IMG/VR virus record: IMGVR_UViG_3300047550_003785
Location: 1-47,240 of that record
Direction: 5' to 3' (one strand)
Source of the DNA: a virus
DNA: 47,240 bases
Positions within the stretch are counted from its first letter, which is position 1. Each line of letters opens with the position of its first letter. The notes under the pieces were generated by a model that saw only the letters and a list, made by a program, of their open reading frames with translations, had not been told where the DNA came from and searched no databases. Positions 1 through 47,240 of the stretch are shown here, piece by piece. A program made the translations under genes and the position numbers.

Positions 1-1310
1 CCAGAATTGGTAACATCGTAGCAAATACATCTTTAGTTGGTGGTACAATTACCGCTAACACCCAGTTAAATGTTGGTGATGCCAATGTTATCAATGGCAT
101 CGATGCATCGTCAGCCAGAATTGGTAACATCGTAGCAAATACATCTTTAGTTGGTGGTACAATTACCGCTAACACCCAGTTAAATGTTGGTGATGCCAAT
201 GTGGTGAATAGACTTGATGCATCTTCAGCCAGAATTGGTAACATCGTAGCAAATACATCTTTAGTTGGTGGTACAATTACCGCTAACACCCAGTTAAATG
301 TTGGTGATGCCAATGTGGTGAATAGACTGGATGCATCGTCAGCCAGAATTGGCAACATTGTTGCTAATACATCTTTAGTTGGTGGCACTATCACCGCTAA
401 CACCCAGTTAAATGTTGGTGATGCCAATGTGGTGAATAGACTGGATGCATCGTCAGCCAGAATTGGCAACATTGTTGCTAATACATCTTTAGTTGGTGGT
501 ACTATTACTGCCAATACACAGCTTAATATTGGCGCAGCCAATGTTGTAAACGGGATTGATGCTGGATCGGCTAGAATTGGTAATATTGTTGCTAATACAA
601 GCTTGATTGGTGGATCATTAACGGCTAACACTCAATTAAATGTTGGTGATGCCAATGTGGTGAATAGACTTGATGCATCTTCAGCCAGAATTGGTAACCT
701 TGTAGCCAATACAAGCTTGATTGGTGGAACATTAACGGCTAACACTCAATTAAATGTTGGTGAAGCCAATGTTATCAATGGCATCGATGCATCTTCAGCC
801 AGAATTGGTAACCTTGTAGCCAATACAAGCTTGATTGGTGGTACTCTTACTGCCAATACACAGCTTAATATTGGCGCAGCCAATGTTATCAATGGCATCG
901 ATGCATCTTCAGCCAGAATTGGTAACATCGTAGCAAATACATCTTTAGTTGGTGGTACAATTACCGCTAACACTCAATTAAATGTTGGTGCAGCCAACGT
1001 TGTAAACGGTATTGATGCTGGATCGGCTAGAATTGGTAGCATTTTTGCTAATACAAGCTTGATTGGTGGAACATTAACGGCTAACACTCAATTAAATGTT
1101 GGTGCAGCCAATGTTATCAATGGCATCGATGCATTGTCAGCCAGAATTGGTAACATCGTAGCAAATACATCTTTAGTTGGTGGTACAATTACCGCTAACA
1201 CCCAGTTAAATGTTGGTGATGCCAATGTTATCAATGGCATCGATGCATCGTCAGCCAGAATTGGTAATATTGTTGCTAATACAAGCTTGATTAGTGGCAC
1301 CATCACCGCC
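1..1310 (+). repeat. 114-bp tandem repeats encoding 38-aa fibre repeats
   Basis: The motif ccagaattggtaacatcgta recurs at spacing 114 (for example at positions 1, 115 and 229) through about 1270, with near-identical copies and a few variant blocks (gtg-aat-aga versus atc-aat-ggc). The period is a multiple of three, so copies can be gained or lost without a frameshift. The array is cut by the left window edge, so the total copy number is unknown. Confidence 0.9.
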
Positions 1311-4300
1311 AATACAACACTATCTGGTGGTTCTGCTAACATTATTAATGCAATTAATGCGGCATCAGCTAATATAGTTGGAATTGCTAATGCAAATACA
1401 GTTAATGTTGGAACATTATCGGCGGTAACAACAGTTATCGGTGGCACCATCACCGCCAATACAACACTATCTGGTGGTTCTGCTAACATTATTAATGCAA
1501 TTAATGCGGCATCAGCTAATATAGTTGGAATTGCTAATGCAAATACAGTTAATGTTGGAACATTATCGGCGGTAACAACAGTTATCGGTGGCACCATTGT
1601 AGCTAATACAAGTGTAACTTCTGCCACAGTAACAGCATCGGGTGACATTTATGGTGCCAGACTACAAGCAGGAAATATTGTTGCTAACACTAATTTGATG
1701 GCGGGAAGTATTAATGCCAACAGTTATCTGACTATCGCAAATTCACTCTATTCTGTAACAAGAAATAATGCAGTTACAATTACATCATATACAGGAAATG
1801 GAACAACTTTTGTAACTGGAGTTGCCACAAACCATGGGTTGGCTAACGGCGAATTAATTTTTATTAGTGGTGCTGCTGTCACACAAGCTCCATTAAATGG
1901 AGTATGGGCTGTTGTTAACACCGGTGTCAATTCAATCATGTTTTCAATTGCTCCAGGAACACTTCCTGTTGGCACAAATACAACTGCTATAGGTTCAACA
2001 ACAGTAGCTCGTTCATTTAACTATGTCACTTCATTAAATTCTAATAGTTACATTACAACAACAGAAGCATATGCAACAAGGTTACAAGCAGGAAATATTA
2101 TTGCTAACACAGAATTGATTGGTGGTACATTAACAGCCAATACAACCGCCAATGCGGCAACTGTGTCTGCATCAGGTGATATTTACGGTGCTAGATTACA
2201 GAGCGGAAACATTGTTGCTAATACATCTTTAGTTGGTGGTACAATCACCGCCAATACAACACTATCTGGTGGTTCTGCTAACATTATTAATGCAATTAAT
2301 GCGGCATCAGCCAATATTGTTGGTTTGATGAATGCTAATACAGGTAATGTTGGAACATTATCAGCCGTAACTCAGGTCATAGCAGGTTCTATAACATCAA
2401 ATGCTGGTATAACAGCAGCATCAGCGTCAATTGGAGCAGGCGGGCTAACAGTATCAGGCAATTTTACTATTACTGGTTCAACTATTAATGATTCGAATAC
2501 AGTAATACTACGCACTTCTTCACCTCTGTCCCAATCAGACAAAGCATACTTCATGATAAACAGAGGTCAAGTTGTACCTTCTGTATCTTCAACATCTACT
2601 TTGACACCCAGTTTAGGTACTAAAGTATTGGCGGTGACCGCAAGCAGTCATGGTTTCACAACAGGTGATCGTATCAGAGCAGAAAATACAGGTTCAAATT
2701 TCTTTGAAGGTATAGTAACAATAACAGGAACATCTGGCAATTTTACTTTCACTGTTGTCGCAGATAGTTCGACAGGATCAACCTCAGCATCATCATGGAC
2801 AATTACACTAGCATCCACTGGTGGAAAAACTAAAGACAGAGCGAATGCTGAAATACGTTGGGACAATGCATCAAATACATGGCAAATTCGTGACGTTGCT
2901 GGCGATCCAACTGTTTATACTAATATTGTTACTGAAAAATACACTGCAAACACAAACAATGCAGGTATCGTACAACTTAACGATTCAACCACAAGCACAA
3001 GTACAACATTAGCACCAACAGCCGCAGCAGTTAATACATTAAGACTTGCAGTGAATTCTTCTGTTACATCAAATGTTTTAAATTCTGGTGCAGCGGTAGT
3101 TGTTGCTCAGAATTTTGTGGAAGCAGTTGATGATTCTGATCCAGGTAATGGTAACTTCAAGTTTAATAATGCCACTATTAGTTCGGCAACTTTTGCTTAC
3201 ATGGACAATCTTGATGCTTATACAAATAATATCACAGGTATTCTTGCAACATATGCAGACTCAAACGGAGTAACAAAGGGTCATCTAAGATTCTCCGTAT
3301 TTGGTGCGTCAACAACAAAATATGCAGTATTCGCCGTGACCGGTTCAACAGCAGCAACAGGTTATTATAAAGTTGCATTGTCACATGTTTCAAGTGTGGG
3401 AACATTTGCTGCCTCTGATCTTGTCATGATTCAATTCAGTAGAGCTGGTAATATTGGACCACAAGGTCCATCAGGACCACAAGGTCCATCAGGACCACAA
3501 GGTCCATCAGGACCACAAGGTCCATCAGGACCACAAGGACCAAGTGGACCACAAGGTCCATCAGGACCACAAGGACCAAGTGGACCACAAGGTCCATCAG
3601 GACCACAGGGACCAAGTGGACCACAAGGTCCATCAGGACCACAAGGTCCATCAGGACCACAAGGTCCATCAGGACCACAAGGTCCATCAGGACCACAAGG
3701 TCCATCAGGACCACAGGGACCAAGTGGACCACAAGGTCCATCAGGACCACAAGGTCCATCAGGACCACAAGGACCAAGTGGACCACAAGGTCCATCAGGA
3801 CCACAAGGACCAAGTGGACCACAAGGTCCATCAGGACCACAAGGTCCATCAGGACCACAAGGTCCATCAGGACCACAGGGACCAAGTGGACCACAAGGTC
3901 CATCAGGACCACAAGGACCAAGTGGACCACAAGGTCCATCAGGACCACAAGGACCAAGTGGACCACAAGGTCCATCAGGACCACAAGGACCAAGTGGACC
4001 ACAAGGTCCATCAGGACCACAAGGTCCATCAGGACCACAAGGTCCATCAGGACCACAGGGACCTACAGGACCACAAGGTCCAACTGGTCCTACTGGCCCA
4101 ACTGGTCCAACTGGACCTTCAACTGCAATCAATGCAACCAATGACACAACAACAACAACATTGTATCCAGTAATGATAGGTGCAGCAGGTTCAAATCAAA
4201 CACCTAAAGTTACTACTTCATCATTCACGTTCGACGCATCAACAGGTGAATTGACCGCAACTACTTACAATTCATCTTCTGATGAAAGATTAAAAGATAA

Positions 4301-4544
4301 TATTGAAACTATAGAGAATGCATTAGCACTAATAACATCAATAAGGGGTGTGACGTTTAACTGGAAAAATACTGGTAAAAAAGGATTGGGTGTGATTGCT
4401 CAAGAAGTTGAAAAAGTTTTACCTGAAATTGTTTTACATAATGAAAATGGTTATAAAAGTGTGAATTATGATTCAATAATAGCTATTTTATTAGAGTCAA
4501 TTAAACAATTAAAACAAGAGATCGAAATATTAAAAAGGAAATAA
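1..4544 (+). CDS. Giant collagen-like tail fibre with C-terminal Peptidase_S74 chaperone (5' partial)
   Basis: The frame is open from the left edge (first full codon at 3), so the start lies outside the window and the GTG at 201 is not a real start. Order seen: about eleven 38-residue repeats with the core [20 protein letters not shown]; two near-identical 49-residue repeats around 1320-1600; mixed fibre sequence; a Gly-Pro-Gln/Gly-Pro-Ser collagen-like stalk at 3456-4121; a short knob; then a Peptidase_S74 domain from about 4270. The S74 motif [10 protein letters not shown] is intact, with the expected self-cleavage Ser (codon 4278-4280) and Lys five residues on (4293-4295). By family knowledge this domain helps trimeric fibres fold and then cuts itself off. 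A C-terminal coiled coil ([15 protein letters not shown]) follows. It is probably a long trimeric host-binding fibre; which T4 fibre it replaces cannot be told. Confidence 0.85.
1309..1605 (+). repeat. 147-bp direct duplication inside the fibre gene
   Basis: The block containing ttctgctaacattattaatg occurs at 1331 and again at 1478 (offset 147, or 49 codons), almost unchanged. A third partial copy starts near 2273. It is an in-frame internal duplication of the fibre shaft. Confidence 0.8.
3456..4121 (+). repeat. Collagen-like Gly-Pro-X repeat array (first fibre)
   Basis: The 18-base unit ggaccacaaggtccatca (GPQGPS) repeats with only minor synonymous changes (aag-tgg-acc and cag-gga variants), ending in [12 protein letters not shown]. 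Proline sits in the second position of each triplet (Gly-Pro-Y), and Y is Gln, Ser or Thr. The near identity at DNA level points to recent expansion or homogenisation. Confidence 0.92.
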
Positions 4545-4552
4545 CCTGCTTT

Positions 4553-4560
4553 ACTAAATA
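4553..4560 (+). promoter_or_regulatory. Late promoter-like octamer ACTAAATA
   Basis: It matches the T4 late promoter core (TATAAATA) at its last six bases and lies about 22 bases before the ATG at 4583, just after the stop of the preceding fibre gene. The same xxTAAATA pattern recurs before other transcription units here. Confidence 0.5.
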
Positions 4561-4582
4561 TACCGATTAGAAAGGAAAGTTT

Positions 4583-4936
4583 ATGCCAGCAGGTTATTCT
4601 GAATTATTTCTTGAGCAAGGAGCGGACTTTAACACATCAATTACTCTTGATGATGTGAGTGGTGTTGCATTCAATTTAGCAAGTTATACAGCATCTTCAC
4701 AAATGAGAAAGTCATATTACTCATCGAACGCTGCTGCTACGTTTACCGTTTCAACCGGAGCGGTACCTTCAGCAGGTATAATTACTTTATCTTTAAATTC
4801 GGCAAACACTGCTAACATATATCCTGGCAGATATGTATATGATGTTTACATTACCTCAAATGTGGGAAGAATTCGAGTATTGGAGGGTATAGTTAATGTA
4901 AGCCCACAAGTTACTAAATTACCAGGAATGCTATAA
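4583..4936 (+). CDS. Putative virion structural protein, 117 aa
   Basis: This compact protein starts PAGYSELFLEQGADFNTSIT and contains SQMRKSYYSS and PGRYVYDVYI. The pattern is an N-terminal 'E-Q-G-x-D-F' element, a beta-rich middle and a closing 'YDVYIT...RVLEGIV' strand. It recalls the small beta-sandwich virion proteins often found among fibre genes of marine T4-like phages and the BppU-type N-terminal fold. That resemblance is from memory and unconfirmed. A purine-rich site (gaaaggaaag) precedes the ATG. Its stop overlaps the next start in a TAATG junction, so the two are translationally coupled. Position between fibres suggests a baseplate or fibre-attachment role; the exact function is unknown. 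Confidence 0.6.
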   Translation: MPAGYSELFLEQGADFNTSITLDDVSGVAFNLASYTASSQMRKSYYSSNAAATFTVSTGAVPSAGIITLSLNSANTANIYPGRYVYDVYITSNVGRIRVLEGIVNVSPQVTKLPGML

Positions 4937-5160
4937 TGTCACAAACAATAGGTACAGTGAGTGTAAAGGTAAATAGCACTCCTTCTGTTAGAGTACAATC
5001 AATTCAATATTTACCAAATCCAGCCAATTATACTATTAAAGCTGCTTCTGACTTGGAAATTTCAAATAATTTGACCGGGCGTGGAGTTTTAACCTACGAC
5101 GAAACTAATCAAGAATTTGTCGTGCAAGATATACCAAGACTAAACGGAGGCACATTCTAA
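4936..5160 (+). CDS. Small protein of unknown function with C-terminal GGTF
   Basis: This is a 74-residue protein starting at the ATG of a TAATG overlap with the previous gene and ending one base before the next ATG (5162). No family is recognised. Visible features are an early beta-like stretch (VSVKVNSTPSVRVQSIQYL), a middle segment with LTYDETNQEFVVQDI, and the ending RLNGGTF. The ending matches the C-terminus of the next gene (SLDGGTF) and resembles that of the coiled-coil gene after it (KDAGSF). The tight coupling and shared tail suggest a structural partner of the following fibre-like protein. Confidence 0.55.
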   Translation: MSQTIGTVSVKVNSTPSVRVQSIQYLPNPANYTIKAASDLEISNNLTGRGVLTYDETNQEFVVQDIPRLNGGTF

Positions 5161-5161
5161 A

Positions 5162-6898
5162 ATGGCTGGAGCAACCAATACAATCATTCAGATTTTACGT
5201 TCGAACACTACTGCATATCCAACAACACTAGAGCCAGGCGAACAGGCGTATTCATACGTATCTCAAAAACTTTTTGTTGGTAACAATGACACAACTGTTA
5301 TCACGATAGGCGGAAAATATTACGTAGACCTAATTGACAATGCAACAGCAGCCAATACAGGCAACACTCTTGTTCGCCGTGATAATGCCGGTAATGTTGC
5401 TTTCAAAATGGTTTCTGTTGCAGACAATGCATCACAGGCCACAGATGTTGTTAACAAAAGTTACTTAGATTCCAGAATTAATGCGCTTTCATCAAATACA
5501 ATTTATGATGGTGCACCTATCGGCACAAATGGTTATTCTAATGTTCATGTAAATTCCGCAGTCGGTGGTGGGCAAGTTATTGTTGTTGCAAACAATACAA
5601 CAGTTGCAACGTTCACCAAAACAACTGCATCATTTGTACAAGACGTTGGTATTACAGGTAATCTTGTAGTCAAAGGCACAACATCATATACAAACGTACA
5701 GTCACTTCTTGTTTCAAACAATGATATTGTTCTGAATGCAAATGCGTCAGGTTATCCTCTCATCAATGCATACATCACAGTCAATCGTGGTGCAGCAGAT
5801 AATTCTGCAATTATTTGGAATGAAGCCACTGATAGATGGCAAATCGATAATGCTATTGGCTCGAATTATGATATTGTAGATACAGGTGGTGGGCAATCTA
5901 TTGGTGGTACAACGACACTTAATGCTGCATCAGTAACAAATGGTTTACATGCAGGTACTTTAGAGGTATCTGGGCATACTAACGTAGCATCATTGACTGC
6001 AAACAGTACAATTACCACAGATCAATTAATTGTTGCTGCTAATGTGCAGCTTGCTAACGTCGCCAATGTCTCATATTATGCAAGCATTTTGAATTCTACT
6101 GGTAGCGGAAATGATCGTCATTACATTATGTTGTCAGATGACACAACTGGTAATACAAGATTCCAAGCTAACACACTTCTGAATTACGACACTTCAAATA
6201 CAACACTATCAGTAGGTTATACAACTTATACACCTCTACCAAACACATTATATCAAGCAACAGGTTCAAGTTCAGCCTATATTCAAAACAATATTCAAAA
6301 CTTAAATAATGGAGGTTCGTCCGATTGGGTAGCTACTGCCGATAATGGTACTGACACTAAAGGCTACATTGATATGGGTATTGCCGGAGGCAATTACACA
6401 TATGATGGTTTTCATAAACCTAATGACGGTTATTTGTATGTTGCGGGTAACACTGGGCAGGGTCTTGGTAACTTATGGATCGGTACTGCTGTATCTAATA
6501 CATTGAATCAAACAATTGGTTCTATTTTCTTACATTTAGGTTACGATTCTACGGCAAACATAGTTGGTTATATCAGCAGACAAGGCAACAATCCTGCCAA
6601 CACTGCAACATGGGCAATTAATAAATCAAGTGGTGCGAACTATAATTATTCTCTTGATGTTGTAGGCTCTGCTAATGTGGCAGCACTGTACATTAATAAC
6701 ACTCAAGTTCTCGGTGAATCATTTGCGCTTCCTGTAACGTTCGGTGGAACAGGCTTAACGTCTGTCACGGCAAATACAGTTCTGTTTGGTAATGGCTCTG
6801 GTGCATTAGGAGTAACTAATGTTCCAGTTGAAGGGCAAATATTACAATTTACAACAAATGGTGTCAAATTTGCAAGTCTTGATGGAGGAACATTCTAA
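5162..6898 (+). CDS. Tail fibre-like structural protein, 578 aa
   Basis: The N-terminus (NTIIQILRSNTTAYPTTLEP, then GEQAYSYVSQKLFVG) resembles the small N-terminal domain seen at the start of many phage fibre and receptor-binding proteins. A similar element opens the collagen fibre at 7446. The rest is rich in Asn, Thr, Gly and Val, as in beta-structured fibre shafts. It includes a segment VNRGAADNSAIIWNEATDRW like those in other T4-like fibres. The last part has FGGTGLTSVTANTVLFGNGSG, common in fibre tips, and ends SLDGGTF. There are no enzymatic motifs. It probably forms part of the adsorption apparatus; the specific attachment point is unknown. Confidence 0.65.
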   Translation: MAGATNTIIQILRSNTTAYPTTLEPGEQAYSYVSQKLFVGNNDTTVITIGGKYYVDLIDNATAANTGNTLVRRDNAGNVAFKMVSVADNASQATDVVNKSYLDSRINALSSNTIYDGAPIGTNGYSNVHVNSAVGGGQVIVVANNTTVATFTKTTASFVQDVGITGNLVVKGTTSYTNVQSLLVSNNDIVLNANASGYPLINAYITVNRGAADNSAIIWNEATDRWQIDNAIGSNYDIVDTGGGQSIGGTTTLNAASVTNGLHAGTLEVSGHTNVASLTANSTITTDQLIVAANVQLANVANVSYYASILNSTGSGNDRHYIMLSDDTTGNTRFQANTLLNYDTSNTTLSVGYTTYTPLPNTLYQATGSSSAYIQNNIQNLNNGGSSDWVATADNGTDTKGYIDMGIAGGNYTYDGFHKPNDGYLYVAGNTGQGLGNLWIGTAVSNTLNQTIGSIFLHLGYDSTANIVGYISRQGNNPANTATWAINKSSGANYNYSLDVVGSANVAALYINNTQVLGESFALPVTFGGTGLTSVTANTVLFGNGSGALGVTNVPVEGQILQFTTNGVKFASLDGGTF

Positions 6899-6901
6899 AT
6901 A
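6894..6901 (+). promoter_or_regulatory. Late promoter-like octamer TCTAAATA
   Basis: The octamer overlaps the stop codon of the 578-aa fibre gene and sits 32 bases before the ATG at 6934. It fits the late promoter series of this window. Confidence 0.45.
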
Positions 6902-6933
6902 TATTATGTTTATATCGATGATGGAGTTCGTAC

Positions 6934-7446
6934 ATGAATCAGGAAAAATTTATAAGTTCTTATATTGATTTACTTAATTCTACCTTAACAGAAGCTATAC
7001 AAAAAAACTTGACAGTTCTTGCTCAAAGAAATGTTTTTGAGCAAGAACTAAATGAGATTAAATCAAATGTAAATAATGAATCAAAATCTTTAAAAGATAC
7101 TTTGTCTCAAAGAGATAAAGAAATAAATGAATTGAAATCTCAACTAAATGATGCTAGACGCCAAAAAGATGTTGCAACTGGTGAAACAAATGAATTGAAG
7201 AAAAATGTTCAACACGTTGAAACTTTCAAAAGCGAACTCGTCAAAGCTAGAAGCGAAATAGACAGACTTAATAATCAATTACAAGAAAAAGAAAAAGTAA
7301 TCGATTCTCTTAATAATGAAAACAAAAATCTTCTTGAAAAAATTTCCAAAAAAGAAGAAGATGTCAAATCTATAAAAAAGCCCGTCAGAAAAAATACGGA
7401 GCAACTCGTAGAAACAGTAATTGTTAAGGACGCAGGCAGCTTTTAA
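6934..7446 (+). CDS. Coiled-coil protein, 170 aa, C-terminal GSF
   Basis: From about residue 25 to 150 the protein is almost entirely charged and heptad-like, with stretches such as [19 protein letters not shown] and [20 protein letters not shown]. This indicates a long alpha-helical coiled coil. It ends in KDAGSF, close to the GGTF endings of the two genes before it. Its stop overlaps the start of the collagen fibre (TAATG at 7444-7448). No family is recognised. The coupling to the fibre and the rod-like shape would suit a connector or an assembly chaperone, but this is inference. Confidence 0.6.
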
Positions 7447-10400
7447 TGTCAAACACAGTAATTCAAATAAAGAAAACCGGAGCAACAGGTAATACACCTG
7501 ATGCCAACTCACTTTTACCTGGTGAGTTGGCTATCAACTATGCTGACGGCAAACTTTTCTATAAAGATGATGCTAATGTAGTACAGGCGATCTATCTACA
7601 AAACCTGTATGAAACAATAAACGTCAATGGTACACTTTTAATACCAACTTCAATCACAGACATTCTTAATTTTCAATCAGGCAATGGCATAAGTCTGACG
7701 GCAAATTCAATAACAGAAACTATTTACATTGATGAAACATTATCACCAATAATTAATGCGGTATTTGCTTTTGCTAATACAAGATATAGTTCGAATGGTG
7801 GTACAATTTATGGCAGCACAACAATAACTGGTAATCTTGTTGTTGATACGACCGCAAATGCAGTTTCAATCACGACTGAAAATAGTTATTCCGACAAATT
7901 TATAGCAAACAGTGTTGTTGCAAACACTGGCGTTATTGGAAATGCTCTAGTATCCAATACAAGTATCTTTGCAAATACAATTATTGCAAACACTTCACTA
8001 TCAGTTTTGGGACCATCAACAATTTCTGGTAATTTAGTTACAAATTATTTGTCAGTAAATAATGATGTAATTATTTCTGGTAATTTAACCGTACTCGGTA
8101 ATACACTTACAGTTAATACACAAACCCTCTCAATTGACGATTCGTTAATTTCTCTTGCAAAAAATAACACCACTGATGTGGTTGATATTGGTTTTTATGG
8201 GCACTATGCAAACACTCCAAATCTTCATACTGGTTTAGTTAGACATGCAACGGATAAAATCTATTATCTTTTTGATAATCTACAGACAGAACCGTCTTCT
8301 ACAATTGATGTTGCAAACGCTACAATTGCAACGATCAATGCAAACGTAATTTCTACAAGCATTACACTAAGAGGGTTTGATCCTCTTGCGCATGCTAATG
8401 GTGCTTTTAATAAAGCAAACGCAGCATACGATTATGCTAACAACATTTCATTGACACCTGGCCCAACTGGACCACAGGGACCACAAGGTAACATAGGACC
8501 AACTGGACCTACTGGACCAACTGGTGCTCAAGGTGATACTGGCCCAACTGGACCACAGGGACCACAAGGTAACATAGGACCAACTGGACCTACTGGACCA
8601 ACTGGTGCTCAAGGTGATACTGGCCCAACTGGACCACAAGGTCCAATAGGTCCAATAGGACCATCAGGCCCAACAGGACCACAGGGACCACAGGGAGATA
8701 TTGGTCCAACAGGACCTCAAGGTCCAATCGGTCCAATAGGACCATCAGGTCCAACAGGACCTATTGGACCAACAGGACCACAGGGACCACAGGGAGATAT
8801 TGGTCCAACAGGACCTCAAGGTCCAATCGGTCCAATAGGACCATCAGGTCCAACAGGTCCTACTGGACCCATAGCCGGTTCAAATCAACAAATTATTTAC
8901 AATAATAATGGTTCACCTGGTGCATCGGCAAATTTAACATGGGATGGGACAATATTACGTGCAACTCAACTTATAGTAACAAATTCTGCTGGTGATGAAG
9001 GTGGAGAAATATTACTAGCGAAACCTGTGTCCAATGTAACATTAAGTGGTACTGGTATTACTATTGATGCTTATCAAAATAAAATAAGATTTTTTGAGCA
9101 GGGTGGTAATGCAAGAGGTGTATATATTGACTTGACAGAAGCAGCTAATGGAGCTTCGACAAATTTATTGGCAGGTGGAGCAACCGGACCAACTGGGCCA
9201 CAAGGTCCAATTGGACCATCGGGTCCAACAGGACCACAGGGACCGATAGGTCCCATTGGTCCAATAGGTCCAAGTGGGCCAACAGGACCGCAAGGACCGA
9301 TAGGTCCCATTGGTCCATCGGGTCCACAAGGTCCAATAGGACCATCAGGCCCAACAGGACCACAAGGTCCAATAGGACCATCAGGCCCAACAGGACCACA
9401 GGGACCTCAAGGTGATATTGGTCCATCGGGTCCACAAGGTCCAATAGGACCATCAGGTCCAACAGGACCACAAGGGCCGATAGGTCCCATTGGTCCATCG
9501 GGTCCACAAGGTCCAATCGGACCATCAGGTCCAACAGGACCACAGGGTCCAATAGGACCAATTGGACCAATCGGACCATCGGGTCCAACAGGACCACAGG
9601 GACCGATAGGTCCCATTGGTCCAATAGGTCCAAGTGGGCCAACAGGACCACAGGGACCAATAGGACCAATCGGTCCAATAGGACCATCAGGACCAACTGG
9701 TCCACAAGGTCCAATAGGACCAATAGGACCAATCGGTCCAATAGGACCATCAGGCCCAACAGGACCACAGGGGCCTGCTGGACCAATCGGTCCAATAGGA
9801 CCATCAGGACCAACTGGTCCACAAGGTCCAATAGGACCAATAGGACCAATCGGTCCAATAGGACCATCAGGTCCACAAGGTCCAATAGGACCAATAGGAC
9901 CAATCGGTCCAATAGGACCATCAGGTCCACAAGGTCCAATAGGACCATCAGGTCCAACAGGACCACAGGGTCCAATAGGACCAATTGGACCAATTGGACC
10001 ATCAGGTCCAACAGGACCACAGGGTCCAATAGGACCAATTGGACCAATCGGACCATCAGGTCCAACAGGACCACAGGGTCCAATAGGACCAATAGGACCA
10101 ATTGGACCAATTGGACCATCAGGTCCAACAGGACCACAAGGACCGATAGGTCCCATTGGTCCAATAGGACCATCAGGTCCAACAGGACCACAGGGTCCAA
10201 TAGGACCAATTGGACCAATCGGACCATCAGGTCCAACAGGACCACAAGGACCTACAGGAGCAACATCATATTCAATTCCTGATACCGGCGCTGCTCCTCG
10301 ATATATACTTTTAGGTACGTGGTCAACTGCTCAGTCTGGGCAAACACTTTTAATTGATATTGTTGCACATGCAGGTTACAATGCAGATACAACTCAAAAT

Positions 10401-11612
10401 CAATACACTAAATTATATTTTAAAACATCAAACGGTTCTTCAAACGTTGGCGGTTTTTATGGTGACGGATTAGCAACAAGATTTACAACTCTTGGTACTA
10501 ATAGTTCTTCACCTAGTACAATAAGAGTGATACAAAATTCAACAACAAGTTATGAAATTTATGGAAATTTTGGCACTTACACCAATGGTTCAACATATCA
10601 AGTTCAGACAGGTAGTGGAACAACCTGGACACATTCAGGAACTATATATATTGGTACACCAACAGGAACATATATTGATATCACGCCGGCAACGGCAATA
10701 GGTCCAACTGGTCCAACTGGTCCACAAGGACCCATTGGTCCAATCGGTCCAATTGGTCCAATAGGTCCAATCGGACCATCAGGACCAACTGGTCCACAAG
10801 GACCCATTGGTCCAATAGGTCCAATAGGTCCAATAGGTCCAATCGGACCATCAGGACCATCAGGACCACAGGGTCCAATAGGACCAATCGGACCAATCGG
10901 ACCATCAGGACCACAGGGTCCAATAGGACCAATCGGACCAATCGGTCCAATCGGACCATCAGGACCACAGGGTCCAATAGGTCCAATCGGACCAATCGGT
11001 CCAATCGGACCATCAGGACCACAGGGTCCAATAGGACCAATAGGACCAATCGGTCCAATAGGACCATCAGGTCCAACAGGACCACAGGGTCCAATAGGAC
11101 CAATAGGACCAATCGGTCCAATAGGACCATCAGGTCCAACAGGACCACAGGGTCCTGCTGGACCATCAACAACTATAAACGCAACAGATGATACAACAAC
11201 TGCTGCAAATCATTACCCCGTTTTTGTAGCCGCAGTTGGTTCAAATCAAACAGCCGAAGCTTCAAGCACAAAATTATATTTTAATCCAAGCACAGGAACT
11301 TTAAACGCTACCATCTTCAATTCTCTTTCGGATAAAAACAAAAAAGAGAACATTCAAACTATTGAAAATTCACTAAATAAAATTTTAGGAATGAGAGGTG
11401 TCAGCTTTAATTGGATAGACACAAAACAAAAATCAATTGGTATAATTGCACAAGAAGTCGAAGAAATTATACCAGAGATAGTGTCTACAAATGAAAATGG
11501 CACCAAATCAATTTCTTATGACAGCGTTATTGGTTTACTGATAGAAGCAATTAAAGAGCAACAAAAACAAATAGATAATTTAACTGAGACAGTAAGGAGA
11601 TTAGACAAATGA
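7446..11612 (+). CDS. Collagen-like tail fibre with three Gly-Pro-X stalks and C-terminal Peptidase_S74 domain
   Basis: Domains in order: an N-terminal fibre domain ([33 protein letters not shown]); a beta-rich shaft; collagen-like block 1 (8460-8873); a globular insert (8874-9185); block 2 (9186-10262); a second insert of about 145 residues containing [20 protein letters not shown] and [11 protein letters not shown], a type seen as a fibre head domain; block 3 (10701-11168); a knob; and an S74 chaperone domain. The S74 motif is [10 protein letters not shown]: the cleavage Ser (11328-11330) and the Lys at +5 (11343-11345) are kept, while the usual Arg at +3 is Asn. Knob and S74 are clearly related to those of the first fibre. 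The final tail is a coiled coil. This is a long, probably trimeric adhesin. Confidence 0.88.
8460..8873 (+). repeat. Collagen-like repeat block 1
   Basis: Triplets of Gly-Pro-Thr, Gly-Pro-Gln and Gly-Pro-Ile with GAQGDTGPT and GDIGPT variants. The first about 170 bases are duplicated nearly exactly (8460-8553 versus 8551-8640). Confidence 0.85.
9186..10262 (+). repeat. Collagen-like repeat block 2 (longest)
   Basis: About 360 residues of Gly-Pro-X with the module [15 protein letters not shown] repeated in many length variants. Y positions are mainly Ile, Ser, Thr and Gln, with one GPAGPI. Both inserts that flank the block are non-collagenous. Confidence 0.9.
10701..11168 (+). repeat. Collagen-like repeat block 3
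   Basis: This is the same Gly-Pro-Ile/Ser/Thr/Gln triplet array, ending [12 protein letters not shown] just before the knob and S74 domain. Confidence 0.88.
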
Positions 11613-11938
11613 CGGTGTATGCAAATCTTGAAAATGGCGTACTAAAGGGGCAATATGATTTACTCCCTGAAAAATGGAATGGGCACGACAATTTTCATTT
11701 AAAATGTAAAGTCGATGAAAACTTTATGCGTGAAAATGGTTTCGTTAAGATTATTCGAGACACCACACCATTTAATCCAGAAACACATAAAATGTCAGAT
11801 TATTTACTTTATGAAGTTATTGATGGTGAAGTTTATGAACATAGAAATATTTTAGAAATTCCTAAACCTTCTCAGGAAGAAAATACACCTCCTCAGGAAG
11901 AAAATACACCTCCTGAAGAAGAAAATACGACAGAGTAA
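11609..11938 (+). CDS. Small fibre-associated protein, 109 aa (possible assembly factor)
   Basis: It starts within the stop of the collagen fibre (ATGA, 4-base overlap), so translation is coupled. Residues 1-80 contain [17 protein letters not shown] and [18 protein letters not shown]. The tail has three copies of an EENTPP-type acidic repeat ([19 protein letters not shown]). The length, fibre-distal position and 'PE-x-W-x-G...NF' pattern recall tail-fibre assembly proteins, but the similarity is weak and unconfirmed. The acidic Pro-rich tail is probably disordered. Confidence 0.5.
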
Positions 11939-11948
11939 TTAGTATTTA

Positions 11949-14900
11949 ATGCCAACCACTAATTTTAAAATCAGTTCAGGTTCCGATTTAGACGCTCTAT
12001 TTGAACCAATCGGGTCTGCATCAAAAAGGGCTGATGTAAGTTATCAAGTTACTGGGGCTGATATCTCCAACTATTACTATCCAGTCAGTGCTGGAGGTAC
12101 TGCTTTTGGTACCACCAACCTACAATCTAGTGGTGTGGATATAGGTACATTGTTTGCGGCAATTGGTACAGTTGTTTCATCTAAAGGTCCACTTTACCAA
12201 TGGGGAATTAATAGATATGGACAAATAGCATTTACAAGTGATACTTATAGTTGGACAATTGTATCAGCAAGAGGCAGTTATAATACCTTAGCAATTCGTT
12301 CAGATAATTTATTATTTGCTTGGGGGCGTAATCAAAATGGTTCACTAGGTGATGAAACAACCATACGTAGATTATCACCAGTACAAATAGGATCCAGTTC
12401 TTGGACAGCGGTGGCATCAGGTTCAAGACATACATTAGCCATTCGTTCGGATGGTATATTATTTACTTGGGGTCTAAATTCTTTAGGTGAATTAGGTGAT
12501 GGTACAACGGTTAATAAATCATCTCCTGTACAAATAGGATCCAGTTCTTGGACTGCTGTGGCCACTTCAACCGGCACACATTCAGTAGCCATTCGTTCGG
12601 ATGGTGCATTATTTACTTGGGGCGGTTCATCCTTTGGTCAATTAGGTGATGGTACAACGGTTAATAAATCATCTCCTGTACAAATAGGATCCAGTTCTTG
12701 GACAGCCATAACAGCCGGCACTTTTCATACAGCAGCCGTTCGTTCTGGTGGCACATTATTTACTTGGGGCCTAGGAAATTATGGGCGTTTAGGATTTGTT
12801 AACGATTCTTTGAGTTGGACAGTTGTATCGGCGGCTCCAGGTTCAATAAGCAGTCATACAGCAGCCATTCGTTCGGATGGTATTTTGTTTGCTTGGGGTA
12901 CTAATCAAGTTGGTCAATTAGGTGATGGTACAACGGTTAATAAATCATCTCCTGTACAAATAGGATCCAGTTCTTGGACAGCCGTATCAGTCGGAAATAG
13001 TCATACAGCAGCCATTCGTTCGGATGGTAGATTATTTACTTGGGGTCTAAATTCTTCAGGTCAATTAGGTGATAATTCATTGCTTAGTAAAACATCTCCT
13101 GTACAAATAGGATCCAGTTCTTGGACAGTCATTTTCAGTGGAGCTAGTCATACAGTAGCCATTCGTTCTGGTGGTACACTGTTCACTTGGGGTATAAATT
13201 CTTCAGGTCAATTAGGTGATAATTCAACGCTTAATAAATCATCTCCTGTACAAATAGGATCCAGTTCTTGGACAGCCATTTCGGGTGGAGGTTTTCATAC
13301 ACTGGCCATTCGTTCCGGAGGGACATTATTTAGTTGGGGGGCCGGAGCAAATGGTCGCCTTGGTGATAGTACAACGCTTAGTAAATCATCTCCTGTACAA
13401 ATAGGATCCAGTTCCTGGACGGCTGTGTCGGCCGGCAACTTTCATTCAGCAGCCATTCGTTCCGGTGGCACATTATTTGTTTGGGGTTCAAATGCTGTCG
13501 GGCAAACTGGTGATGGTACAGTTGTCACTAAGTCATCTCCAGTACAAATAGGTTCCAGTTCCTGGACGGCTGTGTCGGCCGGTCTCTCTGCTACAGCAGC
13601 CATTCGTTCTGATGGTGCATTATTCACTTGGGGTCAAGGAAATTATGGCCGACTTGGTAGTGGCACCACAACTAGCAGATCGTCTCCAGTACAAGTAGGA
13701 TCAAGTTCTTGGACAATTATAACAGTAGGTCCAACTCATACCGCAGCCATTCGTTCCGGTGGCACATTATTTGCTTGGGGTCTAAATGCTACAGGTCAAT
13801 TAGGTGATAATACAACGGTTAATAAATCATCTCCTGTTCAATTAGGCACTAATGAACCATTTAATGTAAGTTCTCCCACACAAGTGGGATTAAGTTCTTG
13901 GACTGCTGTGGCAGCAGGCGGGAACCATACAGCAGCTATTCGTTCTGGCGGCACATTATTTACTTGGGGTTTTAATAGTAATGGTCAACTTGGTGATGGC
14001 TCAGTTACTAACAAAAATTCTCCAGTACAAATAGGTTCCAGTTCTTGGAATGCTGTGGCAGCAGGGGACAGACACACAGCAGCTATTCGTTCTGGCGGCA
14101 CATTATTTATTTGGGGACAAGGAACATATGGTCAATTAGGTGATGGCTCATTTGCTAGTAAATCGTCTCCAGTACAAATAGGTTCCAGTTCCTGGACGGC
14201 TGTGTCAGCCGGGAGCACTCATACAGCGGGCATACTTTCTAATAATTTATTATTTCTTTGGGGGTCTTCATATCATGGTTCATTAGGATTTAATAATTTT
14301 TTAACTGTAACATCTCCAATACAATTAGGAAATAATCCTGCGGATCGATCATCTCCAGTACAAATAGGATTGAGTTCTTGGACAGTTGTATCAAACGGCG
14401 GCTCACATACGGCAGCCATTCGTTCCGATGGTATATTATTTACTTGGGGAATAGGCTCAAATGGTCGACTTGGTGATAACTCAGTTACTAGTAAATCGTC
14501 TCCAGTACAAATAGGATCCAGTTCTTGGACTGCCATATCAGCAGGATACGGACATACAGCAGCCATTCGTTCCGATGGTATATTATTTACTTGGGGTGCG
14601 GCCGCCTCCGGTCAATTAGGTGATGGCTCAATTACTAGTAAATCGTCTCCAGTACAAATAGGTTCCAGTTCTTGGACAGCCGTATCAGCAAGAAACCACA
14701 CAGCAGCCATTCGTTCTGGTGGCACATTATTTACTTGGGGTTTAAATAATTATGGTCAATTAGGTGATGGGACAACAGGTACAATTAATAACAAAAATTC
14801 TCCAGTACAAATAGGATCCAGTTCTTGGACAACCGTATCAGCAGGGGCCAGACACACAGCAGCTATTCGTTCTGGCGGCACATTATTTACTTGGGGCGGT

Positions 14901-15320
14901 GGATCCTATGGTCAATTAGGTGATGGTACAGCCGTTAATAAATCATCTCCAGTACAAATAGGTTCCAATTCTTGGACAGCCATATCAGCCAGCGATTTTC
15001 ATACAGCAGGCATTCAGACTGATCAATTATTATTTACTTGGGGTCTAAATATTTATGGTCAATTAGGTGATGGCTCAGTTGCTAGTAAATCGTCTCCAGT
15101 ACAAATAGGTTCCAGTTCTTGGACAGCCGTATCAGCAGGAGACGGACATACAGCAGCCATTCGTTCGGATGGTAGATTATTTACTTGGGGTCTAAATTTT
15201 TCAGGTCAATTAGGTGATAATACAACGGTTAATAAATCATCTCCTATACAAATAGGATCCAGTTCTTGGACAGTCATTTCCGCTAGAACTTTTTTTACAT
15301 CAGCTTTGAAAAAATCATGA
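11949..15320 (+). CDS. RCC1-type beta-propeller protein, about 21 blades, 1123 aa
   Basis: After an N-terminal segment of about 80 residues, the protein consists of units of about 51 residues with the RCC1 signature: HTAAIRSDGxLFTWGxNxxG, QLGDGTTVNKSSPVQIG, SSSWTAVSAG. I count 20 full units plus half a unit at each end (LYQWGINRYGQIAF at the start, SSSWTVISARTFFTSALKKS at the end). The two halves could close one ring. RCC1 domains form seven-bladed propellers, so about 21 blades would suit three rings. That is inference. Spacing is irregular after units 4, 11 and 14, where linkers are longer or shorter. No catalytic residues are visible. It is probably a virion adhesin or scaffold next to the fibres. 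Confidence 0.85.
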   Translation: MPTTNFKISSGSDLDALFEPIGSASKRADVSYQVTGADISNYYYPVSAGGTAFGTTNLQSSGVDIGTLFAAIGTVVSSKGPLYQWGINRYGQIAFTSDTYSWTIVSARGSYNTLAIRSDNLLFAWGRNQNGSLGDETTIRRLSPVQIGSSSWTAVASGSRHTLAIRSDGILFTWGLNSLGELGDGTTVNKSSPVQIGSSSWTAVATSTGTHSVAIRSDGALFTWGGSSFGQLGDGTTVNKSSPVQIGSSSWTAITAGTFHTAAVRSGGTLFTWGLGNYGRLGFVNDSLSWTVVSAAPGSISSHTAAIRSDGILFAWGTNQVGQLGDGTTVNKSSPVQIGSSSWTAVSVGNSHTAAIRSDGRLFTWGLNSSGQLGDNSLLSKTSPVQIGSSSWTVIFSGASHTVAIRSGGTLFTWGINSSGQLGDNSTLNKSSPVQIGSSSWTAISGGGFHTLAIRSGGTLFSWGAGANGRLGDSTTLSKSSPVQIGSSSWTAVSAGNFHSAAIRSGGTLFVWGSNAVGQTGDGTVVTKSSPVQIGSSSWTAVSAGLSATAAIRSDGALFTWGQGNYGRLGSGTTTSRSSPVQVGSSSWTIITVGPTHTAAIRSGGTLFAWGLNATGQLGDNTTVNKSSPVQLGTNEPFNVSSPTQVGLSSWTAVAAGGNHTAAIRSGGTLFTWGFNSNGQLGDGSVTNKNSPVQIGSSSWNAVAAGDRHTAAIRSGGTLFIWGQGTYGQLGDGSFASKSSPVQIGSSSWTAVSAGSTHTAGILSNNLLFLWGSSYHGSLGFNNFLTVTSPIQLGNNPADRSSPVQIGLSSWTVVSNGGSHTAAIRSDGILFTWGIGSNGRLGDNSVTSKSSPVQIGSSSWTAISAGYGHTAAIRSDGILFTWGAAASGQLGDGSITSKSSPVQIGSSSWTAVSARNHTAAIRSGGTLFTWGLNNYGQLGDGTTGTINNKNSPVQIGSSSWTTVSAGARHTAAIRSGGTLFTWGGGSYGQLGDGTAVNKSSPVQIGSNSWTAISASDFHTAGIQTDQLLFTWGLNIYGQLGDGSVASKSSPVQIGSSSWTAVSAGDGHTAAIRSDGRLFTWGLNFSGQLGDNTTVNKSSPIQIGSSSWTVISARTFFTSALKKS
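12190..15290 (+). repeat. RCC1 tandem DNA repeats (about 150-bp period)
   Basis: The string caaataggatccagttcttg and close variants recur about every 150 bases across the gene. Copies differ mostly at third codon positions and in the short loops between strands. Confidence 0.85.
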
Positions 15321-15344
15321 TTGAAAAATAAAAATGGAGCAATA

Positions 15345-16376
15345 ATGCATTTGATAGATCAACAACTTAATTTAATGATACGTGGGCGTTTTGAAGAAGG
15401 ATGGAAATTAGCAGAGCAAATGGAAGCTAATGATCCTGATGATCCCAGAGCTAAGTTTAATAGGGGATGGTTTTTAATTAATCAAGGCAATCTTCAAGAT
15501 GGTTTTAAATGTCTTGAATATGGGCGCCCACTGAAAGTTTATGGCTCAGGAAAAATTAATACAACAAAAACAATTTGGAATGGGCAAGACGATCTAACGG
15601 ATAAAACAGTTATTCTCAATATGGAATGTGGTTATGGTGATCAAATCATCTATGCAAGGTTTGCAACAGAAGTGTGGAAAAAAGGAGGTAAAGCAATACT
15701 TTGTTGTGATAAATCTTTGCATTCTTTATTTTCTAGGATTCCCGGAACACATAAGTGTATAACATTAGATGAAGTGTCCTCTACATATCATGACTATTGG
15801 ATTCCAGGGTTCAGTTGTAGCTGGTTATTCGGGCATACTTTTGAAACATTACCAAAACAACCTTTCATTTTTGCAAAACAAGAAAGCATTGATGTTTGGA
15901 AAACAATTTTAAATACAAAAAAGAAAATAAAAATAGGCATTCGTTGGAGCGGAAGCCCATTATTTGAACATCAACAATTTCGTATATTTCCTCCCGAAAA
16001 ATTAATTAATCTTTATAAAGACAACGATCATATACAGTTTTATAGTCTGCAAAGAGATACGGATGTGAGGGAATTACCTGTTGAAATTTCTGATCTGCAA
16101 CATTTAATAATTTCTTGGGAAGACACTGTTGCATGTATCGAAAATCTCGACTTGGTAATAAGTTCCTGTACAAGTATAGCACATTTATCAGCAGCCATGG
16201 GAAAACCAACTTGGGTCATAGTGCCTATTTTACCTTACCATGTTTGGGCATATGGCGATAGACATAGCCCATGGTATGAAGATACTACAAAGGTATTCAG
16301 ACAAAAGAAGTTTGCCAAATGGGATGAAACGTTTGAAGAGGTTTCACAAGAACTTAAAAAACTTTTTCCAAAATAA
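15345..16376 (+). CDS. TPR-containing glycosyltransferase, heptosyltransferase (GT9/GT41)-like
   Basis: Residues 1-60 form TPR-like helices (GRFEEGWKLAEQMEANDPDD, KFNRGWFLINQGNLQDGFKC). The rest is a GT-B type transferase: NMECGYGDQIIYARF in the N-lobe, KIGIRWSGSPLFEHQQFR at the domain switch, and a donor-site region DLVISSCTSIAHLSAAMGKP followed by the HSPWYEDT...FRQKKFAKW ending. This is typical of TPR-linked family 9/41-like enzymes. I chose the ATG at 15345 because GGAG lies five bases before it; a TTG at 15321, right after the preceding stop, is in frame but has no site. With ADP-heptose genes downstream, a heptosyl donor is plausible. It directly follows the RCC1 gene. The acceptor is unknown. 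Confidence 0.78.
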   Translation: MHLIDQQLNLMIRGRFEEGWKLAEQMEANDPDDPRAKFNRGWFLINQGNLQDGFKCLEYGRPLKVYGSGKINTTKTIWNGQDDLTDKTVILNMECGYGDQIIYARFATEVWKKGGKAILCCDKSLHSLFSRIPGTHKCITLDEVSSTYHDYWIPGFSCSWLFGHTFETLPKQPFIFAKQESIDVWKTILNTKKKIKIGIRWSGSPLFEHQQFRIFPPEKLINLYKDNDHIQFYSLQRDTDVRELPVEISDLQHLIISWEDTVACIENLDLVISSCTSIAHLSAAMGKPTWVIVPILPYHVWAYGDRHSPWYEDTTKVFRQKKFAKWDETFEEVSQELKKLFPK

Positions 16377-16382
16377 TTCGTC

Positions 16383-16390
16383 AATAAATA
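16383..16390 (+). promoter_or_regulatory. Late promoter-like octamer AATAAATA
   Basis: It lies in the short gap after the TPR glycosyltransferase, 36 bases before the sulfotransferase ATG at 16427, and fits the late promoter series. Confidence 0.42.
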
Positions 16391-16426
16391 GTTTATATTA
16401 CTATATGATTTTTAAATGGAGTGATC

Positions 16427-17227
16427 ATGAAAAAAGAAAATTTATATTTTATTGCTGGCTTACCTAGAGCAGGTTCAACTTTAATTACCAATATATTAAA
16501 ACAAAATCCAAAAATACATGGTGAATCTGTCAGTTCACTTGCTTCAATAATTGGAACTGTTAATGCTAGTTGGTCTAATTTTGATGCCAATAAAGAGTAT
16601 AGAAATGATCAAGCAAAAGTTGGTGTTTTAAAATCTATACTTGAAGGTTATTATTCTCATATTGACAAATCAATAGTTTTTGATAAAGATAGGGGATGGG
16701 TTCCTTTAATTGGGCTTATTGAAGCTATCACACAACAACAAGTCAAAATGATTATTTGTGTCAGAAATCCTGCTGAAATATTGACTTCATTTGAAAGATT
16801 GAGAAAAGACAATCCTTTGTTCTTTACAAATGTTGATGCTAATCTAAGAGAAGGATCTAATATATCTTCAAGAGCATATTATTATGCTGGTCCTGATGGT
16901 GCATTAGGGTTAAGCCATAGGAATATAAGAGATGCTATTGTAATGGGTTATCTTGACCGATTTTTGTTCATAGATTATAACAGATTTTGCAATAGCCCAA
17001 AATCTCAGACTAAAAGAATTTATGATTTTTTTGAATTACCAGATTTTCAGCATGATTTTTCCAAAATAGAACAAACTGAAAACTACAATGATCTTGCAGT
17101 TGGTTTACCAAACCTTCACAAAGTTAAACCAACACTCGAAAAAACCACGGTAAATTGTGTAGAATATCTAGGGTTGGATTTATACGATCAATATAATCGT
17201 GAAATTTTTTGGAATGCATGGATATAA
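16427..17227 (+). CDS. Sulfotransferase family protein (first copy)
   Basis: The N-terminal AGLPRAGSTLI (about residues 10-20) is the 5'-phosphosulfate binding loop that PAPS-dependent sulfotransferases use. IICVRNPAEILTSFERLRKD is the matching 3'-phosphate motif. The length of 266 residues is normal for the family. The start is ATG 16427, five bases after GGAG; the GTG at 16421 overlaps that site and is less likely. It would transfer sulfate from PAPS to a sugar or protein hydroxyl. The donor could come from the APS kinase at 31922. It opens the sugar cassette. Substrate unknown. Confidence 0.82.
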   Translation: MKKENLYFIAGLPRAGSTLITNILKQNPKIHGESVSSLASIIGTVNASWSNFDANKEYRNDQAKVGVLKSILEGYYSHIDKSIVFDKDRGWVPLIGLIEAITQQQVKMIICVRNPAEILTSFERLRKDNPLFFTNVDANLREGSNISSRAYYYAGPDGALGLSHRNIRDAIVMGYLDRFLFIDYNRFCNSPKSQTKRIYDFFELPDFQHDFSKIEQTENYNDLAVGLPNLHKVKPTLEKTTVNCVEYLGLDLYDQYNREIFWNAWI

Positions 17228-17249
17228 TATTAAAAAGGAATGAATTGAA

Positions 17250-17870
17250 ATGGATTTAATTGTACCAGAACATACAAAATTAAATATGGGTTGTGGATTT
17301 AAAAAACTTGATGACCATTGGAATGTTGATATCGAAAAAAGATGTAACCCAGATCAAGTATTAGATTTCGAAGTTACTCCTTGGCCTTATGAAGATAATT
17401 TTTTTGATAAGATCAATGCAGACAATATTCTTGAACATCTAGGGCAAGATCCAAAAGTGTTCACAAAGATTATTAAAGAAATGTACCGAGTTAGTAAAGA
17501 TCAAGCAGAATGGTTTATCAATGTTCCACACCATCGGTGTGATCTATATTGGGATGATTACACTCATGTAAGACCTCTCTCAGCAAAAACATTTAGAATG
17601 TTTGATCAAAAGGTAAATTTTGAATCTATCGAAAAAAATCTTAGCGATAGTACCTTTGGTTTATATAATAGTGTGGATCTGGAAGTCTATGATAGTACAC
17701 TTAACTTCGTTAATTACTGGTTACAGCAGCAAGATGAAGGAATGTTAGGTGCTAAACAACTTATGATTAATTTGAATACAATGTCTAATGTTGTTGAAAG
17801 TGTAAACATCTTTATTCGGGTACATAAACCTGGGCGATTTGAAGATTGGTTCAATAAGTATCAAAAATGA
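17250..17870 (+). CDS. Class I SAM-dependent methyltransferase
   Basis: KLNMGCGFKKLDDHWNVDIE matches motif I of class I methyltransferases, with the acidic residue ending strand 2 in VDIE. DKINADNILEHLGQDPKVFT and MYRVSKDQAEWFINVPHH match the later core motifs, as in small methyltransferases found in polysaccharide loci. It ends in an ATGA overlap with the FkbM-type gene. It probably methylates a sugar or other small acceptor during glycan assembly; the specificity cannot be read. Confidence 0.75.
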   Translation: MDLIVPEHTKLNMGCGFKKLDDHWNVDIEKRCNPDQVLDFEVTPWPYEDNFFDKINADNILEHLGQDPKVFTKIIKEMYRVSKDQAEWFINVPHHRCDLYWDDYTHVRPLSAKTFRMFDQKVNFESIEKNLSDSTFGLYNSVDLEVYDSTLNFVNYWLQQQDEGMLGAKQLMINLNTMSNVVESVNIFIRVHKPGRFEDWFNKYQK

Positions 17871-18604
17871 TATTCAATATTGGTGATAAAGTACACAGAA
17901 ATGTTTTGCTAAGTTGTGACCATGGGTTGATGATTGTAAACAGATTTGATTGCAATCATGAACAAGTTGGTCATGGGCAATGGCTTTTGGATCACGGAAA
18001 CACTTCAACAATAGAAGCTGCAAATTGTTATAGTTTATTAAAAGAGTTGCCAGAACCTATAATTTTTGACATTGGTGCAAATATAGGAACGTTCACAACT
18101 TGGATGGCAAGAGCATTTCCAAACGGTAAAGTCCATTCGTTCGAACCACAAAGAGCAGTCTTTCAAATGCTATCAGGTAACGCAGCAATTAACAATCTAT
18201 ATAATGTATACACATACAATATGGCTTTAGGTAAAGAAAATGCAAAGATTGAGTTTGAAGAACCGAATTATTTCGAAAAGAATGACTATGGAACTTTCAG
18301 TCTAGTTGAAAACATCATTCAACAAAAAACAAAAAATTTAATTACGGTAGAAATAAAGACTCTTGATACATTTTTAGAATACTATAATATACCAAAAGTT
18401 GATTTGCTAAAGATAGATGTGGAAGGAATGGATCTAGATGTGCTAATTGGTGGGCATAAAACAATAAAAAAATATTTGCCAATAATTTTTATTGAACATT
18501 CTGACAATAGAAAATCAATTCTAGAAGAGATTAAAGAGTTTTTGAACAATTTCGATTATGGTTATACCATAATAGGTAATAATGTTTTATGTAGGCCATT
18601 ATGA
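17867..18604 (+). CDS. FkbM family methyltransferase
   Basis: IIFDIGANIGTFTTWMARAF is the FkbM-type SAM motif, followed by KVHSFEPQRAVFQMLSGN and, late in the protein, the family hallmark VDLLKIDVEGMDLDVLIGG. The length of 245 residues is normal. Its start overlaps the previous stop (ATGA) and its stop overlaps the next start (ATGA at 18601). FkbM enzymes are usually O-methyltransferases acting on sugars or polyketides and are frequent in surface-glycan loci. Confidence 0.88.
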   Translation: MIFNIGDKVHRNVLLSCDHGLMIVNRFDCNHEQVGHGQWLLDHGNTSTIEAANCYSLLKELPEPIIFDIGANIGTFTTWMARAFPNGKVHSFEPQRAVFQMLSGNAAINNLYNVYTYNMALGKENAKIEFEEPNYFEKNDYGTFSLVENIIQQKTKNLITVEIKTLDTFLEYYNIPKVDLLKIDVEGMDLDVLIGGHKTIKKYLPIIFIEHSDNRKSILEEIKEFLNNFDYGYTIIGNNVLCRPL

Positions 18605-19410
18605 TTACAAATATACATTATGCGTATCAGTTATGTGACATACAGAATAGAGAACATGACAAGAGGATATGTGGAACGGATAGAACTCTTTTATCAAAAA
18701 AATCATTGAAGTCTTTCCTTATCTCTGTACAAAGTTGTGTCGAAAAATTTACCAACACTAAACACACAATAAGGATATTTAATGATAGGTCGACAAAGTG
18801 TCTACTGGACTTTGTTGATAAATGCATCACAGAATTTTCTTCCAAAAATATTATCATTGAGATAGAAAATCTCAAAAACTCTGGTATAACTAATTCAATT
18901 AAACAGTGTTATATTTGGATGCAACTAAACGGAAAGGATTTTGTTTATCAAGTTCAAGACGATTATATGTTTACAGAAAATGCAATTTTTGAGATGCTTG
19001 AGTTACAAAATCATCTCAAAAATGAATTAAACGAGTATGTAGTATTATCTCCATGGAACGATTCTTGGTTATGGAAACTTCCTTACAGAAACAAATCAAC
19101 CCCTAGAGTGGTCATATGTTCCAATCATAGATATTGGATACAATACTACGATATGAGTTGTTCCTTTTTTCTACATCATTCTGAATTTTCAAGACATTGG
19201 GATTACTATCATGATTTTTTCTACCTATTAAAAAAATTACCCAGCTCAAAGGAAAATAATTTAGAAAATCAATCATTGAACTATATGTTAACAAGGAGAG
19301 GTGTTCTGGGTTTGGTTCCAATTAATAGTATTGCGTTTCATCTTCAATCACAATTGGAGGAAGATCCTCATATTGATTGGAGAAAAATTTGGGATTCTAT
19401 AGAGGTTTAA
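18601..19410 (+). CDS. Probable GT-A glycosyltransferase
   Basis: The protein has a GT-A layout: an early strand region with KHTIRIFNDRST, then a helix, then FVYQVQDDYMFTENAIFEML, where QDDY resembles the metal-binding DxD region. The second half carries aromatic-rich acceptor-side sequence (PWNDSWLWKLPYRN) and a C-terminal HLQSQLEEDPHIDW. I infer a family 2-like transferase from this; similarity is distant. It overlaps the FkbM gene by four bases and sits four bases before the next gene. Donor and acceptor are unknown. Confidence 0.6.
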   Translation: MITNIHYAYQLCDIQNREHDKRICGTDRTLLSKKSLKSFLISVQSCVEKFTNTKHTIRIFNDRSTKCLLDFVDKCITEFSSKNIIIEIENLKNSGITNSIKQCYIWMQLNGKDFVYQVQDDYMFTENAIFEMLELQNHLKNELNEYVVLSPWNDSWLWKLPYRNKSTPRVVICSNHRYWIQYYDMSCSFFLHHSEFSRHWDYYHDFFYLLKKLPSSKENNLENQSLNYMLTRRGVLGLVPINSIAFHLQSQLEEDPHIDWRKIWDSIEV

Positions 19411-19414
19411 TATA

Positions 19415-19948
19415 ATGCATGATGAACAGTTTGAATATGTAAAAAGTGTCAGAGAAAAACATCCTTTTTATTTTCTGAATAAAAAAGTCCTTGAAATAGG
19501 GAGCTTAAATATTAATGGAACCATAAGAGTTCTCTTTGAAAATTGTGACTATTTTGGTATAGATGTTGGACCAGGTAAAGATGTAGATTGCGTTTGTTTG
19601 GGCCATGAATTTAATAAGCCAGACAATTTCTATGATGTAGTCATTTCATGTGAAACATTAGAACATGATCCGCATTGGAAACTAACCTTTAAAAATATGA
19701 TTAGACTATGTAAACCAGGTGGTATTGTTATTATGACTTGTGCAACCACAGGTAGAAAAGAACATGGAACTTTGGCATTCGAACCTCAAAGTTCTCCGAA
19801 TACAGTAAAATTAGGATGGAATCATTATAAAAACTTAACCGAATCCGAGCTAATGGAAGATAACGATATAGATGAACTTTTTTATTTTTATTATTTTGAA
19901 ACAAACAAAAGTTCTTGCGATTTATATTTTTATGGCATAAAATGTTAA
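19415..19948 (+). CDS. Class I SAM-dependent methyltransferase (Methyltransf_11-like)
   Basis: KKVLEIGSLNINGTIRVLF is motif I, YFGIDVGPGKDVDCVC carries the strand-2 acidic residue, and FYDVVISCETLEHDPHWKLT with LCKPGGIVIMTCATTG are the typical later motifs. At 177 residues it is a minimal catalytic domain. It is the third methyltransferase of the cassette. Its end overlaps the start of the nucleotidyltransferase by seven bases. Confidence 0.8.
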   Translation: MHDEQFEYVKSVREKHPFYFLNKKVLEIGSLNINGTIRVLFENCDYFGIDVGPGKDVDCVCLGHEFNKPDNFYDVVISCETLEHDPHWKLTFKNMIRLCKPGGIVIMTCATTGRKEHGTLAFEPQSSPNTVKLGWNHYKNLTESELMEDNDIDELFYFYYFETNKSSCDLYFYGIKC

Positions 19949-20355
19949 AAGTTTTTGTTAACGGTACATTTGACGTTTTACACCCTGGGCACATTAATTT
20001 GTTTCAAAATGCAAAAAGTAAAGGTGATTTTTTATTTGTTGCAATAGATTCGGATAATAGAGTTTCACATTTAAAAGGTATAGATAGGCCCTTCAACACT
20101 CAAGAAAATCGAAAATATATATTAGAAAGTATAAAATACATTGATAAAGTTATCATATTTAATGATGACGATCAATTAAAATACTTGATAAAAGATTACC
20201 AACCTGATATAATGATGGTAGGTTCTGATTGGAAAGGTAAAAATATTATTGGTTCTGAATATGCAAAACAACTTATTTTCTTTGATAGAGACAGCCGTTA
20301 CTCAACAACAAAAATCCTTGAAAGTTTTATTAATAGGAGACAGTTGCATAGATGA
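19942..20355 (+). CDS. HldE C-terminal-like heptose-1-phosphate nucleotidyltransferase
   Basis: VFVNGTFDVLHPGHINLFQN contains the nucleotidyltransferase HxGH motif. RPFNTQENRKYILESIKYID, MMVGSDWKGKNIIGSEYA and the late RYSTTKILESF fit the pattern of the HldE (RfaE) adenylyltransferase domain, which makes ADP-D-glycero-beta-D-manno-heptose. Related TagD-type glycerol-phosphate cytidylyltransferases share several of these motifs, so the substrate call rests on the neighbours: an HldE-type kinase next and an HldD-type epimerase two genes on. The ATG at 19942 gives 137 residues; an in-frame TTG at 19915 is inside the previous gene and less likely. Confidence 0.75.
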   Translation: MLKVFVNGTFDVLHPGHINLFQNAKSKGDFLFVAIDSDNRVSHLKGIDRPFNTQENRKYILESIKYIDKVIIFNDDDQLKYLIKDYQPDIMMVGSDWKGKNIIGSEYAKQLIFFDRDSRYSTTKILESFINRRQLHR

Positions 20356-21046
20356 ATATCAATACGGCATTTGCAATAGATTAAGCCCAGAAGTACCAGT
20401 CCCTATACTCGATTTAAAAAGAATTGAACAGAAAAATGGTATGGCTAGCAATGTCAAAGATAATTTGGAAAGTCTAGGCGCACATGTAGTTTCTTTCCTC
20501 AGTAAAAATTCTAAAAAAATTCGTTATATTGATGAGAAATCTAATTATCATTTATTAAGAATAGATAATGATGTAAAGTCTGAGCCATTAAAAATCAACA
20601 CAGATTTTCCTAAAAATATAGATGCAATTGTCATATCAGATTATAACAAAGGTTTTGTTTCTTATGGACTAATCGAAGAGTTAATAAAGAAATACAAAAA
20701 GATTCCCATTTATATTGATACAAAGAAGCAAGACTTGCAAAAGTTTAATGGTTGTTTTGTTAAGATAAATGAATCGGAATACAACAACAGGATCTCAGAT
20801 ACACAAAATCTAATTGTTACATTTGGTGGTTCGCATGTTAAGTTTAAAGATAAAATATATACAGTGCCGAGAGTAAAAGCATTTGATCCATGTGGTGCAG
20901 GTGATACTTTCTTGGCGTCATTTGTTTTCTGCCATCTACTAACAAAAAATATAGACGTTGCAATAGAATTTGCAATTAGAGCATCGACTATTACAGTTCA
21001 ACACATCGGAACGTATAGCCCAAAATTAGAGGAAATATTATGTTAA
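20261..21046 (+). CDS. HldE N-terminal-like (PfkB family) heptose-7-phosphate kinase
   Basis: VLLIGDSCIDEYQYG, then NRLSPEVPVPILDL, closely follows the opening of HldE/RfaE kinase domains. AIVISDYNKGFVSYGL matches its middle, and DPCGAGDTFLASFVFCHLL contains the PfkB GAGD catalytic motif. The protein is about 260 residues against roughly 315 for the usual domain, and the region after NGMASNVKDNLESLGAHV is shortened. The start is uncertain: ATG 20261 or TTG 20318, neither with a clear ribosome site. The kinase frame is +1 relative to the nucleotidyltransferase and overlaps its end, so the same DNA encodes ILESFINR and LKVLLIGD. Confidence 0.8.
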   Translation: MQNNLFSLIETAVTQQQKSLKVLLIGDSCIDEYQYGICNRLSPEVPVPILDLKRIEQKNGMASNVKDNLESLGAHVVSFLSKNSKKIRYIDEKSNYHLLRIDNDVKSEPLKINTDFPKNIDAIVISDYNKGFVSYGLIEELIKKYKKIPIYIDTKKQDLQKFNGCFVKINESEYNNRISDTQNLIVTFGGSHVKFKDKIYTVPRVKAFDPCGAGDTFLASFVFCHLLTKNIDVAIEFAIRASTITVQHIGTYSPKLEEILC

Positions 21047-21387
21047 CAGTTGAAAAAGGATGGGGGCACGAATTAATTTGGGCAAACAACGAGAAATATT
21101 GTGGTAAGTTTCTCAATTTTAAAACTGGTTCAAAATTCAGCATGCATTTTCATGCAGAAAAGGATGAGACATGGTATGTTCTAAGTGGAGAATTCATCGT
21201 GGAATGGATCAATACGAAAGATGCAACTCGTGATTCTCGTATACTAAAAGCTGGTGATGTATGGAGGAATGAACCCTTATTTCCACACCAATTAATATGC
21301 GAAAAAGAAGGTTCTATTATTGAAGTAAGCACGAAAGATAATTGCGATGACAATTATAGAGTGCTGCCAGGAGACAGTCAGAAATGA
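21040..21387 (+). CDS. Cupin domain protein (sugar isomerase-like)
   Basis: This is a single cupin: GWGHELIWANNEKYCGKF, then SMHFHAEKDETWYVLSGEF with the metal-binding HxH...E pattern, then a second motif with LFPHQLICEKEGSIIEVS. It resembles the cupin part of type II mannose-6-phosphate isomerases. It lies between the heptose kinase and the epimerase, overlapping both by a few bases, so it most likely acts on a sugar intermediate of this pathway. Whether it is an isomerase, an epimerase or only a binding protein is not shown. Confidence 0.72.
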   Translation: MLTVEKGWGHELIWANNEKYCGKFLNFKTGSKFSMHFHAEKDETWYVLSGEFIVEWINTKDATRDSRILKAGDVWRNEPLFPHQLICEKEGSIIEVSTKDNCDDNYRVLPGDSQK

Positions 21388-22169
21388 TTCTAGTTACAGG
21401 GCATAAAGGATTTATCGGTTCTCACCTCTACAGGCACATTTTAAATTCTGGTATAAAAGTTCGTGGTTTTGATTGGGGTGACACACTGAATTTGGATGGT
21501 GTAAAAACCGTCATGCATCTAGGAGGCATTTCGTCCACAACAGAAAAGAATGTGGAAAAAATAATGCATCAAAATTATGATTTTAGTGTTGATCTTTTAG
21601 AAACTTGTATCGAAAGGCGTATTCATTTTCAATATTCATCTTCTGCTTCATTATATGGAAAAAATACTTTGTTCGCAGAGGATTCACCGGTTGATCCTCA
21701 AACACCATATGCATGGTCAAAGTACATGTTTGAGAGATACGCAACAAGAAAGGAATCCAATATATTAATACAAGGATTCAGATATTTTAACGTTTGGGCT
21801 GAGACAGGGGAGGGGCATAAGGGCAACCAATGCAGCCCTTATTTTAAATTCGCTAAAGAAGCTAAAGAAAATAATACCATAACACTTTTTCAAAACAGTG
21901 AAAATTGTAAAAGAGACTTTATACATGTCGATCAAATAGTAAAATATCATTTAAAATTCTTAGAAGTCAAAGAAAGTGGTATCTGGAACTTAGGTACTGG
22001 TGTTGCCAAATCTTTTTTAGATGTTGCAAATGAGATATCAAAGAATTACTATAACTGTGAGTATAAATTTATACCAATGCCCGAAAATTTAAAAGATTCA
22101 TACCAATATTATACCTGCGCAGACATGAAAAAGACAGAATCGACACTAAAAAAGTGGAAATTATTATGA
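21384..22169 (+). CDS. ADP-L-glycero-D-manno-heptose 6-epimerase-like (HldD/RfaD)
   Basis: MILVTGHKGFIGSHLYRHIL is the NAD(P) Rossmann motif of the extended SDR family. The catalytic YxxxK is in TPYAWSKYMFERYA. The HldD-specific stretches are clear: GGISSTTEKN, GFRYFNVWAETGEGHKGNQ, then LFQNSENCKRDFIHVDQIV, ESGIWNLGTGVAKSF and FIPMPENLKDSYQYYTCADM. At 261 residues it is shorter than the usual ~310. It would convert ADP-D-glycero- to ADP-L-glycero-heptose, completing nucleotide-heptose synthesis with the two HldE-like genes upstream. It ends the cassette; a promoter-like region follows. Confidence 0.88.
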   Translation: MILVTGHKGFIGSHLYRHILNSGIKVRGFDWGDTLNLDGVKTVMHLGGISSTTEKNVEKIMHQNYDFSVDLLETCIERRIHFQYSSSASLYGKNTLFAEDSPVDPQTPYAWSKYMFERYATRKESNILIQGFRYFNVWAETGEGHKGNQCSPYFKFAKEAKENNTITLFQNSENCKRDFIHVDQIVKYHLKFLEVKESGIWNLGTGVAKSFLDVANEISKNYYNCEYKFIPMPENLKDSYQYYTCADMKKTESTLKKWKLL

Positions 22170-22180
22170 TAATTGTCGTG

Positions 22181-22203
22181 GATAAATAATTATACGCTAA
22201 ATA
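22181..22203 (+). promoter_or_regulatory. Two late promoter-like octamers (GATAAATA, GCTAAATA)
   Basis: GATAAATA at 22181-22188 and GCTAAATA at 22196-22203 lie in the 52-base gap before the first Kelch-like gene (ATG 22222). They are flanked by a 6-base inverted repeat, GTCGTG at 22175-22180 and CACGAC at 22216-22221. Confidence 0.5.
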
Positions 22204-22221
22204 AAATTCAATAAGCACGAC

Positions 22222-23193
22222 ATGTCATTTAAAATCAACAAAAATGTTGTAGTCGATACCGATAGAAACGCTTATTTATCTGGTGCGACACTAGATAATT
22301 ATGTTACTTTAGGAAACCCATTTCAAGGTTCTTCCGCAGGGTTTTCTTCTGGAGGATATGCTTTCCCATCTCCATTTACAAACGTAATAGATAAATTTCC
22401 TTTTGCAACAAATGCAAATGCAACTGATGTTGGTGATTTGACTGTAAGTAGGATATATGTAACAGGACAATCATCAACAATTTCAGGATATACATCAGGT
22501 GGTTTGGCTCCTCCTTACTCAAATGTTATTGATAAATTTCCTTTTGCATCTAATGCTAATGCTACTGATGTAGGAGATTTAACTGTTTCAAGGCAAAGTG
22601 CTGCTGGGCAATCTTCTGTTGTATCTGGTTATTCATCTGGAGGATTTTCTGATTCAATTCCAACCTTTGTTCATAACGTAATAGATAAATTTCCATTTGC
22701 TACAAATATAAATGCTGCTGACGTTGGCGATTTAACGGTGGCAAGAGACCAACCTGCTGGGCAATCATCTTCAATATCCGGTTATTCATCTGGAGGATTT
22801 ACACCTTCAGCATCAAACGTAATAGATAAATTTTCTTTTTCGACAGACGCAAATGCAACAGACGTAGGAGATTTAACTGTTGCGAGATCAAGCTGTGGGC
22901 AATCATCTTCAATATCCGGTTATTCATCTGGAGGATTTACACCTTCATATTCAAACATAATAGATAAGTTTACTTTTGCGGCAAATGCTAATGCTGCTGA
23001 TGTTGGTGATTTAACTGTTGCTAGATCACAGGTAGCAGGACAATCATCTTCAGTTTCCGGATATACTTCTGGAGGAAGTACACCTTCTTCATCAAACGTA
23101 ATAGATAAATTTCCTTTTGCAACCGATGCTAATGCAACTGATGTAGGAGATTTAACGGTAGCAAGATTTGGTCTTGCTGGTCAACAAATTTAG
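22222..23193 (+). CDS. Six-repeat Kelch-like propeller protein 1
   Basis: A short N-terminal anchor (INKNVVVDTDRNAYLSGATL) precedes six repeats of about 48 residues. The core is SGYTSGG, a variable loop, SNVIDKFPFATNANATDVGD, LTVAR, three to four variable residues, GQSS. The glycine pair before the loop and the conserved aromatic and Arg positions fit Kelch blades, and six copies would make one six-bladed ring. It ends FGLAGQQI, the tail common to all six paralogues here. The protein has no signal peptide or enzyme motif. It is likely a receptor-binding or fibre-tip protein; the Kelch call is by pattern only. Confidence 0.7.
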   Translation: MSFKINKNVVVDTDRNAYLSGATLDNYVTLGNPFQGSSAGFSSGGYAFPSPFTNVIDKFPFATNANATDVGDLTVSRIYVTGQSSTISGYTSGGLAPPYSNVIDKFPFASNANATDVGDLTVSRQSAAGQSSVVSGYSSGGFSDSIPTFVHNVIDKFPFATNINAADVGDLTVARDQPAGQSSSISGYSSGGFTPSASNVIDKFSFSTDANATDVGDLTVARSSCGQSSSISGYSSGGFTPSYSNIIDKFTFAANANAADVGDLTVARSQVAGQSSSVSGYTSGGSTPSSSNVIDKFPFATDANATDVGDLTVARFGLAGQQI

Positions 23194-23200
23194 GTAAAAA

Positions 23201-24223
23201 ATGCCACTTAAAACTAAAAGTATAATTTTTGCAGACAATACAACATTAAGCAGTTCTTTTGCTAATGTTTTTATTACAGGCACCGACTCTTTCTTAAAAG
23301 TTGGTGGTTCTTTGCAAGGAGAAATATCAGGTTACACCTCTGGTGGCTATATTCCAGCATTACCTACTGTTTCAAATGTAATTGATAAATTTCCTTTCTC
23401 TACCAATTCAAATGCGAGCACCGTTGGTAATTTAACAGTTAGGAGGCTGGGTTCTGCTGGGCAATCTTCTACAGTTTCAGGTTATAATTCAGGAGGATTA
23501 GCACCACCAAGCGCGCCATCACCAATAGTATCGAATGTAGTAGATAAATTTCCTTTTGCAGCAAATGCAAATGCAACTGATGTTGGTGACTTAACAGTTG
23601 CAAGATACTATGTATCTGGGCAATCATCAACGGTTTCAGGATACACATCAGGAGGAACATCTCCTTATTCAAATGTGATTGATAAATTTCCTTTTGCGAC
23701 GGATGCAAACGCAACAGATGTTGGTGATTTGACTTTGGCTAGAGCAGAAAGTGCTGGGCAATCGTCTGTTGTTTCTGGTTATACATCAGGAGGATATTCA
23801 TTTCCACCAAGTTCTTACTATAATGTAATAGATAAATTTCCATTTTCTACAAACGCAAACGCAACAGATGTTGGTGATTTGGTTTTATCAAGATATGGAA
23901 TGGCCGGACAATCTTCTTCTATTTCCGGTTATACTTCTAGCGGTACAGATGGCAGCACATCTTTAAATATAATTGATAAATTTCCTTTTGCAGCAAATGC
24001 AAATGCAACTGATGTTGGTGATTTATCAGTGGTGCGATACCGAACAACGGGGCAATCTTCTGTTGTCTCTGGTTATAATTCTGGTGGAACTCAACCGTTT
24101 CCATTCAATCCTTTCACTAGCTATAATATAATAGACAAATTTCCTTTTGCTGTAGACGCAAATGCAACTGATGTTGGTGACTTAACAGTTGCAAGATATA
24201 GCCCTGCTGGACAACAGGTATAA
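23201..24223 (+). CDS. Six-repeat Kelch-like propeller protein 2
   Basis: It has the same architecture as the preceding gene, eight bases away. The N-terminus (LKTKSIIFADNTTLSSSF) differs; six repeats follow. Loops between SGG and the VIDKF strand vary in length and content: YIPALPTVS, LAPPSAPSPIVS, TSPYS, YSFPPSSYY, TDGSTSL (after a Ser-Gly variant) and TQPFPFNPFTSY. The end is YSPAGQQV. Variation concentrated in loops with a constant strand core suggests a fixed scaffold carrying different binding surfaces. Confidence 0.7.
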   Translation: MPLKTKSIIFADNTTLSSSFANVFITGTDSFLKVGGSLQGEISGYTSGGYIPALPTVSNVIDKFPFSTNSNASTVGNLTVRRLGSAGQSSTVSGYNSGGLAPPSAPSPIVSNVVDKFPFAANANATDVGDLTVARYYVSGQSSTVSGYTSGGTSPYSNVIDKFPFATDANATDVGDLTLARAESAGQSSVVSGYTSGGYSFPPSSYYNVIDKFPFSTNANATDVGDLVLSRYGMAGQSSSISGYTSSGTDGSTSLNIIDKFPFAANANATDVGDLSVVRYRTTGQSSVVSGYNSGGTQPFPFNPFTSYNIIDKFPFAVDANATDVGDLTVARYSPAGQQV

Positions 24224-24227
24224 AAAA

Positions 24228-25232
24228 ATGACATACAAATTAAGTAAATTTTCATTTATATCTTCAGCAACTAAACTGACAAGCACAGGCATGTCCTCTG
24301 CAAGCAATGAAACTGGAGTAAATCAAGCTTTTATTGAAATTTCGAATGTTTTAGGTGGAAAAATATCTGGTTATACGTCAGGAGGCCAAACTTCCGGATT
24401 TATAAATTCAAACGTAATAGATAAATTTCCTTTTTCGACAGATGCCAATGCAACAGACGTTGGAGATTTAACTGTTGCTAGATCACAGGTAGCAGGCCAG
24501 TCTTCATCAATTTCGGGATACACATCAGGCGGTCCTTTGTCAAATGTAATTGATAAATTTCCTTTTGCAATAAATGCAAATGCTACTGATGTTGGTGATT
24601 TGACTGTTGCAAGAAACGGCGTAGCCGGTCAATTTTCTACAGTATCCGGTTATACAACAGGAGGTTACGTACCTCCAAATATAAGATCAAACGTAATAGA
24701 TAAATTTCCTTTTGCTACAGATAGAAATGCTGCTGACGTTGGAGATTTAACTGTTGGTAGAAGCATTTTGGGAGGTGGTCAATCATCAACAATTTCAGGA
24801 TACACATCAGGCGGTTTTGCTCCTCCTTTCTCAAATGTAATTGATAAATTTCCTTTTTCGACAGATGCCAATGCAACTGATGTAGGAGATTTAACTATTG
24901 CTAGATATGGTATAGCTGGACAATCATCTTCAATATACGGTTATTCATCCGGAGGATTTACTGGATCTAATTCAAACGTAATAGATAAATTTCCTTTTGC
25001 AATAAATGCAAATGCTACTGATGTTGGTGATTTAACCTTTGCTAGTGCTAGAAGAGAACCGGCCGGACAATCATCTATAGTTTCCGGATATACATCAGGA
25101 GGTGCGAATGAAAATTATTCTCCTTCGATTTTAAATATAATAGATAAATTTCCTTTTGCAACCGATGCTAATGCAACTGATGTAGGTGATCTAACAGTGG
25201 TTAGATATGAATCGGCCGGTCAACAATATTAA
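24228..25232 (+). CDS. Six-repeat Kelch-like propeller protein 3
   Basis: The start is ATG 24228, four bases after the previous stop; an in-frame TTG at 24189 lies inside that gene and is rejected. The anchor is longer (LSKFSFISSATKLTSTGMSS), followed by six repeats ending YESAGQQY. Repeat 5 to 6 has a small insertion (FASARREPAGQSS). It closes the first block of three paralogues and is followed by the second sulfotransferase. Confidence 0.7.
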   Translation: MTYKLSKFSFISSATKLTSTGMSSASNETGVNQAFIEISNVLGGKISGYTSGGQTSGFINSNVIDKFPFSTDANATDVGDLTVARSQVAGQSSSISGYTSGGPLSNVIDKFPFAINANATDVGDLTVARNGVAGQFSTVSGYTTGGYVPPNIRSNVIDKFPFATDRNAADVGDLTVGRSILGGGQSSTISGYTSGGFAPPFSNVIDKFPFSTDANATDVGDLTIARYGIAGQSSSIYGYSSGGFTGSNSNVIDKFPFAINANATDVGDLTFASARREPAGQSSIVSGYTSGGANENYSPSILNIIDKFPFATDANATDVGDLTVVRYESAGQQY

Positions 25233-25252
25233 TTTTTTAACTATGGTGAATT

Positions 25253-26092
25253 ATGAATATGATACATTTTTGTGGTGGGCTTCCCAGATCGGGAAGTACC
25301 ATTTTGATGAATATACTGCAACAAAATCCTAGAGTTTTCACAACAGGCACATGCGCTCTTTTAAATATCTTACAAGATAATATCTTAATTAAATCAAGAT
25401 ACTCAGAACCGTTTCAAGCTATGTCAACAGAACAAGCTGACAAAGCAATGTATGGGCTTATTCATGGTGCAACAAAAGGATGGTTTGAAGCTTTAACCGA
25501 AAAGCCAGTTGTCATATCCAAAAGACATGGATGGTCAAATCTGTTTCATCTTTTTACACAATCAAAATTTATATGTGTCATTAGAGATTTAAGAGATATT
25601 GTTGAAAGTTTCGAAAAAATAGCAAACAAAACTCTAGCACTTCATTCTTTTGGTAACGATGGTAGCTTTACCCCTTCGATGCATTATCAAGAAAAATATC
25701 GTTATTATTTTAATGAAAGTAACTCTTTATCGAAAAATTTACAATATGAAATTCCAAGAATGATGGAGATTTTTAAACAAAAGAAATCTAACGTAATTTT
25801 TATACGATATGAAGACTTCACAAAGCAACCATATTATATTTTAGAAAAACTATATAAATTTTTAAATGAAGAATATTTTGAACACAGTTTAAATAAAATT
25901 AACCAATCAGAATTATTTGAACATGATCATGCTTACTTCAGAGAAAGAACGGAACATACCACACTGAGTAAGTTTAAATATTTTTCCGAGCCAGAAAGAG
26001 TTCTTTCGGATAAATTTCACGATTTAGTCGTGCAAGAAAATAAATGGTTTTATGAGGCATTTTATCCAGATGTACTAACGAATAAACTATGA
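25253..26092 (+). CDS. Sulfotransferase family protein (second copy)
   Basis: FCGGLPRSGSTILMNILQQN is the PAPS 5'-phosphosulfate loop, and KFICVIRDLRDIVESFEKIA is the 3'-phosphate motif. VIFIRYEDFTKQPYYILEKL is the late motif usual in sulfotransferases. The length of 279 residues is normal. It is only distantly similar to the first copy at 16427, so this is not a recent duplication. It sits between propeller genes and the double oxygenase, ten bases after the Kelch block. Target unknown; possibly a fibre protein or surface glycan. Confidence 0.85.
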   Translation: MNMIHFCGGLPRSGSTILMNILQQNPRVFTTGTCALLNILQDNILIKSRYSEPFQAMSTEQADKAMYGLIHGATKGWFEALTEKPVVISKRHGWSNLFHLFTQSKFICVIRDLRDIVESFEKIANKTLALHSFGNDGSFTPSMHYQEKYRYYFNESNSLSKNLQYEIPRMMEIFKQKKSNVIFIRYEDFTKQPYYILEKLYKFLNEEYFEHSLNKINQSELFEHDHAYFRERTEHTTLSKFKYFSEPERVLSDKFHDLVVQENKWFYEAFYPDVLTNKL

Positions 26093-26102
26093 AAGGTGAA
26101 TG

Positions 26103-27386
26103 ATGAAAAGCACTATTGAATATTTTGAGAAGAACGGATACGTAGTTTTAAAAGATGCATTGACTAAACAACAATGTAAACAGCTAACAAAACACATGTT
26201 CGATTTGCATGAAAATGGTAAGTTGGTCAAAGATGAACAATGCCCACTTTCAGATGCAATATATGGTGATCCAATCTTCGATAACATTTTACAAAAATTT
26301 GCAAAGCCTATTGGTGATGCAGTGGGAAAAGAATTACTACCCACATACACATATGCAAGAATTTATCGACCAGGCGAAATATTAAAAAAACATAAAGATA
26401 GGCCAGCATGTGAAATAAGCGCAACAATGACTTTGGGTTTTGATTCGGAACCTATTTGGCCTATATTATTTGACGAAGAAAAGGAAATACCCGTTGAATT
26501 GGATGTGGGGGAAATGGCAGTATATAAGGGCTGTGACATTCTACATTGGAGAACTCCTTTTAAAGGGCAATGGCACGTTCAGGTTTTCTTGCATTATGTG
26601 GATGCAAATGGTCCATATAAAAATCATTTCAAAGATGGAAGAGATTCATTTGGTGTTCAAAAACAATCAAATGTTGAAAATAAAAAACGTTCTTTTATAA
26701 ATGAATTGTCTGAGCAACAAAGTAAAAATATAGAACAACAAATCACAGTACCTAAACCGATTTTTAATTCTGTTATCATACCAAGTGGCGATAATTATTT
26801 TCCTGGTTACTTTTGTATTGATTCAAAGAATGTGCCAGAATTAAAATTCAATTTGTCTGAATGCAATTCAATAATTTCTCTATCGAAAAAAAGATATCCA
26901 ACAACAGCCAGTGTTGGTGGTTCTACTGAAAATAGTAGAATTTCTAAAGATATAAGATCGGCCAATATTTTCAATATAGAAAATAATGAAGAAAATAAAT
27001 GGATCTATGAAAAAATAGCAAACATTGTTTCTTTTGTAAACGCTGTGCATTTTAAATATGACATTTCAGGAATTACACACGGAATTCAGTTGATTGAATA
27101 TTGTTCTGAAGATAAAGTACAGGGTCATTATGATTGGCATGTCGATTCTGGAAATGGGCAACCAGCATCTAGAAAAATATCTGTAACCATTCAGCTATCG
27201 GATCCGGAAGATTATGAGGGGTGCGAACTTATTATAAATAACCATGCTCATATAGTTACCGGAACAAAAGAAAAAGGTTCAGTACACCTTTTTCCCAGTT
27301 ACATGTTACATAAAGTAGAACATGTTACCAAAGGTACAAGATATGCATTAGTAATTTGGGTGCATGGTCCAGGAAGATTTAAATAA
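26103..27386 (+). CDS. Double-domain 2OG-Fe(II) oxygenase (prolyl hydroxylase type C-terminal half)
   Basis: Two oxygenase domains are fused. The N-terminal domain has the iron HxD at residues 97-99 (LKKHKDRPACEIS) and a distal His in GCDILHWRTPF. The C-terminal domain has HYDWHVDSGNG, with HxD at residues 346-348, the distal His in SYMLHKVEHV and the 2OG-binding Arg in GTRYALVIW. The C-terminal half looks like the P4Hc/PiuC type; the N-terminal half is less typical. The ATG at 26103 fits AAGG six bases upstream better than the ATG at 26100. The enzyme would hydroxylate a substrate using oxygen and 2-oxoglutarate. It shares a late module with collagen-like and propeller genes, so a virion protein is a conceivable target. 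Confidence 0.82.
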   Translation: MKSTIEYFEKNGYVVLKDALTKQQCKQLTKHMFDLHENGKLVKDEQCPLSDAIYGDPIFDNILQKFAKPIGDAVGKELLPTYTYARIYRPGEILKKHKDRPACEISATMTLGFDSEPIWPILFDEEKEIPVELDVGEMAVYKGCDILHWRTPFKGQWHVQVFLHYVDANGPYKNHFKDGRDSFGVQKQSNVENKKRSFINELSEQQSKNIEQQITVPKPIFNSVIIPSGDNYFPGYFCIDSKNVPELKFNLSECNSIISLSKKRYPTTASVGGSTENSRISKDIRSANIFNIENNEENKWIYEKIANIVSFVNAVHFKYDISGITHGIQLIEYCSEDKVQGHYDWHVDSGNGQPASRKISVTIQLSDPEDYEGCELIINNHAHIVTGTKEKGSVHLFPSYMLHKVEHVTKGTRYALVIWVHGPGRFK

Positions 27387-27396
27387 GGAGATTTTA

Positions 27397-27744
27397 ATGG
27401 CTGTCGTAGAATATAAAGATCATGTTTTTCACGGTGACCACAGAAGACTTATACCAGGATTTATCAGTAATGGTGGGCAGTGGCAAAATCCAAAGAATCA
27501 TACATTTGTTGGCTGGGTTAAGGAAAATGCAGACTTTTATGTCCCTTGGGCAACATTAAAAGCATTGTCAAAAGAAGATTTTGTTCAAAGGGCTTTACAA
27601 ATTCACGCTGAAAATCCTATATCTTTGCCTATAGACCGGATGAATCCAGCAAGAGAAATGAAAGTTTTAACAGAACAAGAAGTTATAGAACACGCGCAAG
27701 AATGGTATGATAACTACGTTTCATATTGCACTGAACATCATTAA
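27397..27744 (+). CDS. Hypothetical protein, 115 aa
   Basis: The ATG at 27397 follows AGGAG by six bases; a GTG at 27364 is in frame but inside the oxygenase gene. The sequence is AVVEYKDHVFHGDHRRLIPG, then NHTFVGWVKENADFYVPW, followed by an acidic helical half (ALSKEDFVQRALQIHAENP). There are no transmembrane segments. I do not recognise the family. It is followed 14 bases later by a 311-aa gene. Confidence 0.55.
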   Translation: MAVVEYKDHVFHGDHRRLIPGFISNGGQWQNPKNHTFVGWVKENADFYVPWATLKALSKEDFVQRALQIHAENPISLPIDRMNPAREMKVLTEQEVIEHAQEWYDNYVSYCTEHH

Positions 27745-27758
27745 AAAATGAGGTTATA

Positions 27759-28694
27759 ATGGAAGAAAAAGGTAATGAATTGACTGTTTTTGAGGAAATA
27801 CGTAGAGATTTAGCACTCAATAGTAATGACGTAAAGATTCCTCTTTCTATGGTTTTTGGTAGAGGCACAACTGCTGGAAATGTCCAGAGTTTTGGTGGTA
27901 ATTCTTTAGTTGAAAATACGCAAAAAGTTGATCTGGCTCTTGCTAATGTCGGTGAACTTCAAACTATTTGGAATCACAGTCACACTCAATGGATGTGGAA
28001 GCATTTAAATTTAAGTTGGCATGCTCCTTTGAAAAATATGAGGCAAATTGCGGCTGAGATAAACAGAAAAAAATCTGCTCTGAATGAAGCTAAATGGAGA
28101 CAAATTGAATCTGAAGTAAAGATTAGAAAAATAGAAGATGAATTGCAAAAAGGTAATCAAGACGGGTCTTTGGATTATTGGAGAGAAGTAGAACTTAAAA
28201 TTAAGTTGGCAAAACTAAAAGAAGGTATTGCAGAAGGTGTAGTGGTAATTGAAGGTGCAATGAAAGATGTTCTTGTTTTAAATGAACTATATGAACAATT
28301 AAAACAAAAAGTTTCAGGGTTTTCTGAGGCTGATGTAGAAAAAGAAGAAACAAAAAATCATTTGAAAAGAGCATTAGTTCAAAGTATACGAGATGTTCGA
28401 ATGACAGGTGCAATCAGTAAAGGTGAACAGGAATATATCGAACAAATTGGTATCAATCCAATGAAATTGCAATCTCTTTTAAGAAAGTATGTAGAAAGTG
28501 AGGCAAAGTCTGAATCATGGGATGTTAGTGAACTGTATGAATTTGTGGATGGATTGACAGATGAGCTAGTTGACTCATATAAAGTCGATGCAAAAAGAAT
28601 GGCTTTACAGGGATTTTCTACAGAAATAATGGAAAATTTTACACAATCTGAAAAAGTGGCCCTCCTTTCAGACGATAGACAGGATGAAAAATAA
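27759..28694 (+). CDS. Conserved phage-type hypothetical protein with long helical region, 311 aa
   Basis: The N-terminus (VFEEIRRDLALNSNDVKIPL, SMVFGRGTTAGNVQSFGGN) is followed by WNHSHTQWMWKHLNLSWHAP and then a long charged helical part (EINRKKSALNEAKWRQIESE, onward to about residue 200). The wording of the N-terminal segment resembles a conserved hypothetical protein I associate with marine T4-like phages; I cannot name its role. The stop overlaps the next start (TAATG). The length and helical content suit a structural or assembly protein. Confidence 0.6.
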   Translation: MEEKGNELTVFEEIRRDLALNSNDVKIPLSMVFGRGTTAGNVQSFGGNSLVENTQKVDLALANVGELQTIWNHSHTQWMWKHLNLSWHAPLKNMRQIAAEINRKKSALNEAKWRQIESEVKIRKIEDELQKGNQDGSLDYWREVELKIKLAKLKEGIAEGVVVIEGAMKDVLVLNELYEQLKQKVSGFSEADVEKEETKNHLKRALVQSIRDVRMTGAISKGEQEYIEQIGINPMKLQSLLRKYVESEAKSESWDVSELYEFVDGLTDELVDSYKVDAKRMALQGFSTEIMENFTQSEKVALLSDDRQDEK

Positions 28695-28825
28695 TGCCTC
28701 CATTAATGCTTGCTAAAAAAATTTTAGAATTAGATGAAAAAGAATTACTTAAAATTCTAAAACAATTGGAAATGGAAGAAAGAGATTTTTATAACCTCCT
28801 TAGGGAAAAAGTAGAAGATATTTAA
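28694..28825 (+). CDS. Small ORF, 43 aa, tightly coupled
   Basis: The ATG at 28694 is in a TAATG overlap with the 311-aa gene, and the TAA ends directly before the ATG of Kelch protein 4 (28826). It encodes a short helical acidic peptide, with parts such as MLAKKILELDEKELLKILKQ and MEERDFYNLLREKVEDI. The exact fit between two genes argues that it is real. Function unknown. Confidence 0.55.
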   Translation: MPPLMLAKKILELDEKELLKILKQLEMEERDFYNLLREKVEDI

Positions 28826-29857
28826 ATGACCATACGAATAAGAAAAAATAGTATTGAATTTGAAACTCCCAATGGAAACACTTATACTATTTCAGAGGTC
28901 AGTGATGGTTTCACTTTTGATGGGAGAATATCCTTTGTAAATAATATTTTAAGTTCTGGTTATATTTCGGGAGGTTACACAGGGACACCTCCCTCTATTA
29001 ACTTTGTTGTAACAAATCAAATTCAAAAATTTCCTTTTGCGGTTGATACAAATTCTACTGATGTTGGTGACTTAACCTTCTCTAGAAGTGATGCTGCTGG
29101 ACAGTCATCCACTGTTTCTGGCTATACTTCAGGTGGTTCAACTGGAAGTTTTTCAAACGTAATAGATAAATTTCCTTTTTCGGCAAATGCTAATGCAACA
29201 GACGTTGGTGATTTGACTATTGCAAGATATGGTGTCGCTGGGCAATCTTCTTCTATTTCCGGTTATTCATCCGGAGGTTTATCTCCTCCATCCAATTTTT
29301 CAAACGTAATAGATAAATTTCCTTTTGCAGCAAATGCAAATGCAACTGATGTTGGAGATTTAACTGTTGCAAGGCGATTTCCTGCTGGACAGTCATCTAC
29401 AACTTTTGGTTATTCAACCGCAGGAAATGTTCCAATTAACAGTGGAAGTAATGTGATAGATAAATTTCCATTTGCGACAGATGCTAATGCAACTGATGTT
29501 GGAGATTTAACTGTTTCGAGGCAAAGTCCTGCTGGGCAATCATCCACAGTTTCAGGTTATACTTCAGGGGGATACACAGTTCCGATTAATATTCAAAATG
29601 TAATAGATAAGTTTCCATTTTCAACGGACGCCAATGCAACTGATGTTGGTGATTTGTCTCAATCAAGATCGTCTGTTTCTGGGCAATCATCCTTTGTTTC
29701 CGGTTATACATCAGGAGGTAATATTAGTACAAGTCTTTCAGCTCCCGTTTTTTTCGTAAATACGATAGATAAGTTTTTATTTTCAACGGACGCTAATGCA
29801 ACTGATGTTGGTGATTTACTTGCTGCATTAAACGATTCAGCAGGTCAACAAGTTTAG
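28826..29857 (+). CDS. Six-repeat Kelch-like propeller protein 4
   Basis: The N-terminus MTIRIRKNSIEFETPNGNTY leads into a segment with SDGFTFDGRISFVNN. It has the pattern I-x-I-x-x-N-x-I-x-F...G-x-x-x-x-G that paralogues 5 and 6 also show, suggesting a shared anchor. Six repeats follow, the first divergent (NQIQKFPFAVDTNSTDVGD), and the last ends NDSAGQQV. It starts the second block of three. Confidence 0.7.
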   Translation: MTIRIRKNSIEFETPNGNTYTISEVSDGFTFDGRISFVNNILSSGYISGGYTGTPPSINFVVTNQIQKFPFAVDTNSTDVGDLTFSRSDAAGQSSTVSGYTSGGSTGSFSNVIDKFPFSANANATDVGDLTIARYGVAGQSSSISGYSSGGLSPPSNFSNVIDKFPFAANANATDVGDLTVARRFPAGQSSTTFGYSTAGNVPINSGSNVIDKFPFATDANATDVGDLTVSRQSPAGQSSTVSGYTSGGYTVPINIQNVIDKFPFSTDANATDVGDLSQSRSSVSGQSSFVSGYTSGGNISTSLSAPVFFVNTIDKFLFSTDANATDVGDLLAALNDSAGQQV

Positions 29858-29865
29858 GAATAAAA

Positions 29866-30873
29866 ATGCCAATAAACATTTACGAAAATGAAATTGAATT
29901 CGACAGTGTTTCTATTTCAGTTGATGAACAGGGGCTTGTTTTAAACGGAAACTTTGTTGCTGCCGCTCTTGGTAATACAGTAGCACAAGGTGTTATAGCT
30001 GGTTATACATCAGGTGGTTACATTTCTCCATCTTCACAATCAAACGTCATAGATAAATTTCCCTTTGCCACAAATGCAAATGCAACTGATGTTGGTGATT
30101 TAACTATTGCTAGATATTCCGTTGCTGGGCAATCATCTACTGTTTCTGGATACACATCAGGTGGATATTCTTTTCCACCTGCCACTTTTTATAATGTAAT
30201 AGATAAATTTCCTTTTGCAAGTAACGGAAATGCGACAGACGTTGGTGACTTGTCTGTAACAAGGAGAGGACCATCAGGGCAATCCTCTAGTATTTCTGGT
30301 TATAGTTCTGGAGGAAATACTCCTCCTTTATCAAATGTAATAGATAAGTTTCCATTTTCCACAAATGCAAATGCGACTGATGTTGGAGATTTAACTAGTT
30401 CTAAAAGAAATCTTTCAGGTCAATCTTCTACTGTTTTTGGATATGCCTCTGGTGGTTACTCAACAACCGCCTCACCAAATTTTTTAACCGCAATAGATAA
30501 ATTTCCCTTTGCCACAAATGCGAACGCAACTTCTGTTGGTAATTTAACATTTTCAAGACAAACTGGAGGAGGGCAATCATCCATAGTTTCAGGTTATACA
30601 TCAGGAGGAAGTCGCCCTTTGCCAGTAAATATAATAGATAAATTTCCATTTGCGACAGATACAAATGCAACTGACGTAGGAGATTTAACTGTAAGTAGAA
30701 CAGGCACAGGGCAATCCTCAACTGTTTCTGGATATACTTCTGGAGGTTATGTCAATCCTCCATTTTCCTATTCAAATGTCATTGATAAATTTCCATTTGC
30801 GACAGATGCAAATGCAAGTGATGTTGGAGATTTAACTGTCACAAGAAGCAGTGCTGCCGGGCAACAAATATAA
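29866..30873 (+). CDS. Six-repeat Kelch-like propeller protein 5
   Basis: The N-terminal anchor is MPINIYENEIEFDSVSIS, then DEQGLVLNGNFVAAALG. Six repeats follow with variable loops such as YSFPPATFY, YSTTASPNF and YVNPPFSYS. One loop (YSFPPATFY) nearly repeats a loop of protein 2 (YSFPPSSYY), which suggests exchange between the two blocks. The end is SSAAGQQI. Confidence 0.7.
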   Translation: MPINIYENEIEFDSVSISVDEQGLVLNGNFVAAALGNTVAQGVIAGYTSGGYISPSSQSNVIDKFPFATNANATDVGDLTIARYSVAGQSSTVSGYTSGGYSFPPATFYNVIDKFPFASNGNATDVGDLSVTRRGPSGQSSSISGYSSGGNTPPLSNVIDKFPFSTNANATDVGDLTSSKRNLSGQSSTVFGYASGGYSTTASPNFLTAIDKFPFATNANATSVGNLTFSRQTGGGQSSIVSGYTSGGSRPLPVNIIDKFPFATDTNATDVGDLTVSRTGTGQSSTVSGYTSGGYVNPPFSYSNVIDKFPFATDANASDVGDLTVTRSSAAGQQI

Positions 30874-30882
30874 GGTTTCAAA

Positions 30883-31881
30883 ATGTCAATTCAAATATTA
30901 CCGGATAAAATTTTAATAGGACCATATACACTTAGAGACCTGGGTGACGGTAGGTTATCTTTTGACGGTAATGTCTATGCAAAATCATACGCACCGCAAA
31001 CAGGCAAATATTTAGCCGGCAACCTTTCTGGGTATACATCAGGAGGATATGTTAGCACATACGTAAATACAATAGATAAATTTCCTTTTGCAGCAAATGC
31101 AAATGCAAGTGATGTTGGAGATTTAACCTCTAGTAGATATAGCCCCGCAGGGCAATCTTCAACAGTTTCAGGTTATGCATCTGGAGGTGCTTCTTCAAGC
31201 CCCACCAATATAATAGATAAATTTCCTTTTGCGACAAACGCAAATGCTGCCGATGTTGGTGATTTAAGTGTTGCAAGGCAAAATGTATCTGGCCAATCAT
31301 CTTCTTTTTTTGGTTATACATCAGGAGGAAATGAGGCTCCTGGAGCGGCATCAAATGTGATTGATAAATTTCCTTTTTCGACAAACGCAAATGCAACTGA
31401 TGTAGGAGATTTAACTGTAGCAAGATACTTATCCACGGGGCAATCATCTACTGTTTCAGGTTATACATCAGGAGGTTCACCTCCTTTTAGAAATGAAATA
31501 GACAAGTTTCCTTTTGCAACAAATGCAAATGCAACTGATGTTGGCGATTTAACTATTCAAAGAGCTTCTCCTGCTGGGCAATCATCTACTGTTTCAGGTT
31601 ATTCATCCGGCGGTGATAATGGTGGCCCAACATCCACCACGGATGTAATAGACAAGTTTCCTTTTGCAACAAATGCAAATGCAACTGATGTTGGCGATTT
31701 AACTGTATCAAGATATAGTCCCGCAGGGCAATCATCTATAATTTCGGGTTATTCATCTGGAGGTCTTACTTTTAGTATTTCAAACGTCATAGATAAATTT
31801 CCCTTTGCCACAAATGCAAATGCAACTGATGTTGGTGATTTGACTGTATCTCGTTGGCTTGCGACAGGGCAACAAATATAG
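30883..31881 (+). CDS. Six-repeat Kelch-like propeller protein 6
   Basis: The anchor is MSIQILPDKILIGPYTLRDL, then GDGRLSFDGNVYAKSY. Six repeats follow, with one unusual loop (DNGGPTSTTD) and an end of SRWLATGQQI. Nucleotide stretches such as gacaagtttccttttgcaac are shared across repeats within this gene and with its paralogues, which is a substrate for recombination. It is the last propeller gene before the APS kinase. Confidence 0.7.
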   Translation: MSIQILPDKILIGPYTLRDLGDGRLSFDGNVYAKSYAPQTGKYLAGNLSGYTSGGYVSTYVNTIDKFPFAANANASDVGDLTSSRYSPAGQSSTVSGYASGGASSSPTNIIDKFPFATNANAADVGDLSVARQNVSGQSSSFFGYTSGGNEAPGAASNVIDKFPFSTNANATDVGDLTVARYLSTGQSSTVSGYTSGGSPPFRNEIDKFPFATNANATDVGDLTIQRASPAGQSSTVSGYSSGGDNGGPTSTTDVIDKFPFATNANATDVGDLTVSRYSPAGQSSIISGYSSGGLTFSISNVIDKFPFATNANATDVGDLTVSRWLATGQQI

Positions 31882-31884
31882 TAC

Positions 31885-31892
31885 ACTAAATA
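31885..31892 (+). promoter_or_regulatory. Late promoter-like octamer ACTAAATA
   Basis: It lies four bases after the stop of Kelch protein 6 and 29 bases before the ATG of the APS kinase-like gene. Confidence 0.45.
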
Positions 31893-31921
31893 ATTTTAAA
31901 TTGATTTGAAAGGAAATTATT

Positions 31922-32776
31922 ATGAAAAAGATTTTGATCATGGGTCTTCCAGGTTCAGGTAAGACATACTTTGCGGAAAGATTGAAAAAATATTTAGAAG
32001 ATAATAGCAATTTACAGAATTGCCCAGAAGGGACATTATCAAATTATGAAACTGTTCCATTACACTGGAAAGCAAAAGTTGACTGGTTCAATGCCGATGA
32101 AGTTAGAAAGCGGTATAACGATTGGGATTTTAGTCACGAAGGTAGAATCCGTCAAAGCCTAAGGATGGCTGAGTTTGCCTTAAAATGCAAAGGTGATTAT
32201 GTGATTTGTGATTTTGTCGCACCTCTAGTTGAGATGAGAAACAACTTCAAAGCAGATTGGACCATCTGGATGGACACAATCGATGCAGGAAGATTTGAAG
32301 ACACTAATAAGGTATTTGTACAACCAGAAGTGTATGATTTTAGAATTAATGAAATGAATGCTGAAAAATGGGTTTCATTTGTCGGTGAACATATCTTAGA
32401 AAACAAAAGACGCCCAACTTTTGACTGGAAAAAAGAGACTGTACAAATGTTGGGAAGATGGCAACCATGGCATGCTGGGCACCGTGCTTTATTTGAGAGA
32501 GCAATCAGAAAAACTGGGCAAGTGGTAATTCAAATTCGTGATTGCCAAGGTTGGCAAGGCACTAATCCTTTTGCGATTGAACAAGTTAAAAACTATATTC
32601 GAAAAGATTTGGATCTACAGTATCAAGGAATGTATACGATTCAGGTTGTTCCAAATATCGTAAATATCACGTATGGAAGAGATGTTGGTTACAAGATTGA
32701 ACAAGAAGTTTTTGACGAATCAATACACAACATCAGCGCAACAAAGATTAGAAAAGAAATGGGTTTCGATAAATAA
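31922..32776 (+). CDS. APS kinase-like / nucleotidyltransferase fusion, 284 aa
   Basis: Residues 8-15 (GLPGSGKT) form a Walker A loop. WFNADEVRKRYNDWDFSHEG, RIRQSLRMAEFA and VICDFVAPLVEMR follow the pattern of adenylylsulfate kinase (CysC). From about residue 176 the second domain has LGRWQPWHAGHRALFERAI with the HxGH nucleotidyltransferase motif and ends ISATKIRKEMGF, as in NadM-like transferases. APS kinase makes PAPS, the donor for the two sulfotransferases in this window. The role of the second domain is unclear. AGGA precedes the ATG. It is an APS kinase by pattern; a related small-molecule kinase cannot be excluded. Confidence 0.72.
   Translation: MKKILIMGLPGSGKTYFAERLKKYLEDNSNLQNCPEGTLSNYETVPLHWKAKVDWFNADEVRKRYNDWDFSHEGRIRQSLRMAEFALKCKGDYVICDFVAPLVEMRNNFKADWTIWMDTIDAGRFEDTNKVFVQPEVYDFRINEMNAEKWVSFVGEHILENKRRPTFDWKKETVQMLGRWQPWHAGHRALFERAIRKTGQVVIQIRDCQGWQGTNPFAIEQVKNYIRKDLDLQYQGMYTIQVVPNIVNITYGRDVGYKIEQEVFDESIHNISATKIRKEMGFDK
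32768..32775 (+). promoter_or_regulatory. Late promoter-like octamer GATAAATA before gene 13
   Basis: It overlaps the stop region of the APS kinase gene and lies 28 bases before the ATG at 32804. It would drive genes 13 to 17. Confidence 0.5.
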
Positions 32777-32803
32777 TCCATTATATTCTAAAAGGGCAGA
32801 AAA

Positions 32804-33580
32804 ATGCCAGCAGTAACTAATAGAAACACATTCAAAGACTATTGTTTACGAAGACTGGGTTTTCCTACGATTGAAATAAACGTTGATGATGATCAGGTAG
32901 AAGACCGTATCGATGACGCTTTACAATATTGGCAAGATTATCACTTTGATGCTTTACAGAAGGTTTATTATATCCGTGCATTAAACTCTACGGATATGAC
33001 CAATAAGTACATAAATTTGGATCCTTCTGTAACACTAGACACAAGTGGCAACTCTGTTAATATTATTGGTGTTACTCGTGTATTTCCAATCTCAGACTCA
33101 ATTAACCAAAACAATATGTTCGACCTCAGATACCAACTGCGTCTGAACGAACTGTATGATTTTACGTCTGCCTCCTATATCAATTATACTTTAACAATGC
33201 AGCATCTCCGTTCATTGGAACTTCTATTTACCGGTGAAGTTCCAATACGCTTTCAACGTCACATGCATCGTTTGTACTGTGACTGGGGTTGGGGAACTGC
33301 TGTTCAAGCTGGTACAGTCGTTATTGCTGAATGTTTTGCGCTTATCAAACCAGAAGATTATATTTCGGTGTGGAATGACCGATGGTTAAAAGAGTATGCT
33401 ACCTCATTGATAAAAAGAAACTGGGGAAGCAATCTCAAAAAGTTTGCTGGAGTACAACTGCCCGGAGGTGTAATGCTGAATGGGCAAGTAATTTATGATG
33501 AGGCTGTAGAGGAAATAAAGGCTCTAGAACAAGAAATGCAAAGCAAATATGAACTTCCAGTGGACTTTTATCTAAACTAA
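32804..33580 (+). CDS. 13: Neck protein gp13 (head completion)
   Basis: The protein is 258 residues long. Its N-terminal FKDYCLRRLGFPTIEINVDD leads into QVEDRIDDALQYWQDYHFDA, the conserved opening of T4-like gp13, and HRLYCDWGWGTAVQAGTVVI lies near the middle. The neighbours 14, 15, 16 and 17 keep T4 order. It joins the portal and the tail at the head-tail connector. Its stop overlaps the next start (TAATG). Confidence 0.92.
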   Translation: MPAVTNRNTFKDYCLRRLGFPTIEINVDDDQVEDRIDDALQYWQDYHFDALQKVYYIRALNSTDMTNKYINLDPSVTLDTSGNSVNIIGVTRVFPISDSINQNNMFDLRYQLRLNELYDFTSASYINYTLTMQHLRSLELLFTGEVPIRFQRHMHRLYCDWGWGTAVQAGTVVIAECFALIKPEDYISVWNDRWLKEYATSLIKRNWGSNLKKFAGVQLPGGVMLNGQVIYDEAVEEIKALEQEMQSKYELPVDFYLN

Positions 33581-34452
33581 TGGCTACCAATCTATATTTT
33601 AATAACTTCAATTCAAGCCCAGAACAAAGACTTGTCGAGGACTTGATGATCGAGACCATTAAAATTAATGGTGTCGATTGCTATTATATTCCAAATATAA
33701 ATGAAGCAGCCAGAGACCTTCTTTATGGTGAAGATCCACTTAAAAAATTTACTGCCGCATACCCTCTTGAATTGTATATCACAAATGTAGATGGTTACGA
33801 AGGTGAGAGGGAGTTTTTCTCTAAATTCGGGCTTGAAATTCGTAACAACATGTCGGTAATTATATCAAAAAGATCGTTTGCTCGTTGGGTTCCACAGACA
33901 TATCACCGCCCAAGAGAAGGTGATTTAATTTACATACCTTTCTTTGCGCAGACGGGTGAGATGTATGAGATTAAATATGTAAACTTCTCAGAAGCATTCT
34001 ATGTTTTAGGTAACAAGTATCCATATTTCTATAAACTTGAGTTAGAGAAATTCAAATACTCACAAGAAACTATCGATGTTGGTATTCCAATTATAGATGA
34101 ATTGGTATATCAAGATGCATATTCAATAGAATTGACGGTAAACAAAGCAACAGGAAATGGAAACTTTATACGTGGCGAATCTATACATAACACATCAAAT
34201 ACTGTATATGGAACAGTAACAGACTGGAATGCAAACACAGGTATTATAAAAGTAACCGATCTGTATGGAACTTTTGCTAACAGTATGCTTCTGCGTGGAA
34301 ATACAAGTAATGCATCTTATACAACAACAGCAGCACCGGATGAATTAAAAGATAATGAAATAAGAGAAATGTATGATAACAAAGTAATTCAAAACGAAGC
34401 TGATGTTATCATAGACACAACAGAAACAAATCCTTTTGGTAGAATATCATGA
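33580..34452 (+). CDS. 14: Neck protein gp14
   Basis: FNNFNSSPEQRLVEDLMIET, GVDCYYIPN and REFFSKFGLEIRNNMSVIIS, then RPREGDLIYIPFF, match the conserved face of gp14, a neck protein that completes the head with gp13. The length of 290 residues is close to the family. It begins in a TAATG overlap and ends in an ATGA overlap with gene 15. C-terminal residues about 185-250 are beta-rich (SNTVYGTVTDWNANTG), as in other marine relatives. Confidence 0.9.
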   Translation: MATNLYFNNFNSSPEQRLVEDLMIETIKINGVDCYYIPNINEAARDLLYGEDPLKKFTAAYPLELYITNVDGYEGEREFFSKFGLEIRNNMSVIISKRSFARWVPQTYHRPREGDLIYIPFFAQTGEMYEIKYVNFSEAFYVLGNKYPYFYKLELEKFKYSQETIDVGIPIIDELVYQDAYSIELTVNKATGNGNFIRGESIHNTSNTVYGTVTDWNANTGIIKVTDLYGTFANSMLLRGNTSNASYTTTAAPDELKDNEIREMYDNKVIQNEADVIIDTTETNPFGRIS

Positions 34453-35453
34453 CTATAAATTATTCTTACCATAGAATTATCAGAAAAATAATTGTAGCTT
34501 TCGGTGATATGTTCAATAGCGTTAAAATTGGAAGATATGATGCCAATGGCAATGAGATTGAAAAATTTCTTGTTCCTTTGTTATACGGCGGTAAAGAAAA
34601 ATATGTCTCCCGTTTAGAAGGTGATCCGGAACTCGATAAAAAGGTTCAGATTACTCTTCCAGTTATGTCTTACGAAATGACAAACATGTCATATGATGCA
34701 GGAAGGAAACTAAATTCAAATTTCAAAAATATCGGATCAAGTTATTCACAAAATGCGGCTTTAGCAGTTTATAATCCAGTGCCATTTGATTTTGATTTTT
34801 CTCTTTTTGCTTATGTTCGTAACTTTGAAGATGGTGCTCAAATCATGGAAAAAATTCTTCCATATTTTACACCAGATTATACAGTAAATGTCAATTTATT
34901 ACCAGAATTAGGTATAATTAAACAACTTCCAATCGTACTAAAGAGTGTATCACACGAAAATGATTATGAAGGTGCTTATGATTCAGATGTTAGAAGAATA
35001 ATTTGGACTTTAAACTTTACGGTTAAAGGTTACATATATGGCCCAATATCTGAACCAAAGATTATTAGAACTTCAATTACAAATATATTAGATGACAATA
35101 CATTGAATCATGAAAGTGTCGTAGGTATAACCATGAATTCTGGAGGGTTTGGTAATTATCAACTATCGGAAACAGTATATCAAGGTTACTCGTTTGAAAC
35201 ATCGACAGCTAGTGCAGCCGTAACTAATTGGAATTCTACAACTAAAACTTTGACGATTGGTAAACCGACAGGGCATTTTATTAGTGGGCAGAACGTCATT
35301 GGATTAACCACGCACTCAACTTGGACAGCCAATACATTCAGTATAAATCCATCGGATCTTGTAACTATCACCATAACACCAAATCCTTCCAATGTTATTC
35401 TTCCAAATAACTATACATATACAACCGTAATAACTGAATTTCCAAATACATAA
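34449..35453 (+). CDS. 15: Tail sheath stabiliser and completion protein gp15
   Basis: It starts in an ATGA overlap with gene 14. YHRIIRKIIVAFGDMFNSVK, FLVPLLYGGKEKYVSRL and ITLPVMSYEMTNMSYDAGRK are the usual gp15 landmarks, followed by FDFDFSLFAYVRNFEDGAQI. gp15 caps the top of the tail and links it to the neck. At 334 residues it is longer than T4 gp15, with extra beta-rich sequence at the C-terminus (from about residue 235, beginning YQGYSFETSTASAAVTNW). Confidence 0.9.
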   Translation: MTINYSYHRIIRKIIVAFGDMFNSVKIGRYDANGNEIEKFLVPLLYGGKEKYVSRLEGDPELDKKVQITLPVMSYEMTNMSYDAGRKLNSNFKNIGSSYSQNAALAVYNPVPFDFDFSLFAYVRNFEDGAQIMEKILPYFTPDYTVNVNLLPELGIIKQLPIVLKSVSHENDYEGAYDSDVRRIIWTLNFTVKGYIYGPISEPKIIRTSITNILDDNTLNHESVVGITMNSGGFGNYQLSETVYQGYSFETSTASAAVTNWNSTTKTLTIGKPTGHFISGQNVIGLTTHSTWTANTFSINPSDLVTITITPNPSNVILPNNYTYTTVITEFPNT

Positions 35454-35876
35454 ATGTCAAACTTTGAAAAAAATATGGCTGAAATTTTTGATGTGGTGCC
35501 AGTCGAAAAACCAAATTTACCAGTCGCAAAACAAACACCAAGCACAGAAGGTTTGGAAATAGACCTAGATGCCGACTATCTAGAATCTAGACAAACATAC
35601 AAAGAGCTTATTGAAAAGGGTAATCAGGCCATTGATCATCTTCTGGCAATCGCCTCGGAAACAGAACACCCTAGAGCATTTGAAGTTGTAGCCACACTCA
35701 TTAAAAACACCACTGAGGCAAACGAAAAGCTTCTAACTATGCAGAAAATGATGCGAGAAATGAAAGGTATGAAATCTAATGATCAAAATAAAGTTTCTGT
35801 AGACAAAGCTATATTCATAGGATCGACTGCTGAACTGTCAAAACTAATAAAAGGTAAGAAATCTCTTGATGAATAA
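35454..35876 (+). CDS. 16: Terminase small subunit gp16
   Basis: At 140 residues it is normal for T4-type gp16. It has an acidic, disordered N-terminus followed by helices: LDADYLESRQTYKELIEKGN, LLAIASETEHPRAFEVVATL, IKNTTEANEKLLTMQKMM. It starts directly after the gp15 stop and overlaps the large terminase by eight bases. It recognises DNA for packaging and regulates the large subunit. Confidence 0.88.
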   Translation: MSNFEKNMAEIFDVVPVEKPNLPVAKQTPSTEGLEIDLDADYLESRQTYKELIEKGNQAIDHLLAIASETEHPRAFEVVATLIKNTTEANEKLLTMQKMMREMKGMKSNDQNKVSVDKAIFIGSTAELSKLIKGKKSLDE

Positions 35877-37515
35877 AGATTCTTATAGAGATAATCCTCT
35901 ACTAAAACGTGCAGGAGTACAGCACAATTATACAGAAGAAGAGATTAAAGAATATATTACGTGTTCAAAAGATCCCGTTTACTTTGCGGAAAAATATATT
36001 AAGATTGTTAACGTCGATAAAGGTTTGATACCGTTTGATATGTGGCCGTTTCAAAAAGATATGATTCGGTTGTTTCATGAAAACAGATTTGTAATTACAA
36101 AATGCCCTCGCCAGGTTGGTAAAACAACCACATCAGTAGGTTACCTTCTTTGGCTAACACTCTTTTCCGATTCTCAAAACATTGCCGTTCTTGCAAATAA
36201 AGGTTCTTTAGCTAGAGACATTCTATCCAAGTATCAACTTGCATATGAGAATTTACCAATGTGGTTGCAACAAGGTGTTGTGACCTGGAACAAAGGTAAC
36301 GTCGAACTGGAAAACGGTTCAAAGATTATTGCTGCTTCAACCTCATCTTCTGCCATTCGAGGTGGTGCTTTCAATGTCGTTTTCTTGGACGAATTTGCGT
36401 TCGTTCCAGCCAATATTGCAAATGAATTCTTCAACTCTGTTTACCCTGTTATTTCGTCTGGTAAATCCACAAAAATCATTATAGTTTCCACACCAAACGG
36501 TATGAATCTGTTCTACAAGCTTTGGATGGATGCTATAGGCAAGAAAAACGGATACAAACCTTTCCAAATTCACTGGTCCATGGTGCCAGGTAGAGATGAA
36601 AAATGGAAAGAAGAAACGATCAAGAACACATCCGAAGAACAATTTAGACAAGAGTTTGAATGTGAATTCTTAGGTTCAACAAATACTCTAATCTCTGGTT
36701 CGAAACTTGCGCAACTTGTTTATACTGAACCAGTTATTCGTCATGAATTACTTCATATCTATGAGCCTCCAGTGAAAGGTGATGATGAAAAAACAAAGGA
36801 TCATATATATGCTATATGCGTAGATCCCTCAGAAGGTAATAATCTGGATGATTCTGCATTTTCTGTCTTTGATATTTCAACAGTACCATATAAACAAGTA
36901 GCAAAATACAACAGTTCTTCTATTTCACCTCTTCTTTTCCCCACGGTAATCTACAATACAGCAAAACTATATAATGATGCGTATGTTTTAGTCGAGATTA
37001 ACAATACTCCTCAAATAGCAGACACGTTACATCGTGATTTTGAATATGAAAATGTTGTAAAGGTTGAAACTGGAAACAAAAAAGCACAGTCAATTGGCAC
37101 AGGTTTTGGTAGAGGTGTACAGCTTGGTGTGAAAATGTCTGCGCAGGTGAAAAGAATTGGTTGTTCAAATCTGAAAACACTGATTGAATCCAATAAATTA
37201 ATCATACAAGACTTCGACACAATATCTCAATTAACAACATTTGTATCGGCTCACAACAGTTTCAGAGCAGAAGAAGGTGCAAATGATGATATTGTTATGA
37301 CACTCGTTATGTTTGCATGGATGACAACTCAACAATATTTTAAAGAAATTGTAAATCATGATCTAAGAAAGCAGATGCAATTGGAAATGATGAATCAAAA
37401 GGACGAAGAAATACCTTCCTTTGGGTTATATGATGATGGAAAAGAAGAAAAATACATCGTTGAGGGTGGTGATGTATGGTTAGTAAAAGAAGAAGAATCA
37501 CTATTTAGATTCTGA
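35869..37515 (+). CDS. 17: Terminase large subunit gp17
   Basis: The Walker A-type ATPase motif PRQVGKTTTS is at residues 80-89 and the Walker B region is FNVVFLDEFAFVP. The nuclease half begins at YAICVDPSEGNNLDDSAFSV, an RNase H-like acidic cluster, with a further acidic site in EEGANDDIVMTLVMFAWM. I use ATG 35869; the TTG at 35866 is immediately upstream but less likely. At 548 residues it is shorter than T4 gp17 (610). It pumps and cuts genome DNA into proheads. Confidence 0.95.
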   Translation: MNKDSYRDNPLLKRAGVQHNYTEEEIKEYITCSKDPVYFAEKYIKIVNVDKGLIPFDMWPFQKDMIRLFHENRFVITKCPRQVGKTTTSVGYLLWLTLFSDSQNIAVLANKGSLARDILSKYQLAYENLPMWLQQGVVTWNKGNVELENGSKIIAASTSSSAIRGGAFNVVFLDEFAFVPANIANEFFNSVYPVISSGKSTKIIIVSTPNGMNLFYKLWMDAIGKKNGYKPFQIHWSMVPGRDEKWKEETIKNTSEEQFRQEFECEFLGSTNTLISGSKLAQLVYTEPVIRHELLHIYEPPVKGDDEKTKDHIYAICVDPSEGNNLDDSAFSVFDISTVPYKQVAKYNSSSISPLLFPTVIYNTAKLYNDAYVLVEINNTPQIADTLHRDFEYENVVKVETGNKKAQSIGTGFGRGVQLGVKMSAQVKRIGCSNLKTLIESNKLIIQDFDTISQLTTFVSAHNSFRAEEGANDDIVMTLVMFAWMTTQQYFKEIVNHDLRKQMQLEMMNQKDEEIPSFGLYDDGKEEKYIVEGGDVWLVKEEESLFRF

Positions 37516-37532
37516 CTCTAAAATCACCATTT

Positions 37533-37540
37533 CATAAATA
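37533..37540 (+). promoter_or_regulatory. Late promoter-like octamer CATAAATA before gene 18
   Basis: It lies in the 74-base gap between the terminase and the sheath gene, 49 bases before the ATG at 37590, which also has an AAGGAG ribosome site. Confidence 0.55.
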
Positions 37541-37589
37541 TACCATAGGTTAAATTGCCAAAGCAAGATCATATAACAAGGAGATAAAA

Positions 37590-39287
37590 ATGGCATTTCA
37601 GATTTCTCCAGGCGTAAACGTTTCCGAGGTCGACCTAACTACAGTCGTACCTGCGGTTTCTACTACTGCTGGTGCTTTCGTTGGACCATTTCAATGGGGT
37701 CCAGTCAATAAAAGAACACTTGTTACAAGCGAATCTGCGCTTGTGACTGCATTTGGTAAGCCAGACGGAAATACAGCAACATCTTTCTTTTCTGCGGCTA
37801 ACTTTTTAGCATACGGAAATAATCTTCAGGTTGTTCGTGCGGCAAATACAACAGCATATAATGCAACACAGAACACAAGTGCTATCGTTCAAATAGCAAG
37901 TGAAGATGTATATGATGTTTCATACACATCCGATTCAACATCGGTATCATTTGTGGCTCGATATCCTGGTGCTCTTGGAAATTCATTAAAAGTTTCAATA
38001 AATTCTGCTAATACGGCATTAAATGCTTCTACAGCTTTTGCAAGTTGGCAATATAAGAGCAATTTTAGTGCTGCACCAAATACAAGTTCTTATGTTTCAA
38101 ATGCAGGTGGAGCATATGATCAATTACACGTTATAGTAATTGATGAAGATGGATTATTCAGTAATGGTGCAAAAGGTACAGTTTTAGAAACTTTTCCTTT
38201 CTTATCAAAAGCTTCTGACGCAATCTATGATGACGGGTCTCCAGCATATTACAGAACAGTAATTAGAAATCAATCAAAGTACATCTATGCTCTTGGACCA
38301 GTTAATCCTACAAACACATCAACAACTTGGGGTTCAACGTCAGTAACAGATTTTTCAGGTATTTCAACTGGCGCAACTGTTTCATTATCAGGTGGAACAT
38401 CACAAGCAGTACAAGCAGCAGATATTACAACAGGTTGGGATATTTTTTCAAATCCAGATATTGTTGATATTTCATTACTTGTCTCAGGTGATGCAACGAC
38501 AACAACACAACAAACAGTCATTGATTTGGCTGTTTCAAGAAAAGATTGTATTGCATTCATTTCACCTCCAAGCACAGTTGTCAGTTCTGCAACACCAGAC
38601 TCAGTAGTTACAACTTGGGCATCTTCAACACTTGGAAGAGCAACAACATATGCGGTCGCAGATAGTGGCTGGAAATATCAATTCGACAAGTATAACAATT
38701 TATATCGTTGGATACCATTAAACGGAGATATTGCCGGGCTATGTGTTCGCACAGATCAAACAAATGATCCTTGGTTCTCACCTGCTGGTGTTAATCGAGG
38801 TGCAATTAAAAATGTAGTCAAATTGGCATGGAATCCATCACAATCTCAACGTGATGCAATTTACTCGGTAGGTGTAAATCCTGTAGTTTCTCTACCAGGG
38901 CAAGGCACAATACTATATGGCGATAAAACATTAATAACACAACCTTCTGCTTTTAGTAGAATTAATGTCCGTCGTTTGTTTATCGTACTTGAAAAAGCAA
39001 TTTCAACTGCTGCTAAATTCTCACTGTTTGAACTTAACGATGAATTTACTAGAGCGCAATTTGTGGCAATCGTTGAACCATTTTTACGTGACGTTAAAGG
39101 TCGCCGTGGTATTTACGATTATCGTGTTGTTTGTGATACAACAAATAATACTGCTCAAGTAATCGACTCGAACCAGTTTGTTGGTGACATTTATATTAAA
39201 CCTGCACGTTCTATCAACTATATTCAGTTGAACTTTGTTGCAGTACGTAGCGGCGTAAGCTTCAGTGAAATCGTTGGTTCTGTCTAA
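37590..39287 (+). CDS. 18: Tail sheath protein gp18
   Basis: ISPGVNVSEVDLTTVVPAVS and GAFVGPFQWGPVNKRTLVTS are the classic sheath N-terminus. The C-terminal third has INVRRLFIVLEKAISTAAKF, then FELNDEFTRAQFVAIVEPFL, and NSNQFVGDIYIKPARSINYI, which are conserved in contractile sheaths. At 565 residues it is slightly shorter than T4 gp18 (659). It forms the contractile tail sheath around the tube encoded next. Confidence 0.95.
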   Translation: MAFQISPGVNVSEVDLTTVVPAVSTTAGAFVGPFQWGPVNKRTLVTSESALVTAFGKPDGNTATSFFSAANFLAYGNNLQVVRAANTTAYNATQNTSAIVQIASEDVYDVSYTSDSTSVSFVARYPGALGNSLKVSINSANTALNASTAFASWQYKSNFSAAPNTSSYVSNAGGAYDQLHVIVIDEDGLFSNGAKGTVLETFPFLSKASDAIYDDGSPAYYRTVIRNQSKYIYALGPVNPTNTSTTWGSTSVTDFSGISTGATVSLSGGTSQAVQAADITTGWDIFSNPDIVDISLLVSGDATTTTQQTVIDLAVSRKDCIAFISPPSTVVSSATPDSVVTTWASSTLGRATTYAVADSGWKYQFDKYNNLYRWIPLNGDIAGLCVRTDQTNDPWFSPAGVNRGAIKNVVKLAWNPSQSQRDAIYSVGVNPVVSLPGQGTILYGDKTLITQPSAFSRINVRRLFIVLEKAISTAAKFSLFELNDEFTRAQFVAIVEPFLRDVKGRRGIYDYRVVCDTTNNTAQVIDSNQFVGDIYIKPARSINYIQLNFVAVRSGVSFSEIVGSV

Positions 39288-39293
39288 TAAATA
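39286..39293 (+). promoter_or_regulatory. Late promoter-like octamer AATAAATA before gene 19
   Basis: It overlaps the sheath stop codon and lies 20 bases before the tail tube ATG at 39314. Confidence 0.45.
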
Positions 39294-39313
39294 ATAGGAA
39301 ATAGGAGAAAACA

Positions 39314-39856
39314 ATGGCTTTTAATGTAGCAGAGTTCAGAGCAAATCTTGTAGGAGATGGTGCTCGTCCAAATCTGTTCCAAGTCACAATGACTTTTCCA
39401 ACATTTAGTACAGAGGCAACAACTTCTGCACAAGCATTAACATTTTTATGTAAGAGCGCACAGTTGCCAGGTTCAACACTTGGCACTGTCCCACTGTTTT
39501 ACTTTGGGCGTGAATTAAAATTTGCTGGAAATAGGAATTTCGCTGACTGGACAATTACAATAATCAACGATGAAAACTTCAAAGTTCGTAAAGCTTTTGA
39601 ATCTTGGATGAACGGTATTAATTCACATACAACTAATCTCAGAAACGGAGTTGCAGGTTCACCAACAGGTTATTCTGTCGATGCGAAAGTAAATCAATAT
39701 GACAAAGGCGGAAATATTATCAAAGCATATAACTTTGTAGGTGCATTCCCTGTTGACTTAGCACCAATTGATCTTGACTGGGGTTCGAATGATGCAATCG
39801 AAGAATTTTCGGTAACCCTAGCGTATCAGTGGTGGGAATCGGATACTACTTCTTAA
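39314..39856 (+). CDS. 19: Tail tube protein gp19
   Basis: At 180 residues (T4 gp19 is 163) it follows the sheath gene directly. RPNLFQVTMTFPTFSTEATT, CKSAQLPGSTLGTVPLFYFG, NFADWTITIINDENFKVRKA and PIDLDWGSNDAIEEFSVTLA fit the tube family. It stacks as hexameric rings that form the rigid inner tail. A GC-rich hairpin follows the stop. Confidence 0.94.
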   Translation: MAFNVAEFRANLVGDGARPNLFQVTMTFPTFSTEATTSAQALTFLCKSAQLPGSTLGTVPLFYFGRELKFAGNRNFADWTITIINDENFKVRKAFESWMNGINSHTTNLRNGVAGSPTGYSVDAKVNQYDKGGNIIKAYNFVGAFPVDLAPIDLDWGSNDAIEEFSVTLAYQWWESDTTS

Positions 39857-39860
39857 TATA

Positions 39861-39878
39861 GAGGGGCATAAGCCCCTC
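39861..39878 (+). terminator. GC-rich hairpin between genes 19 and 20
   Basis: A 7-bp stem GAGGGGC / GCCCCTC (39861-39867 with 39872-39878) closes an ATAA loop. No U-run follows (attatgttt), so it may be a weak terminator, a processing site or an mRNA 3' end stabiliser for the abundant tube transcript. Confidence 0.5.
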
Positions 39879-39910
39879 ATTATGTTTAATTTGAAAAGAA
39901 AGAGAAATCA

Positions 39911-41602
39911 ATGGCTTTGAACTTGTTCGGCTTTCAAATCTCAAGACAAAAGACTGAAGTACAACAACAGTCTGAGAAAACTTTTGCCGTCCCATCCAAT
40001 GAGGACGGTGCATTAACTATTTCCGCCGCGGCATATTATGGTACATATGTTGATTTAGACGGAACGGCAAAAAATGAGGTTGAATTAATTTCTCGTTATA
40101 GAGAAATGGCAATGCAGCCAGAAATTGAATCTGCAATCGATGACATTGTTAACGAAGCTATCGTTCAAAATGACAACGGGCAATCGATTCGAATTATTAT
40201 GGACGATCTAAAGCAACCAGACAAAATTAAAAAAGCCATTGAAGAAGAATTCAAAATTATACTCAGAGTATTAAACTACAATAATATGGCTACGGATATT
40301 TTCCGTAGATTCTACGTAGACGGAAGATTGTTCTATCACATTATTATCGATCAAGAAAACCCACAGTCTGGTATTAAAGCACTTAGATATATTGATCCCA
40401 GAAAGATAAGAAAAGTTCGTGAAGTTAAGAAAGAAAAAGATAAATCAACAGCAGCAGATGTGGTAACAACTGTAAATGAATATTATATTTACAACGACAA
40501 AGTAGTTTCAGGTACTTCATCCAGTTATGGACCTGTAGGCGTCCGTATCGCAAAAGACTCTATCATCAATATCAATTCAGGATTGATGGATTCTCGTCGT
40601 GCAGTTGTGCTTTCGTATCTACACAAAGCAATCAAACCACTCAATCAGTTACGTATGATTGAAGATGCTACGGTCATTTACCGTATATCAAGAGCACCAG
40701 AACGTAGAATTTTCTATATCGATGTAGGCAATTTACCTAAATTAAAGGCTGAACAATACCTACGCGACATTATGGTCAAGTATAAAAATAAACTTGTCTA
40801 TGATGCTCAGACAGGTGAAGTCCGTGATGATAGAAAATTCCTGTCAATGATGGAAGATTTCTGGCTACCTCGTCGAGAAGGTGGTAAAGGTACAGAAATT
40901 ACAACATTACCTGGTGGGCAAAATCTAGGTGAACTAGAAGACGTTAAATACTTTGAAAAAAAATTGTACAAAGCATTAAATGTTCCAGTATCACGTTTAG
41001 ATCCAAATCAAACTGGATTTTCACTTGGCAGAGTTGGTGAAATTACACGTGATGAAGTAAAGTTTTCAAAGTTTGTTGATCGCCAAAGGCAGAAGTTTGC
41101 AGAAGTTTTCGATCAAGCACTGCGTGTGCAATGTGTACTAAAAGGTATTTGTACATCTGATGAGTTCGACGAATTTAAAGAGTACATATACTACGATTTC
41201 TTAAAAGACAATAATTTTGCCGAGTTAAAAGAAGCAGAATTGGTAAGAGAACGTTTGTCACTTCTTGGTTCTGTAGACCCGTATGTTGGGCGTTATTATT
41301 CGATGGAGTGGATACAAAGAAATGTATTGAGAATGACGGATGATGATATCAAAGAAATGCGTAAACAAATTGACGATGAAAAAGAAGCAGGATTAATTTT
41401 AGATCCAATGCAAATTGCGCAACAAGGGCAAGCAGAATTAGCTGCTGATGCGGCCGATGCAAAAACTGGAAATGCTCCAACATCTCCTGCAATTTCAAAT
41501 GCTTCACCAGTATCCGGAGATACAGCAGATAATAAACCAGTAAAAGGTGATTTGAGTTTGAAAGAATCTCTCGCATTGCGTATGCTGAAAAGAGTGGTAT
41601 AA
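39911..41602 (+). CDS. 20: Portal vertex protein gp20
   Basis: The protein has 563 residues (T4 gp20: 524). Conserved points include EVELISRYREMAMQPEIESA, then DDIVNEAIVQND, FRRFYVDGRLFYHIIIDQEN, LKYLDP-like ALRYIDPRKIRKVREVKK, FWLPRREGGKGTEITTLPGG, LNVPVSRLDPNQTGFSLGR-type sequence (ALNVPVSRLDPNQTGFSLGR) and KFAEVFDQALRVQCVLKGIC. It forms the twelve-fold portal through which DNA enters. A perfect late promoter octamer overlaps its end. Confidence 0.96.
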   Translation: MALNLFGFQISRQKTEVQQQSEKTFAVPSNEDGALTISAAAYYGTYVDLDGTAKNEVELISRYREMAMQPEIESAIDDIVNEAIVQNDNGQSIRIIMDDLKQPDKIKKAIEEEFKIILRVLNYNNMATDIFRRFYVDGRLFYHIIIDQENPQSGIKALRYIDPRKIRKVREVKKEKDKSTAADVVTTVNEYYIYNDKVVSGTSSSYGPVGVRIAKDSIININSGLMDSRRAVVLSYLHKAIKPLNQLRMIEDATVIYRISRAPERRIFYIDVGNLPKLKAEQYLRDIMVKYKNKLVYDAQTGEVRDDRKFLSMMEDFWLPRREGGKGTEITTLPGGQNLGELEDVKYFEKKLYKALNVPVSRLDPNQTGFSLGRVGEITRDEVKFSKFVDRQRQKFAEVFDQALRVQCVLKGICTSDEFDEFKEYIYYDFLKDNNFAELKEAELVRERLSLLGSVDPYVGRYYSMEWIQRNVLRMTDDDIKEMRKQIDDEKEAGLILDPMQIAQQGQAELAADAADAKTGNAPTSPAISNASPVSGDTADNKPVKGDLSLKESLALRMLKRVV

Positions 41603-41605
41603 ATA
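41598..41605 (+). promoter_or_regulatory. Late promoter TATAAATA before gene 67
   Basis: This is a perfect match to the T4 late promoter core, overlapping the portal stop codon and 24 bases upstream of the ATG at 41630. Confidence 0.7.
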
Positions 41606-41629
41606 ATTTATATTTAATGGAGAAAAATA

Positions 41630-41893
41630 ATGCCAGATGAAAATATTCAAGCAGTAGTTGACAATGCTCTCGTCGATAACGCCACAGAAATGAGAGCTGC
41701 GCTTTATAATGCAATCAATGATAAAATTTTTGATGCATTAGAACAACGTAAACAAGAGATGGCAAGAAACTTTATTTCTCAATATGATTCCGATAATGAA
41801 GAAGAATCAGACGAACAAGAAGAAGATTCTGCTGAAGAAGAACAAGAAGAAGATACGGAAGATACAGAAGATTCAGAAGAAACGCAGCAATGA
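41630..41893 (+). CDS. 67: Prohead core protein gp67-like
   Basis: This 87-residue protein lies directly after the portal, as in T4. An N-terminal helical half (DNATEMRAALYNAINDKIFD, ALEQRKQEMARNF) is followed by an almost wholly acidic tail of Glu, Asp and Thr (EEESDEQEEDSAEEEQEEDT). This composition is typical of gp67, an internal scaffold piece cleaved by gp21. It ends in an ATGA overlap with the EF-hand protein. Confidence 0.82.
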   Translation: MPDENIQAVVDNALVDNATEMRAALYNAINDKIFDALEQRKQEMARNFISQYDSDNEEESDEQEEDSAEEEQEEDTEDTEDSEETQQ

Positions 41894-42597
41894 AAAGATT
41901 AAAAGACTTTCTTCAAACAAAGATTGACGAAGATGGTTCTCCTGATGTAGACGGAGATGGTTGGCTTTCACCATCAGAATTGCATCAGCATTTAGATATT
42001 CAGAAAAGAGGAAAAGTCGATCTTGGTGATTATGCTGCGCATGTAATGTTCCACGCTCATCATCCAGAATACCTTGCACCATATGTTGCATCATTTAATG
42101 ATGTGCAAAAAAGGCACGCTGAAGGTCAACACATGTGTGACCACGATCCGGTCTTTAAAAAATTAATGAACAAGGATTCTTTGGTTGCAACAAATTATCC
42201 TGTATATGAAGGTAGAGAAGCTGGGCATTCTGAGCAAGATCCTCCAGCAGTTTTAATAATGAGAAGAAAATCTATTCGTTTATTTCCAAACGGGCAAAAA
42301 GTTGCTTTATATTACGTCGATAAAATTAACAAGTATGTTACTGTACCATATGATGGTATTATGCAACTATCTACCGAAGAAACTGTATTAGATAAAATTA
42401 AAATTGTTGCCGAACAAAAACAAAAAATGGTTGTTGAGCATTTAGATGGTTCGACATCCGAAATCACTCCAGAAATAGCAAACAATATAATGGCTGTTTA
42501 TAAAAAAATCAATGAGACAAACAAAGAAAAAATGGCCGATATGCTAGAAGCGAGTGCAAAACATTTTCAAACTATAGTTAAGTTTTCCAAGGAATAA
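41890..42597 (+). CDS. Hypothetical protein with EF-hand motif, 235 aa, in prohead cluster
   Basis: Residues 19-30 (DVDGDGWLSPSE) form a complete EF-hand calcium loop: D at 1, D at 3, D at 5, G at 6 and E at 12. A His-rich part follows (YAAHVMFHAHHPEYLAP, RHAEGQHMCDHDPVF). The C-terminal half (from about residue 115) is a beta-rich then helical region without known motifs. It lies between gp67 and the basic core protein, overlapping gp67 by four bases. It probably takes part in prohead assembly. The function is not known to me. Confidence 0.65.
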   Translation: MKRLKDFLQTKIDEDGSPDVDGDGWLSPSELHQHLDIQKRGKVDLGDYAAHVMFHAHHPEYLAPYVASFNDVQKRHAEGQHMCDHDPVFKKLMNKDSLVATNYPVYEGREAGHSEQDPPAVLIMRRKSIRLFPNGQKVALYYVDKINKYVTVPYDGIMQLSTEETVLDKIKIVAEQKQKMVVEHLDGSTSEITPEIANNIMAVYKKINETNKEKMADMLEASAKHFQTIVKFSKE

Positions 42598-42599
42598 AA

Positions 42600-43145
42600 A
42601 TGGCAAACCAATTCTCATATCAAGTTTTAAAAGACGATACACAACATGTCATTGTTAAACTAACAGGTTCTTTTGATGGTTCCGGGCAAGAAGATAATGT
42701 GTATAGAATTCAAGCAAACACTTTTTATGGTGCTCTTGCTACCAACGGTTTCCCTGTTGCTAATGTTTATGGTGGATCCGCGAACACCACTCTTTCGTAT
42801 TATGCATTAACAGTGAATAGAGTTTGGTATGACACAGATACTAGTTCTGGTTCAGTTGAACTTTATTGGGCAAATACGGCAAGTGCAACAGCAGAAGATG
42901 GAGTACCACTTTTGTTCATGCAAGGAAACGGAACATACGACGGTGATGGAAGTTGGATTACGATTAAAAATCCTACTGTAACTGCAAACAATAATGGTGA
43001 TATTGGAATACATACTCGTGGGCAAGTAGCTAATGCGTCTTACACAATTATTTTAGAGTTAAGAAAAGATAACGCTTACTATCAGCGTGGGCAATTTAAT
43101 GATCCTGCTGCATTTAACTATGGTGCATTTACACTTAAACCATAA
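42600..43145 (+). CDS. Putative structural protein, 181 aa, in capsid gene cluster
   Basis: It is beta-rich with many aromatic residues: VIVKLTGSFDGSGQEDNVYR, LTVNRVWYDTDTSSGSVELY, GNGTYDGDGSWITIKNPTVT and ELRKDNAYYQRGQF. I associate this type with conserved structural proteins in marine T4-like phages, but cannot name it. It starts three bases after the EF-hand gene and ends in a TAATG overlap with the basic protein. Possibly a head decoration or core protein. Confidence 0.55.
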   Translation: MANQFSYQVLKDDTQHVIVKLTGSFDGSGQEDNVYRIQANTFYGALATNGFPVANVYGGSANTTLSYYALTVNRVWYDTDTSSGSVELYWANTASATAEDGVPLLFMQGNGTYDGDGSWITIKNPTVTANNNGDIGIHTRGQVANASYTIILELRKDNAYYQRGQFNDPAAFNYGAFTLKP

Positions 43146-43468
43146 TGTCAATAATTAAAGAACGAATTGAGCGTTTATTTGAAAAGAAGTTGCTCGAATT
43201 AAATGAGGGCAACGTACAAAAATTTGGTAGAACAAAATTAGTAAAAGTAAGAGTACGAGGCGGTAAAGTACAAAGAAGAAAAAAGTTCTCTAGCGTACCA
43301 GGGTATACAATAAGAGGTGGCAGACTTGTTAGAATGTCACCTCAAGAAAGACGAAAAAGAAAAATGGGTGCCAGAAGAGCTAAAATTAAACGTAAAAGTA
43401 AATTAAACACAATTCTTCGTAAAAGAAGAATGTCACTTAGAAGAAGGGCTTCTTTGGGGGTAAGATGA
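43145..43468 (+). CDS. Highly basic prohead core candidate (gp68 position)
   Basis: This 107-residue protein is very rich in Lys and Arg, with a C-terminal stretch like RRKRKMGARRAKIKRKSKLN and MSLRRRASLGVR. It lies immediately before the protease gene 21, where T4 carries gene 68, and overlaps it by four bases (ATGA). T4 gp68 is a prohead core protein. Charge and position fit, but sequence identity cannot be judged by eye. An alternative is a small DNA-binding internal protein. Confidence 0.55.
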   Translation: MSIIKERIERLFEKKLLELNEGNVQKFGRTKLVKVRVRGGKVQRRKKFSSVPGYTIRGGRLVRMSPQERRKRKMGARRAKIKRKSKLNTILRKRRMSLRRRASLGVR

Positions 43469-44109
43469 AACTAATTAAAGAAATAACAGAAACGGTACAA
43501 TACCTTACAGAAGAGAAGGACGGAAAGAAGTCACTTTTTATTGAAGGTCCTTTCCTTGTAGCCGAGAGACAAAATAAAAATAAACGCCTCTACGAATACA
43601 ATACTTTAAAAAAAGAAGTAGATCGTTATACCCAAGAATATATCAATAAGAATCGAGCTTTTGGTGAATTAGGGCATCCTGATTCACCAACTATTAATCT
43701 GGATCGCGTATCACACATGGTTACCGGTTTAAGAGAAGATGGTACGCAATGGGTTGGTAAAGCAAAGATTCTCGATACACCAATGGGTAACATTGCAAGA
43801 AATCTAATCGAAGGTGGAGCTATGCTAGGAGTTTCATCAAGAGGTATGGGTTCTCTTAAAATGGTCAACGGTGTCAATGTTGTACAACCCGATTTTTATC
43901 TAGCCACAGCGGCAGATATTGTGGCCGACCCTTCTGCACCTGGTGCTTTCGTGCAGGGAATTATGGAAGGCAAAGAATGGATGTTAGTAGATGGTAAATG
44001 GACCGAAGTTCATCTTCAAGAAGCAAAGAAAGAAATTCGTAAAGCTTCAAGAAAACAAATTGAACAAGTAAGTTTACAAATATTCGAAAACTTCATTAAA
44101 AAATTATAA
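43465..44109 (+). CDS. 21: Prohead protease gp21
   Basis: At 214 residues it is normal for gp21 (T4: 212). KSLFIEGPFLVAERQNKNKR, then GELGHPDSP with the catalytic His (H71), and AMLGVSSRGMGSL with the nucleophile Ser (S124 or S125) are the S80 serine protease signature. It matures the scaffold and capsid during prohead assembly. gp23 carries a fitting cleavage site (see there). Confidence 0.95.
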   Translation: MKLIKEITETVQYLTEEKDGKKSLFIEGPFLVAERQNKNKRLYEYNTLKKEVDRYTQEYINKNRAFGELGHPDSPTINLDRVSHMVTGLREDGTQWVGKAKILDTPMGNIARNLIEGGAMLGVSSRGMGSLKMVNGVNVVQPDFYLATAADIVADPSAPGAFVQGIMEGKEWMLVDGKWTEVHLQEAKKEIRKASRKQIEQVSLQIFENFIKKL

Positions 44110-44112
44110 TAT

Positions 44113-44120
44113 TATAAATA
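44113..44120 (+). promoter_or_regulatory. Late promoter TATAAATA before gene 22
   Basis: A perfect late promoter core lies four bases after the protease stop and 28 bases before the ATG at 44149, with an AAGGAG ribosome site between them. Confidence 0.7.
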
Positions 44121-44148
44121 TTCCACATATAACCAAGGAGATTTCCAA

Positions 44149-45342
44149 ATGGGTAAGAAGTTCAATCTATCTGAAGCTGCCGCTGAAATTTTAAACAAGA
44201 GCATCAGCACAGCTAAAAAAGATGCGCCAGGCCGTCTGCCAACATCAGTCGTTGCTGGTCAGAAAGAAGTAGGTGACATTGGCACAGAAGTTACAAAAAC
44301 TACAGATGGTGGTCCAGATGCAACTAAAGGTGTTCCAACAGCAACACCACCAGGTGCAACACCTCCAGTTGGTGCTGAGCCAATGAAAAAACTAAAAGGT
44401 CAACCTGCTGAACAAGGTTCTGTTGAAAGCCCAGAAGGAAAACCAGGGCGTCAAATGATGGACAAAAACAAAGGTGCCACATTTCAATCTTATGGTGGTC
44501 AGCACGAAGAAGTTGATGCTGATGAAGAAGTAATTGAAGAAGAAAAAGAAGAAGACCATGAAGATGAGAAAGAAGACAAAAAGCTCATTAAGAAAATGGT
44601 CAAGAAAGACAGCATGAAAGAAGATATTGATGCGCTTATGCAAGGTGAGGACCTGTCTGAAGAATTCGTACAAAAAGCAACAACAATCTTTGAAGCAGCA
44701 GTCATGTCTCGCGTACAAGAGATCGTTGAAGAAATGGAAACAGAATACGAACAACAATTTGATTCTGCTCTTACGGAACTCAGAGAAGACTTTGCAACAA
44801 AGATTGATGACTATCTGAATTATATGGTTCAAGAATGGATGGAAGAAAATGAACTTGCCATTGAATCTGGGCTTCGTTCAGAAATCGTAGAAGACTTTAT
44901 CGTTGGTTTACGCAACCTGTTTGCAGAACACTACATTGACATTCCAGAGGAAAAAGTTGATGCAGTGGAAGAACTTGCTGGTAAAGTTGAAGAACTGGAA
45001 GAAGAACTTAACGAACAGATTCAACGTTCTGTTGAGCTTTCCAAAACAATTAATGAATACAAAAAAATTCAGGCCGTGCAAGCAGTTTGCGAAGGCCTAA
45101 CGCAGACTCAGGTAGAGAAACTTAAATCACTCGCAGAGAGTGTCGAGTTCACTTCTGAGGAAGATTTCACCGAAAAGCTTAATACGCTGAAAGAAGCATA
45201 TGCTCCTTCAACAGTTAAAGCTGGTGAAAAGTCTGCCCTAGAAGAAGGCGTCGAAGTACCAGAAGACAAACCAACAAAGTTGTCATCTGACCCACTCGTA
45301 GACGCTGTAGCAAAAACAATCTCAAAATCGGTATTAAAATAA
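44149..45342 (+). CDS. 22: Prohead scaffold (core) protein gp22
   Basis: The protein has 397 residues (T4 gp22: 269). It starts KKFNLSEAAAEILNKSISTA and then has a Pro/Gly/Thr-rich linker (TPPGATPPVGAEPMKKLKGQ) and a strongly acidic stretch (VIEEEKEEDHEDEKEDKK). The second half is the scaffold-like helical part: EEFVQKATTIFEAAVMSRVQ, LTELREDFATKIDDYLNYMV, QEWMEENELAIESGLRSEIV and a coiled coil. It forms the inner core around which gp23 assembles and is then cut by gp21. Confidence 0.92.
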   Translation: MGKKFNLSEAAAEILNKSISTAKKDAPGRLPTSVVAGQKEVGDIGTEVTKTTDGGPDATKGVPTATPPGATPPVGAEPMKKLKGQPAEQGSVESPEGKPGRQMMDKNKGATFQSYGGQHEEVDADEEVIEEEKEEDHEDEKEDKKLIKKMVKKDSMKEDIDALMQGEDLSEEFVQKATTIFEAAVMSRVQEIVEEMETEYEQQFDSALTELREDFATKIDDYLNYMVQEWMEENELAIESGLRSEIVEDFIVGLRNLFAEHYIDIPEEKVDAVEELAGKVEELEEELNEQIQRSVELSKTINEYKKIQAVQAVCEGLTQTQVEKLKSLAESVEFTSEEDFTEKLNTLKEAYAPSTVKAGEKSALEEGVEVPEDKPTKLSSDPLVDAVAKTISKSVLK

Positions 45343-45345
45343 ATA
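45338..45345 (+). promoter_or_regulatory. Late promoter-like octamer AATAAATA before gene 23
   Basis: It overlaps the gp22 stop and lies 30 bases before the capsid ATG at 45376, which has TAGGAG upstream. Confidence 0.5.
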
Positions 45346-45375
45346 ATACCATAATTAACACATAGGAGTATTTAA

Positions 45376-46725
45376 ATGTACCTATCTGAAGAAATTCAAT
45401 CAAAATGGAAACCAGTTCTTGAGCATCCAGAGCTGGAAGCAATTAAGGATCCATATCGTAAAGCCGTCACTGCAATGGTTCTTGAGAACCAGTCACAGGC
45501 AATGGCATCTGATCGCGCTCAAATGGGCATGCTTACAGAAACAACAAGCGTAGGACCAACAAACGTTACTGGTTCTGGCGTTCAGAACTTTGACCCTATT
45601 CTTATTAGCCTGGTTCGCCGTGCGCTTCCTAACCTGATCGCTTATGACGTTGCTGGCGTTCAGCCAATGACAGGTCCCACTGGTCTTATTTTTGCAATGC
45701 GCGCACGTTATGGTCAGAACATGACTTCTGGTTCAGAAGCCTTCTTCAATGAAGCTAATACACAGTTCTCTGGTATCGGTTCAGATACAAACCGTTTCGG
45801 TTTCGCCAACAACACAACTGGTGACACAATCACCAATCCAGTTGGTAACGGTTTCACAACTGCCAATACCTTCACAACTGGTATCGGTATGCCAACTGCC
45901 ACTGCTGAATTCATGGGTTCTGAAAGCAACACAGCATTTGGTCAAATGGCATTCTCAATTGAGAAAGTTACTGTTACTGCACAAAGCCGTGCGCTGAAAG
46001 CTGAATACTCACTAGAACTTGCACAAGACCTGAAAGCAATTCACGGGCTTGATGCTGAGACAGAACTTTCAAACATTCTGTCAACAGAAATTCTTGCTGA
46101 GATCAACCGTGAAGTTATCCGTACAATCTACACTGTTGCTAAGAACGGTGCTCAGTATGGTACGACAACCGCTGGTGTATTTGACCTTGACACAGATTCA
46201 AATGGTCGTTGGTCAGTTGAGCGTTTCAAAGGTCTAATTTTCCAGATCGAACGTGACGCTAACGTTATTGCTAAAGAAACTCGTCGTGGTAAAGGTAACG
46301 TTCTGATCGTTTCTTCAGACGTTGCTTCCGCAATGGCCATGGCTGGTGTTCTTCAGTATACACCTGCTCTGTCAGCCGATCTACAAGTTGATGACACTGG
46401 TAACACTTTTGCAGGTCTTCTGCATGGTCGTATCAAAGTTTACATCGATCCATACTTCGGTGGCTATACAAGCAATCAAGAGCTTGTCACAATCGGTTAT
46501 AAGGGTTCTTCACCTTATGACGCTGGACTGTTCTATTGCCCATACGTTCCTCTCCAGATGGTTCGTGCGGTTGATCAGTACACCTTCCAGCCAAAGATTG
46601 GTTTCAAGACTCGTTACGGTATGGTAGCAAACCCATTTGCTGGTGGTCCTAACGCTGATCTGGGTCAGTTGTACTCTAAGCGTAACACATACTACCGTAT
46701 TTTTAGAGTCGCAAATCTTATGTAA
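45376..46725 (+). CDS. 23: Major capsid protein gp23
   Basis: The protein has 449 residues. SEEIQSKWKPVLEHPELEAI, YRKAVTAMVLENQ and then NFDPILISLVRRALPNLIAY, DVAGVQPMTGPTGLIFAMR are hallmarks of T4-like major capsid protein. AEFMGSESNTAFGQMAFSIE and then KAEYSLELAQDLKAIHGLDA lead to the C-terminal YDAGLFYCPYVPLQMVRAVD. A gp21-type cut site (LTE, residues 53-55) lies before TTSVGPTNVTG, so about 55 residues would be removed on maturation. It makes the hexameric shell lattice. Confidence 0.97.
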   Translation: MYLSEEIQSKWKPVLEHPELEAIKDPYRKAVTAMVLENQSQAMASDRAQMGMLTETTSVGPTNVTGSGVQNFDPILISLVRRALPNLIAYDVAGVQPMTGPTGLIFAMRARYGQNMTSGSEAFFNEANTQFSGIGSDTNRFGFANNTTGDTITNPVGNGFTTANTFTTGIGMPTATAEFMGSESNTAFGQMAFSIEKVTVTAQSRALKAEYSLELAQDLKAIHGLDAETELSNILSTEILAEINREVIRTIYTVAKNGAQYGTTTAGVFDLDTDSNGRWSVERFKGLIFQIERDANVIAKETRRGKGNVLIVSSDVASAMAMAGVLQYTPALSADLQVDDTGNTFAGLLHGRIKVYIDPYFGGYTSNQELVTIGYKGSSPYDAGLFYCPYVPLQMVRAVDQYTFQPKIGFKTRYGMVANPFAGGPNADLGQLYSKRNTYYRIFRVANLM

Positions 46726-46762
46726 TTTGTTTTTGATAAAACTACCATCAAGAGTAGTATTT

Positions 46763-46789
46763 GAGGGACCTTCGGGTCCCTCTTTTTTT
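46763..46789 (+). terminator. Strong intrinsic terminator after gene 23
   Basis: An 8-bp stem GAGGGACC / GGTCCCTC (46763-46770 with 46775-46782) closes a UUCG tetraloop and is followed by seven T. It ends the capsid transcript, which is expected to be highly expressed. Confidence 0.92.
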
Positions 46790-46792
46790 ATT

Positions 46793-46800
46793 CCTAAATA
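46793..46800 (+). promoter_or_regulatory. Late promoter-like octamer CCTAAATA
   Basis: It comes right after the terminator and 18 bases before the ATG at 46819, which is preceded by AAGGAGG. Confidence 0.45.
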
Positions 46801-46818
46801 GTAGATAAGGAGGAAACC

Positions 46819-47240
46819 ATGAGTGGGCTAATCACAAAACCTAAGAATACTAATCTATTACAACCTACCAAATATTCTGTTAGTTTTCCAGAAATTTCAG
46901 ATACGATTTATTTTTGCCAAAAAGTAAATTTACCTGGTGTTCAAGTCAGTGAATTACCACATGTAACTCCTAATCTCGATCTTTTTGTAGCTGGTACCAA
47001 AATCACATATGGTTCTTTTGATATAGAATTTTTGGTAAATGAGGATTTGACCTCGTGGCTGTATATTCATAATTGGATAAAAGGTATTACGACAGACATG
47101 AACTATCGATCATTTCCAAAAGTTCAAGCCATATTAACCATTTATTCTAATCAAAACAATCCAAAATTCAGAATAAAATATAATGATATTTTTCCATTAA
47201 ATTTGGGTGATATAGAATTCGATACCACTTTATCGGCTGA
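46819..47240 (+). CDS. Tail tube-fold protein, gp19/gp54-like (3' partial)
   Basis: This ORF is cut by the window end. It has a strong ribosome site (AAGGAGG, spacing five). The translation begins MSGLITKPKNTNLLQPTKYS and includes YFCQKVNLPGVQVSELPHVT, then FVAGTKITYGSFDIEFLVNE and DLTSWLYIHNWIKGIT. The 'Q-x-x-x-LPG ... G-x-x-x-x-Y-x-x-F-x-I-x-F-x-V-x-E-D-x-x-x-W' pattern is that of tube-like tail proteins such as gp19 and baseplate relatives. In related phages a tail completion gene (3) follows 23; which member this is cannot be settled from the partial sequence. Confidence 0.6.
   Translation, partial: MSGLITKPKNTNLLQPTKYSVSFPEISDTIYFCQKVNLPGVQVSELPHVTPNLDLFVAGTKITYGSFDIEFLVNEDLTSWLYIHNWIKGITTDMNYRSFPKVQAILTIYSNQNNPKFRIKYNDIFPLNLGDIEFDTTLSA

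Follow-up and report, generated by a model that had tools for sequence, protein, structure and literature searches.

The window, a 47,240-base virus fragment from IMG/VR, encodes in its tail-fibre region a protein of 1123 aa that is probably an adhesin with three seven-blade RCC1 propellers, built one inside another from a single chain. We also lean, a little less firmly, towards a general rule, in which phages would build open-ended rods by inserting propellers in propellers, the short (S) and long (L) loops between blades acting as opening and closing brackets and every ring closing on itself. Read as rings, the arrays of this protein and its relatives range from one (locus L253) to about 12 (84 units, loci L038 and L153).

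The gene is one intact open reading frame with an ATG start (Table 1). The protein passes the curated cut-offs of both Pfam RCC1 (PF00415; E 8e-205, 663.9 bits, cut-off 21.7) and the RCC1-like domain (PF25390; E 3e-232, 770.7 bits, cut-off 150), and is a member of the RCC1 repeat family; because these scores are so high, a chance repeat is excluded. The IMG/VR record itself carries 20 RCC1 matches. The chain holds 21 units anchored by an LFxWG motif, mostly of 49 aa each, and exactly 21 SPVQ strand segments, and thus the figure of about 21 blades given in a preliminary description of this DNA is correct. Each blade of the 14-blade structural model described below consists of four strands (SPVQI, SWTAVS, HTAAIR and LFTWG), SPVQI being the first. 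The first element of the array is strand 4 of a blade (LYQWG, aa 82) and the last are strands 1-3 (SPIQI/SWTVIS/FFTSAL), so that 20 blades are whole and one is assembled from both chain ends, as the same description had proposed in terms of 20 full units and complementary half units.

Table 1. Features of the RCC1-array gene and its neighbours (window coordinates; ring assignments are those of the proposed nested arrangement)
Feature	Position	Strand	Basis or remark
RCC1-array protein, 1123 aa, 21 units	11949..15320	+	ORF, unit parse, Pfam
N-terminal head, aa 1-79, repeated F-x-v-x-G-x-DLDxLFxxIG motif	11949..12185	+	likely attachment domain
Putative ring B (outer), N-terminal half blade, strand 4 LYQWG, aa 80-92	12186..12224	+	
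S1, short loop without SPVQ strand, putatively opening	12225..12239	+	
Putative ring C, first part, blades 1-4, aa 98-282	12240..12794	+	
S5, short loop without SPVQ strand, putatively opening	12795..12809	+	
Putative ring A (innermost), blades 5-11 and closing strand SPVQL, aa 286-633	12804..13847	+	
L12, long loop with two SPVQ segments (SPVQLG ... SPTQVG), putatively closing	13827..13889	+	
Putative ring C, second part, blades 12-14 and closing strand SPIQL, aa 641-794	13869..14330	+	
L15, long loop with two SPVQ segments (SPIQLG ... SPVQIG), putatively closing	14313..14369	+	
Putative ring B, remainder, blades 15-20 and C-terminal strands 1-3, aa 801-1123	14349..15317	+	
Upstream fibre, collagen repeats and Peptidase_S74 chaperone	7446..11612	+	tail fibre PHROGs
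109-aa ORF, N-terminal relative of tail-fibre-assembly-like proteins	11609..11938	+	32% identity, E 6e-11
Conserved downstream ORF (HLIDQQLNLMIRGRFEEGW family)	15321..16376	+	same place in relatives
Sulfotransferase-like gene	16421..17227	+	conserved further downstream

The arrangement of the blades is written in the loops between them, which we defined as running from the end of a unit's WG...G hairpin to the next SW strand. A normal loop has 17 aa and contains the segment SSPVQIG. Two loops of the 1123-aa protein, those of unit 1 (8 aa) and unit 5 (7 aa), are short and lack the SPVQ segment; two others, those of unit 12 (31 aa) and unit 15 (30 aa), are long and contain it twice. We call them S loops (strand missing) and L loops (strand doubled), respectively. 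The irregular linkers noticed previously after units 4, 11 and 14 are real and correspond to the loops of units 5, 12 and 15; that list was incomplete, the short loop of unit 1 having been missed. Across relatives, 93% of S loops contain no SPVQ segment and 91% of normal loops contain one, while at least two occur in 55% of L loops, the strand being clearly doubled in only some half of them. Since an S loop removes strand 1 and an L loop carries two, a segment from S to L runs from strand 2 to strand 1. It thus begins and ends as the solved UVR8 constructs do. The outer ring, which has strand 4 first and strands 1-3 last, matches the points at which HERC2 RLD3 and RCC1 begin in alignments.

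The loops of the 1123-aa protein spell the word S1 S5 L12 L15, which is balanced and gives rings of [7,7,7]. The assignment of blades 5-11 to ring A, blades 1-4 and 12-14 to ring C, and blade 15 to the end to ring B is the one that gives seven blades per ring and four strands per blade, and it matches the division that had been suggested from the sequence alone. The chain would first lay one strand of the outer ring B and exit via S1, then build blades 1-4 of ring C and exit via S5. The whole of ring A would next be built inside ring C, its closure resembling that of UVR8, with a first blade devoid of strand 1 that would be supplied by the first SPVQ segment of L12. The second SPVQ segment of L12 would start blade 12, bringing the chain back into ring C to complete blades 12-14. 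In the same way, the first segment of L15 would close ring C and the second would resume ring B, itself closed by the C-terminal strands 1-3 against the N-terminal strand 4 in the manner of RCC1 and HERC. Ring A would thus lie within ring C, and ring C within ring B. Two antiparallel linkers would join each inserted ring to its host, and the assembly should therefore be stiffer than beads on a single string.

Unit counts among relatives are consistent with a ring of seven as the building block. We parsed RCC1 units with a cyclic-profile Viterbi model in 165 sequences (the window and related loci); this parser replaced HMMER domain counts, which were dropped for unit counting. Complete arrays cluster at 7, 14, 21, 28, 35, 42 and 49 units, with single cases near 63 and 84. 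Exact multiples of seven, as in the 21 units of the 1123-aa protein, make up 46 of the 78 non-redundant complete viral arrays of at least 10 units, where 11 were expected (p 8e-20), the parser being liable to err by one at array ends. Bacterial RCC1 arrays (L165-L244: Hymenobacter, Chryseobacterium, myxobacteria and others), found with a query itself partly 14 units long, mostly have 7 or 14 units in plain tandem and no bracket loops. A first scan for bacterial arrays had found none, its patterns probably being too specific. In L004, blocks of about seven RCC1 units alternate with collagen within one S74 fibre. Because of the viral counts, the bacterial 7 and 14 and the L004 blocks, a closed seven-blade ring is likely the building block of these arrays. 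The largest are found in L038 and L153, each with about 84 RCC1 units in one ORF of 4385-4389 aa. L155 and L002 are also listed among the giant RCC1 proteins; in L002, a frameshift seems to have divided one array into two overlapping ORFs (2025+ and 2486 aa).

The pairing of S and L loops in relatives follows the same number. In 58 of 86 cases the nearest (innermost) L loop lies at a distance of 7 from its S loop, and 94 of 151 stack-matched pairs are a multiple of 7 apart (p about 1e-41), a result that is similar under five threshold choices, with thresholds set after the data had been seen and relatives that are partly non-independent. The S-S spacing peaks at 4 and the L-L spacing at 3, which sum to seven; as neither peaks at 7, duplication of seven-unit blocks was rejected as the source of the loop periodicity. 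Eleven distinct architectures of up to 42 units are exactly balanced, every ring, including the outer one, having seven blades; random loop placement balances arrays of 28-42 units at a frequency of 9.5e-5 or less. We also applied an optimal-bracketing test that ignores the sign of the loop-length deviation. Its observed score was reached by 1/200 shuffles for the window, 0/200 for both L100 and L111, and 0/60 for each of L098, L101 and L105. In L001/L111, the short loops have lost only 2-3 residues and one loop is longer; together they fit three nested rings, with 16/16 deviance units explained (0/200 shuffles).

The words read from individual loci are varied: S1 S5 L12 L15 (L100), S1 S6 L13 L15 (L114), S1 L8 S12 L19 (L117), S1 S3 L10 L15 S17 S21 L28 L31 (L098), S6 S10 S14 L21 L24 L27 (L118) and S1 S5 S9 S13 S17 L24 L27 L30 L33 L36 (L104), and L105 is a bracketed array of 42 units. 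The smallest case, L021, has 14 units and the word S1 L8. The word of L104, balanced once a spurious trailing half unit is removed, would correspond to at least five nested levels if loops are read as brackets. One exception is L110, which has six S and five L loops in 46 units and is unbalanced. The arrays L110:1227-8234 and L104:2000-8455 are 97.5% identical and differ by one 552-base block of four blades, so that L110 reflects either misassembly or a genuine intermediate that is unbalanced. No bracket parse was obtained for L075 and several giant arrays, and some arrays of 21 or 28 units have no brackets.

Could the three rings simply follow one another? In such a tandem (blades 1-7, 8-14 and 15-21) the irregular loops would be incidental. 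Plain tandems of seven do exist, among bacterial arrays and in some phages (L030, L061), and several plain tandems have an extension at hairpin 7|8 (e.g. extra residues after unit 7 in L030 and L061). The 1123-aa protein shows no irregularity at hairpins 7|8 and 14|15 or at loop 8, and it is loops 1, 5, 12 and 15 that deviate instead; in bracketed arrays generally, these tight hairpins are mostly unaltered. Moreover, a tandem leaves unexplained the pairing of S and L loops, their opposite strand content and the 4+3 split of ring C, and we consider it unlikely.

The main point in favour of a tandem comes from structure prediction. AlphaFold2 applied to the full chain with four sequences returned a solenoid-like model with a pLDDT of 50, whose fold matches were beta-helix lyases; as the sequence is unmistakably RCC1, this model was set aside as failed. 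Blades 1-14, modelled with 14 register-matched sequences, gave a model of low confidence (pLDDT 66, pTM 0.50). Residues 343-705 of this model (blades 8-14) form a clean ring that fits UVR8 over 346 residues (2.0 A, Z 46), residues 2-345 (blades 1-7) form a poorer ring, and the two rings are consecutive, not nested. This model, the sole usable structural data, speaks weakly against nesting. Its ring border (residues 324-346) is among the least confident stretches, and it seems to assign no strand 1 to blade 5 and to leave the second SPVQ segment of L12 unpaired. As the repeats are near-identical and the alignment is shallow, the program was free to join sequence neighbours; for all these reasons we gave the model limited weight. 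At the sequence level, the earlier suggestion of three rings of seven, one interrupted by another, is well supported by comparisons that it did not draw on: the counts, the S/L brackets, the strand bookkeeping and the UVR8-like termini. The sequential rings of the 14-blade model oppose it.

The neighbourhood of the gene bears on its function. The fragment carries T4-like terminase, sheath, tube, portal, scaffold and capsid genes. A cyanophage identity, assumed at first, was abandoned, the capsid protein being closest to those of Methylophilales and Pelagibacter phages (64.6%). The order of a collagen and S74 fibre, a small ORF, the RCC1 gene, a conserved ORF and a sulfotransferase recurs in relatives. 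The small ORF is in relatives a tail-fibre-assembly-like protein, of which the window copy matches the N-terminal part only; the RCC1 gene thus lies in the fibre gene cluster and adjoins an assembly-like gene. Elsewhere in the window, a fibre protein at 3-4544 has many near-identical repeats followed by a long GPQGPS collagen stretch and a chaperone-like C-terminus. Of the ORF at 26100-27386, the first half resembles ferrochelatase-labelled PHROGs and the second half a 2OG-Fe(II) oxygenase PHROG, and two separate tail-tube (phrog_45) genes, 39314-39856 and 46819-47238, flank the portal-capsid block.

The head that precedes the array is related to a stand-alone protein, gp19 (phrog_11610), encoded beside the tail-sheath gene in Xanthomonas FoX phages, and is likely an attachment domain. 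The same head occurs in L253:6469-7743 with only one seven-unit ring, possibly a basal form of the family. Within units, variation is concentrated at position 6 and positions 8-9 (after WG) and at positions 38-39 (after SAG), most other positions being near fixed. Strand order would place the post-WG and post-SAG variable loops on one face, 14 per ring, and such a ring of variable loops would be suited to binding. The Pseudomonas phages Littlefix and PollyC also have RCC1 repeats in proteins whose annotation is tail fibre or names a T7 tail-fibre N-terminal domain, and mass spectrometry detected the GAP32 RCC1 protein GAP_001 in virions (PMC5259590). This last result, and the many phages that carry such genes, lend no support to the view that RCC1 repeats are unexpected in a phage virion cluster. 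A tail-fibre adhesin is thus favoured, both by the gene's surroundings and by the proteomics of GAP32 virions; the 1123-aa protein most likely serves host-surface recognition and would be displayed by virions via its N-terminal head.

A DNA-organising or host-takeover protein that is no part of a fibre is improbable. PHROGs places RCC1 families under DNA metabolism, and the authors of the phAPEC6 study proposed a role in DNA ordering for its RCC1 proteins (PMC7247149), an idea that rests on the family name. The position in the fibre cluster beside an assembly-like gene, the relationship of the head to a tail-cluster protein, the variability resembling that of a binding face and the RCC1 blocks inside the collagen/S74 fibre of L004 argue against it.

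If we return to the threaded rings, closure might also take place between chains: the S-to-L segments would close on themselves and the 4+3 remainders would pair with another copy of the protein, as in a swapped oligomer such as a fibre trimer. Phage fibres are commonly trimeric, the upstream fibre has collagen repeats and an S74 domain, and the bracket counts are alike for closure within and between chains. However, closure within the chain is simpler, the linkers bring both parts together, and a Pfam search of the 1123-aa protein found neither a collagen nor an S74 domain; such a swap therefore seems quite improbable. As for one open superhelix or a single 21-blade ring, the failed full-length model does resemble a beta-solenoid, but its pLDDT is only 50. 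Each RCC1 relative of solved structure that the searches returned is a single propeller, such propellers are seven-bladed and the counts in sevens would go unexplained, so that we give this arrangement hardly any credence.

If nesting by brackets is true, recursive insertion can take the place of tandem addition in the growth of repeat proteins, each domain staying closed, and the number and topology of domains can be read from loop lengths alone. The label "regulator of chromosome condensation" (DNA metabolism in PHROGs) would then be wrong for these phage genes, and RCC1 arrays would be candidates for host-recognition rods. Bracketed arrays would also provide a hard and well-defined test case for structure prediction, since the blades are near-identical and loops alone set ring membership.

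RCC1 propellers and phage RCC1 proteins were already known; nested RCC1 rings appear to be new. Searches of the PDB by sequence and fold, and of literature collections of partial coverage, found no RCC1 ring nested in another, and in these collections, which cover part of the literature, we found no report of a bracket-like rule for any propeller. The solved UVR8, RCC1, HERC1/2 and RPGR belong to the same repeat and fold family, with seven blades per ring, and the terminal strand order of UVR8 is that proposed for the inserted rings of the 1123-aa protein. They differ by having one ring per chain segment, with no ring within a ring found, whereas we read the phage array as nested.

Among phages, GAP32 (GAP_001), phAPEC6, 121Q and PBECO4 also encode RCC1 proteins. 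Those predicted in GAP32 and PBECO4 have about 385 aa, the size of a single ring, in contrast to the one long chain described here; the genes occur in several copies in phAPEC6, 121Q and PBECO4, but not in GAP32. In the Synechococcus phages S-SRM01 and BUCT-ZZ01, the RCC1 genes likewise lie in the fibre cluster, with a sulfotransferase nearby in S-SRM01. BUCT-ZZ01 has 14 units, while S-SRM01 has three genes of about 7 units each, its rings being spread over genes, and neither has S/L loops of the type seen in the window. The propeller of Staphylococcus phage phi11 Gp45 is of a different family and is not an RCC1 array. Gp45 is a receptor-binding protein, and its beta-propeller is part of a host-recognition device (PMC4901313).

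A parallel in blade number is DDB1, whose propellers are interlocked in the chain and not strictly consecutive. DDB1 has three seven-blade propellers and 21 blades in one chain, and Rik1 and CPSF160 are also three-propeller proteins, Rik1 with 21 blades (PMC3271066). DDB1 and the 1123-aa protein thus share 21 blades and, in our reading, three seven-blade rings. Unlike the phage arrays, DDB1 is WD40-like and eukaryotic, has a fixed number of rings and shows no regular series of brackets.

Follow-up and report, generated by a model that had tools for sequence, protein, structure and literature searches.

A TPR glycosyltransferase encoded beside an RCC1-repeat gene in a virus read as T4-like, with a probable role in glycosylation of the phage's own fibre

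The RCC1–glycosyltransferase locus

The DNA analysed here (the window) is an IMG/VR virus record of 47,240 bases. A terminase, sheath, portal, protease, scaffold and capsid proteins are encoded further along it, and from these structural genes we read the virus as T4-like. An ORF for an RCC1-repeat protein (11949–15320) is followed by a gap of 24 nt and then by the ATG, at position 15345, of a 343-residue glycosyltransferase (GT); the gap carries a GGAG motif that ends 5 nt before this ATG. A sequence-only reading of the same DNA had placed a TPR glycosyltransferase directly after an RCC1 gene, and both the placement and the identity of the neighbour are borne out, the latter by its Pfam match. 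The features that bear on the locus are as follows.

11949–15320, plus strand: RCC1-repeat protein, 1123 residues, about 22 repeats; putative acceptor and putative fibre or adhesin (Pfam RCC1 E 7.8e-205, WD40_RLD E 3.1e-232; linkage to the GT)
15345–16376, plus strand: TPR glycosyltransferase, 343 residues (ORF, AlphaFold model, structure comparison)
15351–15533, plus strand: N-terminal TPR part, residues 3–63, four helices (secondary structure of the model; profile matches to TPR structures)
15597–16373, plus strand: GT-B domain of the GT9 type, residues 85–343 (VIA-align Z 18.2 to 3tov, 17.9 to WaaF, 16.4 to WaaC, 16.2 to TibC)
15639–15641, plus strand: codon of Asp99, candidate catalytic base (invariant in 71 homologues; weak alignment to WaaF Asp13)
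16421–17227, plus strand: sulfotransferase, likely start 16427 (Pfam Sulfotransfer_3 E 1.4e-12; fused to the GT in loci L053, L098, L099 and L102)
17250–17870, plus strand: class I methyltransferase (Methyltransf_11 just under cut-off; GT-fused in many relatives)
17867–18604, plus strand: FkbM-type methyltransferase (Pfam E 5.3e-25)
19942–20355, plus strand: nucleotidyltransferase resembling the HldE C-terminal part, ADP-heptose pathway (NCBIfam rfaE_dom_II E 1.2e-32, under its cut-off)
20249–21046, plus strand: PfkB protein resembling the HldE kinase, true start uncertain (NCBIfam rfaE_dom_I E 4.4e-37, under its cut-off)
21384–22169, plus strand: HldD-like ADP-heptose 6-epimerase (NCBIfam heptose_epim E 4.8e-61, under its cut-off)
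31922–32776, plus strand: APS-kinase-like and NMNAT-like nucleotidyltransferase protein, possible PAPS supply (Pfam APS_kinase 26.5 bits, cut-off 21.1; KTI12 scores similarly)

Several other genes of the window deserve mention in their own right. The segment 19942–22169, with its split HldE-like kinase and adenylyltransferase, a cupin and the HldD-like epimerase, amounts to a partial ADP-heptose pathway in a phage. A collagen-like fibre is encoded at 7446–11612 (Pfam Collagen, Peptidase_S74 chaperone) and a 2OG-Fe(II) oxygenase at 26100–27386; it is conceivable that the oxygenase acts as a prolyl hydroxylase on the collagen-like Gly-Pro repeats. Six similar repeat-protein genes, which we name kelch-like, occupy 22222–31881, and a second sulfotransferase gene (25253–26092) lies among them.

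Taken alone, the GT matches nothing in Pfam at E ≤ 0.01 or in NCBIfam at E ≤ 0.001. Its best Pfam scores, to TPR_16 (E 0.034) and Glyco_transf_9 (E 0.039), are both under cut-off, the second at 13.7 bits against a gathering score of 22 bits; 8 of 71 family members match Glyco_transf_9 at E ≤ 0.01. A profile of the 71 sequences matches TPR proteins over residues ~11–60, the TPR of O-GlcNAc transferase (OGT) included, and an AlphaFold model built with 70 homologues (pLDDT 95.3, pTM 0.92) has four N-terminal helices, residues 3–63, that form two TPR motifs ahead of the GT-B domain. Profile, model and structure match thus agree on one protein with an N-terminal TPR part and a C-terminal GT-B domain. 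On structure comparison the modelled domain has a GT9-type GT-B fold: it matches 3tov, WaaF and WaaC with the Z scores listed above over 232–246 residues at an rmsd of 2.8–3.2, and residues 70–343 align with TibC, a protein heptosyltransferase. The earlier call of an N-terminal TPR and a heptosyltransferase-type GT-B domain is therefore confirmed at family level, with the qualification that the TPR is a minimal one of two motifs. The reason then given for a protein acceptor, an acceptor-binding TPR like that of OGT, is weakened, an OGT-like peptide groove being rejected on the two motifs of the model. Membership of the BAHT (TibC) class was rejected as well: the N-terminal beta-barrel is absent, and the model has four helices there. 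Residues E94, G96, G98, D99, R105, R213, D269, T276, W301, Y311 and W326 are invariant in the 71 sequences, and Asp99, which aligns weakly with WaaF Asp13 (hhalign probability 13%), is on these grounds a candidate catalytic base.

Linkage to RCC1 in phages and bacterial MAGs

Close relatives were collected in two viral scans, the second giving the best 80 of at least 557 relatives, and RCC1 was called with our own HMM, built from 47 repeats of four of these systems. The scans yielded 91 loci, of which 81 distinct contigs were counted; repeats (L017, L027, L045, L046, L047 and L088) and loci with the GT cut by the contig end (L008, L011, L054 and L092) were left out. Among the matches listed, RCC1 directly precedes the GT on the same strand in 75 of the 81 contigs and lies somewhere in the locus in 80, with a median RCC1–GT gap of 44 nt, although it makes up only 8.6% of the genes called in the same loci. 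After collapsing these GTs at 70% identity, RCC1 is next door in 21 of 23 clusters and in the locus in all 23. These counts come from scans that favour close relatives and from contigs many of which are fragmentary. A GT without RCC1 (L063) sits on a 9.4 kb fragment behind a repeat protein that matches DUF6242.

Proteins from S-SRM01 and AG-345, 26% and 32% identical to the window GT respectively, served as seeds for two further, more distant phage groups. Of the 47 loci of the S-SRM01 group, 44 had a called GT; RCC1 adjoins it in 42, and the other 2 begin with the GT; the genes that escaped calling (L217–L219) are partial, though RCC1 is next door there too. In the AG-345 group RCC1 is present in every locus (13/13) and next door in none, two genes, mostly 2OG oxygenases, standing between it and the GT. 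In L287–L289, found through their sulfotransferase, RCC1 lies several genes downstream, not upstream. The GT matched 6 of 50,697 INPHARED records, representing 5 distinct phages: BUCT-ZZ01, S-SRM01 and AG-345-E08 carry RCC1 beside or near the GT, podovirus MW202512 has a GT match but no RCC1 in its record, and a Rhizobium phage with a partial GT match has no RCC1 annotated nearby. BUCT-ZZ01 and S-SRM01 are isolates, and the RCC1 protein of S-SRM01 is a single propeller. The podovirus enzyme (MW202512.1), which falls outside the RCC1 group, is encoded a few genes after the major capsid gene and is followed by an FkbM methyltransferase; capsid glycosylation is a possible role for it.

The association is also specific to one part of the enzyme family. 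In a tree of 51 enzymes a branch with 100/100 support splits 35 rows labelled RCC1-linked from 16 unlinked ones; 34 of the 35 are truly linked, L063 being the exception, and long branches may attract (S-SRM01 with the AG-345 group, L170 with the podovirus). Independently of our own HMM, Pfam RCC1 was found in 30 of 30 virus records of linked loci, hand-picked for variety rather than at random, and in 6 of 6 linked MAGs, one of them through a phage contig. The same model, shown by those MAGs to be able to detect RCC1, found none in 27 hand-picked genomes reached through unlinked TPR-GT loci (11 of them in the tree), none in five phage records with a podovirus-type TPR-GT (mostly fragments; four found by search plus the query's own record) and none in 14 control genomes. 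With the HldE-type kinase as control neighbour gene, RCC1 was present in 0 of 6 viral loci, a small control. The genomes behind L103–L172 are those of Azospirillum and relatives, with up to 28 TPR-GT matches each. By an eye count, a TPR-GT lies within ~10 kb of a flagellin-domain match in at least 11 of 27 genomes, a nearness that is suggestive only.

RCC1 and the GT also occur together in bacterial MAGs. There are five such loci in CPR or Bdellovibrionota MAGs: RCC1 directly precedes the GT in three of them (L098, L101 and L102), follows it at a distance of two genes in L100, and is ~3 kb away, at a contig end, in L099. The flanking genes of L101 read as ordinary metabolic ones, and the large-terminase family was unmatched in three of the five MAG genomes and weakly matched in the other two, although MAG contigs may be misbinned. 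A Bacteroidetes MAG contig (L097) was kept out of the bacterial count, since its neck-like and fibre genes, together with a terminase match, suggest a T4-like phage. The bacterial RCC1 protein of L100 (5808–8027) has, by eye, an N-terminal twin-arginine-like signal, with the GT near and a sulfotransferase adjoining.

Tailoring genes accompany the pair. Of 46 viral clusters, 43 have a class I methyltransferase in the locus, 25 of them as a fusion with the GT, and 22 have a sulfotransferase; GT–sulfotransferase fusions occur in L053, L098 and L099. In L102, a Patescibacteria MAG, one ORF of 1349 residues (1649–5698) just after the RCC1 gene joins a sulfotransferase, a relative of the TPR-GT, a methyltransferase, TPRs and a GT41 domain (Glyco_transf_41 E 2.4e-62). 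GT41 is the protein-modifying O-GlcNAc-transferase family, so that this fusion points to protein acceptors. RCC1 and GT were in no case joined in one ORF among the loci examined for fusions. APS-kinase-like relatives are confined to clusters with a sulfotransferase (both in 7, sulfotransferase only in 14, neither in 25; Fisher p 0.002, uncorrected for relatedness), which suggests a supply of PAPS, and the window protein at 31922–32776 may provide it for the sulfotransferases. In L315 and L316 six clustered RCC1 genes are followed by a methyltransferase, a GT and a sulfotransferase.

The reverse relation is looser. RCC1 is often found without the GT, in 10 of 14 viral loci from a search with RCC1 as query (several of them short fragments) and in seven named phages. 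In phage PollyC the RCC1 gene, annotated 'tail fiber assembly', comes after the gene of an internal virion protein and before a small gene, the holin and the terminase genes, the place that the tail fibre has in T7-like phages. Mass spectrometry of phAPEC6 virions detected proteins named 'DNA condensation protein', according to the available part of PMC7247149, and we infer that these are the RCC1-like proteins described there. Taken together, these observations make RCC1 look like a generally used fibre module, and the one-sidedness of the relation makes the GT look like an enzyme that needs RCC1. The PHROGs category of phage RCC1 proteins is DNA, RNA and nucleotide metabolism, apparently an erroneous label taken over from eukaryotic RCC1; a DNA-related role is also suggested in the accessible text of PMC7247149. 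Two other literature matches to RCC1 were discarded, being strain names in an algal-virus paper (PMC12906663, as far as its available text goes) and gene numbers (PMC10218006).

The composition of the RCC1 protein was less informative. Its richness in Ser and Thr, offered by the sequence-only reading as a hint of glycosylation, is real (27.6%), but does not discriminate, because the six kelch-like proteins of the window reach 22–26%. GT-linked RCC1 repeats have 25% S+T (51 proteins) against 16% in seven unlinked phage RCC1 proteins (Mann-Whitney p 6.7e-5). We set this enrichment aside as evidence, because the repeats used to build the HMM were linked ones, the lineages are not the same, and the window has other repeat proteins with similar values. 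N-x-S/T sequons number 0.33–1.54 per repeat in linked and 0.25–0.67 in unlinked RCC1, and no repeat position in the column table holds a fixed Asn inside a sequon; N-linked (HMW1C-like) transfer to RCC1 is possible.

Acceptor, donor and competing readings

The GT is kept with the RCC1 fibre gene in nearly all the relatives identified, and the phage therefore probably decorates its own fibre. The reading we find best, and consider reasonably likely, is a dedicated glycosylation cassette for an RCC1 beta-propeller adhesin, with tailoring by the downstream enzymes. What the data establish is the order of the genes, the fold, the linkage, the co-occurrence and the fusions; acceptor, donor sugar, linkage chemistry, order of steps and location in the virion are what we infer in the following scheme. 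The GT would be a cytoplasmic GT9-fold enzyme dedicated to the RCC1 beta-propeller protein encoded just upstream. Its small TPR module would bind freshly synthesised RCC1 protein, and the GT-B domain would use a nucleotide-sugar, in this phage ADP-heptose or something similar, to glycosylate side chains of the propeller loops, most likely Ser or Thr, with Asn possible. The methyltransferase and sulfotransferase could then cap or sulfate the sugar. As the RCC1 protein is most likely the receptor-binding fibre, the virion would carry a decorated adhesin. Glycosylation of RCC1 in cis, as first proposed, has strong circumstantial backing from linkage, co-occurrence and fusions, whereas the TPR and Ser/Thr reasons originally given for it are weaker.

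With regard to the donor, the genes at 19942–22169 have the HldE adenylyltransferase, the HldE kinase and HldD as best models, all under the equivalog cut-offs. Given these genes and the GT9 fold, ADP-heptose is the natural guess and a plausible donor in this phage. As a donor for the whole family it was rejected: within the flanks covered, only 10 of 46 viral clusters showed a nucleotidyltransferase of the HldE type, and although 9 of 13 related virus records match the HldD model (4 of them above 200 bits, 1 over cut-off), two large related records (232 and 244 kb) have no match to it.

The main rival is that during infection the GT alters a glycan on the host surface (LPS or capsule), for instance to keep progeny off debris or to exclude other phages, and travels with RCC1 because this glycan is what the RCC1 fibre reads. 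Linkage alone cannot separate this from glycosylation of RCC1, for it too predicts linkage to a receptor-binding gene; moreover, LPS is the usual substrate of GT9 enzymes, the window has HldE/HldD-like genes further on, and T4-like cyanophages carry LPS gene clusters whose role is described as undefined in the available text of PMC3037559. We nevertheless regard it as unlikely. RCC1 and the GT are also together in CPR and Bdellovibrionota MAGs, in one case with a GT41 fusion, and it is this fusion and the bacterial copies that favour a protein acceptor over a host glycan. BUCT-ZZ01, in addition, keeps RCC1 and a GT–methyltransferase, and in the 21 kb shown no further gene is annotated with a sugar function, several products there being 'hypothetical'; and a TPR module is, to our knowledge, unusual among LPS GT9 enzymes.

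Less probable still is that the GT glycosylates another virion protein, such as one of the collagen-like or kelch-like repeat proteins, or more than one fibre. In Ser and Thr content the kelch-like proteins come near RCC1, the second sulfotransferase lies beside them, the GT of L063 is paired with a different repeat protein, and the more distant podovirus TPR-GT lies close behind a capsid gene. It is RCC1, however, that is the steady neighbour in phages and bacterial MAGs alike, and many of the loci have no collagen-like gene close by. Hitch-hiking, with RCC1 and the sugar genes exchanged jointly at a tail-fibre hotspot as cargo of no common function, is very improbable: downstream sugar genes do differ greatly between relatives and the surrounding fibre genes shuffle, but the RCC1–GT adjacency survives these changing surroundings at GT identities of 44–87% and in a more distant group, and co-occurrence is near absolute in the sets examined. 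Lipid-linked sugars, the alternative named in the sequence-only reading, are a less likely acceptor.

We also propose, more tentatively than glycosylation of the RCC1 fibre itself and with the odds somewhat against it, a portable glyco-adhesin cassette consisting of an RCC1 propeller, a TPR-GT, a methyltransferase and often a sulfotransferase with an APS-kinase-like helper, which would be shared by tailed phages and attached-living CPR and Bdellovibrionota bacteria and yield sulfated or methylated adhesins. Part of the LPS-like sugar genes of T4-like aquatic phages would then serve self-decoration, not host modification. The use of such clusters in large cyanophages is left open in the accessible part of PMC3037559, possibly as 'stuffer DNA', and with a fixed enzyme–acceptor pair that question would in part become a testable claim about a single protein. 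Should RCC1 be glycosylated, sulfated or methylated glycans would be present on phage receptor-binding fibres, with consequences for host range and for receptor-binding predictions made as if fibres were unmodified protein. The DNA-related reading of phage RCC1 would then come into question too, both the PHROG category and the suggestion found in the available text of PMC7247149.

Comparison with known systems

OGT and its family GT41 resemble the window enzyme in joining a TPR to a GT-B domain for protein glycosylation, and the relative in L102 has a GT41 domain as a fusion partner. OGT, however, has a long TPR superhelix and a GT-B domain of a different family, and matches the window GT only weakly in fold. 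The LPS heptosyltransferases WaaC and WaaF (GT9) are among the best fold matches, but are without a TPR and act on a lipid acceptor, and the window GT scores under the Pfam GT9 cut-off.

Among phages, Che8, Corndog and Myrna, mycobacteriophages studied by Freeman in 2023, reportedly encode glycosyltransferases that modify their own virion proteins. Mycobacteriophage virion glycosylation, with capsid and tail-tube targets, is cited in PMC12363180, the available text of which describes no RCC1, TPR, sulfotransferase or methyltransferase cassette. Neither a phage RCC1–GT link nor a fibre-glycosylation cassette of this kind was found among the literature matches listed, subscription papers being mostly outside their scope. 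Phage-encoded virion glycosylation is therefore already known, and what appears to be new is the target, RCC1, and the cassette.

Closer parallels come from bacteria. FlmG, the flagellin O-glycosyltransferase of Caulobacter, is soluble, and its TPR part binds flagellin and gives specificity (PMC7591256, in the portion available). Like the window GT it has an N-terminal TPR part and a C-terminal GT-B domain, a likeness taken from the description of FlmG in that portion, the proteobacterial TPR-GTs that we aligned being of undefined function. FlmG, though, has 596 residues, the first 313 with the TPR part, and transfers pseudaminic acid onto flagellin (same source and portion), whereas the window GT has 343 residues, two TPR motifs and an RCC1 neighbour. 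TibC, a bacterial autotransporter heptosyltransferase, decorates a repetitive adhesin, as the accessible text of PMC4358343 has it; it shares the GT9-like catalytic fold (Z 16.2), and an ADP-heptose donor is plausible for the window enzyme too. In place of the N-terminal beta-barrel of TibC, which the same text describes along with a thumb, an iron finger and a dodecamer, the window GT has its TPR module. FlmG and TibC are better models than OGT for an enzyme that probably glycosylates the RCC1 fibre encoded beside it.

Follow-up and report, generated by a model that had tools for sequence, protein, structure and literature searches.

Propeller genes and their genomic setting

The stretch of DNA analyzed here (the window) is a virus record of 47,240 bases from an uncultured T4-like aquatic virus. 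Its genes run in the order of collagen-like tail-fibre genes, an enzyme cluster, and then gp13, gp14, gp15, gp16, gp17, gp18, gp19, and portal. The portal is at best ~54% identical to those of Synechococcus phages. An array of propeller genes has the tail-fibre genes to its left and gp13/gp14 to its right, which is the location of the host recognition cluster in pelagi- and cyanomyophages, i.e., marine T4-like phages (PMC7029224). The relevant features are as follows:

3-4544 and 7446-11612, + strand: tail-fibre genes matching collagen-like tail-fibre PHROGs; left side of the host-recognition cluster (1..11612)
4583-4936, + strand: tail-fibre assembly-like gene; left side of the same cluster
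22222..23193, + strand: propeller gene 1, 323 aa; 39-aa anchor and six Kelch-like blades, GQQI end
23201..24223, + strand: propeller gene 2, 340 aa; 43-aa anchor and six blades, GQQV end
24228..25232, + strand: propeller gene 3, 334 aa if started at the ATG at 24228; 47-aa anchor and six blades, GQQY end
25253..26092, + strand: sulfotransferase-family protein (PF13469); 26 family members in 25 loci
26100..27386, + strand: 2OG-Fe(II) oxygenase family protein (PF13640), N-terminal half matching phrog_2954; 41 loci
27364..27744, + strand: p126, conserved protein; 28 loci
27759..28694, + strand: CC311, strongly conserved, predicted helical; 38 loci
28826..29857, + strand: propeller gene 4, 343 aa; 44-aa anchor and six blades, GQQV end
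29866..30873, + strand: propeller gene 5, 335 aa; 45-aa anchor and six blades, GQQI end
30883..31881, + strand: propeller gene 6, 332 aa; modelled as an N-terminal beta domain, a linker, and a six-bladed ring
32804..34452, + strand: gp13 and gp14 (neck genes), at the right boundary of the host-recognition cluster

The six propeller genes (22222-25232 and 28826-31881) were split with a regular expression into 36 repeats, six per gene, which confirms the number and coordinates given in the initial annotation. The start of gene 3 is most likely the ATG at 24228 and not the listed TTG at 24189, because the latter overlaps gene 2. The repeat consensus is GYTSGG-(loop)-NVIDKFPFATNANATDVGDLTVAR-(loop)-AGQSSTVS, and no further copies of the motif were found elsewhere on the + strand of the window. 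A 15-base core pattern had 29 exact matches on the + strand, none on the - strand and none with a reversed-pattern control; a chance origin of the repeats was therefore discounted. As first described, each protein starts with a distinct short N-terminal anchor (39-49 aa, unlike in sequence from gene to gene), and all six share the GQQ-x C-terminal end. The window proteins have only these anchors and no collagen stalk. An HMM search with the anchors returned two weak non-propeller matches, and homology to other fibre genes was only weak. The Rfam search gave no result, and no reverse transcriptase, which a diversity-generating retroelement would have close to its target, was found among the scanned window ORFs, i.e., those up to 42597.

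The other five paralogues are 60-63% identical to gene 6, and the blades within one protein have a median internal identity of 0.61-0.70. The layout of triplets 1-3 and 4-6 around the enzyme genes had been taken as a sign of block duplication. This is not supported by the identities of genes at the same position (g1-g4 0.67, g2-g5 0.66, g3-g6 0.69), which are lower than those within g1-g3 (0.70-0.74). Among the relatives, what is conserved is the enzyme cassette; its two sides carry varying numbers of propellers.

Predicted fold and position of the variable loops

Gene 6, the one paralogue of the six that was modelled, was submitted to AlphaFold with an alignment of 60 relatives. The model is a closed six-bladed ring (pLDDT 94.8, pTM 0.86), as the initial annotation had anticipated, and consists of a small N-terminal beta domain (residues 1-30), a low-confidence linker (about 31-45), and the ring itself (47-332). 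The GQQ end forms a C-terminal strand (328-331) that closes the ring; in Keap1, closure is likewise made by the terminal betaA strand (PMC4668279). Comparison with VIA-align gave Z 41.8 for the designed Kelch propeller SAKe6BE (rmsd 1.6, 276 residues) and Z 41.0 for the Keap1 Kelch domain 1x2j (residues 46-332), while the best solved-structure match in Foldseek was KLHL12 (E 4e-21). A profile search against the PDB gave weak matches to Kelch chains, the best being designed SAKe6FR (E 0.0017), and no Pfam Kelch model matched the propellers up to E 1. The propellers are therefore Kelch by fold, not by sequence family. Pfam matches to DUF4907, P_proprotein, DNase_NucA_NucB, and similar models were rejected as spurious, being short and partial, with almost no stretch passing alone.

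In the gene 6 model, SGG marks the end of strand B. The second Gly at this position is present in 36/36 and the first in 34/36 window repeats (95-96% in the larger repeat set). Six four-stranded blades in a closed Kelch-type ring with a C-terminal strand A closure are thus predicted, and the similarity of the paralogues suggests the same fold for the remaining five. The blade architecture, the Gly-Gly at the strand B end, and the mode of closure are shared with Keap1/KLHL12 and SAKe. In contrast to these proteins, to which identity in structural alignments is 14-22%, the phage propellers lack BTB/BACK domains, and their blades resemble each other far more closely.

The alignment of the 36 window repeats shows a near-constant strand core, a stretch after SGG that varies in sequence and length, and 3-4 further variable residues before GQ, just as originally noted. 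For 828 repeats from 138 non-redundant proteins, the BC and DA loops had mean column entropies of 3.20 and 3.13 bits, compared with 1.65 in AB, 1.23 in CD, and 0.93 in the strands, so the expectation that loops vary more than strands was borne out. The observed placement of the variable loops ranked first of 48 circular shifts. The BC loops are proline-rich, 1-19 residues long, and almost all different (804 distinct among 828). The substrate pocket of Keap1 is made of BC and DA loops (PMC4668279), and these are the two loops that vary in the phage propellers. By this homology, the variable BC and DA loops would lie on one shared face.

The beta-propeller fold is common among glycosidase- and galactose-oxidase-like enzymes, and a soluble or tail-borne enzyme acting on host glycans would fit such a fold. 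We regard this as extremely improbable, since the closest structures are protein-binding Kelch domains and the hypervariable positions are found on the presumed binding face only, where no conserved loop residues resembling a catalytic set were detected.

Relatives, companion genes, and exchange of heads

A scan of viral contigs yielded 71 loci with propellers. These related loci contain 242 complete ORFs with exactly six repeats (174 unique), 207 of which have the GQQ-x end. When the model was broadened and further loci were added, six blades were detected in 243 of 271 non-redundant complete ORFs; most of the others are full-length but diverged, and missed blades are therefore the likely cause. 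Locus L054 lost one blade in frame, and L079 has an ORF with five blades whose end is frame-shifted. Eight large contigs carry 6-13 propeller matches each. A marine picocyanobacterial host was considered and rejected, as a psbA-type gene is absent from all eight propeller contigs checked. Anchor length among relatives ranges from 15 to 316 aa. In L043, a collagen-like fibre stalk is joined to the propeller, and the N-terminal parts of several relatives match tail-fibre PHROGs (phrog_972 in L017 and L067).

No match to the window propellers was found in the phage collection by nucleotide or protein search, and the L043 query recovered only Synechococcus phage S-SKS1, weakly. The plasmid search gave no propeller match. 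The cellular search returned five matches confined to two metagenome-assembled genomes, which disfavours a cellular origin. One of these matches, L240, has an array of propellers; it is probably a phage contig that was binned with a cellular genome.

The oxygenase, CC311, p126, and sulfotransferase recur next to propellers across differing genomic settings. The 2OG-Fe(II) oxygenase is the most frequent member of this cassette, and extra small oxygenase families occur at many propeller loci. CC311 has no match in annotated phages, and its structure model is of low confidence (pLDDT 67.6). In a reverse search, propellers were present at 69/80 CC311 loci and at 0/80 gp14 loci used for comparison, a contrast somewhat inflated because the gp14 contigs are shorter (median 8.1 vs. 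13.1 kb). The other 11/80 CC311 loci are on short contigs, but also on some of 8-11 kb; since CC311 is also found without propellers, it is a companion rather than a strict partner.

Blade position left almost no memory between contigs (identity 0.588 for the same blade, 0.581 for other blades). Identity at fourfold sites was highest within a protein (0.48), intermediate within a contig (0.43), and lowest between contigs (0.34), and in 24/24 contigs tested, codons at the same position were more alike than codons for the same residue elsewhere. These codon-level data indicate that blades descend from one another within a phage lineage, beyond what selection on the protein would produce. Such a uniform core would offer recombination a foothold. 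Exact tracts common to genes of one genome were also observed; they are suggestive only, the control being inflated by redundant contigs.

Strains were then compared slot by slot, for slots with a recognisable anchor. Over 37 slots, which are partly non-independent because some contigs recur, median nucleotide identity decreased from CC311 (0.95) through anchors (0.88) and the core (0.73) to loops (0.41). The anchor of orthologous slots thus tracks the neighbouring genes more closely than the head does. In swapped slots, neighbours are 88-100% and anchors 80-97% identical, compared with 50-70% for the propeller and 33-57% for its loops, and the low identity extends over the propeller, beginning at the anchor boundary and ending at the stop codon. 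Intact and swapped slots are often adjacent within one contig pair (L041/L115, L113/L115, L074/L108). In the pair L045/L075, whose cassette genes are 99.5-100% identical at the nucleotide level, one slot keeps 0.95-0.97 identity across the intergenic DNA and the greater part of the anchor, drops to 0.5-0.7 for almost the entire propeller, and is at 0.98 again directly past the stop. Profiles of the same shape were seen in L042/L067 and L074/L076. In another L045/L075 slot, the difference is centred on blade 1, and blades 4-6 are identical. The three contigs of the window's own strain, the window included, contain no propeller SNPs and no loop differences; turnover therefore occurs between lineages and not by within-population hypermutation.

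These profiles point to recombination as the cause of slot-wise head divergence. The idea of exchangeable binding loops on a fixed scaffold holds in part: exchange is seen among natural strains, but its unit is mostly the whole head behind a retained anchor. In a single slot, the change is centred on one blade. The same head on a clearly different anchor was not found.

All strain comparisons come from assembled metagenomes, in which repeats may be joined wrongly, and the frame-shifted L079 and the blade loss in L054 might be seen as traces of this. Nevertheless, it is very unlikely that the head replacements are assembly artefacts of near-identical repeats. Three contigs of one strain have identical propellers, frames are open and six-bladed across hundreds of ORFs, and the replaced heads, with 50-70% identity and both flanks continuous, are too far apart for a collapse of copies.

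Proposed role in host recognition

We consider it likely that the propellers are virion-displayed recognition heads of a T4-like host-recognition cluster, which evolve by whole-head replacement together with homogenisation of the blade core. Each gene product would be one subunit composed of a slot-specific N-terminal anchor, which would dock the head onto the virion, and a C-terminal six-bladed Kelch-type beta-propeller head. According to the predicted fold, and to homology with Keap1 for the face, the head would show twelve variable loops on one side, one BC and one DA per blade, and this side may serve as the ligand-binding surface. The blade core would stay near uniform inside each phage, and recombination between the anchor and the stop codon would replace heads slot by slot and keep the docking ends. 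The most likely role of the heads would be to recognise variable host-surface ligands. The 2OG-Fe(II) oxygenases and the sulfotransferase next to the propeller genes belong to the cassette described above.

Recognition heads are the best reading because of the location in the cluster, the islands described earlier (PMC7029224, PMC3909814), and a virion Kelch protein of another phage. Metaviromic islands with conserved N-termini, variable C-termini, and Fe(II)-oxygenase genes were noted before (PMC3909814), and marine-phage host-recognition clusters also lie before gp14 (PMC7029224). The adhesin trait of a conserved N-terminal part with a variable C-terminal head is present in the propeller slots. 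Unlike these, the heads in the known islands are C1q-like, lectin-like, YadA, or gp38, and the words Kelch and propeller are absent from both papers. The Kelch protein CBB_552 is reported in the mature virion of Pectobacterium phage CBB (PMC5259590). Matches in BFVD place it, together with proteins of Pseudomonas giant phages and Burkholderia phage BcepSaruman, among Kelch-type phage propellers, at an identity of about 10-19% for the matched folds; in the accessible part of the literature on these proteins, no array in which each slot has its own anchor and the heads are exchanged is described. Closer in sequence (27-29% identity, several copies) are phrog_19111 and S-SKS1 (M4QT40 and an unannotated stretch), the latter with a sulfotransferase gene close to its propeller. 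These propellers are divergent and uncharacterised.

The position next to gp13/gp14 and the near-symmetric repeat core would also suit non-adhesive decoration of the virion, in which the propellers would be fibres or whiskers with a structural function close to the neck and their loops would vary without constraint. This is unlikely, since neutral drift fails to account for the sharp drop at the anchor boundary and the recovery past the stop, with flanks at about 0.9-1.0, or for swapped slots that adjoin intact ones, and the variation is confined to the face that binds in Keap1. Kelch domains of poxviruses, which are among the BFVD fold matches, and of animals bind peptides in cells, and each genome has several propellers, as might be expected of intracellular protein-binding adaptors with many specificities for host takeover or counter-defence. 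We find this quite unlikely in view of the collagen-stalk fusion, the tail-fibre family matches in relatives, and the location amid virion genes of the host-recognition cluster. A more far-reaching form of recognition, rather unlikely in our opinion, is that of antibody-like modular binders, with 6-13 near-symmetric propellers per phage, swapped heads, recombining blades, and dedicated oxygenases and a sulfotransferase that would modify proline-rich loops or fibres.

Most of what is known about the Kelch scaffold comes from animal ubiquitin ligases and from protein design. The phage family combines a near-symmetric scaffold with a defined variable face and natural strain pairs that differ in few heads. 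With such matched pairs, the assignment of heads to hosts is directly testable, and the family represents a natural loop library on a designable scaffold. Taken as recognition heads, these propellers suggest that phages have a class of recognition proteins that is widespread and has almost no cultured representatives.

Propeller genes of related loci

The propeller gene of the related locus L054 (1863-2897) encodes five blades; in comparison with that of L032, one blade is missing in frame, which reflects either a true deletion or an assembly collapse. At another locus, L048, an exact tract of 121 nt is common to two propeller genes (478-1443 and 7947-8852), located one on each side of the enzyme cassette. 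This shared sequence suggests that recombination took place across the cassette. In the cultured Synechococcus phage S-SKS1 (L080), a propeller-encoding stretch was observed in an unannotated gap (5374-6171), near a sulfotransferase gene. Propeller genes were also present on contigs assigned to the gammaproteobacterial metagenome-assembled genome Nau_16 (L238-L240 and L242), which are probably binned phage contigs.

Tail-fibre region of the window

Inside the tail-fibre gene at 201-4544 lies a long tandem repeat (sequence of 38 protein letters not shown); the C-terminus of this gene's product, as judged by eye, is S74-like, of the chaperone type. A second propeller-type protein of 1123 aa, with 20 RCC1 repeats, is encoded at 11949-15320, in the same fibre region.

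Cassette proteins and enzyme genes around the propellers

CC311 (27759-28694), encoded in the enzyme cassette, is strongly conserved as a family, with ~60% identity between distant phage contigs; a search of annotated phage records gave no match. Both CC311 and the oxygenase are accompanied by p126 (27364-27744), a small conserved protein. Two other stretches of the window carry enzyme genes:

15321-22169, enzyme-gene-rich stretch: second sulfotransferase, three methyltransferase-like, PfkB-like, cysteine-dioxygenase-like, nucleotide-sugar epimerase
31922-32776, kinase and cytidylyltransferase-like fusion, between the propellers and the neck gene gp13

The 15321-22169 set has the content that one would expect if surface sugars or small molecules were being modified.
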